DNA of 64,000 nt, taken from positions 132,387,282 to 132,451,281 of the forward strand of contig CP136062.1 of NCBI GenBank assembly GCA_032622095.1. Reading direction: 5' to 3'. Made by a program: the position numbers and the translations under genes. The notes under the pieces are model-generated. The model did not search any database. It was not told the origin of the DNA and saw only the letters and a list, made by a program, of their open reading frames with translations. Shown here one piece after another: positions 1-64,000 of the stretch. The DNA is from Siphonodentalium dalli (Eukaryota > Mollusca > Scaphopoda > Gadilida > Siphonodentaliidae). Numbering within the stretch: position 1 is the stretch's first letter; every line of letters starts with the position of its first letter.

Positions 1-4
1 GTTC

Positions 5-669
5 TCAACAAGGAGTCTCCAGATGCTCCAGGAAGAGAGGGGATCGCTGTGGGTCGAGAGTAGACGGTGTAACTGTGTCCTCGGAGACTGATGTTATCCA
101 TTCATCAGAGTAATGGTCACGCACAGCTGTTTTGACGATACTTTTCCAACAGGGTTTAGTCGGAAAACATCCTTCCTTGAGAAAATTGCTCAAGTACGAC
201 TCGAGATTGTACAATTGAATGATGTCAGTGATGTCAGCAGCAAAGCCTGTTGCTGCCAACTTGCTGGGATATTGAACAGTTGTAGTTGATATATTTTGTA
301 CAGGAATATTTTGAGAGGAGTGTCGTGTGTCGTGGGTAAATGAATGAGGTCTCCCAGAAATAAAAGTTTCCGAACATGTAGCTGGTGTTTTACAGGTAGA
401 AGTCCAAGAAGTCCGTTAGATAGGTTTGTGCTTGCTCTGCGAGGAAGATTTTGCATGTGTTTCGAGCAGGTTCGGAAAGATTTTTCGATAGTATACATTG
501 CTTCTTTGCTCGGTGTGTTGAGAAGTTCTGCACCATATAAAGCTTTTGGTAGAACGATGCTCTGAAGAAGATTTGACATCGTGAGTGGGCTGCATTTATT
601 AAATAATTGAAGTAACATCGTGTAGCCACTGTGATTAATACATACCTGCCTAAGTAGATACCCAAACAC
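5..669 (-). pseudogene. 3' part of a non-LTR retrotransposon (LINE) ORF, frameshifted
   Basis: Reading leftward, the frame from 669 to about 260 carries a block with LPKALYGAELL followed by a basic Cys/His-poor stretch. This resembles the region C-terminal to the reverse transcriptase core in many invertebrate non-LTR retrotransposons, where an ALYGCELW-type motif is common. Near 250-260 the homologous reading appears to change frame: the continuing open frame runs from 259 to 5 and exits at the window edge. No catalytic YADD box lies in the fragment, so the copy is 5' truncated near 670, which is usual for LINEs. The frameshift makes it non-coding today. Family (CR1/L2-like or RTE-like) cannot be settled from this fragment; the assignment rests on motif resemblance only. 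Confidence 0.6.
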
Positions 670-1390
670 TAGTAAACATTACTAAACAACAGTATACCTA
701 CCTTCAGTACCTTGTTTGGGCTAATCGTGCCCGGGATATACACAAGGGAGGAACTATATTTCATCGATGAAGGTTTTGCAAGCAAGCGTTGTTTATGCGG
801 TGCGGAACTCCCGTAAACATCGATATATTAGCGCACCACTAATATAAATTATATTTTAGTTTGTTTGCAGGCTCAAAACTGAATTAATTTATACACATTT
901 ACAACTATTTGATCGCCGTAACAGGAACGCATTGTACGACCAAAACATCGTTTGTGATCGCATGTATATCAACGTTTCCGGGACGCGTAATAAACACTTG
1001 TTTTGCAGATATAGTGACCAGTGTATTCAATCTCGTACTTAGGGTAATGCTGGTCGCGGTTAACCGGTTATGGTTAGGTTAATGCCTGTGGTTAACCGGT
1101 TAGGAAAAAACCCCAACCGTCCCAGCACTACATATTTGGTGTCGTTAATTCACATGATTAAATTACTTGCATCTTTGAGAAGAATTGGAGAAGTCGGCTT
1201 TTACCGATAACCTCATCAAAACATCATCATCATGTCCTCAATTAATTAGTCAATACCCTCAAATCTCTAAAAATAGATATCGAGATAAAGATTGTTGGCA
1301 GTTTCAAAATTGGCCATGGAAATAAGCAATGCCGTGGGAATCCCGTAGCAACATGTGGAACCTAAAATGCCACAGCATTAAATTTACCTC
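670..1390. other. Intergenic stretch, no gene seen
   Basis: No convincing coding frame. The one visible structure is a pair of GGTTAACCGGTTA-type blocks at about 1056-1110, each partly self-complementary. Nothing else is recognised. Confidence 0.5.
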
Positions 1391-1425
1391 AATACCTATG
1401 GGAGGCCCTTTTCACATTTATTATT

Positions 1426-1520
1426 TATTTGCGCTTAAGCGCAAATAACCTCTATCATTTGCGCTTAAGCGCAAATATTTGCGCTTAAGCGTAAATCATT
1501 TGCGCTTAAGCGCAAATACA
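1426..1520. repeat. Left subterminal array of an 18-bp palindrome (4 copies)
   Basis: Four copies of TTTGCGCTTAAGCGCAAA, a perfect palindrome, lie in about 95 bp just inside the left end of the hAT element; one copy has a single change (GCGTAAA). Short repeated motifs just inside transposon ends usually serve as transposase-binding sites. That role here is inference. Confidence 0.9.
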
Positions 1521-2238
1521 AATTAATATTCATTGATTCCCCCCTGAATTAATTTTAAATGGCACAGGCCTAAACACATCACTCAAGTCTATATAGGCAG
1601 GCCTTAAAATTCCCCCCAACTCACGGCGTTTACCGATGTCCCCAAATTATAGAAATGTCCCCAAATTAGGAGGCACATTTGACAAAATGTCACCGCAAAA
1701 TCGAAGAAAGTTTGCCGCAAAAAAAAAAAAAATTCTTAAAATATAATATGCTGTCGGAGCAACGCACCATAAACAATGCGTGAAACCGAAAGCGGAAGTT
1801 TTAATTTTACTCTTTCTGGACTTCTGACCTATGACCTCTTGGGCCCGACGAGGTTTTCAGATTGTACTTTTTTCTGTTTCTTTGTTTCCCCTCGCGTCTT
1901 GGTGGGGCACAATAACGTAGAATAAAGAATACATGGAACGGATCGTGCAGGTTTCTGAACCGAAAGTAAAATATAGGTCGCAAACTGCACGATTCGGCCG
2001 GTAGCGTTTTTTTAAAACCTAGAATAACACACGAAGTGTTTAAACTAAACCCGTAAACATTGATCTTTGTACCGGTATATGGTAATAAAATTCCGAATAG
2101 TAATTCAAGAGGAATAACTCTATCTTAAAGTCCAAAGATCGAGATTGGTTCCATATCATGTCCCTTCATTAACTCTTCTATTAATCAAGGGTAAATTAAT
2201 ATAAATAGTTTTAAAACCGCCCGTTTCGAAATTTCGAT

Positions 2239-5200
2239 ATGAGTGCGCGCGGTAGGCCCAGAACTACAGGTAAATCTCACAACAAAGAGAGTATAACATA
2301 CAGTTCTAAAAGAAAAAAGCAAGATGATGATGGTAGTCAAAAAATAATTTCATTTTTAAAAGTGGCACAACATGTTGAAAATGAAAGTCAACTTGAAACC
2401 AGCTGCAATGCTGACGTTCTCACTGAACCAGAAGTAGTCACAGAGGACTTGGACCAAACTCCAAAGGTTCCTTCTACTCCATTAGTCCAAGTCTTCTCGT
2501 ACTAAAACTAGCTAAGATTTTGGGATGGAGATGCTAGTGTTTAGTCCGAGTTCCAGGCCCATGCATTTCTATGACACGAGTTACGCCCAGGATCTGTGGC
2601 GGGAATCTGTGGTGTATTTTACTCGATTTACCTAACAAAGCAATACATGATGCTATATACATCGGAAAGAGTGACATCTTATGGTCATAATGGTGTATAA
2701 TAATCTAACTTTAATGTTAAATTACACATAGAATATTCCGGTTGATTGCCACAAACATCGTTGTTTTTTCTGTTTGTTAACTTAACTGAAAGCCGAACTC
2801 AGGTTCCGAAGAACTTCGGCATTGTCCGGTGTTTGTTTTGGCCGAGACGAATTTCGATACAAACAAAATGGCGGCCCCCATGATATTCTAATGGTCATTG
2901 TGTTTACACTGTTTACACTGTTAAACTGTGAGATGGTTATAATTCCCGTAATTTATTTATATCTTCAATATGTATTTAATCTATGTATTTATTGTCACGT
3001 ATAATTACGATTACAATGGAGAATTCATCGTGCGTGGTTGATTGAAAATCTACGGAATATTTTCACCGGAAAATGCCGAACGCAGTTCGCAAGGTCAACT
3101 GAGTTCGTATACTTTAAATAATATGTAAACACTGCTGCAAAAGTTTCTTTTCACATTAAATTACCGCTTTCAATTCACAACCGATGTGGGTTTCAGATCA
3201 AATAGCATGTCTTCTGCGGAAACTATCCGTTTATTGTAGCAATTGTGATATTTTATTTCATATAATTGTGGTTTTATTTGAGCGGGTCACTAACGCTTAC
3301 GTCGTGTCATAGAAATGCATGGGCCTGGAACTCGGACTAAACACTAGCATCTCCATCCCAAAATCTTAGCTAGTTTTAGTACGAGAAGACTTGGACTACT
3401 ACTCCATCTGCTTCTACTACCTCTTCTGACTCAGAAAAAACATCTCAGGTTCCTTCCACTTCTGAAACTAAGGCTTCTTCTGTTGGCCTGAGACAGCGAG
3501 ATATTAAAGCTATATTAGAACAATACCCTACATTTGTCTATTCCAAGGATGGCTTTTTATGTCTTATTTGTTCAAAATATTGTACAGCCGCAGACAGAAA
3601 TCATCCGCAGAATGTTGCTTTCACTGTAACAGGATCAGACCTTGGATGCCACCCTAAAGCGAGACTTGAAGACCACCTAAAGTCAGCTATTCACAAACGT
3701 TGCAAAGAAAATGAAACCACTGCTCTTCGGTTAATCCATCAAGGGGGTTTGGCTGGTGTTTTTGACAAATCACATATTGACGTTGTCACAAACAATCATC
3801 AGTATTTATCACACCTAATAAAAACACTGGACTATCATGTACACCATTACATTGCAAAATCCCAAATAGCAGACTATGTAAAGTTTCTTGTTGACTTACA
3901 AGAACCAACCACAACACATTTCTTCTCCAGAAATAAAGGATATGGGCAGTACATTTCTGGTCCATCAGTCGAAGAACTATTGACTGCCTATAATAAATTC
4001 TGCATTCACAAAACACGTGAATCAATGGAGCGTGGAAAACATTTTACTTTCTATTGTGATGATTCAGAAGCATATAATGATCATGACGAGATGATCGGCT
4101 TTCTGTCATGGGTGGACCCAAGCAAGATATTAGGAACGTTTGTACCCCATGTTTTCCTTAACATTAAATCTGTTACTAATCATGATAGTGATGACCATGT
4201 CATTGATGCACATTCTTACTTTGATGCACCCAGTCTTTATGCTGCAATGAAGGAGGTTATTGCCGGTGAGGAGTTTGCAATGGAGAACATACGCTTCATG
4301 TGTTTTGACGGTACAAATACAATGTCTGGAAAAACAGGTGGTGTTCAGGCATTGTGGCGCAATGATTTTCCAAAAGCCATCTACATCAATTGCCGTAATC
4401 ACCGTTTAGCTTTAGTTTTTGTTCATTTGAAAAAAGCATATCCATTAATGAGTAGCTACGATGAACTTCTATATGACATATATGAAGCTATCGATGCAAG
4501 TAAGGTTGCTAAAACAGTTTTCAACCAAATTCAATCTATAAACGGAGAGAAACATTTCAAATGTTGACGGCATGTTTGACGCGGTGGTTGTCACATTTCA
4601 AAGCTTCGAAGAGAGTTTGCGACAGGTATGAAGATTTATTGGTAACATTTGCAAATATGTTTCAAAGGAAAGACGACACCAAGTATCTCGGCATTAACCA
4701 GCGTCTGACTGATCCGGAAAATGTGTGTACTCTTTTATTGATGACGGACATCCTACATCACACAAACATTCTCTCCACTATGCTACAGGCTACGACTGCC
4801 AACATCCCACAAGTTGTTGAGTATGTGAATGTGTTGAATGGTTATTTGAAGGGTCTACCAAATATGTCTCAGGGTCATTATTCTAAAGTGGATACCTACA
4901 TCCAAAAATCTAAATCATACCGCTCTGAGAGCTCAGGTTATGTTCGCGGAACCAGAAGTGGAGTGAGGGTAGTAGAATTTGACAGAGTAAAATATGAGAC
5001 TGACTTCGTCTTACCATTTTGTCAATCACTGATCAATGAGCTCAATGCTGCATTCTATGATGATCAAAGTACCATTGTCACTAGGTTGTTGGAATTATTC
5101 ATCAAACCGATAAACCATGCTCATGAACTTGACAACGAACTGATAGAGATGCACCTGAGCAGACTTCTTGAGTTTTAAGACTTACAGCCTAAGACTGATG

Positions 5201-5752
5201 GTGTAAGCGGCACTGACTGAGGCTGAGCAAATTATTTTTCTTGGTGAATTAGTAAAGGAATACAATATGTTATACACTCATATCCAACTTATGAAACAAA
5301 AATGGGATTGTGAGAAGAGGGAGCAAATAAAAAATTTGCAGAAAAGATTAGACTTTAAGACAGCAGAGTCCCTTAAGAAATATGTGCCCCAGTATGAAAT
5401 AAATAAAATAGAGGAAAAGATTGACATGCTAAAAATAAAACGTACTACACCAGCAGATGTACTCGAAGTACTGTGTGAGGATAATTTGGCTGATACGGCT
5501 TACATGAACATGAGCTTTTTTCTTAATATATGTTGTGTTCTACCTATGATCTCTAATGCCATTTCCGAGAGAGGTTTCAGCCAAATGCAATTGTTACTGG
5601 GAAAACATCAGGGATCGACAAAAGATGAGACTCTTGATAAACTAATTAGAATACGCATGTTTCCACTCCCTTTGGACAACACATCCATCAATGAAATTAT
5701 AAATATATTTGACAAGGACTTCATCAAAAACAGACATATTAAGTTACATTAG
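2239..5752 (+). pseudogene. hAT transposase (ZNF862/DUF4371-like), broken
   Basis: An ATG at 2239 opens a basic N-terminus with a KRKK stretch. After the nested insertion (2483-3407 counting the duplicated target) the same frame resumes at 3408 and stays open to 4567. It shows a Cys/His cluster (CLICSKYC...HLKSAIH, near 3565-3695) like a TTF/BED-type finger, then YCDDSEAYNDHDE (first acidic motif of the hAT catalytic core) and FDGTNTMSGKTGGVQ near 4300. The protein continues in the next frame from 4561 (TRWLSHFKAS) to 5178, then again in the 3749 frame to 5752. It ends with SNAISERGFSQMQ, the hAT C-terminal dimerisation signature. One frameshift near 4561 and further damage around 5178-5210 make the copy inactive. 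Family resemblance is to ZNF862/DUF4371-type transposases. Confidence 0.88.
2483..3398. mobile_element. Non-autonomous TIR element with 97-bp identical ends, nested in the transposase
   Basis: Positions 2483-2579 and 3302-3398 are perfect inverted repeats of 97 bp starting TAGTCCAAGTCTTC. The nine bases CTACTCCAT directly flank both ends (2474-2482 and 3399-3407), a clean target duplication. The 722-bp interior has no convincing ORF. Long TIRs plus a 9-bp duplication are typical of Mutator-like elements, with Merlin (8-9 bp) as the alternative. Insertion plus duplication adds 925 bp, and the host transposase frame resumes exactly on the other side. The perfect arms indicate a recent insertion or gene conversion between arms. 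Confidence 0.93.
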
Positions 5753-6690
5753 TTACAGTGAAACATTAAAGGGTAATGAAGTCATTATGAACACTAAATT
5801 TGGGCATTTTAATTTTTATGATTTATCATTATGGGACGATCTCATATTATATCCAACAGAATGTATGCAACATATGGATAAATTTGTGCTATGGATGATT
5901 GCAAAATACACTCATACAGGTGCTCTTTGAAAAAATGGAAACAACAAGATAATTTTAATAAAAATGAGTTATTCTTAAAGCACATGAGTGTATATGGCAC
6001 TCATTCATTGCTCAATTTATTCATTTGTTGGCTGTATAAATCTTGTTGGGTATAATATGAGATGGTCCCATAAAATAAATGGCAATATTTAGTGTCCAGT
6101 ACCCCTTTAAAACATCAGTTTTGCCTAGTTTAGTAGTTACAGTAGTTACTAGTTATTAGTTCAAAATAAAGGAAATACTGATTATGTTGCTCAACACATG
6201 CAGTGTTAATGATAAACTTGATCTAAGTAATTGTGTAATGACTTTTAGATAAGATATAGTCAGTTTTGGCAACTGTAACTTAATATAATATTTCTGTTTG
6301 TTGATGAGCCTATTTGAACTTTCTGGATTTAAATTTTCATTAAATATTTTCACCCTTTTTATGACCTGTTTGTGTGTGTATATACTATTACTATATTGCT
6401 TCATTTGACCACAACATATCAACTTTCTAACTTTTTTTCAGGTTCACATTAAATTAAATTTTAATTGGCAATACCCATGATCAGTATGTTGGTGGACTGC
6501 TTGGAGAAATTTCAAGCACCATACATCTATAAAATGGCTTTCTTGATGTCAAATGATCCAATATTCCCAAGTGGTCAATAAATATCATATTGTAACTTAC
6601 AAAACTTGAAAATATAAGGGTAATATAACTTGCTGAATGCTTCAGAACCAACCAGATAGACCCCATTTTAGGCTTACTTTTAAAAATATT
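5753..6690. other. 3' region of the hAT element, no gene
   Basis: AT-rich sequence after the transposase stop. No recognisable coding or structured feature. Confidence 0.4.
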
Positions 6691-6812
6691 TCTCCCCGGG
6701 GGGAACCCCCGGACCCCCTATAGTCCGAAAGGGGGTACCCCCTCCCAAACCCACCCCGCGGTTTCCCTAAATGTCCCCAAATTAGGCTAATCTAAAGGCC
6801 TGATATAGGCCC

Positions 6813-7165
6813 ACCATATGAGGGAAGCAATCCCCCAGTAACCCATAGATCCCTTTTATGACATGGAAATGGTATAGATCTGTGCAGGATATGTCTCATT
6901 TATAAAATATACTTGATCTCTGTGATGAGACACACATTCTTGGGGACAGGGATGCTGATAATATGAAAATAGGGTTTTTTCCCCCTATTTCAAGTCAATA
7001 AGTACACCATATGAAGGAAGCAAGCCCCCCGGTAACCCCTAATTCCCTTTTTATGGCCATGGAAATGGTATATATCTGTGCAGGAGATATCTCTTTAAAA
7101 AATATACTAGAGCTCTTGGAGTGAGACACCAATTCCTGGGACACCAGGGACAGAGATGCTGATAT
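6813..7165 (+). repeat. Two-copy tandem duplication (~190 and ~160 bp) inside the hAT element
   Basis: Both copies begin CACCATATGA(G/A)GGAAGCAA, contain CATGGAAATGGTATA and end near GATGCTGATA. They start at 6813 and 7004 and are clearly diverged, so the duplication is older than the nested insertion. Confidence 0.8.
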
Positions 7166-7302
7166 GCATATGGAAATCTATGTTTTTTCTTCAACTTCGA
7201 GTCTGTATGGGGCTATTACTATGGTCCCATTATAATATACTATGACTCAGTATGAGATGGACTCAATCATTCACAATCAGAGGGAAGGAAGGGAGTGTTA
7301 GG

Positions 7303-7421
7303 TATTTGCGCTTAAGCGCAAATAAATTGATAGACACATATTTGCGCTTAAGCGCAAATGATTTGCGCTTAAGCGCAAATGATTTACGCTTAAGCGCAAA
7401 TATTTGCGCTTAAGCGCAAAT
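7303..7421. repeat. Right subterminal array of the 18-bp palindrome (5 copies)
   Basis: Five copies of TTTGCGCTTAAGCGCAAA, one with an A for G change (TTTACGC), mirror the array at the left end. The spacing differs from the left array, so only the outermost ~50 bp form a continuous terminal inverted repeat. Confidence 0.9.
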
Positions 7422-7458
7422 AAATAATAAATGTGAAAAGGGCCTCCCATAAATACCT

Positions 7459-7955
7459 GGGACATTTTCCTAATTTCGAAGGCTGCCAATTTTCTAGTTC
7501 AGTTATGAACGTAGTGCGTATCGTTCTAAAAGCAGCACGAAGCAATCTGCGAAAGCGGTCATGTTCAGATGTTGACCTACCAATTTTCCGACAAGGAACT
7601 TTAGTCTTTAGGAAGTTCAAATTTCAATTTCAATTTTCAGGAGGCCGAACAAATTTCGCAATGTACCGTACTATCAAAGTATCATGTATGTTAGTTCCAG
7701 GGAAACCCTAAAGATTTACACTCTTTACACCAGTGTAAACACATTAAACACAAATATTCTATACCTTTTTTAAGATTGATTTAGTTTTACTCAAATTTGA
7801 TTGTTGTTTTTCTGTAAATGAAAATACATGGAATCGTTTGAGTTATTCCCCTTGGTTCGCAAGAGAGGCAGGTGCAAACTCCATACAGCGCCCTCTACGT
7901 TACACTGCGAAATATATCAGCGTAGCGATGAGAGATAACTCTGCCTGGAGTTTGA
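7459..7955. other. Spacer between two elements, no gene
   Basis: Short open frames overlap on both strands but none has recognisable motifs. This is probably the original host DNA flanking the hAT insertion. Confidence 0.4.
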
Positions 7956-8516
7956 GGCAGGTGGGGGAGATGGTCACTAAAAAGTGTACTCCGGCCCCGG
8001 CACCGACTCGGAGAAAATGTGTACTCGGAAGATATATGTTGCATATCTTTTCTACTTTATGAAAAAACAAATTTCTTTTGCTAAATTATATGCTACTATG
8101 CCAATTTATTCAATATCTGATAAAAAATTTACCGAAAAAATTACTAACATACTTTTTAATAGCATTTTTACTTCGATAACACACTAAAAAGTGTACTCCA
8201 AGAAAAAGTGTACCCGAGTTAAATCTTGAATTTCACGCTTCACTATCTACTTCACAAACATTAAATGTTGTACAATACTTTTAACAGGTTGTAGAAATAT
8301 GTTGGTGATATGAATTAATTATTTTATGCAGTGAAACATATTCAATTCTCACATTTGTCGTGGTGTAAAAAAATGTCATACTCCGACCCGACGCCGACTC
8401 AGGGGAAATTGTGTACTCGGAAGATATATTCTACGGGAAAAGTGTTACTTTAAAACATCATAACTACCGTCAGTGGTAGATTACATAAAGATAAATTTTA
8501 GGGATTACTCTATATA

Positions 8517-8830
8517 GTACTCCTAAGGAGAAAGCGTGTGGCCCTGAAAAGGGCCTTTTTAATCTTGGTTTAGACTTTCATCTTCTTCATCTGAAATGAG
8601 AAACTGGAACACGATTAATAGCTCCACCTGAAATTAAACGTGAAATTAACATTGTTTTAATAATATATATATACAGGCTTATCATTTATAATGACATGAT
8701 CATATTCTTACTGATGTCTTGCTCGTTTTCCGATATTTTATACCAAGGATGTCCACGTTCAGCGCGGGTCACTAATGGTGACTCGATCCGAGGTGAGTTG
8801 GGCATCAGTAGAATTACACTAGTCTGTGAC
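8517..8830 (+). repeat. Interior repeat, inverted copy at 15085-15392
   Basis: Starts near CCTAAGGAGAAAGCGTGTGG and includes CCCTGAAAAGGGCC, GTTTTCCGATA and TTCAGCG blocks. The same blocks occur in inverse order and orientation at 15085-15392, at moderate divergence. This links the interiors of the two neighbouring elements. Confidence 0.7.
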
Positions 8831-8842
8831 TACTTAATAAAT

Positions 8843-8982
8843 AGAGCATGGCTTGGAGTGAAATACGCCGATATAGTGCATAGTGCATGCATGAGGTTGT
8901 GTAGTTCACGACGCGAAGCGGAGTGAACTACACAACCGCACTATGCACTATATCGGCGTATTTCACGACAAGTCATGCTCTA
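8843..8982. repeat. 140-bp palindrome (hairpin)
   Basis: AGAGCATGGCTTG...GAAATACGCCGATATAG on the left pairs with CTATATCGGCGTATTTC...AGTCATGCTCT on the right. The short centre lies around GACGCGAAGCGG. A few bases are unpaired on one arm. It could be a small fold-back insertion in the larger element. Confidence 0.85.
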
Positions 8983-9442
8983 ATTATTATATTGTATCGA
9001 ACAAATGCAGAAATTACAAACCTCATTATAATTTACTGAATGTAAGTCTCTCTAAACCTCATTATAATTTACCTTTCTAATTTTGATTTAGCAGTAGGAA
9101 ACTACTATTTTCAACTTTTACTAAGTTCAGACAATTGATGTTCGCCTTACTGAAGCTTTAATTTGGATCAGCGGCGAAATAACAAGTAGTATCAGAACAA
9201 AGTTTGATGTAGTGTTCGTTACTATTTTTAGTAGTCAAAACTACATATGCATAGTGCACGATGGGAGAGACTTGAAGGCGTAGTATACAACTACGACTAA
9301 TAGAGTCGAGTAGCCAACCAATCGGAAAGCTTAATTTCAATAACAAAGTCACGTGAGATACAATATACGTCAATAGAACCATGCAGTCTCATGTGTAGGA
9401 TTCATCATGTCATTATACCATGCATCATAGCGGCGGTGTGAT

Positions 9443-9742
9443 TATGACATCACGACAAATGTGAGAACTGATTATGTTTCACTGAATAAAATAATTAGTT
9501 CATATCACCAATATATTTCTACAACCTGTTAAAAGTATTGTTTGAATGAAGTTAACATTGGTATAACTTCGCTATTATATCATATATCTTCCGAGTACAC
9601 AATTTCCCCCGAGACGGCGTCGGGCCGGAGTATGACATTTTTGACACCACGACAAATGTGAGAATTAAATATGTTTCACTGCATAAAATAATTAATTCAT
9701 ATCACCAATATATTTCTACAACCTGTTAAAAGTATTGTACAA
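9443..9742 (+). repeat. Direct repeat of ~100 bp (9443-9545 and 9640-9742)
   Basis: Both copies read CACGACAAATGTGAGAA, then ATGTTTCACTG, and end ACAACCTGTTAAAAGTATTG. They lie in the right arm of the fold-back element; its left arm holds one inverted copy near 8270-8375. Confidence 0.75.
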
Positions 9743-10050
9743 CATTTAATGTTTGTGAAGTGGATAGTGAAGCGTGAAATTCAAGATTTAACTCGGGTAC
9801 ACTTTTTCTTGGAGTACACTTTTTAGTGTGTTTTCGAAGTAAAAATGCTATTAAAAAGTATGTTAGTAATTTTTTCGGTAAATTTTTTATCACATATTGA
9901 ATAAATTGGCATAGTAGCATATAATTTAGCAAAAGAAATTTGTTTTTCCATAAAGTAGAAAAGATATGCAACATATATCTTCCGAGTACACATTTTCTCC
10001 GAGTCGGATCCGGGGCCGGAGTACACTTTTTAGTGACCATCGGTGGGGGA

Positions 10051-10345
10051 GACACTAATAGTTGTAGTCCTAGTCCGAGCCCGAGACCGAGTCCAGTAAA
10101 ATGTGTAGTTGGGATTTTCAATTTCGTTTATTGTCGTTAATATAATTCCAATAATGATGAATTTTGGTTTGTGGTAAGTTATGCCAATCACAAATAAAAA
10201 AAACTAAAAAGATAATTTGTAAGTCTTATATTTCAACTTTTATCGACATTATTCGTTCTCCAGCACACTAAAAGTTGTAGTTGGAATCAGCCGAGCCAGC
10301 CGCCGAGTAGCTAATTAGCTGTTAATTGCTAATGTTAGGAATATG
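10051..10345 (+). repeat. Left terminal inverted repeat of the larger element
   Basis: Matches 15497-15794 in inverse orientation over about 300 bp, with scattered differences. It contains two copies of a CACTAA(A/T)AGTTGTAGT module, one at the end and one near 10264. Confidence 0.88.
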
Positions 10346-10596
10346 TTGGCGGCTGAAATCAATGGATTTATGAGTGAAGACAAGAGTGTTTGCAACTTAT
10401 AGTGAAATATAATCAAAGTACTGTTTATAGAGTTACTTGTTGTTGCAAGTGTGATCATATCACGCACAGGAATGTGGGTTTTTTTTTTAAGATGTCGCAG
10501 CTTTAGATTCGATAGTCCTTTCACTCAACCACCTGCAAGAGTTTTACGTTCTGGAAATGAAAAGAGGCTTCTGTGATGTCGGCGACTTTCAAATAA

Positions 10597-11157
10597 GAAC
10601 AGAGTTTCGTCACCATCTCCGAGATTGATTCTGAGACCGTCGTACTCCCGAAAGATGTCCAACATCGACTAAGACAATCACACCGTGACAAAATAACAAA
10701 CAACGAGGAATTATGCAGCGACATAATAAATGTTCTACTCAATGCAGATCATAAAAGAACAGTTCGAAGATATCGGCAAAAGAAAGCGACGGCCATGTGG
10801 TATATTCTCTTTAGTGTTTTTGGTAGAATGTTGTACAACCCGGAAAACTGGTAACACTTCTTTTATAAATGTTAAATTACGCCAACACCTTTCAGATTGT
10901 TTGGTTGGAACAGAAATGCTTCTCCGCATTTCCTTCAAGGAAGAAGCAAATGAAACTCAATAAGAAGCATGTATTAACGTATGAATTGGAACTAGATTGT
11001 GATAAATGCCGTTTGCCAAATTTCTTTGATGACATGGTCGAATGCTCTAAGGAGCTAGATTGTGAGACATGGGTGGGCATTTTTCAAAAAAAGTGGCTTA
11101 TTTCTGTCCATCACCTTTTTTTATTAGAAAAGTGTATTAATGATCACATTTTTTAAT
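10597..11157 (+). pseudogene. ORF remnants of unknown protein, possible PHD-like finger
   Basis: A frame open from 10597 to 10854 (85 codons, no ATG near its start, preceded by TAA) has basic residues (RRYRQKKATAMWY). A second open stretch at 10869-11157 in another frame contains CDKCRLPNFFDDMVEC followed by a W. The Cys spacing and the following W resemble the start of a PHD-type zinc finger with part missing. A short block like its GIFQKKW end also occurs inverted near 14960-14995. I do not recognise the protein. It may be the decayed ORF of the surrounding transposon. Confidence 0.35.
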
Positions 11158-12307
11158 TTGAGATATCAAATGGTATGGGGTCAACTTGTTACAGACCGTA
11201 GACCGTCCGCTCATTGGTATCTCTACATCCCAGAGGCTCGTAATATGGCAAAAATGGTCAATTATGCCAGTCCCATTTTCTGGAATCCCCCCAAAGACAT
11301 ACATTTTCGTATAAAATATGACCATTAAATACCACTTTATTTGACAAATTGCATCATATGTAACATACCTGATCATAAAATCACAAAGTATGCGAAATGT
11401 TTACCAATTCAAGTGACAAAATTTAGCTCACAACACTGTCCCACGATTGGTGGTCCCTACTGTTACCAAGAGAGAAACACAGAATACAACAGTCTTGGCA
11501 TTGGGGAATAAGGAAGTGCAAATTGGTTTTCAGTACTACTCATCAATACATATGGCTAAACAAATGTCGTCTGTTGGTCGGCGCAGTTAATTTGCCTGTA
11601 ATTGACAGTTTTATTCACCAAAAAGGTGAGTACATTGGGAGTGTGTCACTACTGTTACCATAGATACAGGTCTGTGAGTTTGTTATTACACAAATGTTTC
11701 TCTTCTTAGTTTTGTCCAAGGTGATCCCTATGAGGCAACATATACATTTTGTTTCATTCCAATGGACGACCAGGAGGAATCCCCATTATAAACCCGAAAC
11801 GTCTCTACTGTTACCGTCCCTACTGTTACCCTTGAAATAGTAACAGTAGGGAACATTTTGGTAAGAGCAGGGACAAAATTCAGCATAGGCATGAGTAAGT
11901 TTTAGTCTGCACGTAATAATTATTTTTACATCACCCGACTCTGGTTCTTTGCTTATTATATCAATATTTTCACAGATTTTACCCATCAGTCCTGTCTCAT
12001 TCACATAATGCTGGACGTGGTAACAGGAGGGACATTGTGGTAACAGCAGTGTCAATCCATTACATAATTGTTATTGTTGGCAATGAATTGACATATATTT
12101 GTTTTTCCTTGCATAACGCCTTCCATTCTTGTCTTCCAAACACTCATTTTGGTATATAATCTTTTCTAGTATACTTGATTGAGATCCAGTAAACGAAAGT
12201 ATAGGTGCTCATTCGCAATGATCAAACAGTTTTCACATACATTCACATAGGGCACATTCTCGTGCCCAACACTAACCCATGTAAACTGTCAAATATACAC
12301 ACACCAC

Positions 12308-12812
12308 TGATCAAGTGGTCCTGCTAATATGCTATGATGCTGGTGGTCCTGCTGAATTGTTATGATGCGGGTAGGGCAAACTAATGCCGTTACGAACTAG
12401 TAGCGTTATTTTTTCTAAAGTTGTCATGTTCGCGATGTTTGACTAGTCCGAGCGATTTGAGAAAAAACCAGTGTATGTATGAAAGATTCAAGAACATATA
12501 TATATTTGATAAATATAATAATGCCTGCGCTGGTGTTTTTAAAATGACGTGAATAACCCATCTTTGATTATAGTCAATTTTCAACAACTAATACATTACA
12601 TTAAAAATATTTCGCAATAAATATATTTTTGAATGTTTGATACGCATAATGGCTTTTCCTGCATATATTCAGATTATCGGAACACCGCGAAAAAGACAAA
12701 TTAAAATTTTTAAAGGTACTTATTGTTAACAGCATCAGTTTGCCCTAACATCATCATAGCAATTCAGCAGGACCCAACCGCAACATAGCACATTAGCAGA
12801 CCACTTGACCAG
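12308..12812. mobile_element. MITE-like insertion with ~80-bp inverted ends
   Basis: 12308-12387 and 12731-12812 are diverged inverted repeats sharing TCAAGTGGTC, GAATTG and AGTTTGCCCTA. The ~340-bp interior is AT-rich with no ORF. No clear target duplication could be fixed. Confidence 0.65.
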
Positions 12813-13770
12813 GGGTGATACGGGTATCTTTTTTGCGCAATTCTCACCGATATTTGATTCCTTTTTCTGTTCAGTTTATGGCCCTTTCAGCAGCAGTAAA
12901 ACAACTTCATCGTTGATTTCTGAAAGAGTCCTATTTATCCTATTACTATTTTGCATATTGGTGTACCATTAATGATAAATCTGTCGGCGCAACCTCGAAA
13001 TATGAGCTGGTGATATATTTTGATTGACAACCTAATTTCAAGCACCCACGAAATTGAATAATGATTGCGTTTATGCCACGGTACATGTATGTGAAAAATC
13101 ATTTACTTGTGAGGTACTAAATTATAAATCCGAACAATGTATCTTCATCATTCCATAGCGAGTCCATTAGTCGTCTATGAGGTATATGCACTATACAGGG
13201 TTTACTATAGTCAGCATTTAACGAGATCACCACCCTTGTGTAAACAAATAACAAAGAGCAATCGGTGTTAAGTAGCTATCAACATACTGGTAGTAATTGG
13301 TAAATTACCACTGTACACCATCACCTGCCACACCGTGTGGACAATTATATAGTCAGTTTGTGCTTGGAGTCAGAAGTTGTTCAATCTAATCCTGTCCAAT
13401 AACCACATAAAAATCCCTTTTAAAGCCAATTACAGTGGAATTTCAAACAAAACGTGTTTTGTTCATGATACGACAGCTGTACAATGTGTCTGATGAAGTT
13501 CATTTCATCAAATTTCGAGCAGGGCATCGATGAACATCGTGCGAAAATGTATTATTGTATTATCATGTTCAATACTATATTTAAACGCAATGGTCATGTG
13601 TGTCTTGCTTATTGTCACTATATGTCGTATTATTATGCCATTACCAGTGTGTTGTCACTATTTATAGTTAAAATTGTCATGCAGTTCTGCAATAATACAT
13701 CATACGAAGAACAAAAATCCACCATTATAGTCTGACAACACATACGAATTGTCAATATGCTATAGTTACG

Positions 13771-14056
13771 AGGGGCCTCGGTGGCTCAATCGGTTAGGGG
13801 TACCACTCCAAGCTGTTTCGCCCTCCAGCGCTGGCGATAAGGGTTCAATTCCACATGTTTCCATCGTGGACTTTGTAACTTGCCAGTTACTCGCCGATGG
13901 TCGGTGGTTTGCCGCACATGGTTGACGAGTTTATCAGCCATTGAAATCACTGTTAGATTAGTCGCAAGTGTGCGGATTTCCTCCACCACAAAAACTGCAA
14001 TGTCGTGATATGGCCTTAGTGGCTAAAGCGACAATAAACCCCAATCAATCAATCAA
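13771..14056 (+). mobile_element. tRNA-derived SINE, complete, 12-bp target duplication
   Basis: The head GGGGCCTCGGTGGCTCAAT, with TGGCTCAATCGG as an A-box-like motif and GGTTCAATTCC as a B-box, marks an RNA polymerase III promoter of tRNA origin. The body includes GTTTATCAGCCATTGAAATC and the 3' end is ACCCCAATCAATCAATCAA. GCTATAGTTACG flanks both sides exactly (13759-13770 and 14057-14068). The perfect duplication indicates a fairly recent insertion into the larger element. Confidence 0.93.
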
Positions 14057-15084
14057 GCTATAGTTACGCTAATGTCCTTCCTGTTATCAATGACCAATTG
14101 CGGCGTGTATTTCATAAATTGCACCTATATTTTACTATCAGAACGTTAGCTTTTAGTTATCCTGTGCCTGGTCGAATACTATATTGTGTTCTTTGTCATA
14201 TTTTGTATGTGTGAGTCCTTCCTGTTACTACCAGTCCCTCCTGTTACCAAATGATGGCCTTAAATGCATCAGACTCTCAGTTAATTCATTTTGTTTCCAG
14301 TTGTAGTACGCATTTTGTCCAGTTGGATCTCGTTCACGTATAGAAAATTACATTTTGTTTTATTGTTAGAAATAATGTTTCCACAAGTATGTGCATAATA
14401 AAACTGTCCCTTCTGTTACTTCAAGTGTCTCTCCTGTTACTGGTTTGTCACACCTGTTACCGTGGATCTTTTCTGTCGTATCGAGATTAATTTGAATTAG
14501 ATTCCCTCATCCCGATAGAATTGTGGAGTGTTTACCTTACCCTTCGGAAAAATATATGGCCATAATAAAATAGAAATGCACATCTTTCCAGGTCGAGAAC
14601 AATCGATCCCTGGATATCGGAAATTTATGCATATCACGTATACATTATCATAACTCGTTATGCTTATCATGTTTTTGGTGTTTATTTATGCAACTTCTGA
14701 TGACCACACAATGCACACGTTGCGCATTTATTATTTTCCACCTCTATATCACACAAAATCATATTTATATTGAATAAATTAACGGTAACAGTAGGGACAC
14801 TAGGTGTGTGTGCATCGTCATTGGACCTGATCCGGACAGGATATAGGGGTGATTAAGATTGCACTTTACTTTCATCAGTTCTACTGGATATCCCTCAACC
14901 AGGAAAACAGGTAAGATACGTTCTTTCGTAGAAATAATTTTTTGATTCTTGAATACCCAAATCGGCCACATTTTTTGAAAAATGCCCATGGGTACACCAT
15001 ATGTGTATACCGGTGAACCCCAGAGTTATATATGCAACAGTTGTTCAGTTTGATCAAAATTATAAATTAAGTTTATTGCTATAT

Positions 15085-15392
15085 CTAGAATGACATGATG
15101 AATCCTACTTATGCCCAACTAACCTTGTGACCAGTCACCATTATAGTGACGCACGCTGAACGTGTAGCTCCTTGGTAAACGTATCGGAAAACGAGGTAGA
15201 CATCAGTCGGATTATTATAGTGTCATTATGTAAATAATATATTAATAATGTACTAATATCACGTTTTATTTCAGGTGTTATTAATGTTTTTCAAGTTTAT
15301 AATTTCAGGTGCAGTTCATGGCGAATAAGATGGAAGTCAAGATAAAAAAAACGGCCCTTTTCAGGGGCACACACTTTCTCCTGAAGAGTAAT
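15085..15392 (-). repeat. Inverted copy of the 8517-8830 repeat
   Basis: Contains AACGTATCGGAAAACGAG and GGCCCTTTTCAGGGGCACAC, the inverse of blocks at 8517-8830. Confidence 0.7.
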
Positions 15393-15496
15393 CTTTAAAA
15401 TTGCTAAACCTTCATAATTATATTGCTTAATAAACAAAAGTCATTGTTTGTTTTTATTCCCACTACTTGCCCTTTGATCTTCATGTGACCCACCAC

Positions 15497-15794
15497 TGAC
15501 TTAATCCAATTAGCCGCCTAACAATAGCAATTAACAGCCAATTAGCGACTCGGCGGCTGATTCCAACTACAACTTTTAGTGTGCTGGAGAACGAAAAATG
15601 TCGATAAAAGTTGATAAATAAGACTTACAGATTATCTTTTTAGTTTTTATTATTTGTAATTGGCATAACTTACCACAAACCAAAATTCATCATTATTGGA
15701 ATTATATTAACGACAATAAACGAAATTGAAAATCCCAACTACACATTTTACTGGACTCGGGCTCGGGCTCGGACTACAACTATTAGTGTGTCCC
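15497..15794 (-). repeat. Right terminal inverted repeat of the larger element
   Basis: Inverse of 10051-10345. Ends CAACTATTAGTGTGTCCC and is followed by the imperfect 9-bp target duplicate. Confidence 0.88.
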
Positions 15795-16099
15795 GGCAGG
15801 TGCTCGGAAAATTAAGCTCTCCCAGCGATATTCCTTCAAATGTTGTTCTCATATAGTCATGTGTCTGGACCTCGACCGATCCGACTCAACTTTGGTATGT
15901 AGGCCTACTTTGATCCCGGAAACAATATGGACGGGTCCAATTTCACGTGCGATCGTGTCCTTGACATTGACATTGACCTCGCTCATATAGGCATGTTTCT
16001 GGGCCGATAGAACAATAGTTTGTTCAGACGCTCCAAACGGAGGCGATCACAAAGAAATCCCTACATAGCCAGGACGACGTCGGACACATCAGCTAGTAC

Positions 16100-16350
16100 T
16101 ATATTATTATACAAGAAAACCATAGTCAGAAATTGTAACGCCCCCAATATCATATTATTAGCCATAAATATAAATTATAATATAAAATATATTGGTTACA
16201 TGAATGCACCGCCTCAGAATTCCGTTAAAACAACTAATCCTTCAAATTATTACAAAAAACTACGGCTTATTACTGCAGGTTTTTCATTCACCAAACCAGA
16301 AAGCTTCTAAATGCGGATCAACAAGTGTGTTCCCGCCATAAAATATTCAA
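16100..16350 (-). repeat. Dispersed repeat, uninterrupted copy
   Basis: Inverse of 21575-21750 joined to 22228-22330. Shares AAAACCATAGTCAGAAAT, the GCACCGCCTCAGAATTCC block and TTTCTAATTCACC-like sequence. Partial copies of its ACCATTTCTGACTATGG end occur near 19790, 22300 and 30550. It lies beside a CACTAA-family end and may be part of such an element. Confidence 0.8.
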
Positions 16351-16605
16351 GTGTGCATGGCCCAGCCATTGTTCATACATAAACATCGAACGCAATTAAC
16401 GCGGTCATAATAGTTACATAGTACATACTGCAACTATAAGACATCCAGCGAATACATGCCCCACGAAAACCCGAAATGTGTTGTCCTGCGAGATATCCCA
16501 TCGCTATAGCTCAATTTGACACGGCCATATTGGCCTTTCTACAATATCCTAAACAATAAAGCTTCTCAAATCATCGGCATAGTCAATAGAACTTTCACGA
16601 ACTTG

Positions 16606-16668
16606 GACATTCCAACTACAGCTTTTACCGGACTCGGGGTGGCAGTACAACTTTAACGCATCCCAAAA
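16606..16668 (-). repeat. Diverged CACTAA-family terminal module
   Basis: CCAACTACAGCTTTTACCGG, then ACTCGG and AGTACAACTTTAACGC, is the inverse of the module at 19595-19655 and resembles the right end at 15720-15790. The partner end on the left was not found. Confidence 0.55.
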
Positions 16669-18334
16669 TAACCGGGAAAAAAAAAATATCTATTTATAAA
16701 ATGCCCATAGGACCACATATTTCTAAAATTTGTAAAACAGTATACACCGGTGGCGTTAATAACTGACAGAAACTGTGTTTTAATATCTGTCGCGTGGTAC
16801 CGAGCATAAGCGTTGTGCGATATCGGTCCTACCATAGATCCTATTTTTAGTCTATGGTTCTACTATCAACGAAAACAAACAAAGAGAAGTCAACATTAAT
16901 GGATATGAGGGTGGAAGTTGGTGTGTGTATGTTTGTAGATGTACATTATATGTGTATTTAATATTATTTTCACCTTTGATGACTGTCTGTTTTAGTTTTA
17001 TAGTATTATTTAAATACCGGTCAACCTACTATAACGAACATAAGGTTGGCAGTGCCCAATTCGGTCATTAATTATAATTAACTAAGGGTTTAAAGTGATG
17101 TGAAACACTCCGGTGGGGTGGCCAATTATAAACGGAGAACAATCTTGCTCAAAGTTGTTTCTTTTACGAATATTATTCCAAAATTGACAACACACACCGC
17201 CATTCTTATATATTAATTGAATGCAATGACTTTTAATTGCCGCGAAATCATTTGTGTTAGTTTATCGCCGATTATTGCGTCCCGAATCTAGATGTAAATA
17301 TTTACATTTGAGCGTAGTTCAGACGATGTTTTCTATGTAGTGGTATGGTCGATTTCTTTGAAATTTTCGAAGATGTTAGTATAATGCTATACATTCCCCA
17401 GGTTTGCATTGCATCTGAGTAGTGGCCTAGTACTAACTTGTCACTTTCACGCACTCGAACAAGTCCATAATATGTCTTTAATACACCGTCGCCGTGTTAA
17501 TTGCACATCGTTGAATTGTTTTAATTTCAGTGAATGATGTAACAACATGGGATTTCCTCATATCCTCATATACATGAATATATACATGTATGTTGCGATA
17601 CTGAGGCGCTTTAATTTGTCTTATATTTAATCGAGGTCTTTAGTTTATTCCAGTATGTTTGGTACTGTTCGCCATAACATGGAAAATAACATCAGGGAAT
17701 AATTTTTTAACTACAGAAATATTAGCAACAAAATATATTATCATAATATATAATACTAAAATTGTACCATATCCTGTTAATATAGAATATTTACATAGCC
17801 TGTCTGTGTTACACTAAATCCTGTTCAGTAATTGGTCGACTGCCAATTTGGGTCACCGGTTTACATCCCAATAATGCAGATATCTCTGAGTTTAACATAA
17901 ATTGTTGAACTAATCACTAAACGCGATAAGCATAATAATTTTGGGCGTGCTTTTCAAAGTTCAGCCGAATGGCACCTGAAGCCTATACTGTTATTTATAT
18001 CGATCACTTTATCGTAGCTAAGAGTTTGGAAATCTTATATTTGGCTGACTTAATGTGCTGCGTGCGCTAGTCGCAAATTATCGGCCATTTTGTGAAAATA
18101 AATAAGAAAACGCTCAGCTTTTTAAGGGAATAAATCACCAAAATCTATATCAATATAAGAAATGAATGTAGTGGTGCGTGTTATTTGGGGGATACGGCGC
18201 TGTGATCGTGAAGATACAGTTAGTGTAAACCGCTTCGCGAAACTTACACAATGTACCCCAACGGCCACCGCACCGTATGGACAAACTTGTTTTTTCAATA
18301 TGACGATATACACAGAATTAAATCGAAACAGGGA
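16669..18334. other. No gene or repeat recognised
   Basis: AT-rich sequence without a convincing ORF. A short imperfect hairpin (AGTGTAAACCGCTTCGCG with AACTTACAC) lies near 18215-18250. Confidence 0.4.
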
Positions 18335-18340
18335 TTTGGA

Positions 18341-19130
18341 GACTGGTAAATTCTTATCGGGGGGGGGGTAAACCTTTTTTTTTATACATATTTGGGAGCC
18401 GAGACTTGCCCTACCTTCCTTTTACATTAAGAGCTATTTTGAGAACACTATAGCATCATTTATTCATTTATGTAGTTAATGTTTAAATATTCCTTTAGAA
18501 CCACATCTCAGACAGTTCTGTAGAAGTTTTGAGGCACACACAGTGACTAAAAGGCAAAGCGACCAAGTTTCATATCCTTATCCCACGCCTTCCCTATATA
18601 CCTCAAAATATGCATTTCTTATCATTAATATCTGAGAATCGTCTCTACCTTGGTCAATTGTGGTCCAACCTATTTCAACATGATGAGATATAATGAATAA
18701 GACCATAACAGGTGTTTGGAGATTGATCCATTATTATCGGGGGGGGGGGGCTGACACGTGAAAAATTTCATAGATATGGGAGCCGCGCGAACTTCCCTAC
18801 ATTTTAGATTACGAGCTATATATCAGAATAACATATAATCATTTATGAACTCAGTCATTTGATATTTGTTTAAAACCACATTTCAGACAGTTCTTTAAAA
18901 GTTTGAGCAACAAACAGTGACCAAAAGGCAAGGAGACCAAGTTATCCCTGCCTTACCACACACCTTCCGTATACCTCAAAATATGCCATTCTGAATATGC
19001 ATATTTATATTTTGAGGTAGGGCATGTCTGGTAAGATTAACTACATAAATGATTCTATAAATCTTTAACAATTCATGATCACCCCCCCCCCCCCCCGATA
19101 TATAAGAATTTATCAGTCTGTCTTCAAGCC
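18341..19130. repeat. Two ~375-bp direct repeats headed by polyG, closed by inverted polyC
   Basis: Copies at 18341-18715 and 18716-19000 share GGAGA(C/T)TG, a 10-12 G run, GGGAGCCG, CAGACAGTTCT and CTCAAAATATGC. At 19081-19130 a run of about 16 C followed by GATATATAAGAATTTATCAG is the inverse of the first head. The block therefore has inverted homopolymer-containing ends. Confidence 0.8.
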
Positions 19131-19289
19131 CCCTTTTTTATTATATTCTTTGTATGTCATCATATTGATAAATAAGTTTGTCTACAATTGACCACTAATG
19201 ACCAGAAATGCATATCTTTAGGTAGGAATGGGTTAATGCAGAGCAAACTTGATCTCCTTGCCTTTAACCACTCTGTATGTGACCCTCGG

Positions 19290-19500
19290 CGCAGTATATG
19301 CCGATTAGTTACGCCGATCGTCGACGTATATACGCCAACCATCGGCGTATACCACGCCGCTCCGTATATACTATACGCCGCTCATCGGCTAATGATCGGC
19401 GTAACTATACGCCGATGGTCGACGTATAACTACGCCGATGATGGGCGTATATATATATCTACGCCGATGATGGGCGTATATATGCCGATCTAGGCGTGGA
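19290..19500. repeat. Array of self-complementary ACGCCGATnATCGGCGTA units
   Basis: Roughly ten degenerate units combine ACGCCGAT and ATCGGCGTAT separated by TATATA runs. Many neighbours pair with each other, so the block can form several alternative hairpins or cruciforms. Confidence 0.85.
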
Positions 19501-19594
19501 ATTTATTCCGCGCTCCGCGTGTATAATGTTTCGCTGTTTCTTGTTCTACAGTGGGCGCGTGTGCGTTTTATTTATAGAATGGGAATTTTTGGAC

Positions 19595-19830
19595 GGATTA
19601 AAAGTCGAACTGCGACCCGGAGGCCGAGTCCGGTAAACGGTGTAGTTGGAAATTTCAATTTCAATTGTTATTCGGATGCCAAGAAGTGCAAGGCGATTAA
19701 TTCTATGTGTTGGTCATTCGTGAAACCAATATATTTTATATTCTATAATTACAATCATGGGTACATAATATATTATCTTGAACGCGTTACCATTTCTGAC
19801 TATGGTTTTCTTGTTTGTGTATGTGGCGGC
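19595..19830 (+). repeat. CACTAA-family left-end-like repeat
   Basis: GGCCGAGTCCGGTAAACGG then TGTAGTTGGAAATTTC parallels the left end of the element at 10051. It is followed by ACCAATATATTTTATATTC and ACCATTTCTGACTATGG, shared with 16100-16190 (inverted), 22230-22320 and 30510-30590. No matching right end was found. Confidence 0.6.
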
Positions 19831-20937
19831 TCCATGCTTCCGTAGCGCGCACTGTGGGTTTTATGCAAATAATTGTTACCAGTGAAATATAATGTGACTG
19901 AGAATAAAGGTTTTGAGAATCTATGAGGAATATGACAGATGGTGTGTTTTTCACAAATTCGGACTTGTGAACCTTGTCACTGTTATAGTATATATTGGTA
20001 TATCTGGTAATTTTCCCAGGGGCTTGTGAAGTAAACGAGGTTACTATACCCAATGTGTCAATGGTTCTTACATATTGTGTCACAATAATCGCCTGTACGA
20101 AATTTCACAAAGAAATTCATGACATATTTTGAAAAATAATCCATTTTGAAATACCAGGAAATGTTGGCAAAACGTGCGTCTGACCCTAAAACCATCAACA
20201 ATCACACATCTATAATCACGTGTACTCTTTAACTGAACAGTTCAACTTGCTTTTTATATAATACCCGGTAGTTTAAAATAATTTTCGGAGTGGACAATGC
20301 TTTGAATTCCCTACGCCCCTCTTCGATCATATTACCCCTGTTTAACAAATTAATCTTAATTTCAATCAGCATCATCAAATGTGAGACCACATGGATGGGC
20401 ATATATATAAGGGTGGCAAGTATTGATGGTCATATCCATAAAAGTGGGTAGAGAGCGGTCATCGCTATATCGGAACATTTGTTTGCATTGGTGGAGCTTT
20501 TGTCGAATATGGGAGGTTAAATGCTGTCAGATTACTTTAAAAGGCATTGTTTGTTATTTTTTTATTTTGCGTTAAGTGACCCAAAAATGGCAATTAAAAA
20601 AAAGCAGCAAATTTTTTCAACAATATATTGTGTTACTATGCATGCTCAAATTATTATAATCTGTGCTAACACTCATGTTCACTTTGGAAATAATATAAGT
20701 GCTCTTATTTGAGTGTCATTGATAAAATTTGGTTAGTTGTGTCCAAATTAGATTATTGTCTTTTTTTTTAAATGGCGGCCACCTTGAAAACGGCGGCCAT
20801 CTTGGATTTTTATCGACCATTATTCACGCCCATCGGGTGTACACTGGTGGGCAAATTGTATATCGCCGTGTGTCGCCGAATGCGCCGTGTGTCTGTGGAG
20901 CTTTTATAAATAGATAATTGGTTTTTCCTTTTTCCGG
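19831..20937. other. No gene recognised
   Basis: AT-rich. Contains the duplicated phrase AATGGCGGCCACC / GGCGGCCATCTTGG at 20770-20815, which resembles the fold-back family seen at 24-28 kb. Otherwise nothing. Confidence 0.4.
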
Positions 20938-21500
20938 TTGTGACAATTCGCAGTATATAGGTCCCTGTTTGCGGAGGTCTATTTGCGGAGTTCCCCGAAT
21001 TCGCGGAGGTCGCCTAAAATGGTCGAAATATGTTTATTTTAATGAGGGGAACGGGTGCGTATATGTCAATTGATACGTATTTTAAACAAATAACGACACG
21101 ATCATTATAATAGTGGTTTGTTCTATCAATCATATCATGATCATGATCATCATAATACGGAACAAGTCTTGCGACTTCTCGTCCCAATAACATTATTTGC
21201 AATGCTTGTTTACAAATATATGTATCGTCATTCGATAATTACTTGTTAATTTACTTTAGTACAAAGGGAAATAGTATTCAACCAACTGATAGATAGTCTG
21301 TTGTGACAATTCGCATGCAGTAGGTCCCTGTTTGCGGAGGTCTATTTGTGGAGTTCCCCAAATTCGCGGAGATCCCCTAAAATGGTCGAAATATGTTGGT
21401 TTAATAATGAGGGAACGGGTGCGTATATGTCAATTGATACGTATTTTAAACAAATAACGACACGATCATGATAATAGTGGATTGTTCTAGCAATCATTTC
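20938..21500 (+). repeat. Two ~195-bp direct repeats (20938-21130 and 21300-21500)
   Basis: Both start GTTGTGACAATTCGCA, continue TTTGCGGAGGTCTATTTG and then GGGTGCGTATATGTCAATTG, and end near CAATCAT. They match at roughly 90% by eye. The 170-bp spacer is unrelated. Confidence 0.85.
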
Positions 21501-21754
21501 AAATTCGCTGGATTGATAGTTGCAGTATGTAACTATTATGACCGCATTAATTGCTTTCAATGTTTAGATATCAACAATGTCTGGACCACTGTTGAAGATT
21601 TTATGGCGGGAACACAATGACTCCGATTTTTGATCCGCATTTAGAGACTTCTGGTGTGGTGAATTAGAAACCTGCAGTAATAAGCCGTAGTTTTTTTTAA
21701 TAATTTGAAGGATTAGTTGTTTTAACGGAATTCTGAGGCGGTGCGGTGCATTAA

Positions 21755-22223
21755 AGGTACTCAACCCGTAAAGAGGGTCCCCATCTCAACAGATTCCAAC
21801 AACAACAATCCGATCGGAGGGTCCTATATTACTATTTCTTTGGCTTTGGGGGTAAAAAATATTTGATTCGAGTCGAGGAACCCATCAAACAAAGCTCAGA
21901 GTTATTAGATATTGATTTTTGAAATTTGTTATAAACTCGAGATCAGTACTACTAACTGCCGTAATCTGCTCTGGATGTGTTCTCCAAATCTATTCAAACA
22001 GACAAGGATGGATAACTCTAAAATCAAGTGGTAATTTTAACGCAACTTTGACTGAGTTCTGGGCCAGATAGTATTCCCGATAATGAAAAATAATAGATTT
22101 CTAAAATCGATATCTAACAAATCTGAGCTTTGATGGGTGACTTCCTCGACTCGAATCAAATATTTTTGACCCCCGAAGCCATTGAAATGGTAATTGAGAG
22201 GAGTTTTATCGGGTTGAGTACCT
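21755..22223. mobile_element. TTAA-flanked MITE (469 bp)
   Basis: The ends AGGTACTCAACCCG and CGGGTTGAGTACCT are inverted, each bordered by TTAA (21751-21754 and 22224-22227). Inner arms also pair (ATTTGATTCGAGTCGAGGAA with its inverse near 22140-22170). TTAA duplication is typical of piggyBac- or Kolobok-type elements. The surrounding repeat has an uninterrupted copy at 16100-16350, where the corresponding site reads GCATTCATGTAACC. Confidence 0.9.
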
Positions 22224-22339
22224 TTAATGTAACCAATATATTTTATATTTTTTTTATAATTTATATTTATGCGTAATAATATAATCTTGAGGGCTTTACC
22301 ATTTCTGATTATGGTTTTCTTGTGGTGTTTAGTAACACA

Positions 22340-23640
22340 TATATATTACTGATTACTCGTGTCAAATTTAGTGCTTGTATCACCAAGTGAACGATTTTAC
22401 ACTTAGCCGCTCTTAATTCTATATACAGCCTATCACTGCGATTGAGACGCAACGTTTACTGACGAAGATGCCCGGGGATGGGTAGAGTGCGCATCCATAA
22501 TCTTAATGCAGTCTTTAAGTCGATACTTAATTCACCCGCGGTTCCTAAGTCATTTTGTTCTTGTAAAATTGCAGTCGCTTAGCTTAGAAGTTTTAATGAA
22601 GCTTCAATTTACTCGATCTCTAAACCCAGTGATTTATATCACAGACCATAAAACGGCAAAGTATTTGTCTAAAATTGATGAGAAACTTGCATAATCACAT
22701 TCATTGCTTGCAGGGAGAAGAATAAAAACCCACACCAAAAGAGTTGTTAAAGAACTTCATTATCTCAGCTCGCCTAATAAAGAACTTCACTCGCGAAAAT
22801 ATAAAAAAATATATAATTCTAGTTTCTGCAGTGATAGATGACTTCTCAAGAAATAAAATTACAAAGATAAAATTGCTAATATTCTATCTCGAAAACCTTC
22901 ATCAACGCTTCCGACAGATTCGATCGTCGTTGGCGACTCTGAGACTGGCTAATCTTCCCCGGGGCAATTTGTTGAGAAGGGGTTCTATTTCTATTGCTGT
23001 TTCTTTTTAACATAAGGTTATGTGTGAGGCAAGAATATCGAACTCGATCAATCAGCATATTATCTCAAACTCTAGTGGAGACTCCACGCTCCTAATGAGA
23101 GATTTAGCAGAGGATAAGAAATTGCCGAGAACTTCATATTTAGCGACTTGTAATTTATCATCGTGTACGTGTGAATTAACTTCTAGCTTTTCCCGATAGT
23201 TGGCTGTAGTTGTACCTATCTAGAAAATTATCTGATTACCCAAGCCAATAAAACTGGGGAGATGTTAGAAAACCATTTTGTCTTGCTAGAGAAAATTAAT
23301 TAAACTAAAAGTTGATAGTAAATATCAATTATATAGGAACAGGGGATTGGTGCCGGTGAGACGGTAGTTTGTAACCCCTGACAAATATTGGCTCAGACAA
23401 GCAATTCATAAGCTAGCTAGCGCATTAAATGGCAGAAGACAACCTATGTACTAAAACGTATCATGTATCATTCTTTAGTTCGTTAGTCACTGTGGCCTGT
23501 GGGTGCATGCTGGGTTACGATGGTACAAATGAACGAGCGTTATAAATAAAAACAAATATTTAACTATTTAATTAATTTTATTGCTAATAATCATTCATGA
23601 TAGGCCCTACTTAAAGATGCATAATCCGAATTAACTATCC
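22340..23640. other. No confident gene; short open frames of unknown nature
   Basis: Frames at 22506-22694 and 22744-23010 are open but have no motif I recognise (one reads ITDHKTAKYLSK). They could be remnants of a transposon protein. I do not call a gene. Confidence 0.3.
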
Positions 23641-23644
23641 TAAT

Positions 23645-23780
23645 TACTATGTCTTTCGCTTCGGGGGTAAAAAAAATAATATTTGATTCGAGTCGAGGAA
23701 CCCACCCATCAAAGCTCCGAGTTATCAGATACCGATTTTTAAAATCTTTTATTTTTCACCACCACTCAAGTTTGGATCGT
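23645..23780 (+). repeat. Partial copy of the TTAA-MITE family
   Basis: TTTGATTCGAGTCGAGGAAC, ATCAAAGCTC and GAGTTATCAGATA match the inner arm at 21840-21930. A second partial copy lies at 36920-37030. Confidence 0.7.
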
Positions 23781-23799
23781 TTAATTGGAAATTCTGTTT

Positions 23800-23960
23800 T
23801 TTTGTGGGTCGTTCATATCAAAATACAGGTCAAGTTCGAATTTGAGTTTGATCCAATGATTTTTCCCAGAGTTATGGGCCTTTCGACTTTGATTTTTTTT
23901 TTTGTCTGTATGAGGGTACCTTCATGGTGTAATCAACTCCTCCTACAGCTTTGATCGTAG
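23800..23960 (+). repeat. Dispersed repeat, inverted copy at 59640-59830
   Basis: Contains CAAAATACAGGTCAAGTTCG and CCCAGAGTTATGGGCC. The inverse (CATAACTCTAGTG, AATTCGAACTTGATCTGTAT) occurs in the large intron at 59640-59720. I take it as a retroelement tail; family unknown. Confidence 0.6.
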
Positions 23961-24289
23961 ATATTTGAAACTTCAGACTATTGTTACCCACATATTGGAG
24001 ATGTGCAACATGTATATAGATGACGGAAAAAAAAAAAATTTACGCAATTATTAACCCTTTCGTCTTAGAACATTTCAACATTATTTTTAATTTCTTCAAC
24101 AAAGCGGCATCGACTTGCCTCGTTGTCGGAGGACACGGTGGTCCGCGACCTTTTATTGATATTAGATGTGGAGGTGGAGCCACGCTGAAATTTCACTTTA
24201 ACCCGTCTTTTAATGGGTTTTCCAAATTTAAAGAGAGTTTCGTGATTATATAATTTATTAAATGTCGCAATTAATCTTACCATGACATA

Positions 24290-27200
24290 TGCGATTTAAA
24301 ATTAGGTATATGCATTAAGTATGGTTCTGCGAGATATAATGCCACATTTTAGGTTAAAATTGGAACTCCCGTCCAAGATGGCCGTCAAATGGCAGCCGGA
24401 AGTGGAAAATTGGACGTGTTTTCACTAATATCTTCAAGATCAGTTTGTGTTGTATCGAAATGGTCCAGAATTGTTACTTTACTTTTGTATTATGCATGTT
24501 AACTGACCATTGGAACAATGAAATATGCATGAGGTCCCAGCAACCCCACCCGATCCCTCAACAATTCGATTTGACAGAACTCGGTATGAAATTTCACCAA
24601 AAATCACCGTTAGGATTATAGTAATATTTTAACAAGAACTTGACATAACTGTGCAATCTAAGTGAGGCATACCATTACTTACGAATATTTCAACTAAAAT
24701 TTGTCACTTTGACTGAAAATGGCTGCCAAAATGGCGACCAAAACCTGGGAAATGGTAAATATTGGACCAGCATGTCATGCACTCGCTTACAAGTTGTGGT
24801 CGATGAATAAAATTGACTATTCTGTCTTATATACATTAAATACTAACATGTCTTATGCACATTGGTTAAGTCTATTGTAACCACTGACACTACCATAAAT
24901 ATTTGAATTTTCTATCACAAACTTGACATAAAAATCGTCATTAACTTAGCTTTAATTAACTTTTCAGGTTTGGACCATTTATACAAGTAAATGGAACTAC
25001 CTTTGGAATCAAAGATGTTTATTGTTTTGATCTGTCTTAAATGTGTCAAACTAATGTGTTTTTAGACAAAATTACTCAAGATGGCTTCCAAAATGGCAAC
25101 CAAATTTGGTAATAAAAAAAAGTTGATTTTTTTAACATATATCCGAACATTATTTTCTGTTCCCAAGAGGTAGTAAATTGTGACTCTCTTGTTTATTAAC
25201 CATGTCACTTAATCCCTTGACTACTACATGTTTCATTATCGGTGTCCCAGTACGTTTTGAAGTATGGCAAATAAATTTTAAATGGTGTAGTATGGAATTT
25301 TGAGAAAAATGTATTTTGGGATTGTGGCAATATTTTTTAACGGAAATGGGCAGAACGTCTAAGCGGAACTGAGTGGAACCATATTATGTGGCTACTATCG
25401 ACCATTAGCATCAAAATCAACCTAATATATGGTGTATGTCAAAATGGCAGCCAAGTAGTGAATGTGTGGTAATGATGAGGTGAATAGTTATACAGGGAGT
25501 TATTATATGGTCATAAATGATACGAAGGAGTGGCTATATTGTGGTGGATGGTGTGTCCATGGTGATATATATATATATAGGTATACACGGGGTGTGTGGT
25601 CACGTGAATAGATATGTAGCGATTGTTTGTATGGTTATTGAAGTGGTGCATGTGTATAATAGCTACATGGTCATCTGTGTGTTTTTATGTATATAAAGAG
25701 TGACTGTATGGTCATGTGTGGGATATCAATTATGAGCGTACATTTGGGTGACTATTGTCATGGATGGGAGTATATGCATACACATGTTGGCTGTATGATC
25801 ATGTGTTGGAGTATGAATAAATACGGAGTGGTTGTATGTTCATTTGTAATGTATATAGGTGTTCATGGAATGACTGAACGGTCATGATTGTTGAAGTGTG
25901 TGGAGCTGAAGTTGAAGTTATACCTAAAGTATTGCTGGTTGGTCATTGGCGGCGTCTTGTCATGGTTGTATATGTGATGTATGTGCATCTTTGCCATGGC
26001 TGTATTGCCATTGGTGGATGTATAGATATACAGAGTAGCTGTATGATTATGGACGGTGTGTTTGAGTATACATCGAGTGGCCGAATTGTCATGGGGTGTA
26101 TATGCAAATAAAAGTGTACAAATGGTCGTGTGGGGTATTGGTATACCCATTGGTGGGGTGTATATGTATACCTGGATTAAATATATGGTCATGCGTGGGT
26201 GTATATGTATATATAGTGGGTATATGGTCATGTGTGTGACGAAAAGGTATGCAGTGAGTGACTGTATGGCGAATTTTGAGGTACTGTGCGTTGTATTGCT
26301 ATATCTAGAAGGGCTGTATGGTCAATTATGAGGTGTCGATGTATAACTGGAGTTACTCTACAATAGACACTGGTGGGGTGTGCATGTACATTTTTATATT
26401 TAGTGGCTATATGGCCATGGATGTGGACAATATGTATACAGGGAGTGATCGTGTGGTCAATGGTGAGTTGAATTGGTAAAATATGAGTAACTGTTTGACC
26501 ACGACTGTTGTGTATGGGCATGCAGCGAGTGGCTGAATTGTCTTGAGTGAGGGGTGTATTCAAGCCCGGAGTGTGTGAATGGCCATGTGAGCGGGACATT
26601 GGTATATATAAACGGATTGTATGGCCATTGGTGAGGTGTATACCTATACCCGACGTGACTCTATGGTTATGGTTGCTGTCCATATGTATATCTTGAGTGG
26701 ATATGTGGCAATGGTTTGGCAAATATATATACAGGGAGTTATTGTATGGCCAATGGTGAGGTGGGTGAGGTACACGAGAAGTAACTGTATGGTCACAAAT
26801 GTGGTGAATATGTATACAGGAAGTGGCTATATGGTCATGGGTGAAGTGTAGGAGTATAACGGGTGTACCTGCATGGTGACTCAAGGCTGTATAATCATAT
26901 GTGTGGTTTACGGGTATCGTAATGGGTGAGGTGTATGTGTATAAAGCGAGTGGCTGCATTTTCATTTGTGTGGTGTTTATGTTTTTATAACATGATTGTA
27001 TGGTCATAGGTGAGTTGTACAGTTTGATCTTTGGATGGCTATCACCTTCCACAACCATTCAAGTATATGTTAATCGATTGGGAGGTAATGTCAGAGTGTT
27101 CTCCATCTTGGTGTCCTTTTATATGCACAATGGAGGGAACAGTTTTCCTGCCGTTATATATAGTCAATCAATATTGATGCCAATGGCCCAGAATTTGATG

Positions 27201-28262
27201 TTATTTAGTAGTTTTCCAAAATCTCCTTGTTCGAATTCATAAAAGGCCATCTGGTCCACCTGCCAGTGTGCATCTCTGCACACAATTATGCCCCTCTCAG
27301 TTCAGTTTCAGAGTTCTGTTCATTTCCGTTAAAAATCACGGCCAGAGTACCACAAGACGTTTTCGGCAAAATTACATACTGCATGATTTAAAATGAAATT
27401 GTCGTGCCACATAATGTACTGGGACTACCAAAATAGAACATTTAGTTTTCAGTTGATTAAGTAACATGATTAGTCACCAAGTGAGTCACAATGTGCTACC
27501 TTCACAGAAGAGCAGAGCATAATGTTCGGGATATATTTAAAAATATAAACTTTTCTACCAAATTTTGTGGACATATTGCAAGCCAGCTTGAGTATTTTTC
27601 ATTATAAAAACACCTCAGTGTGACTCATTTAAGACGGGTCAAAACAATAAATACCATATATATGTTTTCATTTTACTTGAAGAAATGGTCCAAACATGAA
27701 AAGTTATATTTTTGCCGATTTTTAAAGAAAATTCCAATCATTTTGGTAATGTAATAGTAACACTTGTCCAACATGCATCATAACTGTTAGTATTCAATGC
27801 ACATACGACAGAACAGCCAATTGAATTCATCATCCTCAACTGTTAAGCGATTGCATGGCACGCTTGGACAACATTTACCATTTTCCAAATTTTGGCCGCC
27901 ATTTTGACAGCCATTTTATCAAAAGTGATAATTTTGGGTCCATTGATGTGAAATATTCATGACTAATAGTATGGCTCAATTTCTTTGCACAGTTCTGCTC
28001 ATTTTTTGTTTAAATATGGCTAGAATCCAAATGGTGATTTTTTTGTGAAATTTCAAACCGCGTCTGTAAACTCGAATTATGGAGGGATCGGAAGGGCCTG
28101 GGATACCAAGAATGGCAATTTTTGCTCCAGTGGTCAGTTAGCATGAATAATACAAAATAAAGTCACATTTCCGAACCATTTCCATACAGAAGAAACTGAT
28201 CTAGAAGATATTAGTGAAAACACTTCAAATTTTCCACTTCCGGTTGCCATATGATATTGGAT
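24290..28262. mobile_element. ~4 kb fold-back element with minisatellite core
   Basis: The left arm (about 24290-25480) and right arm (about 27250-28262) are inverted copies: blocks such as ATTAGTGAAAACAC, AATGGCNGCCAAAATGGC, CATTTACCATTT and AGCGATTGCATGGCA reappear inverted and in mirrored order. Between them lies about 1.6 kb of tandem repeat. Identity between arms is moderate, so the copy is old. Exact ends and target duplication are not clear. No transposase frame was found. A shorter relative sits at 30831-32974. Confidence 0.8.
25440..27050. repeat. Minisatellite core, ~57-60 bp units
   Basis: Degenerate units contain GTATACAGGGAGTGGCTGTA then TGGTCATG and GTGAGGTGTATATG, repeated about 25-28 times. 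Units are close to multiples of three, which leaves long open frames; the longest, on the minus strand at 26228-27058 (276 codons), reads as repeated IH-T-DH-T-A-T-type segments. I regard this as a by-product of the repeat unless expression is shown. Confidence 0.85.
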
Positions 28263-28599
28263 CAATCCAGCCCCGTTCCACGCATTCAGTGCTGCATGTC
28301 AAAGTTCTCGAATAGCATTCCATATTTGGAGCTTTTGAATTCATGCAATCCATATATGGAAGCCATGAATATTCAAAACTCGGATTAACTCCATATAATT
28401 ACTCCACCGTAGTGTGGTGTTTCTAGCTTTTGGTTTTTTGATATCGCATGGTCGATCGATAATTCACTGGGTGATTGTACATTCGGCAAACCTCGTCAGA
28501 TTCCATCACCGTTTCATCGTACCGATAATTACGAGAGTACAACTAAGATTGGCACATGTGTTTACGTCACCGGTGTAATTGTGGGGACATGCTTCTATT

Positions 28600-29360
28600 A
28601 TGAAGGTTTGCTATCCCGAAGGTCCGCTATTCCGAAGGTTCTCTATTCCGAAGGTTTTTGTTATTTTTAGGTTAATTCTATATTTTAAAGTATTGAGACT
28701 AATTTGAGAGGGTTCATTTTCACAAAGATTCTTTATATGGAGTGTGCGCTCACATCCGAACTGATCATGCGCGCACACCGATACAGATACAGGAGGAAAT
28801 AACTTAACTTAGAACATTAAATGTGATTTTGTTTTGTTTTCGCTGGTTTTCTTGAGATTTTATGTCATTACGTGGGCCCATACCTTTGAATTCTTGGCAT
28901 ATACTATGAATGTTGTGGTATATATGGACCCTCCCGCATTGGGACATGACATAGGTTCAGTTGACTTAAGTGGTGTTCTGTGTGTGATCCAATTTGGAGT
29001 TCAATATTTTAAGGGCCAAGTTTAGAATTTTATGGGTCCATACCTTTGAACTCTGGGCATATAATATGAATATTGGGGGGCATGTCTCTATTCCGAAGGT
29101 TCACTATCCCGAAGGTCCACTATTCCGAAATTTCTCTGAATGTTCGCTATTCCGAAGGTTCACCAATCCGAAGGTTCGTTATTCCGAAGGTTCTGTGTTA
29201 AAGATTTTTTTTATTTTAAGGTTAATTCTATATTCTAAAGTAACGAGAGGGTTAATTATCACGAAGATTCTTTTTATGATGGAAATAACGTAAAACATTA
29301 AATGTGATTTTGTTTTGTTTTCGAGGGTTTTCTTGAGTTTAATGTCATTACGTATGACCT
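28600..29360 (+). repeat. CCGAAGGTT minisatellite and associated direct duplication
   Basis: A 15-16-bp unit TATTCCGAAGGTTCGC recurs about 4 times at 28605-28660 and about 7 times at 29088-29195. Each cluster is followed by a related ~200-bp block (AGGTTAATTCTATATT, GATTCTTT, TGTGATTTTGTTTTGTTTTC), so the whole segment is a large direct repeat about 480-540 bp apart. Confidence 0.85.
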
Positions 29361-29815
29361 TATTTCTCATTACATATTCACGCCAAGGAGCCCACACAAT
29401 TGCTATGTTACGATGCGATTTAATGTGATTATGTGTGACCTAATATCTCAATAATCTGAGGCAAGAGTACGCCTGCTAAAGGCGAATCATAACAGTTGGG
29501 GGTATAACGCTCAATAAATACTGGAGGCTATAACAAACTGCGCAGTAGAATATCGCTGAATGGACGAGTATGAGATGAGCCTAAATGCAATTGTGACTTT
29601 GTTTAAAGGCCCACTTAATTTTCGAGTCATTAATTTTTTATAGTATATACGGTTTTAATAACAATTTATGCCATAAAATTTGAATAAACTACTATAATTC
29701 ATCACCATTTGAAAGGCAGAATACTTCTATCTCCTAGTTTGAAACACCTTCAAAATACCGCGTCGTATATCTAGCAATTAGCAACCAACATGTCCTCCTC
29801 GGCTTTCCATAGAAT
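29361..29815. other. No gene recognised
   Basis: Unremarkable AT-rich sequence. Confidence 0.4.
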
Positions 29816-29819
29816 TCAA

Positions 29820-30330
29820 CGTAATTTGATACTTATGGGTATTTGTGTCCGGGAAGTGTTTTGAACGGGTCAAATCGTGACCCCGACCTGACCTTGACCA
29901 TTAAAACTGTCAATGCAAGGTCAATTTGGGTAAAACGGACAAATTTCGGCGAAATTTGATACCTAGGGATACATTGGTCCGAGGAGAGTTTTGAACGGGT
30001 CAAATCGTGACCTCGGCCTGACATTGACCTTCAATATGGCCAATCAAAGGTCAACTCGGATAAAACGGATAGATTTCGACGAAATTTGATACCTATGGGT
30101 ACTTTTGTCGGGGGGGGGGGGTGTTTTGGACGGGTCAAATCATGACTCTGACCTTACCTTGACCTTCAAAATTGTTAATTAAAGGTCAAGTTGGGTAAAA
30201 CGGACGGATTTCGACGAAATTTGATACCTATGGGTAGTTTTCTACGGGTGGGGGTGTTTTGGACTGGACAAATCATGACCCTGACCTGACCTTGACTTTC
30301 GAAATAGTCAATTGAAGGTCAAATCGCACC
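29820..30330 (+). repeat. Four-copy tandem repeat, ~129-bp unit, rich in TGACCT
   Basis: Units begin near 29820, 29949, 30078 and 30216 with GAAATTTGATACCTATGGGT and include ACGGGTCAAATCGTGAC, CTGACCTTGACCTT and AAAGGTCAA. A G-run of about 12 lies at 30108-30120. TGACCT/AGGTCA is the nuclear receptor half-site; any binding is inference. Confidence 0.9.
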
Positions 30331-30509
30331 TTTCACCGGAAAGCAGATGGGAAACAGCCCGGGTGAAGTCGGGCCTATCAGCTTGTGTAATAAAGAAGAC
30401 AGTTTGATGAAAGTAATGTATGCCACGAGAAACGGGAAAACTTGAAATATGGAAGTACGCAAATTTCCCGCATAAAATTTGAAAGCTAGTTTATAGAATA
30501 ATTGTATTA

Positions 30510-30660
30510 TTATTTATATTTATGGCTAATAATACGATCTTGGTGGCGTTACCATTTCTGACTATGGTTTTCTTGTTATGGAATGCTACTGCGGAACTTT
30601 TACCTGTATAGCACTGAATGCGCGGAACAGGGCTGGATGGATCCAATATGGCAACGATCG
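30510..30660 (+). repeat. Junction of two dispersed repeats
   Basis: 30510-30590 matches the ACCATTTCTGACTATGG family. 30610-30655 (GCACTGAATGCG, GGGCTGGATGGATCC) is the inverse of 28250-28300, next to the right arm of the fold-back element. Confidence 0.7.
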
Positions 30661-30830
30661 ACTCATGCAGTGGTCTCGTTCATTGCTTCGTATGAGCGGG
30701 GTGGGGAAGGTGAGTCCCATAGTAAATGACGTTTGCATACCTATCCCTGTCTAAGTCCCTGTCTGTCAATCAGGGGCCTCGGTGGCGCAGTCGGTTAGAG
30801 GTACAACTAGTTATCTGGTGCCGATTGGAC

Positions 30831-32974
30831 CGGGAGCTAATAGGATTACCCCAGCATGGACCCCCACAGGACTTAACTTCACCCCACTCATTTTGTTCCT
30901 TATTATGTTCTTCAACTTTTAAGCAATGTTAACACGAGAACAAATCGGCCGGGCCGTGTAGACTCCAGACAAGATGGCGTCCATCATGGCCGCCGGTTTT
31001 CAGACTAGAGGCCTTAAGTCACTTTGATGCAAATTATAGCGGGAAAATCTAGTAAAATGTATACAAATGTATATATTTTCTTGAAGATAAGACATAATGC
31101 CACGTTTAGAGGCAAAATTGAAACTCTCTATCCAAGGTGGCCGTCGGAAGTTTAAAATATGACGTTTTTTTCACTAATATCTTCTAGCTTTGTTTTTGCT
31201 GCTTGGAACTAGTCATTTTAAACAAGAAATGAACAAAACATTCTAATGTAAGTGAGGCATATCATTACCTATGAATATCCCAACTCATTGGAACCAAAAT
31301 TGTTACTTTGGCTCAAAATGGCCGCCAAAATATGGAAAATGGTATATATTTCCCCAGCGTGTCCTGCAATCGCTTACAAGTTGTAGTTGATATGTAAAAT
31401 AGGCTATTCTGCCTTCTATACATTGAATACTAACATGTCTGATGCACCATGGATAGTTGTTACTATTGTCATCACTGACATAACCAGAAATATTGGATTT
31501 TCTCTCAGAAGCTTGGCATAAATATCGGCAAAAATTAACTTTTCAGGTTTGCACCATAATCATAAAATAACTCCATATTTATACACACATCCCATCCATG
31601 TATACATATACACACACGTGTCACAATACAGCCACACACGATACATGTGTACATCCCATCCATGACCTTACAGTCACCCCATATATACACAAACAACACA
31701 CATATGACCATGTAGCTACTATTGTTATATCCATACACCACACCACTGCCCATACAGCCATATCGGGTATACCCGTACTGGATACACACAGCCATACACA
31801 ATACAGTGACTCCATGTATACCGATTCACCTCACACATGACCATACAGCCACTCCTTTTATACCTATACATCTCACCATGGACACCCCACTCATAACCAT
31901 ATAGTCACTCCTTGTATGCATATTCACATCATGCATGACCATACAATAACTGCCTGTATACCTATTGACCTTGCCTATGACCACATAATAACTCCATGTC
32001 TGCAATATTGGCATCCACCCTGTATCCAGTTGCTCCATCTTATACTAAAGGGCCAGAATAGCCACAGATTATGGTTCATCTCAGTTCCGTCTCAAAGTTT
32101 TGCCTATTTCCTTTCAATAATATGGCCAGTCACAAAAGAGGTTCTCGGCAAAATTCCATACTGCAATTTTAAAATGAATTTGGCATGCACCATACGAAAC
32201 TGGACAACCAGAATAGAATATGTAGTTGTCAGTTAATTAGCTAACATGTATAATAACCAAGTGAGTCACAATTTGCTACCTTTTCTGAAAACGCAGAGAA
32301 TAATGTTCGGGATATATATGTAAAAAATAAACTTTTTACCGAATTTGGTTGGCATTATGGAATCTATCTGGAGCAATTTCGTATATAAACGCCACAGTAT
32401 GACACAGTTAAGATAGACTAAAATAATAAACCCCTTTCATACCAAAGTAGTTACATTTTACTTGAAAAAATGGTCCAAACATGAAAAGTAAATTTTTGCC
32501 GATTTTTATGTCAAGAGAAAAATCCAATATTTATGGTAATGTTAGTGGTGAAAATAGTAACAATTAACCATGGTGCATCAGACATGTTGGTATTCAATGT
32601 ATAGAAGGCAGAATAGCCAATTTTTATACATTAACCACAACTTGTAAACGATTGCAGGACACGCTGGGGCAATTAATATCTACCATTTTCCATATTTTGG
32701 CAACCAATTTGAGCCAAAGTAACAATTGGTTCATCATGGATGGGGGGTTTCAATTCCTAAAAGTAGCATTATGTCTTAGCTTCACGAAAAGATATACGTT
32801 TGTATACATTTTACCAGATTTTCCCGCTATAATTTGCATTAAACTGACTTAGGGCCTAGTCTGAAAAACGGCGACATTATGGACGCCATCTTGTCTGGAG
32901 TCTACATGGCAACTTTTTTTCGTGTTAACACTGCTTAAAAGGTGGAGGTGCAAGCGTACTCCTATTAGCTCCCG
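30831..32974. mobile_element. 2.14 kb fold-back element with minisatellite core
   Basis: CGGGAGCTAATAGGA at 30831-30845 is perfectly inverted at 32960-32974, and GAC flanks both ends (30828-30830, 32975-32977). The arms continue inward for about 700 bp (CAGACAAGATGGCGTCCAT, GCAAATTATAGCGGGAAAAT). The inner arms and core are homologous to the 24.3-28.3 kb element. A 3-bp duplication is short, so the superfamily is left open. Confidence 0.85.
31555..32040. repeat. Minisatellite core of the shorter fold-back element
   Basis: About eight degenerate units with CATGACCATACAGCCACTCC and GTATACCTATTCACCTCAC, the inverse of the units at 25440-27050. It again leaves open frames on the strand that encodes His-rich repeats (plus strand here). 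Confidence 0.8.
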
Positions 32975-33117
32975 GACTACATGCTCAGCGAGTTTATCAG
33001 CCATTGAAATCACTGTTCGACCAGCCGTAAGTGTGCGGATTTCCACCACCACTAAAACTGGCAATGTCGTGATATGGCCTTAGTTGCTGAAAGCGACATT
33101 AATCCCCAATCAATCAA

Positions 33118-33850
33118 TCTGTCTGACGTACACCACATTTTAAATTATATTACACAAGACGAGAAATGTTACAATTTAATACCGCGGTATATACTTATAA
33201 TTTCTTATTTATTTGATTACCACTTCCCACTTTGCCGCAGCACAGACCTTGTCGTAGACCACGTCTTCTCGGTTCACAACAGCTTGGGATATCCGTTGGG
33301 TTATGCTGTTTTGGACCGAGTCCCATTCCGTTACTCTTCTATAACCGAGCTTTAACTTAGCCTTTAAGCACAGGGCGGGAGTTATCTTTCGTGTAGATGT
33401 CTTCGGTTAAGATCAAATGGGAGATTTGCGTATATATATATAAATTGGACATAGAGGACAGCCTGTCCCAATCATGATACTGGAGGTCAGTTAAATGTCA
33501 AAGCAACGAGATATATAAGTAAACAAAGCCTTGTTTTCCATGCAGAAAATTTCGATTTGTCACGGTATCAGAAAATGCATGTAAACAATACATTAAACGT
33601 TCGTATTACCACCATACCTTTTTCTATCACGGTAAATGATATACCATTTTGAAGACTGGTTAATCGCCGACATGTCAGATGATTAATCACATTCAGGGAT
33701 TTACATGAATTTTTTGTCTCTTCGTGTACACTGTATACAGTACGTCTTTTGAATGAAAGTTCATTATAGAAGAGCAACGGGCGGGACTCGGACCAAAACA
33801 GCATCAACCCAACCAATCTTGGTCTAACCTTGTCGTTGAAATTGTGAAAT
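33118..33850. other. No gene recognised
   Basis: Open frames at 33074-33355 (plus) and 33568-33816 (minus) show no motifs; the former begins inside the SINE tail and is judged chance. Confidence 0.4.
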
Positions 33851-33854
33851 TAAT

Positions 33855-34065
33855 ACTGGATTCCATTGGGGAGTGGTTAGTACTCGGCTTGTAGCAATGT
33901 CAACGCAACGATATGAGTTCGCCGCCCATTGGTGGACTTTTGAGTTTTCCCACCAACTCTTGTGATAGTGCATGGCTAAGTCGCAATAAGTGATGTGTGT
34001 TTGTGGAGGTGTATGCTGTTCACATCTCAAGTCAAGTTGTGACCCTTGATCAAGGTCACACATAC
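33855..34065 (+). mobile_element. Possible second type of tRNA-derived SINE
   Basis: GGGGAGTGGTTAGTACTCGG resembles a tRNA A-box region and GAGTTCGCCGCCC, about 45 bp on, a degenerate B-box. The following ATTGGTGGACTTTTGAG could be the body. No target duplication was found. Confidence 0.35.
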
Positions 34066-34237
34066 TGTGCTCAATTCGTCATACTTGGATGAAAAATGGA
34101 GACCTGGCTTGTTGGATAAGCTGCTGTAGTGAAGCACATCCAAAATGGCAGCATTTCTCAACAATTGGGTTAATCAGGTGGTTGCTACAGTAGTTGAAGC
34201 TCTGGGTTTGCGCTATGTAAAAATCGTCCATTATTCT

Positions 34238-34955
34238 TATCATAACAGAGACCCAAAGGCAACAAGAAAAACATAGAGAAATAGATCAACTTTGTTCTTA
34301 TATTCATTATTGATAGTCCTTAATGATGAAATTTCTCCATTAAAATCATTGTTATGTAAACAAAACTGTTACAGTGATTTGTTAACAAACATTAAAAGTA
34401 AGTTAAAATATTTTAGTCTGAATATGATTTTCAAAATATATTTCAATGTTTTGATCTTTTCTGATGTTTAATGTCAAGTTTTTATTAAACTTTGGTATCT
34501 TATTGGACTTTGATTGGTAATTCCACTTTAACTGTAATGTTTATATAACAATGATTTCAATATGCAAAATCTTGTTATTTGTGAGTTATTAACCCTTTGA
34601 GTGGCAGGTCAATTTTTGTATCAACCCATATACCCTGTGCCAATGCATTCTCTTATATATGCGAGTCGACCATAGGTAGAGAATGCATTGGCCTAACAAT
34701 ATTTTTTTTTTTTTTTTTTTTTTACAATTTTTTACAATTTTAATAATTTATTCTTATATTCTTTAACAGACTTATTTTGTAGGTTTAGGGCCGCTGAGAT
34801 CGGCCCCTGGCACTCAAAGGGTTAACAATGAAAATAAGAACAAAGTCGATCTATTACTGCATGTACTTGTTGGTGATAGTTGTTTCAAAGACATTCAGTT
34901 TATAAAATTTACATTATTCTCATAAACTCACTTCAAAGGGCTTGTGTCCCTTTAA
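34238..34955. mobile_element. MITE of the AAGGGACACAAG family, with a second MITE nested
   Basis: Right end CTTGTGTCCCTTTAAA and arms with GAACAAAGTCGATCTATT pair with AATAGATCAACTTTGTTC near 34280. The left end is degraded. An independent TTAA-flanked MITE occupies 34593-34821. Confidence 0.65.
34593..34821. mobile_element. TTAA MITE (AACCCTTTnAGTG family)
   Basis: CCCTTTGAGTGGCAG and its near-inverse CTGGCACTCAAAGGG are bordered by TTAA (34589-34592, 34822-34825). The centre contains a T run of about 21 and CCAATGCATTCTC blocks, which recur at 63760-63920. Confidence 0.85.
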
Positions 34956-35329
34956 ATTACTAATTATGATGAATGGTTGACAAGTGAGTCTATGCTGTAG
35001 AAAGGTCACTGACCTGTCTCTTGGGACAACAATAGATTCCTTCATTGAGGAGAATCTGATTTAATGGTCTTCATGAATAATATATTTACCCCAAAAAGCA
35101 ATTAGCCAACTGGGATATAGCTTACATTTCAACATCAGCCAATAGGTGACAATGCCCCATTTGAGGTTATTATTCATATGTGTTGATTGTCTAAGCTTCA
35201 ATAATTTGTCACCTAGTAGGGTAATGTTTTAGTGTTATTATGGGAAATGTAGGATAATCAAGCTGACTAATAGCACCTTTTAATTGCAAATTGTTTGAAT
35301 GTGTGGGTTGCCAGGAATGAGAGATACAA

Positions 35330-35746
35330 ACTAGCCTGCCATTTGCAGAATGAGGTCCCCAGAGGGTGAATTTGGTGATGCTATCCCACAAGTGGGCTAG
35401 CATCACCAAATTCACCCTCTGGTGGACCTCATTCTGCTTAGGCCTCCTCTGGGAAGTATCTATGAACATTGTTTTTGGTTACTTTTTCCCTTCTGGGAAG
35501 TTTCTATATTCCCTGATTTGCAGAAGATAAAATTCATAATCAAGGTGACAAATGGTGAACATCATCAACTTCAACTGGGGAACTTCAATCGGATCCTATG
35601 TCTCCCATAGCAATTGAGGTCTAAGCAGAATGAGGTTCCCAGAGCATGAGTTTGGTGATGCTAGCCCGCTGTGCGGAATAGCATCACTAAATTCACCATC
35701 TGAGAACCTCATTCTGCAAATGACAGACACACTATTTGCTGGCTTG
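35330..35746. mobile_element. hAT-like MITE, long form (GCAGAATGAGG family)
   Basis: Two hairpins (TTTGCAGAATGAGGTCCCC with inverted GGGTGAATTTGGTGATGCTA), at 35333-35437 and 35625-35730, flank a ~190-bp middle. The right end is ACTATTTGCTGGCTTG. The left end is worn. Confidence 0.75.
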
Positions 35747-35872
35747 TAAATGCCATGATGGAAACTAAAGTAATGTCATGGTACATCGATCTAAGATGAC
35801 AGAGATGGACGTCACTATCTAAGGAACATAACTTCAGAAAAAAATGGACAAAACCTGTTATATGTGGATATT

Positions 35873-36150
35873 CAGTAATGCCCTAATTAATCGACTCCTT
35901 AACCACAGCAGAATTATGGGTAACTTTTCAGGATTTAGTCGGAAATATGGCTTGTTGCCATTCATGGGAAAGCTCTCATTGAGAGCTTTCCGATGAATTG
36001 CAACAAGCCATATTTCCGACTAAATCCTGAAAAGTTACCCATAATGAGAGCTTTCCCATGAATGGCAACAAGCCATATTTCCGACTAAATCCTGAAAAGT
36101 TACCCATAATTCTACTGTGGTTAAGAAGTCGATTAATTAGGGCATTACTG
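35873..36150. mobile_element. Mariner-like MITE (CAGTAATGCCC family), rearranged
   Basis: CAGTAATGCCCTAATTAATC at the left and GATTAATTAGGGCATTACTG at the right enclose three rather than two arms carrying ATATGGCTTGTTGCCATTCA, so an extra partial arm has been gained. Confidence 0.8.
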
Positions 36151-36574
36151 TTGTTCCCTTTCTGCTGATTCATGAGCATATAAAGATAATCCAAACAAGA
36201 TGTGACTGTGATACAGAGATCCGAAGTTGCCACAGATGGGTTATCACTCTCATGGCCATACTTCTGCAACAAATTAATGGATGAAACCTACTCCATTTGG
36301 ATATCTCTTTCCCCATAGTGGTTAATAAGTATACCAAAGATAATTGAAATCTGACCAATGGTGAATGAGAAAGAGATCTCCTAAGTTGTTAGACACTCAT
36401 TTACGTTCTGCTGAAAAGTTAAAGAAATGACCTTGAATTTATTATCTAGCGATCTGTAATCCTGAATGAATGAGATGGCATAAAGGGTTTTCTCTCCTGG
36501 TCTTCAATTTATCCAGGGATCCCACAAGTCACAACTAACACAATTCAATTCTGTTCAAGGTCATTTTTCAACAA

Positions 36575-36800
36575 TCTTAACATGTTCTTTACTAAATACT
36601 CATTGGCAAGTAGTTACCATAGAAAATGTTAAGATAATAATTTCAACAAACTGCTGTTTGTTGCCCTTATTATCTGAACTTTTACCTCTAATGAATAGGA
36701 CTACTTTTACAATTGTAATGTATTATCACCCCTCCAGATGAATAATATATCATTCCAATGTATAATTTTATAACTGAATGGGAGAATAGATTTAGTAAAC
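36575..36800. mobile_element. Degraded MITE of the ATACTCATTG family
   Basis: Contains TACTAAATACTCATTGGCAA, then ACAAACTGCTGTTTGTTG and GGAGAATAGATTTAGTA, in the same order as the copy at 48753-48996. Confidence 0.6.
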
Positions 36801-36919
36801 AAATTGTTAAATGCTATCAATTATAAAATTCAAGGTTATTAAAAAAATAATATATATAATTTCAAGACCATCTAAATATGGTAATATATGATTGGAATCA
36901 ATTGTGACATTGGTAAGCA

Positions 36920-37270
36920 GTTGTCTATTTCTTCGTCTTCGGGGTTAAAAAAAATATTAGATTTTAGTCGAGGAACCCACTCATCAAAGCCCAAAGTTAT
37001 CAGATTTAGAGTTTTGAAATCTGTTATTTTTAACCACATCGAATATTTGGCAGTCTGGCAAGTATTCAACGAATGCCAACCGACATACTCTCGATACCAA
37101 ATTGTATTTAACAAAATGTTGATATAAACACATTTCGGGCAATTTTATACTATAGTTGACAGGGGTGAGCATTATTTTTGGCAATTTATCGATTCTGATA
37201 ACTGAAGGGGCATTTCAAGAAATGTTGTTGGAATCTGATATGGGGTCCATTAAATTGGAGTGTACCTTTA
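36920..37270. repeat. Partial TTAA-MITE family copy
   Basis: TAGTCGAGGAACCCACTCAT and AGTTATCAGATTTAGAG match 23645-23780. The end at 37255 reads AGTGTACCTTTAATGG, like the right end of the 21755 element. Confidence 0.65.
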
Positions 37271-37279
37271 ATGGTCCAA

Positions 37280-38775
37280 ACCTTCAATTGCAGAAAGAGT
37301 TGTAATTTCATGCATTTCTTGGATTTGCCACTTTGCAGCAAGCACAAGGATGGACAAAAAGAGACACAAACAAGATGATTTGTCAATAATAATACTTGGT
37401 ATTTATTATTATATTACGATACTGACTACACATTTGAGTTTGGATGATTGTAATGAACAGATAATATAACAGCATAATGCCAGAACCATGCACTCAAATA
37501 TAATCAACTTATCAATCACGACCATCTCGTGATAACAAGCAATCAATGATAATCAACAGAATTAAAGCAACTTCAGCGAACAAAATGCTGAATCTGAGAG
37601 AGCAAAGAAAAAAAACTCAAGTTTTCGTCATGATCTGAATATGTATTTTTTGAACTGCTGAATAATGAATAAAACATGTATGCACAAATCCATCAACAGT
37701 AATGAATTTTTGCATGCAAGTTGTTGGATAATTTTATTTTTTTCTTGCATATAATTATCTTTCACCACATAATTAATATATATGCTAGTGACCATTTGAT
37801 AGTTTTTTCATGAGTTTTGATCATATAAAACACATATTAATGATGCATGTATCAAATGGATAGTAATCCACATCTGTGGTAAATAGCTTGGTCTAGACAT
37901 ATCTATTTGCTCACACATAACATAAGTTATTATGGTAAAGGGATTGGAAGTCAAGTGTTTAACACTTAGAGTTCCCTCCTCTCCCCTCACTTTGAGTCAT
38001 TTCCAACCAATCATAAACGTTTGCAAACTTAAAAAAAAAATAAGTTCAAGAGTTTTTTTTTATCTCTGGAAGTGTAAATAACCATATCTGAATATTTGAA
38101 AGAATATAATCACCAAATGTCAAATAATAACGAGAACTTTTTGCTCCAGAAACCTGTTATCGTCACCGAAAACTGACACAAAAATCAGATTATCCCATTG
38201 GTAGCTCAGTACCAGATACCAACTTAAACAATTCAGAAAAAAAGCATAAAAATAAAGATTTTTGTGAACACCTTAACAAAATAGTTGAATACAGATGAAC
38301 TTTGGTATATGGAATCATAATTAAATGCAAATTGGATGATCATAAAGTTTCGGTGATGTTATGAATATAAATGGAATTCAGATATCTGACCCAATAGATA
38401 GTGAACAAGAATCATGGAAATATAATGCTCAATCACTATAATGGGGGAACAAACCAGCCATTTAAACGTCTTTGACAATGAAAGTTCGTGATTGGGACCA
38501 TCTCCAAGTGACTGACAACCTTTTTCCAAGAAAAATATTTCTCTGGAGAGAAACAGAATGAAAGATATGTATAGAAGTCAGTGAAGAATTTTTTTAAAAT
38601 AAAACCTGGTGCTCAAAGAACTGCATTGTAAGGCAGTCACACATATCTTGACTGTATAGCAAAGGGTCCGATCAATTTTTCAACATGCGTAAATATATTC
38701 ACTAAAATCTAACAAGCACTTTATATAAAGTAACAAACCAACAATAACATAGTAAAACAATCAACTGTGTAAGTA
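37280..38775. other. No gene or repeat recognised
   Basis: AT-rich unique-looking sequence downstream of the minus-strand gene. No ORF with recognisable motifs. Confidence 0.4.
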
Positions 38776-38783
38776 AGTGTAAG

Positions 38784-39189
38784 CAAGTCTGCAAATAGTG
38801 TGTCTGTCATTTGCAGAATGGGGTGCCCAGAGGGTGAATTTAGTGATGCTATCCCACACAGTGGATCTGGGATCCTCATTCTGCTTTGGCCTCAATTGCT
38901 ATGGGAGACCTAGGATCAGAATGAAGTTCCCCAGTTGAAGTTGGTGATGTTCACCCATTTAGTCACCTCGACTTTATGAATTTTATCTTTTGAAAATTAG
39001 GGGATATAGCAACTTTATAAAAAGTAACTAAAAACAATGTTAATTTGAGACTATATATACTTCTCAGAAGATGAGGCCTAAGCAGATGGTGAATTTGGTG
39101 ATGCTAGCCCACTGTGTGGGATAGGATCATCAAACTCACCCTCTGGTGACCTCATTCTGCAAATGACAGACACACTATTTGCAGACATG
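38784..39189. mobile_element. hAT-like MITE, long form, 8-bp duplication
   Basis: The ends CAAGTCTGCAAATAGTGTG and CACACTATTTGCAGACATG are inverted. AGTGTAAG (38776-38783) and GGTGTAAG (39190-39197) flank them: an 8-bp duplication with one mismatch. Confidence 0.85.
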
Positions 39190-39309
39190 GGTGTAAGAAT
39201 CATTGTAAGCTCTGCATGAACACAAATGTATTATTATTTACTCAGCCCACACAGGTATACTAAACCATAGAAATATTGCAATTATTCCAAATTTATCATG
39301 ATGAGGACA

Positions 39310-39630
39310 AACTGTTCTAGGAGTATTTTTATTTTCTCTTCAGGTGATTTTAGAATCATGGTATATATGTAATGCCAGCATTACAAAACTACCGACTAAC
39401 CCTTTCTTCACTAAATGGACTCTTCCATTATTTCATCTGGAGGGGTGTTCAGGAAATATAGGAAGACGGCACAGACGAAATGATAATACAAGTGCAGAAG
39501 GATTCATATTCATTGGTGGGAAATGTTCAGATAATAAGTTCAACAAACAACCATATGCTGTTTGTTGAACTTATTATCTGAAAATTTCCTAAGGGAACTG
39601 GTAATCAACGAGTCGTCAGTAGAGTAAGGG
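39310..39630. mobile_element. MITE of the ATACTCATTG family
   Basis: CAACAAACAACCATATGCTG followed by TTTGTTGAACTTATTATCTG forms the central hairpin seen in other copies. The ends are diverged. Confidence 0.6.
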
Positions 39631-40117
39631 TTAATAGCCATGTTTATTTTGAATTCACTTCACACTTCAGCCTTTTGTTGTTATAACAATATTCTTATCA
39701 TGAAAGCATTATGATATATCCATGATAAATGGAAGACATTTGCCATCAGATATGAGGATCAGCTTAGTTGTTAATCTTTTGTTTAATTCAAAGGGAATTC
39801 TATCTGCTTGCTTTTGTAATTCGGCAGGAAGAAAACTTAGCAATTACTAGGCAATTCATCAACACATTCAATTTATACAAATAAATTAGAAGTTATTAGT
39901 TTATATATTTAATATCTGAAGTGTGAAGCTATCTGATCCAACTAGACAGATTGACTTTAAAATAATAACAAATTGCTGAAATGACCGAAATACTGAATAG
40001 AGAGACTGAGTAGGAAAGATGCAAGATTGTTAAACATTAGACAGAAACAAGTATCCAGAAGACAAGAAAATAACATCAACAAAGAATGACCCAAACATTA
40101 ACTCATCAACATATTAA

Positions 40118-40530
40118 AGGGACACAAGGTCTTCGAAGTGGGTTCATGCAAAATAACATTAATTTTATAGAAGTCTGCAAAACAACTATCATCAACAAGT
40201 ACAAGTAAAAATAGATCGATTTCGTTCTTATTTTCATTATTAATAAATCTCCCAATACGAGAGTTCACATATTGAAACCACTAAAAATATTACTGTTACA
40301 GTGGCAGCACCAATCAATGTAAAATTAGACAAAAAAGTTTAATAAAAATTTGATGGTAAACATTGCAGACAATTAAAGCATTGAAAAATATTTCAACATG
40401 CAAATTTTTTTATTGGAGAACAATCAATATGAATATAAGAATCTATTTATCCATGTTTTTCTTAGTGGTGATGTTTCTACAGACTTTTATATTTTATCAC
40501 ATTTACACAATTCGAGTGCCTTGGGTCCCT
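40118..40530. mobile_element. TTAA MITE (AGGGACACAAGG family)
   Basis: AGGGACACAAGG at the left and CCTTGGGTCCCT at the right, flanked by TTAA (40114-40117, 40531-40534). The interior shares AAATAGATCGATTTCGTTC with 34280 and 34840. Confidence 0.88.
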
Positions 40531-40767
40531 TTAAGCTCATGTCAGGACCCAAACAAATAATAACCCGAAGTGAGAAATAAGTCCCAGATCTGTACAATTG
40601 GTAACGTTTTTACAATCTTGGATGTGTCTTAATATTAGCAGCCCTCACCTGGGAAAGCTCTTAATTAAATATCTCAGTATTTTCTTCACTTTCCATTTTT
40701 TTAATAGAGATGCCAAGTTTCATTTGTTGACCCTTCCATGACTGGAGCTTCGGCCTAACAATAGTTA

Positions 40768-40979
40768 CAGTAATGCTCTAAGTAATCGACTTCTTAACCA
40801 CAGCAGAATTATGGGTAACTTTTCAGGATTCAGTCGGAAATATGGCTTGTTGCCATTCATCGAAAGCTCTGCCCGAGAGCTTTCCGATGAATGGAAACAA
40901 GCCATATTTCCGACTAAATCCTGAAAAGTTACCTATAATTCTGCTGTGGTTAAGAAGTCGATTACTTCGAGCATTACTG
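40768..40979. mobile_element. Mariner-like MITE, TA target
   Basis: A near-perfect ~210-bp palindrome starting CAGTAATGCTCTAAGTAATC, with TA on both sides (40766-40767, 40980-40981) and its centre at GAAAGCTCTGCCCGAGAGC. Confidence 0.92.
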
Positions 40980-41029
40980 TACCTTGACCATGGAAGCAGG
41001 TGCATTATCTTATGCATGAGGCTCCATAC

Positions 41030-41800
41030 GGGAGACTCGCATACATAAGATTATGCACTGGCACATGATCTTTAATGCTGTACCAGCACAGCTCCCATCA
41101 TTAAAGGGTTAAAATGGACATTGTTTTAAGAGAAACAAGGAATTAAAAATAGACAGGTTTAGCATGAGAAACTTCTATAAGTTCTGGTCAGTTTTAAAGG
41201 TCATATGATATATATGATCACCAGACATTCTCTCATATCAATAAAGGTAGATCATATTTATCTGTATACGAAAATGTCTGGCGTTTATAAGTTCTTGATC
41301 TAAACCTGTTTAAAGATTAAATGCCTCAATTAGAAAAGTGATATATTCTATTATGCAGATAGTCAATTGGTGCATTTCAGTTGCAATGTATAAAGAGTAC
41401 AGGGCCGGGAACCAACATAATAATTTGGTAGAAAATGGCGGCAAGATGTCTCGCATCAAAGTGAGTATTCGTTTTCTTCACCCATATAAATAATTAAACT
41501 AAACATGATAGCGAATGAGCTATATATCAATTTATGCTAGCTCACTATGAGTCCTGTCCCCATATAAATATAACTATTGATAATTTTTTAGTGTTCAAGT
41601 GAGTTCGGTCACAATTTTGCGAGGTTGTGAAATTTGAACGCCATTTTTTTGAGATAGCTCATTAGTCTAATAGCTTGCTGATATCTTTAGAAATATATAA
41701 ACAAAATTAATTTTGAAATTGCCAGGCATGGCATTTTGCTGCAAATTTGAAGAAAATTATGACATTGGTTCCCCGACTCTCTGGAGTCATAACATGTCCA
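41030..41800. other. No gene recognised
   Basis: No convincing ORF. A local inverted pair with GACATTCTCTCATATC lies near 41180-41290. Confidence 0.35.
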
Positions 41801-41815
41801 AAGCAACCTGTCATA

Positions 41816-42028
41816 CAGTAATGCCCTAAGTAATCGACTCTTTAACCACAGCAGAATTATGGGTAACTTTTCAGGATTTAGTCGGAAATATGGCTTGTTG
41901 CCATTCATCGGAAAGCTCTCCCTGAGAGTTTTCCGATGAATGGCAACAAGCCATATTTCCGACTAAATCCTGAAAAGTTACCCATAATTCTGCTGTGGTT
42001 AAAGAGTCGATTACTTAGGGCATTACTG
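41816..42028. mobile_element. Mariner-like MITE, TA target
   Basis: A near-perfect palindrome, CAGTAATGCCCTAAGTAATC to GATTACTTAGGGCATTACTG, flanked by TA. Near-identity of the arms suggests recent activity. Confidence 0.93.
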
Positions 42029-42029
42029 T

Positions 42030-43115
42030 ACATAACGCTGTATAGAATAAAGAAAGTGCGACATTTATACTCCGGGTGAGAGTAAACGCATGTAAAATAG
42101 GAAACCTTCCTTGAAAATAAAAATAAACAATTTTGTACATTTTTTACATGAATATCTCTTAACTTCTTATATATTGGCATGCTAAAAATTAATATTAGTA
42201 TGTATCCAGATATATGAATCATTATCACATTAAATAGAAATAATTGACAAAGAATGTAGTGAGACATTTCAGTGGTGCTCAGATATATGAACATTGTGAA
42301 TACGAAGCACCAACCGAATAATAAATGCCAACATGCAGTAACCAAGCGACGTTAGCTACTGAACACTATTCATAGGGAACGTCATGGATAGTGGAATCTT
42401 GAGCTTTGGTAAATTTGAAGATACTAAATTAAAAAAAAAAATTCTTTTTCAAAATCTTGTAAGTTTTTTGTGTAGATTTTGTTAGCATTTCATACAAGAT
42501 GAAATATAATATTTTGTTTTGAAAACACAGTGTTAACAATTACTGGGAACACATGAATGCAATAATTTCAAATAGCTGAGACAGAATATTTTTGCACCAT
42601 GGAAATACTTTTATTCTTAAATTAGTTATCATAGTAATAGAAACAGTTCTCCAAAATTGCTACAAATAGCATGTACATGTAACTGCTAAATATGATTTTA
42701 TTTTTATTATAATATGAAAACTGTCTTGAGGGGTACATATTGGGAGTGCCTGCCCCTCTCTAGACTCTGCCATTGGCTGAATGATTAATGACACTGCACA
42801 CAGTGAAAATAATGTACGAATACTAAGTGGTCATGAAGATGAAATTCAAATCCAAGGGAACTTTTAAATGCGCAAACTTGCCACAGACAAATCACCATGA
42901 CAACATGAAATGAAAACATGCATAATATTTATGCAAATAACCACATCACAGCACCCTGTCTATAAGCAACCAATAACCTTGACCTTTCAATCATATATCA
43001 GTCTGACTATATACTACGAGAATCATCCATTTACACAACTATTCACAAGTTTTTTTGTTTTTTGGATAAAACATGATTGCAGTAAATATATTCTGTATGA
43101 TCCCAGATTAATACG
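42030..43115. other. Downstream flank / possible 3' UTR region of the ZFHX gene
   Basis: No ORF with motifs. Minus-strand AATAAA candidates (TTTATT on the plus strand) occur near 42608 and 42697, but none can be assigned as the cleavage signal. Confidence 0.3.
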
Positions 43116-43121
43116 AAGGAT

Positions 43122-43258
43122 GAACTGATGTCTGTTATATGTGCCCATGGCAATATGCGATGAGGCGACGATGTCTGTTACAATTTGCCCAAGGCAATAT
43201 GCGATGAGGCGACGATGTCTGTTATAGTTGCCCATGGCGATATGCGATGAGGCAGCGA
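43122..43258. repeat. Three-copy tandem repeat (~51 bp) just 3' of the ZFHX stop codon
   Basis: Units read GATGTCTGTTA, then GCCCATGGCAATATGCGATG and AGGCGAC. They lie about 160-300 bp beyond the stop codon on the transcript strand and so probably fall in the 3' untranslated region. Confidence 0.85.
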
Positions 43259-43416
43259 TTTTTTTCGAGCACTAGTATCAATTGTAGACAATACTGATAA
43301 GTTCAGACGTAAGTTAAAACACAGATTACTTGGAATCGTCATCACAGTCAGGCATTGTAGAATCCCCGGAACTAGAAATGCAGCAATTATGCACAAATAA
43401 ACACATCTTTTAACAG

Positions 43417-44024
43417 CTAAGTCTCCTCCACAGAATTCTCACCGATTCGTATACTTTTTGCATTCAGACTAGTGGATAAGTTAGAATAGTCTAGCTTCGT
43501 GCCATTCGGAACACCAAGCGAATGTCTAGCTATTTTTTGTGCACTATCTGAAGCAGGCGAGGAAACCTTTTGCCGTAATTTCCCAGCTTTAGATTTATGC
43601 ACCTCTGCCTGACAATGTTGCTTGTACTCATTTAGAGTGGAACATTTTTCGGAGCATGCCCGGCAGTCATATTGGATCTGTTCCAGTTTCAACATCGTTT
43701 GAATGTTTTCAGGTAATTTTCCTCCAGGAAAGCACAATGTTTGTTGATGATTGACACAAGCTTCTTTGGCAGGGTAGACCATGTGACATTTTTTACAGAT
43801 AAATCCGACGTCAACCATCGACTCGCCGGCACATGCATAGTCCAAGCTGGAGACCATGGATTTCAGGTCGTTCATTGATTTACAGTCCTGTGTGTACTGA
43901 GCCACAGTTGACGTCTCCTCCGATAGTTTTAATGTGACGTCCTTGATCGACTGTTGAGGAATCTGTAGCATGACCAATGGTGTCCCAAACGTCAGTGGAT
44001 CAAACGCCATCATCTGTTCAGCTC
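43417..44024 (-). CDS. zfh2: ZFHX terminal exon
   Basis: Acceptor TTTTTTGCAG precedes GAGCTGAACAG; the codon is split 1+2 with the upstream exon. The exon encodes AEQMMAFDP, a C-terminal Cys/His motif ([17 protein letters not shown], with Cys as the last ligand position, as in the ZFHX C-terminal finger) and a second finger ([17 protein letters not shown]...H). A Ser/basic tail ends EET-stop. The stop codon is TAG. Confidence 0.93.
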
Positions 44025-47000
44025 CTGCAAAAAAGTAAGAATAAATAAATTGAAGCTTTCTGTACCAAGAATTAATCATTTCTCAAAATACTCATTGATG
44101 AGTAGTTCCCACAGCAAATGTTCACATAAGTTCAACAAACGACCATACTTATTATTTAAACATTTCCCAACTATGAATATGAATTCGCCCACTTGTATGA
44201 TCATTTCGTCTGGCTGTCTGTCATCTGCTCATATATCCTTAACATCCCTCGTAATGAATAATAGACCATTCCAATGTATACTTTTCTAACTGATTGGGAG
44301 AATTCATTCGGTATAGAAAGTGTTAAAGAACAACAGCTAGGAAAATTGAATTTGCAACCCAAAGATTATTCAATGTCTGTCACATTAGTTATTCTCTGCT
44401 ATACAGTGTAGAAGTCAGCACACACAAATAGCATAATAAATGATATTTGTGAATGTAAAGTGACAATACAAACATTCAGAAGAAAGCATGCATTTTGTTA
44501 TCATAAATTGTAATCTGTTTTTTGAGAAGGAAGTATATTTATGTTGATTTTAGCATAAGGGGCGAGATGTAGAATGTAACAACCACTCACCTGGCATGAT
44601 ACCGGGTTGCATCATTGGCATGCCAAGACCAGCTGGAGGAACGTACCCAGGAATATTTGGGTACATGAGCGGCAGCATTGACGGGTCCATACCAGGAGGC
44701 ATGAATGAGCCAAAGGGGTTCAGCATCTGATGATTGAGAAACTCCTCACCAGGTTTCCGCCCTTCTGTAAATATAATTAGATTACATTATAACATGGAAT
44801 ATCAAGCTCTAAAATCACTAAAGATGGGCCTATCTCTTTCTACAAGCCTTGAAACAGGGTGTCTGTCATTTGCAGAATGAGGTCCCCAAAGGGTGAATTT
44901 AGTGATGCTACCCCGCATAGCAGAGGGTGAATTTGGTGATGCTAGCCCGCAATGCGGGGTAGCATAACTAAATTCACCCTCTGGGGACCCCATTCTGCAA
45001 ATGACAGAAATACTATTTCAAGGCTTGTCTTTCCAACAAGTTATATATAGTTTATGGGGCATAAAATAATAAATATGAATCGACGTCCTGCCCGGAAACA
45101 CTTCAATCAAATTTTTATCAAATTTTTACAATTTTATCTCACATAATATTTAAAAATTTGGGGGACAGTTTTACCGGCTATTTTAAGAACGAAAATTTAT
45201 AGGCACATTTGGAGCGTAGCAAGAGGGTGATATCTTGTTAGAAATCTCTATCAAGGAAAAATGTCTTTTTGATTCAGATATTCTGCAGGAATAAACCACT
45301 TTATTATGCCATTATAGAAAAATAATATACACAATATTCACAGAAAAAGGTATTTGAAGTCTTGAAATCGAGCTTGATAAGTTGATATAATAAAAATTCT
45401 GTTGCTGTTGTAATTGTGGCCCGGGAAAAGATACACCAATGGATTGCTCCGTAATCTTCTGCAGAATTGTTCTGATACAGTAAAAGTAAGTTCAACAAAC
45501 AGCCTCAACAGTTCAATGAATTTATTGTCTGTATATCCTCGATGACTGAATGATGACTTATCATCCTAATTATATGATATACAGATTAAAAGATATAAAT
45601 TAGCTACTGTTTGAAACAGGAAGCTATGAAATCTAAAAAGTATTTAAAACATAAAATTATGTTTTATTGCTATAACAGCAAGTGTACCTGTACTACGTAG
45701 GACATGGTACTCACCTTCTAGTTTAATATCACCCGGTTTCTTTTCGAGTCTATCATTTTCTTTGGATCTTTCATTTTTGGCGCTATACGATTTCCCCAAT
45801 CCTGTAAACAAATATTCAGTTATTATAATTTTTCTCTAAACAACAACCCCAAATACATTGAAACAAGGCTAAACTAGGTCTGTAAATACCGCAAGGCAGT
45901 AGACAAGTTCCATGCTAAATTCAAATGACAATTTACTGACCTATGCAGTGGCTATGTGAGCTTGATAAGCTCAATATGATTTCGTTCACAAGAGTACAAT
46001 GTAAAGAAGACAAACAGAGAATTTCATACAGATTATAAAAAACTTTATAATTCTTCGCAGATAAAATATCAACCCTTTCTATACTAAATACGCATTGATG
46101 AGTAGTTATCCCTCAGAAATGTTCAGATAATAAGTTCAACAAATGACCATATTATCTGAACATTTCCCTCCAATAAACTGAACTCCTGTTGTAGTTGTGA
46201 TATCTGCTTATGTTACTTGTACATCCCTCTAAATCAATAATAGACCTTTCCAATGTAGACTTTTTTAACATGGTTGGGGGAATCCAATTTAGATTTAGCA
46301 TAGAAAGTGTTAATGAGGTGGCACTTATTCCACCATATATTAACCCAAGGACAGTCAACTGCAGTGAGAAAATATTTAATTTTTTTTTTTTTTACAAAAT
46401 GGATTCTCCCTTCAGTTGTAAAAATTAATACATTGGAATGGTCAATTATTCATCTGGAGTGGTGTACAGGAAATATAAGCAGACAACAGATAATACAAGT
46501 GCAGAAGGCTTCCTATTCACAGGTGGGAAATATTCACGAAATATGTTTGTTTGTTGAACTTCTTATCTTAACATTTTCTGACGGAACTAATTGTCAATGA
46601 GTATTTAACCCATTCAGCGCCAAGTCCGATTTTTGTATCATCCCATATTTCCTTGATCATTTAAAAAAAAAATTGATCAAGGAAATATGGGTTGATACAA
46701 AAATCAGACTTGGCACTGAAAGGGTTAATAGAGAAATTGTTAAAAACAAAATTATTTTATGAAGCAAGCCTTGAAATAGCGTGCCTGTCATTTGCAGAAT
46801 GAGGTCCCCAGAGGGTGAATTTAGTGATGCTACCCCGCATAGCGGGCTAGCATCACCAAATTCACCCTCTGGGGACCTCATTCTGCTTACGGGTAGCATC
46901 ACTAAATTCACCCTCTGGGAACCTCATTCTGCAAATGACAGACACAATTATTTCAAGGCTTGTTATGAAGGATATTAATTTACCTCCGAATCCTCCCATT

Positions 47001-50000
47001 GCCATGGCGTTGACTTGAGAAGAGTTGAATCCGCTATGATTGGAATTCTCCCAGGATGACTTTATTGCATCATACTCCTGTTGCTGTCGAGCGAGTGGAT
47101 TAGGTGTCTCCTTCTCGGGGTCACAGTGCATTCGCAGCAGTGATTTGAGATTGTCTAAGTGTTTCTTGGTGAAGATATGATCCTGTACAGTGTACTTGTG
47201 AGAATACTTGAAGTTACAGATCTTGCACAGCTCGGGAGGTTTAGGGAAGTCCATACTGTTATAGCTTCCACCTCTCTCGGGAGTCTTCACCTTCTTCTCC
47301 TTCGCACGGGCATTTTGGAACCATACTTGCACGACCCTCTTTGCCAGGCCTATTTGGTTACCAAGCATCTCGCATTCTGCCATTGTTGGAGTCTTGTAAT
47401 CCTGGAAGTGAACAACATTGATTGCATGTTGATAGGATTATTATAAAATAATTGGTGTGTAGATATCTTTAAAAAAAATTGTTGAAAGGCGAAACTAGAG
47501 ATATTGGATACACAGAAGAATTATTAATTTGTCCTGGAGTCTAGATGAATATGTAGTGTACATTGACATATATCTTGTGACATTTTCTCTGGAAAATATC
47601 TTTATTATCATCAAATTAACCAGTTTTTTAGTTTCTTTAGAAATTTTCTTTTTAATTTTTAGTTTAGTTTCCCTATATCCCCAAATTGGCAGACAACACA
47701 ATGCATAATCAAGGTGCCCAATAGGTGCACATCACCATCTTCACCATCTGGGAACCTAAGTCTGAGTCTAGGTCTCCCACAGCATTTGAGGCATGCAGAA
47801 TGAGGTCCCTAGAGGATGAATTTGGTGATGCTAGCCCACACTGCGGGGCAGCGTAACTAAATTCACCCTCTGTGGACCTCATTCTGCAAATGTCCAGCAC
47901 TGCATTTTGAGGCCTGGATACACCATTATTTGACTCCACTACTCACCTGAAACAGGAGCTTCATCAGTTTGACCTGAGAATTTGTCATCTGGGTGCGATG
48001 CCGTTTCATCTGGTTCATGTGATTCGAGAAGCCTGTTGGTGATGGCGGCGTGTTGCTGTTGTCGTTCATGTCCATCGAATCGAAGCTGAACCGTCTGCTT
48101 TCATCGATGCTGTGCTCGCTCAAATCTGTTGATGGTCCATCAGATGATGATTTGTCCTCCGTCGAAACTTTGATTGGCTTGCTCAAATCCAAGGGAGCAT
48201 CATCGTTGTCATATTGTCGGAATGGTGCCGGAAGAGGAGCAGAGGGAGGCGTTTGTGGGGGCGGCGGCTTCTTTGGATGATTGGGGGTGCCACTCAATTC
48301 ATTGAAGAATTTCTTGTAAGAATCTTCATAGAACTGCTTCATGGTCATCTGTATTGGATCCGCCATCATAGTCGGCAGTGACATGCTTGACTGTGGCATC
48401 ATGGGAAATAGTTGCTGCATGGGAGCTGGCGGTGAGAACAGTTTACTGAGATCATTTATGTTTGGAGCCATGGCTTGTAATGGCTTGCCAGGGATAGGCG
48501 TGGAGGAGCCAGGCGATTCCATAGCGGCATCGGGAATGCTGTCGACGCTAATTTCACCTCGTGCCATCTCCTCAGGATGTTTGGTGGCCAGATGAGACTC
48601 CAGGGCAGACTTTGCTCTGAATAGCGCCTTGCAGAATGGACATCGCTTGTGAATCAGCTGCTGGTGGGCGCGGTACTGACCCTTCCTCTCACGAGCTCGT
48701 GTATTCTGGAACCACACCTAAAAATATTTAATTATTTTTGTTGTGTGTTTAACCCATTCTATACTAAATACTCATTGATGAGTAGTTATCCCATAGGAAA
48801 TGTTCAGATAATAAGTTCAACAAACGACCATAGGTTGTTTGTTGAACTTATTTTCTAAACATTTCCCTCAATTATAGGGCTCCTTCTGCACTTTTATTTA
48901 TCTGTCATCTGCTTTTATCACCATGACATCCCTCCAGATAAATATTATGCATACTTTAAATACTGAATGGGAGAATGCATTTAGTATAGAAAAGGTTATA
49001 GACCACACAATAACAGTGAAAAACTAATACAAACAACTCGATCTTTTTGATGATATTCAGCAAGTATCTCATATCCAGATGTATAGAGGAAATAGTTGAT
49101 TGAACATTAGAAACTATAGATTGTGCTCATAAACATATCTGGAGACACTACTCCATTATTCTCACACACAATCAAGACTGTGGGTGAACAAATGTAAATA
49201 TTTTCATAACATAAAATTTTTCAGTTGTGATATGTGCATATTTTCCATTGAAAATCTCCTGTTTCAATTATTTTTAAGTCAAAAATGTTTAAATATTTAA
49301 ATTGTAGTTTTGTTACTTATTCCTCAATTTAAAATCTATTTTTAAACAATTTAAGTCAAATATGTGATGCACCCGATATGGTTCATGTGTTTTTGTAGAT
49401 AATTATACAACCATGTTTTCAAATGAAGTTTTAGTGAAAAAAAATAAAAAATTCTGTTATTCTTAAAATTTTATAATTTAGAAACTAAATTACCTGAACA
49501 ACACGCTTTTTCAGCTGAACCTCTGCAGCAATGGCTTCCAGCTGTTTGCGACTCGGATTGCAGTCAATCTGGTACTTCTGATAGAGATAATCCAACTGCT
49601 CGGGCAGAATAGTCGTCCTTAATCTCTTATCTCGTGGCTGATCATCACGATCGTCTTCATCACTTGGTCTTTTCAGCGGTGAGAGATTAGATGGATGGCC
49701 GAAGTCGAGCTGTTTCTGCATCTGTAGCTGTTGATGCATCTGCTGTTGTGAGGCAGCTGACTGAAGCATTCCTAATGCGCTGTTCATACTGAAACTTGGA
49801 AATATACTAGGGTGCAGGATGTGGATGTTCTGATGTTCCTGATACTGTTCCAAACTCGTAAAGTCAAGATTACATTTGTCGCACTGCATCTTTGGTTTCT
49901 TTGAAAGGTTCAATTCTGGGGTCTTCTCTGGAATGAGTTCTTTCTTAATCGATTCCTTCAGTTTGAAATCTTCTTTCATGCGGTCGTGATTCATAGATGG

Positions 50001-53000
50001 CTCTTCAGCAATGTCGTCACTATTACCAAATCCCAGATCTTCTGGAGAGAAATGTGAAGCCTGACGTTGATGCTTAATAAGCTCGTAATATCTCTGGAAA
50101 ACTGCGGAACATTTCTTGCAGTGATAACTGAGCGACATTGCCTTGTTATTATGAGGAGACGTCAGCTGTCGTTCTTTATCGCCGTCAGATGATGATGAAT
50201 TGTTGTTATCTGATGCTGGTGCCTGATTCTCGTAAACTTTGCGAGCTTTCTGTCTCTGGTTCTGGAACCAGACGGTTATCACTCGTGGATTCAAAGAAAG
50301 GGTCGATGATAGACGCTCTAATTCGGTGTCTTTAGGGTAGGCGTTCCTGTCAAAGTATTCCTGCAAAGACCTGATCTGGAAGTCACTGAACCTTGTCCTG
50401 TTAGCTCTCTTCCCTGATGAGCTAGCATGAGCCAAGTGCTCAGCCAAGTTGAAGCCATCATGTGTTGGAGTGGTTGCCGTTGACAACGATGTTGATGGAG
50501 TTGTTGGTGTAGCTGGCATTGACATTGAATTATCAGACTGATAGTCAATAACTAAATCTTGTGAATCGTTATCTTCTTTTTCTTCTTGCTTGATGATGTC
50601 CATAGGTGGCTGCGGCTTCTCACATACAGGCTCACGAGAAATAATTTCACCAGACTTCTCCGAATCAGGCGAGCTCTCGTTGACTGGAATCTTTCCTGTA
50701 CGCTCATACTCTTCTAGATCCAAAGTAGTAGTTGGAGCATTGCTGAAATTGTATGGCGAGTCTTTATTTCTCTGGCGCTCTTTAAATAGAGTGTTTCTGA
50801 ACCAGTGCTTGATGACCTTAGCTGGCAAACCTGATTGGTCGGACATGCAAATCACTTGCTCTTCTGTCGGTGAATTGTTGATGTCAAAGTAAGCTCGTAG
50901 GATTTTGAGTTGGTCGTCGCTGATTCTTGTTCGTGCTCTCTTCTGATTGGCTGCAGATTGCTGTGCTTGACGTTGAGCTGCCAGAATACTGGGATCTATG
51001 AATGGATTTGGGGACCCAAGTCCAACACTTGAATCGATACCTGGTGACATCATTGGCATGAATGAAGGCGTCATAGTCGAGTTCGGCATAAACGGCATCG
51101 GCATTGGCATCATACCATACATTGGGAATAGCTGAGACATCTCAAAAGCCGAGGGATGTTGCGACGTGGGTAATGACGGAATAACGGAAGCAGCAGATAC
51201 GACAGGTACGTCTTGTGATTTATCGCTAACTGAATCAGCACTGGGACATCGCTGAGGCTGATCTTTCTCTGATACATTCGGGGTAGCAGGTTCATTGTTT
51301 TGAGGTTGCTTCTTATCAAAGTCGCTCTTGAACTTCTCCCCAAAATCTTCAATCACATTGAGTGGCACCGACACTTTATGCAGTTCCTCTTCGTGAGCTT
51401 TTAGCACCCATACACTAGAAAAAATTAAATTGCATGATTTGCAGGGATGTTTGTCGATTTCTGGTATATCAATTTCAGTCTTAGCTGTGTCCATCGTTTC
51501 ATCTGATCTTTGATCAATATTATCGTCATTACTTTCCTGATCTCTCTCTCTTCGTCGACATGACTGGGTGTATTCGTTAAACTGCATTACGCACTCGAAG
51601 CCAATATTCTCCAACAAATGCTTGTGCAGAGGAAGTTTCGCTCTCGAAAAATTCATCTTAAAGTGTGACATGTCAACATCTCCACTAGATTCTCTGACCT
51701 TCATTTTGTCTGAATCGGTTTCGTTTGCTCTATATTTGGAATCATTTTGCTCTCGTTTTATTTTCACGTCCAAAGCGGCAGATGGTACCGCAGCACTTAA
51801 AGCTGAAGTTGTAATGAGATTATCAGCTACAGACTGTGCAAGCAGTAACTGAATCGTAGGATCCATGGTCGGCATAATAGGAATGTGTGGCATTGTGGGA
51901 AATCCACCAAATGATGTCGGAATTCCAGGGAAAAACATAGGCTGCGACAGTGGGTTTCCTAGTGCCATTGCTGGAGACATATTGTGCATGAAGTCCGACA
52001 ACATCTGTTTTTGTTGCTGCTGCATTTTACAGTTTCCTGATTCTGGCTGCTCAATAAGTGGCTGAGTGATGTCGACTTGACCAGATAGAACAAGTTCTTG
52101 TAACTTGGATGCCCTCGTCTGATGAGCCACTGACCGCATGTGTATATCCAGTGTAGAAAGCTGACTGTACGACACTTTACAAATATTACATTTGTAAAGT
52201 CTTTTCTCTGCATCAGAAGCATTGGTCGTCACGGTACTAGATGCTGAGGAAGCAGAAACTGTCGTGCTGGAAGTTGTTACAGTAGCAGTAGTCGTCACAG
52301 TCGAAGTAGCAGGTGTCAAATCTTCCGCTGTTGTTGGTGTCGGAGAATCGCTCTGCAGCTTCACTTTATGAAGGTGAGACACAGAGTTGTAGTGAACGAG
52401 AAGAATATTTTTCTGTGTGAATGATTCCATACATATATCACACTTATACGGTCGATTCGGATCAAGGAACTTCTCCATCGGATAGCTTAACTTATCTCCC
52501 TTCCGGTGCTGTAGTGTCTTGTTGTGCCCCGTCAGGTAGTTCTGTTTAGTAAAGGCCACCTTGCATCGATGACATTTATACTTGCGAATTGGGTCGTCGT
52601 AGCTACCTTCTGCCATAGCCTGACTATTGATATAGTCTTCCATGAACTGCTGATCTTTGTAAGTCGGATCGAAGTCGCTTTTAGCATCTGCATCATCTTG
52701 AAACTTTTCCGACAGCACTGAATTTTGCGTTGAATCATCATCGTTACTCGGTTCCGATTTCATGTAAGTCAGATTATTTGCATTAATATCCGGTTCCTGA
52801 GAAACTTCCATTGCAACTATAGCTGAATTTTTGGCATCTGCGATAGAAGTCTGATTCAATGCAACAGAACAATCTTCCAGTTTCTCAAGCTCTGACGAAT
52901 CATTATGGCACGTCTCAATGTGATTCTTGAGTGAAGGGATGGATTTGCAAGTTTTCGCACATATATTACATCTAGTCGCTGCCTGAATTAGATGATACTG

Positions 53001-56000
53001 CAGATGAAGCTTAAGCTTGTCCGAAGCTCGGAATGCCAACGTACATTGATTACACTTGTGCTGGTACGACGACTGATCACCTACACAGTTTGACTGCTTC
53101 TTGGCGTGAATTTCTCGAAAATGAACTTGTAAAGCTTGAGCAGTTTTGAAATACTGATTGCAGCCTTTTTTCCAGCAGAGATATCCGGGACCACGAGGCG
53201 TCTGCTTCAACTCTAAATGTCCGAGCTCGTTTTGGTGAGCGTACAATCCGTCGATGTTACAGAACGTTACAGAGCAGGTCTGACATCGATACTGGTTGTC
53301 GGGGCTCTCTGACTTTTCATTACTTTGAGCTGTGTCGATAGCTGTAACAGAATAAAGGAATAATAAGCTGATGTATAATTTTTAGAGTAACACTATAAAG
53401 ATATGACTGTTTAATACAAATGTGATTTTTAACCCCTATTTATTAAAAGGATTCTCCCATCAATTATAAAATTATACATTGGAAGGGTATATTATTCATC
53501 TAGACAGGTGCTCATGAAACAAGATGAAAGACAGTAGAAAGTGCAGAAGGAATCATTCATTGGTGAGAAATGTTCAAGTCTTGAAATAGGGTGTCTGTCA
53601 TTTGCAGAATGAGGTCCCCAGAGGGTGAATTTAGTGATGCTACCCTGCATAGTGGGCTAGCATCACCAAATTCACCCTCTGGGGACCTCATTCTGCTTAC
53701 AACTCAGCAGAATGAGGTTCCCAGAGGGTGAATTTGGTGATGCTAGCCCACCATGTGGGGTAGCATCACTAAATTCGCCCTCTGGGGACCTCATTCTGCA
53801 AATGACAGGCACACTATTTCATTGGTGAGAAATGTTCAGTAATAAGTTCAACAAACAGCCTATTTGTCTGAACATTTATTAAGGGATAACTAACTACATG
53901 TCAATGAGTATTTAGTAAAGAAAGGGTTTAAATAAATTATCCTCACAAGAAACTTTCTGGAATTCTTCAGGTTAACATAAGATCAGAGAATTCCAGTCAA
54001 TATAGGTTAATTTCACAAGAAATGTTCAGCTCCGTGATAAAAATTCAATATTGAATCAATTCTCATCAAATTTCATTATATATAATATGTGAAAATATGT
54101 TGATAAATAACACACTCTTCGTAAATTCTTTGCATGCCGTCAGATAATTCCATTAGTTTGCAATGTATAGATTTTATATTTAAATTATTAAATAACTTTA
54201 TAAATTTTACTTTCAAATAGCACAATATGGGACTAATTTTCAAGTATCTTAAGCTCTTATTTTAGAACCTTTTCATCTTTTTCATTGTATTTTTAATAAC
54301 CAATATCACCATAGCAACCAGAGATACATACCTTCTTCCATAGATAGTTGTGTAGCCTCAGCTTCCATAGCTTCTAGATTTATCTCGGCAGTCTGCCCAT
54401 CCGCCAACTCACGCTCGTCGACCAAATGCATGAGTCGACTCAGGCCCTCCTCACGCACATTATGGACCTGGATTAAGTGTCGCTCGAGCTGCGATTTCTC
54501 GGAGAATTTCTCCTGGCACAGGGCGCATGGGATCTCGGGAAGGATCTGCATGTGTTGGGTCAGGATGTGTGCTTGTATCCGGATTTGACTGTCACTACTG
54601 AAGGAACAGTGTGGGCATTGTTGAAAGTCTGGGTTATTTTCTGAAAAAAATAAATAGAAAATTCATTACTACTATCAAATACGCATAAAAATGAAGTAAA
54701 GCTGTTAAGACTGTCATTATTGGCTTATTAAACTTTTAAAGAAGTACATGTGTGTGCATGTTGTTGAACCATCAAACCAAAGAGAACATGAAAAATAAAA
54801 TAAGAATTTGTTCTTCAATTGACTATAACCCCCTACAATTCTGGTGTTTCTATAAATTTATTTTTGGTTAAAAAAAACCCCAGAAACTAATAGTTTCTTA
54901 GAATTGTTTACAAACAATGGTTCCAGAATTGCTAGCAACACATTAAGGAACTACAGTAATGCCCTAAGTAATCGACTCTTTAACTACAGCAGAATTATGG
55001 GTAACTTTTCAGGATTTAGTCGGAAATATGGCTTGTTGAGAGCTTTCGGATGAATGGCAACAAGCCATATTTCCGACTAAATCCTGAAAAGTTACCCATA
55101 ATTCTGCTGTGGTTGAGCAGTCGATTAATTAGGGCATTACTGTATTGTAATGTGTATACATTTATCTATTAGCCCGTTCTATACTAATTCTCATTGACAA
55201 GTAGTTATCCTTGGGAAATGTTCAGGTAATAAATTCAACAAATGACTTATGGTTGTTTGTTGAACATATTACCTGAACATTTCCCTCCAATAAATAGAAC
55301 TGCAACTGCACTTTTATTATCTGTCGTCTACTTATTATTTCTGAACACCCCTCCAGATGAATAACAGACAAATCCAATGTATACTTTTATTGCTGAGTGG
55401 GATAAGCTATTGCATGAAATATTTTCCTTATTTTTACTACATGTACCATAATAAATGGACTATTTTCAAAAACAGGCAAAAAATGACAAACAAAAGTAAG
55501 TACATACACCATGGAATTCAAGAACACAAGTACATGTTTCATTCAATAATTCTGCCTGAAGACATACAAATATCTGAAAGGTAATCACTTCTAGATGGGA
55601 TTTAAAAACAACAAAGAATCGATCTTTATATTGGAGACTGTTTCAAATAAATTAGCTCATTGGACAATCCACTCAGAACCAAATCAGTCACCATTCACAT
55701 GCCTCCAATACCCAGAGGGGCCGAAAATTAAATTTACTCATGCACTCATTACACCAGCCTATTTCCTTTTAATTTGCCTGTCAAATTAGAGAGCAACTCA
55801 GGCGAAATTTCATAACAAAGTTATGCCTAATTTCACAGAAAACAATGCAATCGGTTGATTAACTGAAGTGTCACATCTGCATGGCACGGGGAAGGACAAT
55901 AGATGAACAAAATGAGAGTTTGTCTGAGCAGAATAAATTAATTCATGTCATTAGCTATTAAGTATTGGTCCAGTAATTAGAGTGGAGCCTATTATGAAGT

Positions 56001-59000
56001 TTCACTGCAATCAATTGAAAGTATGCTAATTGGATGAGAGTGGTAACATCTTGCTCTTTCCGTGACCTTTCGTTTATTGAATATCAAAGAGACCATGGAA
56101 AACTATTTAGCACTCTCATAATTTTGATCATCACTATATTATATCGCAAAATGACTTTACATCATTTCTATGAATAGTGGCAGAAAAAAGATCAATATTA
56201 TTACTTAAAAGATGAATTCAGCTTTCCTGACATCCAATTACAACAACAACATATGAAATCTAATTCAAAATTGCTTTCTACTGTTTTTGCATTTATAGTA
56301 TAGATATCTTGACTATCAGCAGATACCTATCCCATATTGATATAGTAAATTTCAGTGCGGGAAGGTGATAGACTTCCGGGTGAATAATTAAAGATGTTTT
56401 CAGGCTATTTATCTTTACGTGTACATAACAGGTTTAGGCTGAGTAGTACCACCTTGAAGACCACATCGTCAGATATCAAATTTTCAACCTAGTTATTTTA
56501 TATATCTTTGATGTCTTAACAAGCAAAATTTAAATTTCTAATAAATTATTTTATTTCTGGAAGCTTCTGTATATAATTAACATTATCCATTGAAGAGAAC
56601 CATACAAATTCACTCACAAATTAATTGAAAATGCACACAGCAAATCCACCTTCAATTTTAGAATTACCCCCCTTTCACTGTGGAGATGTTTGAGATGTTT
56701 ATAACTAGTTGTATTTGTGCATGTATAACTGTTGTGAATATATAATTATGATCGCAGTATAAAAGAGCTTTGACCGTGTAACAAACCAAAACTACTATAT
56801 AAGACAATACATTATTTCATTTCTATGGTAGCAGCTGTTTCAAAATGTTTTACAGTAATGCTCTAAGTAATCGACTCCTTTCCGATGAATGGCAACAAGC
56901 CATATTTCCGACTAAATCCTGAAAAGTTACCCATAATTCTGCTGTGGTTAAGGAGTCGATTACTTAGAGCATTACTGTAGATCTCAAGTTAGTGTTTTTA
57001 TATAACCAACATTTTATGGGACAAGCTATTTTAATATTGATGCTATCTTCTTATGTATTGTATTCAGGTGATTTTCAAGATCCATGAATGATATGGCATA
57101 TATATACCTGGTTGAGGAGGGTTGAGGTTTTATTTGAGCATTTATGTGTACATAATTTGAAACAAAGGAGAGGGAGATGTCTTGGTCATGTAATGGTGAG
57201 AAATACACTTTTTTCTGTGAACTTTTCCATGTCCTAAAATAGTGTGTCTGTCTGGCATAAATTGTCATGCCTCAACTGCTATGGGAGACCTAGCATCATA
57301 TTGAGTTCCCCAGTTGAAGTTGGTGATGTTTACCCATTAGCCACATCGATTATGCATTTAATCTTCTGCAAATTAGTGGGATATAGAAACTAAACACAAG
57401 GGAAAAAGTAAATAAAACAATGTTAATTTGATACTTGATACTTCCCAGAAGATGAGGCATAACCATTTTGAGAGGGTGAATTTAGTGATGCTAGCCCGAT
57501 TAACATGCAAAACAATGCAAAATACTATCTTCAGTTTTCTGCATCACACCCATAAAAAGTAAAACACATCAAGATCATAAATAGATGAAAAGCATATCAC
57601 ATGGATGCCAAAAATGTTTCACCAATAACATAATGCTGAAAGCAGTGTTTTATTTAATGGGTTAAGAATCGGCTATATACATAATAAAACATGAACGAAT
57701 ATACTTTCAAATGATTATTATATCGGACAGATAATTAGCCGGGATGGGTTACCCATGAGATGAATTCATTTCACCCGGATTGTATACCACACTATAACCT
57801 GATAGCGGCAGTGATTATTATACTGTGTATGAAATAATAGGTGCTCCCATTCATGTCATTGTTGGTGGAATTCACCCACATGTAAATGGTATTAAATTAT
57901 CGAGTGTCTAGGACAATGGCATCTTGTGCTATAGATACACATTATAAAGAGGACACGCGCATTGTGCTCTAATTCTGTTATTCACGTTAATTTTAATAAT
58001 TCATCTCATCGATCGATGTCACAGCAGTACTACCAATTAGCAACATTTGTTCTAGCCATATAATATGCCCGCTCAATAATTATATATATTTCTTTGTTTT
58101 CATTAGAATGCTTAAACACTTTTGATTAATCTAAAATCTATAACCTGTCCGACTGTGAGAAGGCCGATATGTAATTTGGTGGAATATCACCTAAGGAAAG
58201 ACGAGAGATTTAGGCCAGGAAATTGATCCTGTTTTAACAATAATGATGATCAACCATCTTAAAATATAGGATACCAGTCACGTGAGCAGATGAAATGTAA
58301 TTACCTACAAACCACAAGCATCCGGATATACCATCGAGTCCTTCATAACATGAGAACACCTCCAGACATACTACAGTGCCCTAAATAATCGACTCCTTAA
58401 CCACAGCAGAATTATGGGTAATTTTTCAGGATTTAGTCAGAAATATGGCTTGTTGCCATTCATCGGAAAGCTCTCATATTGTTGCATATATTCTATTGTA
58501 TATAAACGGAGATGGTCCCATAAATGATCGGATTTAAGGTACAGAACCCCTTTAACCCTTTCAGTGCCAAGTCCGATTTTTGTATCAACCCATATTTCCT
58601 TGATCATTAGAGCTCTTTCCATCAATGTATCACATTATTATAATCAATAAATTTGAAAAATGATCAAGGAAATATGGGTTGATACAAAAATCGGACTTGG
58701 CACTGAAAGGGTTAAACATGAGAAACTTGCCCTAGTGGATACATTCTCTAGTTTGTTGTTAGAAAGGGTTAAGGAGATGACAGATAAATGAAAGTACAGA
58801 AGGAGTCCTATTTATTGAGGGAAATGTTTGGAAAATAAGTTCAACAAACAACCTATCATTGTTTGCTGAACTTATTATCTGAACATTTCCTAAGGGAACT
58901 ACTTGTTAATGATGCTTTACAGCTTTAGTATACAAAGTGTTAACCGCTCCTGCAAATTGCTTGCACATGCACAAGCATATTTCTGTGATATTTTTACACT

Positions 59001-61843
59001 ATTGCTATAGTGTCACCGAGATATTGGTGCAAAAATAGAACTATCTCCCCCCATCCATGTTAAAGCAAAGAGCATTTGAGACATTGATCTGCACACGACT
59101 TGTATTGACATAATGCAATGTGTAGGGTTCCACTGAGAAACCCGATAGCAATCAAATTAATCCTCATAAACAATTGATGGGACATAAGTAGAGATAGGTC
59201 GCACAACATAGCATCGAGTAAAGATTTATTTGGAAGGCTGGGTGATTATAATTATTATCATTTTCAGAGCTCAGCAATTAATCTTTCACCCAGCGATACC
59301 ATGATCATGTTCCATGATCATGGACTAATTTTAGATATCATAGAAATCTAGACCAGGGTATGGAGAGAGAGTAGTGGGGTGTCAACCTCGTGAAAGGATT
59401 CTGATCGTTCGACTGTCAGCTGGTACATTACGCTCATCTCAATACTGTCTCAATACATATGCATGTCATTCTATTTATTTTGGAGATAATTATACAACTG
59501 CCAGGAATTGCTGAAATTAATTTTTTACTAGAATCATAATCATGATTCCCATTTTGATTATCGTAAAATCTCCCCATTTGACAAACTTTTTCAAGATTCA
59601 ACAAGTGCATCACTAGGGCGTGGAAAAATACACCCATGGTAATTTCAACATAGGGCCATAACTCTAGTGAAAATTTGAGGATGGAAGCCAAATTCGAACT
59701 TGATCTGTATTTTGTGCTAGTAAACCCACATAACAAATTTCATTCCATTCAGTTCAGACTTTGTAAAGTTTTTATCCGGAAACGAAAAAAACAAATGGAT
59801 GGATGGACGAACAGACATATCATCATACATCACTTTTTTATAAAAATTAATGCTTTTAGGCTATATATAGAAGTACATGTATACGACATCAATAGATGTA
59901 ATAGATAATCTGATCAATCAAATGTGTGCCATTTTGCAGCAGCACTATGAGTCACTTTTTTTTGCATCTGGGGTCAGAAGGAAGGATAGGAATAGTTTCA
60001 GAAGTGCCAGAAAACTGCCGCCAAAAACATATGCCACATCCACAGTGCGAAGTAACCAACAGGAAACTAACTTCTCAATCACGGGGCACATTTTTTGTTC
60101 TGACAATGATAAGTGCAAAGATGGTGGAGCAAACGAAATCATTAAATGACACACAAAACAAAACGAGCCTATAACAACACACACTAATCAGTCCGGCATG
60201 TCTCGGGGCCAAACCTCGCTTTTTCACATATGTAAACTGTTCTCATCCAGCTAAGAAATGTTCTCGCAGCTATTCTGATTGGAGAGGTCCGAGGTATATC
60301 AGCCCGCCAATTTGCGAGCATATCTCTGATTTCTCATTGTGAAATGTCAAAAGCCATAGTTTCTTGGAAGGAAATATTTTAAGAGGGATAATACATCAAC
60401 AAAATGCCACACCTGCTAGTGTTTAGGGAGTTTGATATTGTTTTCCAGGGGGCCTCATATGTTAGTAATTAGCCACAGATCAAAGGAAATCACATGATCT
60501 CATTCTGATATCTGCCAGATAGGGCTTAATATATCCATGAGGAGCTGTGAACTATTTGGAGCATACAGCACCCAGATAATGGTGGTCTCCACACCAGGGT
60601 TGGGGGGGTATTAATCACCACTGAGATCATGTATCTATGTGGTAGTGGCAGCTCTGATGGGTGATGACAGATGCACACAATTTTCTGACATTTTTAATTG
60701 CTGATTAATGCTAACCCATGGACTTCCTATGATTCCATCTATTTTTTTAACGAGAAAACAAAAGATACTGAAATCCACTAGAATTTACCAATACTGAAGG
60801 AAGAGCCAATGTATGCTTGTGTATCAACTATTTGAAGATGTGTCCTCTCTTCAGTCAATTTTTATAACAACAAATATCTATGTTTTTTTTTAAAACAAAA
60901 TGTTGTGTTGTGAAATGCATGTGAAACATCTTGGGTCACATTTTGGACCTAAAGATAATTAAAAGAGAGATTTTAAATCAGTACCATACACAGATCACAG
61001 CCAAACAGTATATTGCTCTAATAATAGTAACATTTGTTGTCCCATATTTTATGGGTGTGTGGACCAGATCAAAAGAAAAATAAATTTCTGGTGAGGTAAG
61101 ATTTTTTGACTGGTGACTTTGAATCAATGTAAACATTCCATAGAAGATAGAGGCCAGGTGTATTTATAAATTACAGGTGAAATTAAGACCACGCTAATGA
61201 CTAGAAAATGAAAGGGAAATAGGACGGGCTTTCAATGTGTTTCAAAACTCTTAAAAATCAGCAGGAGTCGCCAAGAAAATAGGGCTACATACAAATTCAT
61301 TTGTCTTTCACAATCACGATCTAAATCTAATGAAAGATGAGAATGCAGTCAAGCCAGGATGTCGTTAATAAAAATTCTTATCATACGGGTGTGCATTAGT
61401 TCGTCATAATAGAAGCTGTCTTTAATGAAAATTTAACTGTTGTTATAAATGAGGCAAATTTACATAAAAATTTCTCAAATCTTTATCATGCAGGCACTGT
61501 TGAGTCAAATTTCAATTAGAATATTTAGGCAAGAAACATTAATGCTGGGGTATGGTAATTGCTATTAACCTGGAAAAGTAAACTATTCTAAACAAGTCGT
61601 AATTCAATAGCTCGCCTATATTACATGATCGTACATTCACAAACAGGCCACAATTACTGAGGATCACAATGGGATGTGAACAAACTTTAAATTCTTCAAT
61701 TTGTTTCATTTTACGATCTCTAGAAATCATAAGCCAGATGTGTGTCTTAAATTCCTATGGAGCATTTCCAGCTTTTTATAACATCTTTATCCATACTACG
61801 GATCATGGGGTAAAATAAAAACATTTCTACCACTTTGTAAATA

Positions 61844-61901
<58 letters not shown>

Positions 61902-62631
61902 TTTGGGTGAAGTATAAATTTTTGTCCTGTTTTGATATCAAAATCAAAATAAAATCAAGAAATGATCTGGTTTAAAAAAATTTATAAGGGCAACCCTGGA
62001 AATAGTTTCTGTCATTTGCATTTGTATATTAAAAGTCATCCATTTCCATGATCAGATCCAGAATTATTTTTTTGGTTTAATTTTTACATGATAAAAAATT
62101 AATACTCCACCTATTGCATGTTGAAATTTCCAATGTATGCCAGCCACAAGTAAAACAGCTCATTTTATCTCAGTGTCGTTACAAACTACAGCTTCCCCAA
62201 ACGGAATCTTGATTAGTCATTAGAAACAATAGGGTTAAGTTCATTAGGCAAAGAAAACAATACCTAGCACTAATATGCAAGAATCAACCCAGATGTCACT
62301 AGCTCGTTTAGAGAACTCGTTAAGGATGCTCATTACCTGCAATTCACCTGTAACACCTAATTAACAAACAAGATGATCAGAATACATGACATATCACCCC
62401 TACCTGTTAAAGCAGTTTCCGTAGTGTCACCGATGATCATGGAACCATTGGTTCCTATCACGTTGTTGTTGATATTTTCTGACACTTGTGCATCCTCCTT
62501 TATGTTATTGTTGTTGTTATTATTTACTAGAGGTGACTCAGTGATTTCTGGCATTGCCTGCGTTTCAGCTTTGCTGTCTTGTGCTTCTGTGTCATCAACT
62601 GAGTTAGTTTCAAGGTTTTCACCATCCCCAT
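43417..62631 (-). CDS. zfh2: ZFHX3/ZFHX4-type zinc-finger homeobox transcription factor (zfh-2 orthologue), 5'-partial
   Basis: Eight exons joined by GT/AG sites: 62404-62631, 54332-54640, 49494-53341, 47947-48717, 46984-47401, 45715-45801, 44591-44764, 43417-44024. Their phases agree and give about 2,146 residues ending in TAG at 43417-43419. The protein has 16 zinc-finger-like motifs and four homeodomains. Homeodomain 1 carries [19 protein letters not shown], homeodomain 2 [16 protein letters not shown], homeodomain 3 [13 protein letters not shown] and homeodomain 4 [11 protein letters not shown]. This order and these sequences are diagnostic of the ZFHX3/4 (ATBF1) family, nuclear regulators of neuronal differentiation; fly zfh-2 has three homeodomains. 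The start codon and N-terminal fingers lie beyond the right edge. All exons look intact, with no stop or frameshift. Introns range from 545 bp to 7.8 kb and carry many MITEs. Orthology is very secure; symbol choice follows the fly gene. Confidence 0.96.
44080..44310. mobile_element. Intronic MITE, ATACTCATTG family
   Basis: AAATACTCATTGATGAGTAG at the left and GGGAGAATTCATTCGGTATA at the right; order as in 48753-48996. Confidence 0.7.
44591..44764 (-). CDS. zfh2: ZFHX exon: Pro/Met-rich linker
   Basis: Bounded by acceptor ATTTACAG and donor GTGAGT, 174 bp, split codons at both ends (phase 1). Encodes a low-complexity stretch rich in Pro, Met and Gly ([18 protein letters not shown]). No domain. 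Confidence 0.9.
44843..45027. mobile_element. Intronic hAT-like MITE, 8-bp duplication
   Basis: CAAGCCTTGAAACAGGGTG and its inverse ACTATTTCAAGGCTTG, flanked by TCTTTCTA (44835-44842) and TCTTTCCA (45028-45035). Confidence 0.9.
45715..45801 (-). CDS. zfh2: ZFHX short exon (87 bp)
   Basis: Acceptor TTTACAG and donor GTGAGT bracket 87 bp that keep the phase (1 to 1). Encodes a charged segment, [20 protein letters not shown]. It is too short to be found as a free ORF and is supported by splice signals, phase and composition. Skipping it would keep the frame. Confidence 0.88.
46072..46604. mobile_element. Intronic MITEs, ATACTCATTG family, two halves
   Basis: Left part with CAACCCTTTCTATACTAAA and TGAGTAGTTATCC, right part ending GACGGAACTAATTGTCAATG. 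The middle is duplicated and contains a T run at 46381-46393. Confidence 0.6.
46609..46724. mobile_element. Intronic TTAA MITE, near-perfect hairpin
   Basis: CCCATTCAGCGCCAAG to CTTGGCACTGAAAGGG, with ~50-bp arms around an A-rich loop, TTAA on both sides (46605-46608, 46725-46728). Confidence 0.92.
46765..46962. mobile_element. Intronic hAT-like MITE, perfect 8-bp duplication
   Basis: CAAGCCTTGAAATAGCGTG to ATTATTTCAAGGCTTG, flanked exactly by TTATGAAG (46757-46764, 46963-46970). The right half overlaps the splice-proximal part of the intron, ending about 20 bp from the exon at 46984. Confidence 0.94.
46984..47401 (-). CDS. zfh2: ZFHX exon: second half of homeodomain 4 and a zinc finger
   Basis: Begins [14 protein letters not shown] and contains the recognition helix [16 protein letters not shown], then a finger [17 protein letters not shown]...H. 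Acceptor CACTTCCAG and donor GTAAATT fit. The helix completes the homeodomain started in the exon at 47947-48717. Confidence 0.94.
47680..47920. mobile_element. Intronic hAT-like MITE, degraded long form
   Basis: GCAGAATGAGGTCCCTAG hairpin at 47795-47890, with the longer variant's middle (ATAATCAAGGTGCCCAA) to the left. Ends about 27 bp from an exon. Confidence 0.7.
47947..48717 (-). CDS. zfh2: ZFHX exon: end of homeodomain 3, a finger, CtBP-type motif, start of homeodomain 4
   Basis: Starts directly with [14 protein letters not shown] after acceptor TTTTTAG and ends in homeodomain 4 at KLMKLLFQ before donor GTGAGT. Both boundaries are phase 0. Between them lie a finger ([17 protein letters not shown]...H), a Pro-rich stretch ([16 protein letters not shown]) and APLDLSKP, which fits the PxDLS motif bound by the corepressor CtBP. 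The binding is inference. Confidence 0.95.
48753..48996. mobile_element. Intronic MITE, ATACTCATTG family, best copy
   Basis: CCCATTCTATACTAAATAC to TTTAGTATAGAAAAGG with a central hairpin ACAAACGACC...GGTTGTTTGTTG. TTAA at the left (48749-48752); the right is changed to TTAT. Confidence 0.8.
49494..53341 (-). CDS. zfh2: ZFHX giant exon (3,848 bp): ten fingers, homeodomains 1 and 2, most of homeodomain 3
   Basis: Acceptor TTCTGTTACAG; donor GTAATT after ...RVVQ. Fingers lie at about 53290-53217, 53183-53106, 53060-52992, 52973-52905, 52580-52506, 52448-52374, 52196-52122, 51449-51378, 50126-50052 and 49889-49821. Homeodomain 1 spans 50766-50942 and homeodomain 2 50235-50411. Homeodomain 3 begins near 49628 ([20 protein letters not shown]) and is cut by the intron before WFQN. 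Linkers are rich in Ser/Thr, Met/Pro and Gln. One uninterrupted exon carrying this array is a known trait of ZFHX genes. Confidence 0.97.
53430..53930. mobile_element. ATACTCATTG-family MITE interrupted by a hAT-like MITE
   Basis: The outer element runs from AACCCCTATTTATT to GAGTATTTAGTAAAGAAAGG. The inner one at 53575-53818 is a double hairpin (GCAGAATGAGG family). TCATTGGTGAGAAATGTT occurs on both sides of the inner element (53557-53574, 53819-53836). Confidence 0.8.
54332..54640 (-). CDS. zfh2: ZFHX exon: two zinc fingers
   Basis: Acceptor TTTTTTTCAG and donor GTATGT enclose 309 bp; split codons join E at the 5' side and A at the 3' side. Encodes [17 protein letters not shown]...H and [17 protein letters not shown]...H, then an acidic helix-like stretch ending SMEE. 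Confidence 0.93.
54954..55142. mobile_element. Intronic mariner-like MITE, TA target
   Basis: CAGTAATGCCCTAAGTAATC to GATTAATTAGGGCATTACTG; TA on both sides. Confidence 0.92.
55170..55400. mobile_element. Intronic MITE, ATACTCATTG family
   Basis: CTATACTAATTCTCATTGAC, then ACAAATGACTTATGGTTG hairpin and CACCCCTCCAGATGAATAA. Confidence 0.65.
55410..56845. other. Intron interior, nothing recognised
   Basis: Part of the 7.76-kb intron. No coding frame with motifs and no clear repeat. Confidence 0.4.
56853..56977. mobile_element. Intronic mariner-like MITE, left arm mostly deleted
   Basis: CAGTAATGCTCTAAGTAATC, then directly the right arm to GATTACTTAGAGCATTACTG; TA on both sides. Confidence 0.88.
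57235..57500. mobile_element. Intronic hAT-like MITE, degraded long form
   Basis: TAGTGTGTCTGTCTGGCAT, CCCAGTTGAAGTTGGTGATG and AGGGTGAATTTAGTGATGC match the order of the 38784-39189 copy. Confidence 0.65.
57510..58365. other. Intron interior, nothing recognised
   Basis: AT-rich, no ORF or repeat seen. Confidence 0.4.
58374..58475. mobile_element. Single arm of a mariner-like MITE
   Basis: CAGTGCCCTAAATAATCG through GGCTTGTTGCCATTCATCGG; the second arm is missing. Confidence 0.8.
58556..58711. mobile_element. Intronic TTAA MITE, near-perfect arms
   Basis: CCCTTTCAGTGCCAAGTCCG to CGGACTTGGCACTGAAAGGG, TTAA on both sides (58552-58555, 58712-58715). Arms ~52 bp, loop ~50 bp. Confidence 0.93.
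58735..58945. mobile_element. Intronic MITE, ATACTCATTG family (inverse)
   Basis: Contains AACAAACAACC...TTGTTTGCTGAACTTATT and CCTAAGGGAACTACTTGTT. Confidence 0.65.
58950..59635. other. Intron interior, nothing recognised
   Basis: A short palindrome ATGATCATGTTCCATGATCAT lies at 59308-59330 with its first 20 bases self-complementary; otherwise nothing. Confidence 0.35.
59640..59830 (-). repeat. Dispersed repeat, inverted copy of 23800-23960
   Basis: Shares CATAACTCTAG, AAATTCGAACTTGATCTG and a GGATGGATGGACGAACAGAC tail, typical of an invertebrate retroelement end. Confidence 0.6.
59840..61840. other. Intron interior, nothing recognised
   Basis: No ORF with motifs. Short frames at 59877-60184 on both strands overlap and look like chance. 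Confidence 0.4.
61847..61893. repeat. (TA)n microsatellite
   Basis: About 23 TA units in the large intron. Confidence 0.97.
62404..62631 (-). CDS. zfh2: ZFHX upstream exon: acidic, Asn-rich
   Basis: Acceptor CCTTTTTCAG and donor GTAGGG enclose 228 bp in the phase that joins cleanly to the 54332-54640 exon. It encodes an acidic stretch ([18 protein letters not shown]) and a run of seven Asn from an AAC/AAT tract. No domain. An in-frame ATG inside it is unlikely to be the start because the acceptor and frame continue upstream. Confidence 0.85.
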
Positions 62632-62639
62632 CTGAAAAA

Positions 62640-63645
62640 GGATGAACATGATCATTAGAATAGTTTTTTTAGAGGCTGAGAAAAAAAAAACATGTTGAAA
62701 AACAGACGTTGAGCCACCTGGCTGGATGGTGGAGGGGTGTAGAGGAGGATTTGAGAATATGGGGGGGGGGTGCCACAATGAAAATTGTGTTTTCTCTTTA
62801 GCAGATAATGGTATTATTTCATGAAACTTGTCTGGAAAACACATAATTGTAATGCTCAACACCTAGGTGCAGTAGGAGGGATTTTATTGCACCAGGTATT
62901 AAATGGGGTGGCCCTATACCAATCATTAATATACATTTCACTTCAGAAAAGTATAAACTTTATCAAAAGAGAAAATAACATTTTATCATTTAGAACTTGA
63001 TAGCATGTCAATTTTTTTTTAATTTTCCATGTTTATTTAAAATATTTAAAATTAATGTTTGCCTTCAAAGGGTGTCTCAATCCTTTTTGCTGAAATCAAT
63101 GAGAACATTAAAAAAAATTGTTTCTACGCATGGAGAGAATGCCAAATTTTAATCATGTTTTAGATTTCTTATGATCAAATAAAGTAAAATGAGACTCCAA
63201 TGCAACAAACTCTTTATAGAATTTATAAAATAGTGCGAAAACAAGGCCAGAATACTCATGGAGAGAATTTTTACGAGGAGGTCTGTGTATTCTCAATCAG
63301 TATGTTAAGTGCTGGAACAGCGAGAAACTATAAAGAAACAGTGCAGACATTAACGACTGAGCAAAGATTTTAAGTGTTGGAACTAGTGTTTCTTACTGCA
63401 ATGCTATTTACAACAAATCTTTTTTGTTTATTCCGCTACAAGCATAAATCACTGGAACCTGCAATCTCCCCCAAGTTAAGCTGACACCGAGCTGTCATTC
63501 AGGAATGATTTGCTCATAAAAAGTTCACAGCTCACAGGAGCTTCATGGAAGCCTATCTACAGCATTTTCTTTATGTCACTTCCTCTAGTATGGTTCTCAA
63601 GTTTTTCTGACTCTACAGATGTAAAATTATATTACCTTAGTTTAT
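62640..63645. other. Upstream intron, nothing recognised
   Basis: G run of 10 near 62761. No exon with plausible splice sites found. Confidence 0.4.
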
Positions 63646-63651
63646 CAATTT

Positions 63652-63930
63652 AACCCTTTGATAACAAGATGCCTGTGAATCATTACTTATTTGATTCCTA
63701 TTTATTCATTTGTAGGGATGTTAACCATTTGATGATAGGAGCTTCGCATATATAAGAGAATACACTGGCTTGCAAGGTCAAGTTAAATATTGTTAGGCCA
63801 ATGCATTCTCTATTAAATGCAAGTCTCCTATAAGGAGCCTCGCATAAACAAGGAAAATATTGTTTGGCCAATGGTACTCTCTTATATGAAAGACTCGCAT
63901 CTATAAGAGAATGCATTGGCACAGGGTTTT
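63652..63930. repeat. Degenerate copies of the CCAATGCATTCTC unit
   Basis: CCAATG(C/G)(A/T)NTCTC and its inverse GAGAATNCA(C/T)TGG occur five times, with CGCATATATAAGAGAAT. They match the interior of the MITE at 34593-34821, and an AACCCTTTGATAACA end lies at 63652. Confidence 0.65.
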
Positions 63931-63990
63931 TGCTAAATTTCAGGAAGCTCCAATCATCGACGGGTTATAACTCCAAAGATTCTAGTGATA

Positions 63991-64000
63991 CAGTAATGCA
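63991..64000. mobile_element. Probable start of another mariner-like MITE, cut by the window edge
   Basis: TA followed by CAGTAATGCA, the family's terminal sequence. Ten bases only. Confidence 0.4.

Follow-up and report, generated by a model that had tools for sequence, protein, structure and literature searches.

Judged by sequence, the two nested elements found in the window, i.e., the whole analyzed stretch of 64,000 nucleotides from Siphonodentalium dalli, are members of an animal Mutator (MULE) lineage, not CACTA elements, and a histone-type stem-loop lies behind the transposase gene of their complete relative, E1. We consider it probable that these features belong together, that is, that a MULE lineage, whose complete copy E1 encodes one transposase, carries a histone-type 3′-end signal on its transposase mRNA and is coupled to replication; these transposons may have borrowed the histone machinery and so linked their activity to DNA replication.

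Together with their target duplications, the two elements span positions 7956-15802 of the window; each has long terminal inverted repeats (TIRs), and the inner lies inside the outer. The following features were assigned to them.

7956-7963, no strand: outer target duplication, left copy, GGCAGGTG, same as 15795-15802
7960-7968, no strand: inner target duplication, left copy, GGTGGGGGA, whose final five bases form the tip of the outer element
7969-10041, minus strand: inner element, a short MULE derivative of about 2.07 kb with TIRs 97% alike and a 3′-UTR remnant on the minus strand
7969-8429, plus strand: inner left TIR, with a second end-like module at 8379-8429
9582-10041, minus strand: inner right TIR, pairing with 7969-8429
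10042-10050, no strand: inner target duplication, right copy, GGTGGGGGA, same as 7960-7968
10046-15794, plus strand: outer element, a relative of E1 with internal deletions; the first five bases of its tip are also found at 7964-7968
10047-10339, plus strand: outer left TIR, pairing with 15517-15794
10500-11075, plus strand: remnants of a MULE transposase gene, in blocks separated by deletions, with the Ulp1/PHD-like end at 10796-11075
11075-14987, no strand: unclassified 3.9-kb insertion in the outer gene, with TIR GGGCATTTTTC
15517-15794, minus strand: outer right TIR, pairing with 10047-10339
15795-15802, no strand: outer target duplication, right copy, GGCAGGTG, matching the left copy

The nesting of two related elements, as claimed in an earlier note on this DNA, is real and is borne out by the TIRs together with both target duplications; the span given there for the inner element, 7969-10041, likewise agrees with its TIRs and its 9-bp duplication. 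The inner TIRs align with 448 identities, 12 mismatches, and 1 gap in 461 columns, and the outer TIRs with 267 identities, 11 mismatches, and 15 gap columns in 293. The target of the inner element is composed of 4 bp of the outer duplication and the 5 bp at the outer element's tip. The earlier note had thus correctly placed the inner element at the outer tip, overlapping the outer duplication, while the insertion point lies five bases inside that tip and not four. From this overlap of target and duplication it follows that the outer element inserted first and the inner element second. TIR divergence supports this order only modestly, amounting to 9% (outer) versus 3% (inner) with gaps counted and to 4.0% versus 2.6% for mismatches alone. 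Sequence comparison confirmed the homology reported for the first ~60 bp of the two elements, and the terminal module was found repeated, as had been described, in both arms of both elements; the similar modules noticed near 16.6 kb and 19.6 kb proved to be relatives of the outer TIR (83% over 42 bp and 78% over 72 bp, respectively).

Nesting at the tip might reflect a target preference for the ends of related elements instead of chance, a possibility that we raise with some doubt. A reciprocal case exists in locus L021, where an outer-type element sits within the final 16 bp of an element of the inner type, flanked by the duplication CTTTTTAG; it is, however, the only case besides the window pair, which prompted the search. 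The rough chance of one further case in 30 to 50 insertions is ~0.001, an estimate that takes its copy numbers (640 and 1375) from first-look candidates.

The tips, fixed from genome copies, are GATGGTCACTAA (starting GATGGT) in the inner family and GGGACACACTAA (starting GGGACA) in the outer family, and lie 6 bp outside the CACTAA that had been taken as the terminus. For the inner element, 40 end matches out of 640 candidates in the genome were scored. The duplications of the 12 paired inner-family copies were identical at 9/9 positions in six (window, L009, L015, L016, L021, and L059), at 8/9 in two (L010 and L014), at 7/9 in L027, and at 6/9 in L023; no duplication was found in the remaining two (L011+L012 and L013). 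All three paired outer-family copies (window, E1, and the insert in L021) showed 8/8. The 9-bp duplication of the earlier note therefore holds for the inner family, the outer family having 8 bp. Both values fall within the 8-11-bp range of MULEs, and TIRs of 461 and ~293 alignment columns agree with the long TIRs of that superfamily. It is because of the ends, the 8-9-bp duplications, the long TIRs, and a transposase passing PF10551 in the complete relative that we place both elements among the MULEs; with membership in the Mutator superfamily, the lineage, which the earlier note thought might be unrecorded, does not stand outside the known superfamilies. The note's doubt about CACTA was right: CACTA/EnSpm elements have CACTA or CACTG termini and 2-3-bp target duplications, and a CACTA origin with odd duplications, to which the CACTAA six bases inside the tips might point, is refuted to near certainty by tips starting GATGGT and GGGACA, duplications of 8-9 bp, and a transposase that fits the MULE model.

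The genome search for an intact copy with a transposase yielded E1 (locus L069; C1:26379978-26384365), a complete outer-family copy of 4,388 bp with identical tips GGGACACACTAA, the target duplication GGTATGTT (a ninth base is possible if the left tip is one G shorter), and an open frame of 873 amino acids. This frame matches the MULE model PF10551 with 32.9 bits, above the Pfam cut-off of 27.6. Its Ulp1-like and PHD-like parts scored 17.1 bits (cut-off 20.7) and 11.6 bits (cut-off 24), respectively, and a SWIM-like zinc motif was read by eye; comparison with solved structures gave two matches, with E values of 0.34 and 0.78. The outer element of the window is 92-96% identical to E1 in 10047-10483, 10501-11074 (four blocks), and 15101-15794, and 82% identical in 14987-15235. 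Its transposase remnants share 88-93% amino-acid identity with the E1 protein (tblastn). They are detectable only through comparison with E1, and a Pfam scan of positions 10340-15520 in six frames, with stops as X, found no transposase domain. The 3.9-kb insertion is flanked by its own target duplication, ATGGGT, at 11069-11074 and 14988-14993.

The inner element is a short MULE relative and probably non-autonomous; the same type of Pfam scan (six frames, stops as X) found no transposase domain in its middle part, 8430-9581. The longest transposase pieces among inner-family loci showed 54% (L036) and 75% (L033) identity to E1. Two candidates were set aside: the pair L011+L012, considered as a 10.8-kb full element, has differing flanks, and the interior of L016 (6.3 kb), considered as a transposase carrier, consists of an inverted pair of reverse-transcriptase-like frames, identified by eye.

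Members of both families carry a histone-type stem-loop and a further conserved module, present in the window as follows.

8540-8555, minus strand: inner histone-type stem-loop, GGCCCTTTTCAGGGCC; Rfam RF00032 match at 8560-8514
8691-8816, minus strand: inner 3′-UTR module, also present in outer-family members; the closing stem is CTACTGATG/CATCAGTAG-like
15098-15226, plus strand: outer 3′-UTR module
15353-15368, plus strand: outer histone-type stem-loop, GGCCCTTTTCAGGGGC, with one pair broken; Rfam match at 15348-15392

Against the RF00032 gathering score of 34, the inner stem-loop reached 33.1 bits, just under it (E 1.3e-6 for 8 kb and 1.1e-5 for 64 kb), and the outer one 25.2 bits, below it (E 0.0012 and 0.0094, respectively). 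In the 64-kb scan, two microRNA models placed on palindromes had lower E values than the histone match, so that its E value alone is weak proof here. In E1, the stem-loop lies on the sense strand ~0.42 kb past the transposase stop codon and is followed by a purine tract at histone spacing; an AATAAA begins 57 nt past the stem-loop. Among 20 further loci, all picked for matching the stem-loop region, 14 scored at or above the gathering score, 4 scored below it, and 2 had no match; the same level was reached in 2 of 6 other loci (E1 and L075) and, of 19 loci collected through their TIRs, in one (L028); just six of these 19 contain the region at all (L014, L017, L021, L023, L027, and L028). All six pairs are kept in 25 of 38 aligned rows, corresponding to 22 of 35 separate places. 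The stem-loop was absent within ~1.1 kb in all four more distant MULE families (L071-L074).

One identical 16-nt core appears in the three family consensuses, although the families are diverged, and in two host stem-loops; among the families, the core with its short flanks is identical at 21 to 22 of 23 positions, compared with 60%, 37%, and 52% of the surrounding columns in the three family comparisons (Fisher p 0.003, 2e-7, and 5e-5). The host stem-loops, which come from tandem arrays presumed to be histone arrays (C5:111.4-111.7 Mb and C8:156.3-156.9 Mb; other RF00032 hits lie elsewhere in the genome), contain AAACGGCCCTTTTCAGGGCCAC, which also occurs in the outer-family consensus; E1 differs at the last base. 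The purine tract is AAAAAGA from position 14 in the host and AAAGA from position 15 in E1; in the third family, no such tract stands at histone spacing. That the stem-loop is a passenger, derived from a piece of host histone 3′ UTR picked up by an ancestor of the lineage and playing no role, appears unlikely to us. MULEs are described as acquiring host gene fragments (PMC6446971), and the outer-family consensus and the presumed host histone stem-loop have 22 bases in common; a passenger, however, is expected to decay together with its flanks, whereas the core is unchanged in all three consensuses amid columns only 37-60% identical, the purine tract holds its spacing in two of the three families, and the stem-loop stands behind the gene, on the sense strand, in those copies for which the gene was read. 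Far less probable still is a DNA or RNA element of transposition, such as a transposase-binding hairpin, with incidental likeness to histone signals: in E1 and both window elements, the stem-loop does lie no more than a few hundred bases from one TIR, but at one end only, and the match takes in the unpaired A-rich and ACAC histone flanks as well as the host's own stem variant.

Twister-P1 sequences were found beyond the stem-loop, on the same strand, in 9 of the 12 inner-type rows having the stem-loop region. One match, in L013, exceeds the gathering score of RF03160 (69.7 versus 67.2 bits); those in L051 (66 bits), L054 (51.9 bits), and L033 (39 bits) are below it. At an E value of 0.01, Rfam offered no match for the 3′-UTR module in the loci scanned for the stem-loop region. 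Its fold is based on 28 of the module rows, for which RNAalifold gave double changes in 2 of 16 pairs, i.e., limited covariation. For a structure proposed by hand, 94.4% of cells are paired and the covariation score is higher than in all 500 shuffles, but 72 of the 500 shuffles attained its double changes in 3 of 21 pairs, and 65 attained its 9 further pair types. Given these mixed statistics, the module is a candidate structured RNA, not a proven one.

In the replication-coupled reading that we favor, both elements belong to one MULE lineage. Its transposase, as encoded by E1, adds to the MULE catalytic domain a SWIM-like zinc motif, an Ulp1-like protease part, and a PHD-like zinc part; its presumed substrates are the TIRs with their repeated end modules, and it would make 8-bp (outer) or 9-bp (inner) duplications. 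The outer copy in the window is an internally deleted, interrupted derivative and the inner copy a short relative, lacking any recognizable transposase, that jumped later into the outer tip. The histone machinery cleaves 4-5 nt downstream of the stem-loop; we infer that host SLBP and U7 snRNP would cleave the transposase mRNA there, giving a non-polyadenylated, replication-coupled mRNA and confining transposition to S phase, and the AATAAA of E1 could give an alternative polyadenylated form. Twister-P1 in the inner family might be a second, self-cleaving end-forming device or a read-through fail-safe. The more specific proposal of a transposase made only during DNA replication, with self-cleaving twisters downstream of the stem-loop in one branch and a conserved, possibly structured RNA module upstream of it, seems plausible but falls short of probable. 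If true, this would be a natural case of a non-histone gene borrowing the histone 3′-end pathway, with cell-cycle control of transposition encoded in the element's own mRNA end. The timing of a cut-and-paste transposon to replication would be directly testable via one 16-nt hairpin, and stem-loop and twister sequences together would offer a system from nature in which mRNA ends form without poly(A).

Among the titles and abstract openings listed in literature searches, with the subscription literature largely outside their reach, none dealt with a DNA transposon carrying a histone stem-loop or a twister ribozyme. The lineage resembles MULEs (superfamily MuDR) through the MULE domain of E1, which passes the Pfam cut-off, and through long TIRs, duplications of 8-9 bp, and deletion derivatives; it differs in the histone stem-loop behind the transposase gene and the twister sequences of the inner family. 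MULEs that bear Ulp1 are known from plants. The stem-loop is described as the hallmark of replication-dependent histone mRNAs (PMC2781718), and metazoan genes of this class share with the present case the sense-strand stem-loop (RF00032) and downstream purine-rich element after the stop codon; here, in contrast, the gene encodes a transposase, the 3′ UTR measures ~0.42 kb, and an AATAAA follows. For Rehavkus, a MULE relative, PMC6446971 gives a PHD finger, a 9-bp duplication, TIRs of 26-400 bp, and a minisatellite ahead of the 3′ TIR; its main text uses none of the words Ulp1, protease, or peptidase. Compared by this description, the inner family shares the 9-bp duplication, and L071-L074 have tandem modules 3′ of the gene, whereas the Ulp1-like part, the histone stem-loop, the inner TIR of 461 bp, and the outer duplication of 8 bp set the present elements apart. 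Repetition of end modules within each arm recalls the MULEs with multiple tandem TIRs outlined in PMC3310237, which have plant hosts; the modules of the present elements are short and diverged.

The nested pair proposed in the earlier note was borne out by the terminal inverted repeats (TIRs) and flanking duplications of both elements. The window features concerned are the following.

7969-10041: inner element, a short MULE derivative; TIRs of 461 columns (448 identities, 12 mismatches, 1 gap); flanking duplication GGTGGGGGA
10046-15794: outer element from where it resumes to its end; TIRs of 293 columns (267 identities, 11 mismatches, 15 gap columns)
7956-7963 and 15795-15802: target duplication of the outer element, GGCAGGTG
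11075-14987: unclassified 3.9-kb insertion breaking the outer element; ends GGGCATTTTTC, 6-bp duplication ATGGGT

The two duplications overlap as had been noted, but the inner element does not lie four bases inside the outer end: its duplication consists of the last 4 bases of the outer duplication and the first 5 of the outer element, and for this reason the outer element must have been inserted first. TIR divergence is modestly concordant with this order (outer versus inner, 9% versus 3% with gaps, 4.0% versus 2.6% by mismatches). The suspected local family near 16.6 and 19.6 kb corresponds to single ends of outer-element relatives at 16597-16663 and 19591-19662, for which no partner ends were seen within the window. 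The inner element also contains a palindrome (8835-8989, 81% self-complementary). The 3.9-kb insertion carries scattered CTACTGTTACC-like motifs, an inverted repeat (12302-12817, 70% alike), and a SINE-like insertion at 13771-14056 with a 12-bp duplication, GCTATAGTTACG, at 13759-13770 and 14057-14068; pieces related to the latter lie at 30772-30808 and 32989-33119.

The source genome, a single assembly of 2.23 Gb in 9 contigs in which the window occupies C2:132387282-132451281, was searched for relatives; counts from these searches are lower bounds. Comparison of genome copies gave the inner tips as GATGGTCACTAA and the outer tips as GGGACACACTAA, placing CACTAA, previously read as the terminus, six bases inside the tips. 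When duplication lengths were tabulated, the 9-bp duplication reported earlier held for the inner family, whereas the outer family showed perfect 8-bp duplications in all three copies with both ends seen (window; the complete copy E1, GGTATGTT; an outer-type element inside locus L021, CTTTTTAG). In E1 a ninth base would match too, given a left tip one G shorter. Both ends were seen in 12 copies of the inner family; the 9-base duplication was perfect in six of these (window, L009, L015, L016, L021, and L059), matched at 8/9 in L010 and L014, 7/9 in L027, and 6/9 in L023, and was not found at the ends of L011+L012 and L013. In L021 the nesting is reciprocal, with an outer-type element sitting in the final 16 bp of an inner-type tip. 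L025 has an outer-like end with an inner element ~185 bp inward of it. The chance of one further tip-nesting case among 30 to 50 insertions is about 0.001, a rough estimate given inexact candidate counts; insertion may favour related tips. The inner-family ends at L016:3366-9676, whose 9-bp duplication is perfect, surround two reverse-transcriptase-like frames (480 and 463 aa, by eye) inverted relative to each other; a flank of L016 and a flank of L028 consist of the same repeat.

Querying the genome with a protein from L010 produced 302 candidates, of which 150 matches were scored; one of these falls in an 873-aa open frame. This led to a complete copy encoding a transposase, E1 (locus L069).

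C1:26379978-26384365: E1, 4,388 bp, complete once flanks were included, with matching tips
E1 3' UTR: stop codon ending at 3520; stem-loop at 3945-3960, sense strand; AATAAA at 4017

The frame exceeds the Pfam MULE cut-off (32.9 bits; cut-off, 27.6); Ulp1 peptidase (17.1; cut-off, 20.7) and PHD (11.6; cut-off, 24) stay below theirs, and a SWIM-like CxC...CxH motif can be read by eye. The protein may comprise 962 aa via a short first exon and a putative 25-bp intron, the alternative being a frameshift. The outer element of the window is 92 to 96% identical to E1 in most blocks and 82% in 14987-15235, and lacks most of the transposase gene. In the inner family, the longest transposase pieces share 54% (L036) and 75% (L033) identity with E1; a third family matches the E1 protein at 31% over a 65-aa stretch.

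Both window elements match the histone 3'-UTR stem-loop model, RF00032, below its gathering score of 34 (inner, 33.1 bits; outer, 25.2). The scan of the 64 kb listed 22 matches with E up to 1, and since two microRNA models hitting palindromes reached lower E-values than the histone match, the E-value alone is weak for the stem-loop. The two stem-loops are the only window sites with at most two mismatches to GGYYCTTTTYAGRRCC; at least two such sites arose in 10 of 100 shuffles. The case rests on the relatives. Searching the genome with the inner region yielded 53 matches from the 40 candidates scored out of 230. Fourteen of 20 loci chosen for a match to this region attain the gathering score, 4 fall below, and 2 (L034 and L051) have no match. 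Among 19 loci chosen by TIR (L025 left out for its size), only L028 reaches it, and the region is present at all in six (L014, L017, L021, L023, L027, and L028). E1 and a very similar second copy, L075, reach it as well. No stem-loop was found in the ~1.1 kb fetched downstream of four more distant MULE families (L071 to L074); by eye, these carry other tandem hairpin-like modules directly behind the transposase match.

The alignment comprised 38 rows representing 35 places; 13 rows were inner-type, 21 were outer-type, and 4 belonged to the third family. L033/L063, L042/L056, and L053/L055 are the same places twice, and L023/L031 and L034/L035 lie in duplicated segments. All six stem pairs are intact in 25 rows (22 of 35 places), and the 16-nt core is the same in all three family consensuses. 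Including short flanks, 21 to 22 of 23 positions are identical between consensuses, against 60%, 37%, and 52% in surrounding columns; downstream, inner and outer consensuses share 22 of 31 positions. In the host genome, 75 RF00032 matches were scored of 409,530 candidates, all above cut-off; 63 belong to tandem arrays of contigs C5 and C8, often spaced near 4 kb, and 12 lie elsewhere. The arrays presumably encode histones, their spacing being as expected of histone repeats. Two array members compared have identical stem-loop stretches with AAACGGCCCTTTTCAGGGCCAC. The outer-family consensus shares this sequence, E1 having a T in place of its last C; the third and inner families deviate before the stem. 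The purine tract begins 14 nt after the stem in the two array members (AAAAAGA), 15 in E1 (AAAGA), and 16 in the inner consensus (AAGA); in the third family AAGA does not occur until 23 nt.

This MULE lineage carries a histone-type stem-loop on the sense strand behind its transposase gene, and in the outer and inner families a purine tract follows at the spacing seen in histone genes. SLBP and U7 act in histone 3'-end formation. According to PMC2781718, cleavage in this pathway falls between the stem-loop and a purine-rich downstream element. By analogy, the transposase mRNA could form as a replication-coupled, non-polyadenylated message, and the downstream AATAAA would leave room for a polyadenylated form. 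We rate a MULE lineage with a histone-type 3' end on its transposase mRNA, the best explanation overall, as probable, and a captured fragment of a host histone 3' UTR carried without a role as unlikely. That only six of 19 regions chosen irrespective of the stem-loop hold its region slightly weakens the first reading and strengthens the second.

Two further sequences accompany the stem-loop.

L013:943-1008 (-): twister-P1 (RF03160), above gathering score
Window 8691-8816 (-) and 15098-15226 (+), L069:998-1111 and 848-973, L052:6-134 and 199-323: 3'-UTR module, ~115-130 nt

Nine of 12 inner-type rows (8 of 10 with the duplicated segments collapsed) carry twister-P1 matches 3' of the stem-loop region and on its strand, namely at L014, L023, L027, L028, L031, L033, L036, L051, and L054. 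Counted from the beginning of the aligned region, in which the stem begins at base 46, the first copy lies at 307 to 351 nt in eight rows and at 80 nt in L051; a second copy is present in four rows. Copies other than that in L013 are 92 to 100% identical to it over aligned parts (BLAST) or lower scoring. L013, L017, and L026 have the twister sequence without the inner-type stem-loop region, and the inner element of the window has none. The 3'-UTR module occurs in all three families, often as two tandem copies; it has no Rfam match, and its closing stem is altered on both sides between some copies. It is a candidate structured RNA.

Elsewhere in the window, three frames at 3380-5752 (+) (395, 221, and 181 aa) resemble pieces of one gene, by eye perhaps a hAT-type transposase; Pfam gave no match for them. 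The host is an animal, and 46862-53381 (-) holds a large zinc-finger homeobox gene, which we take to be ZFHX-like, with a 1,298-aa frame containing three homeodomain stretches and C2H2 fingers.
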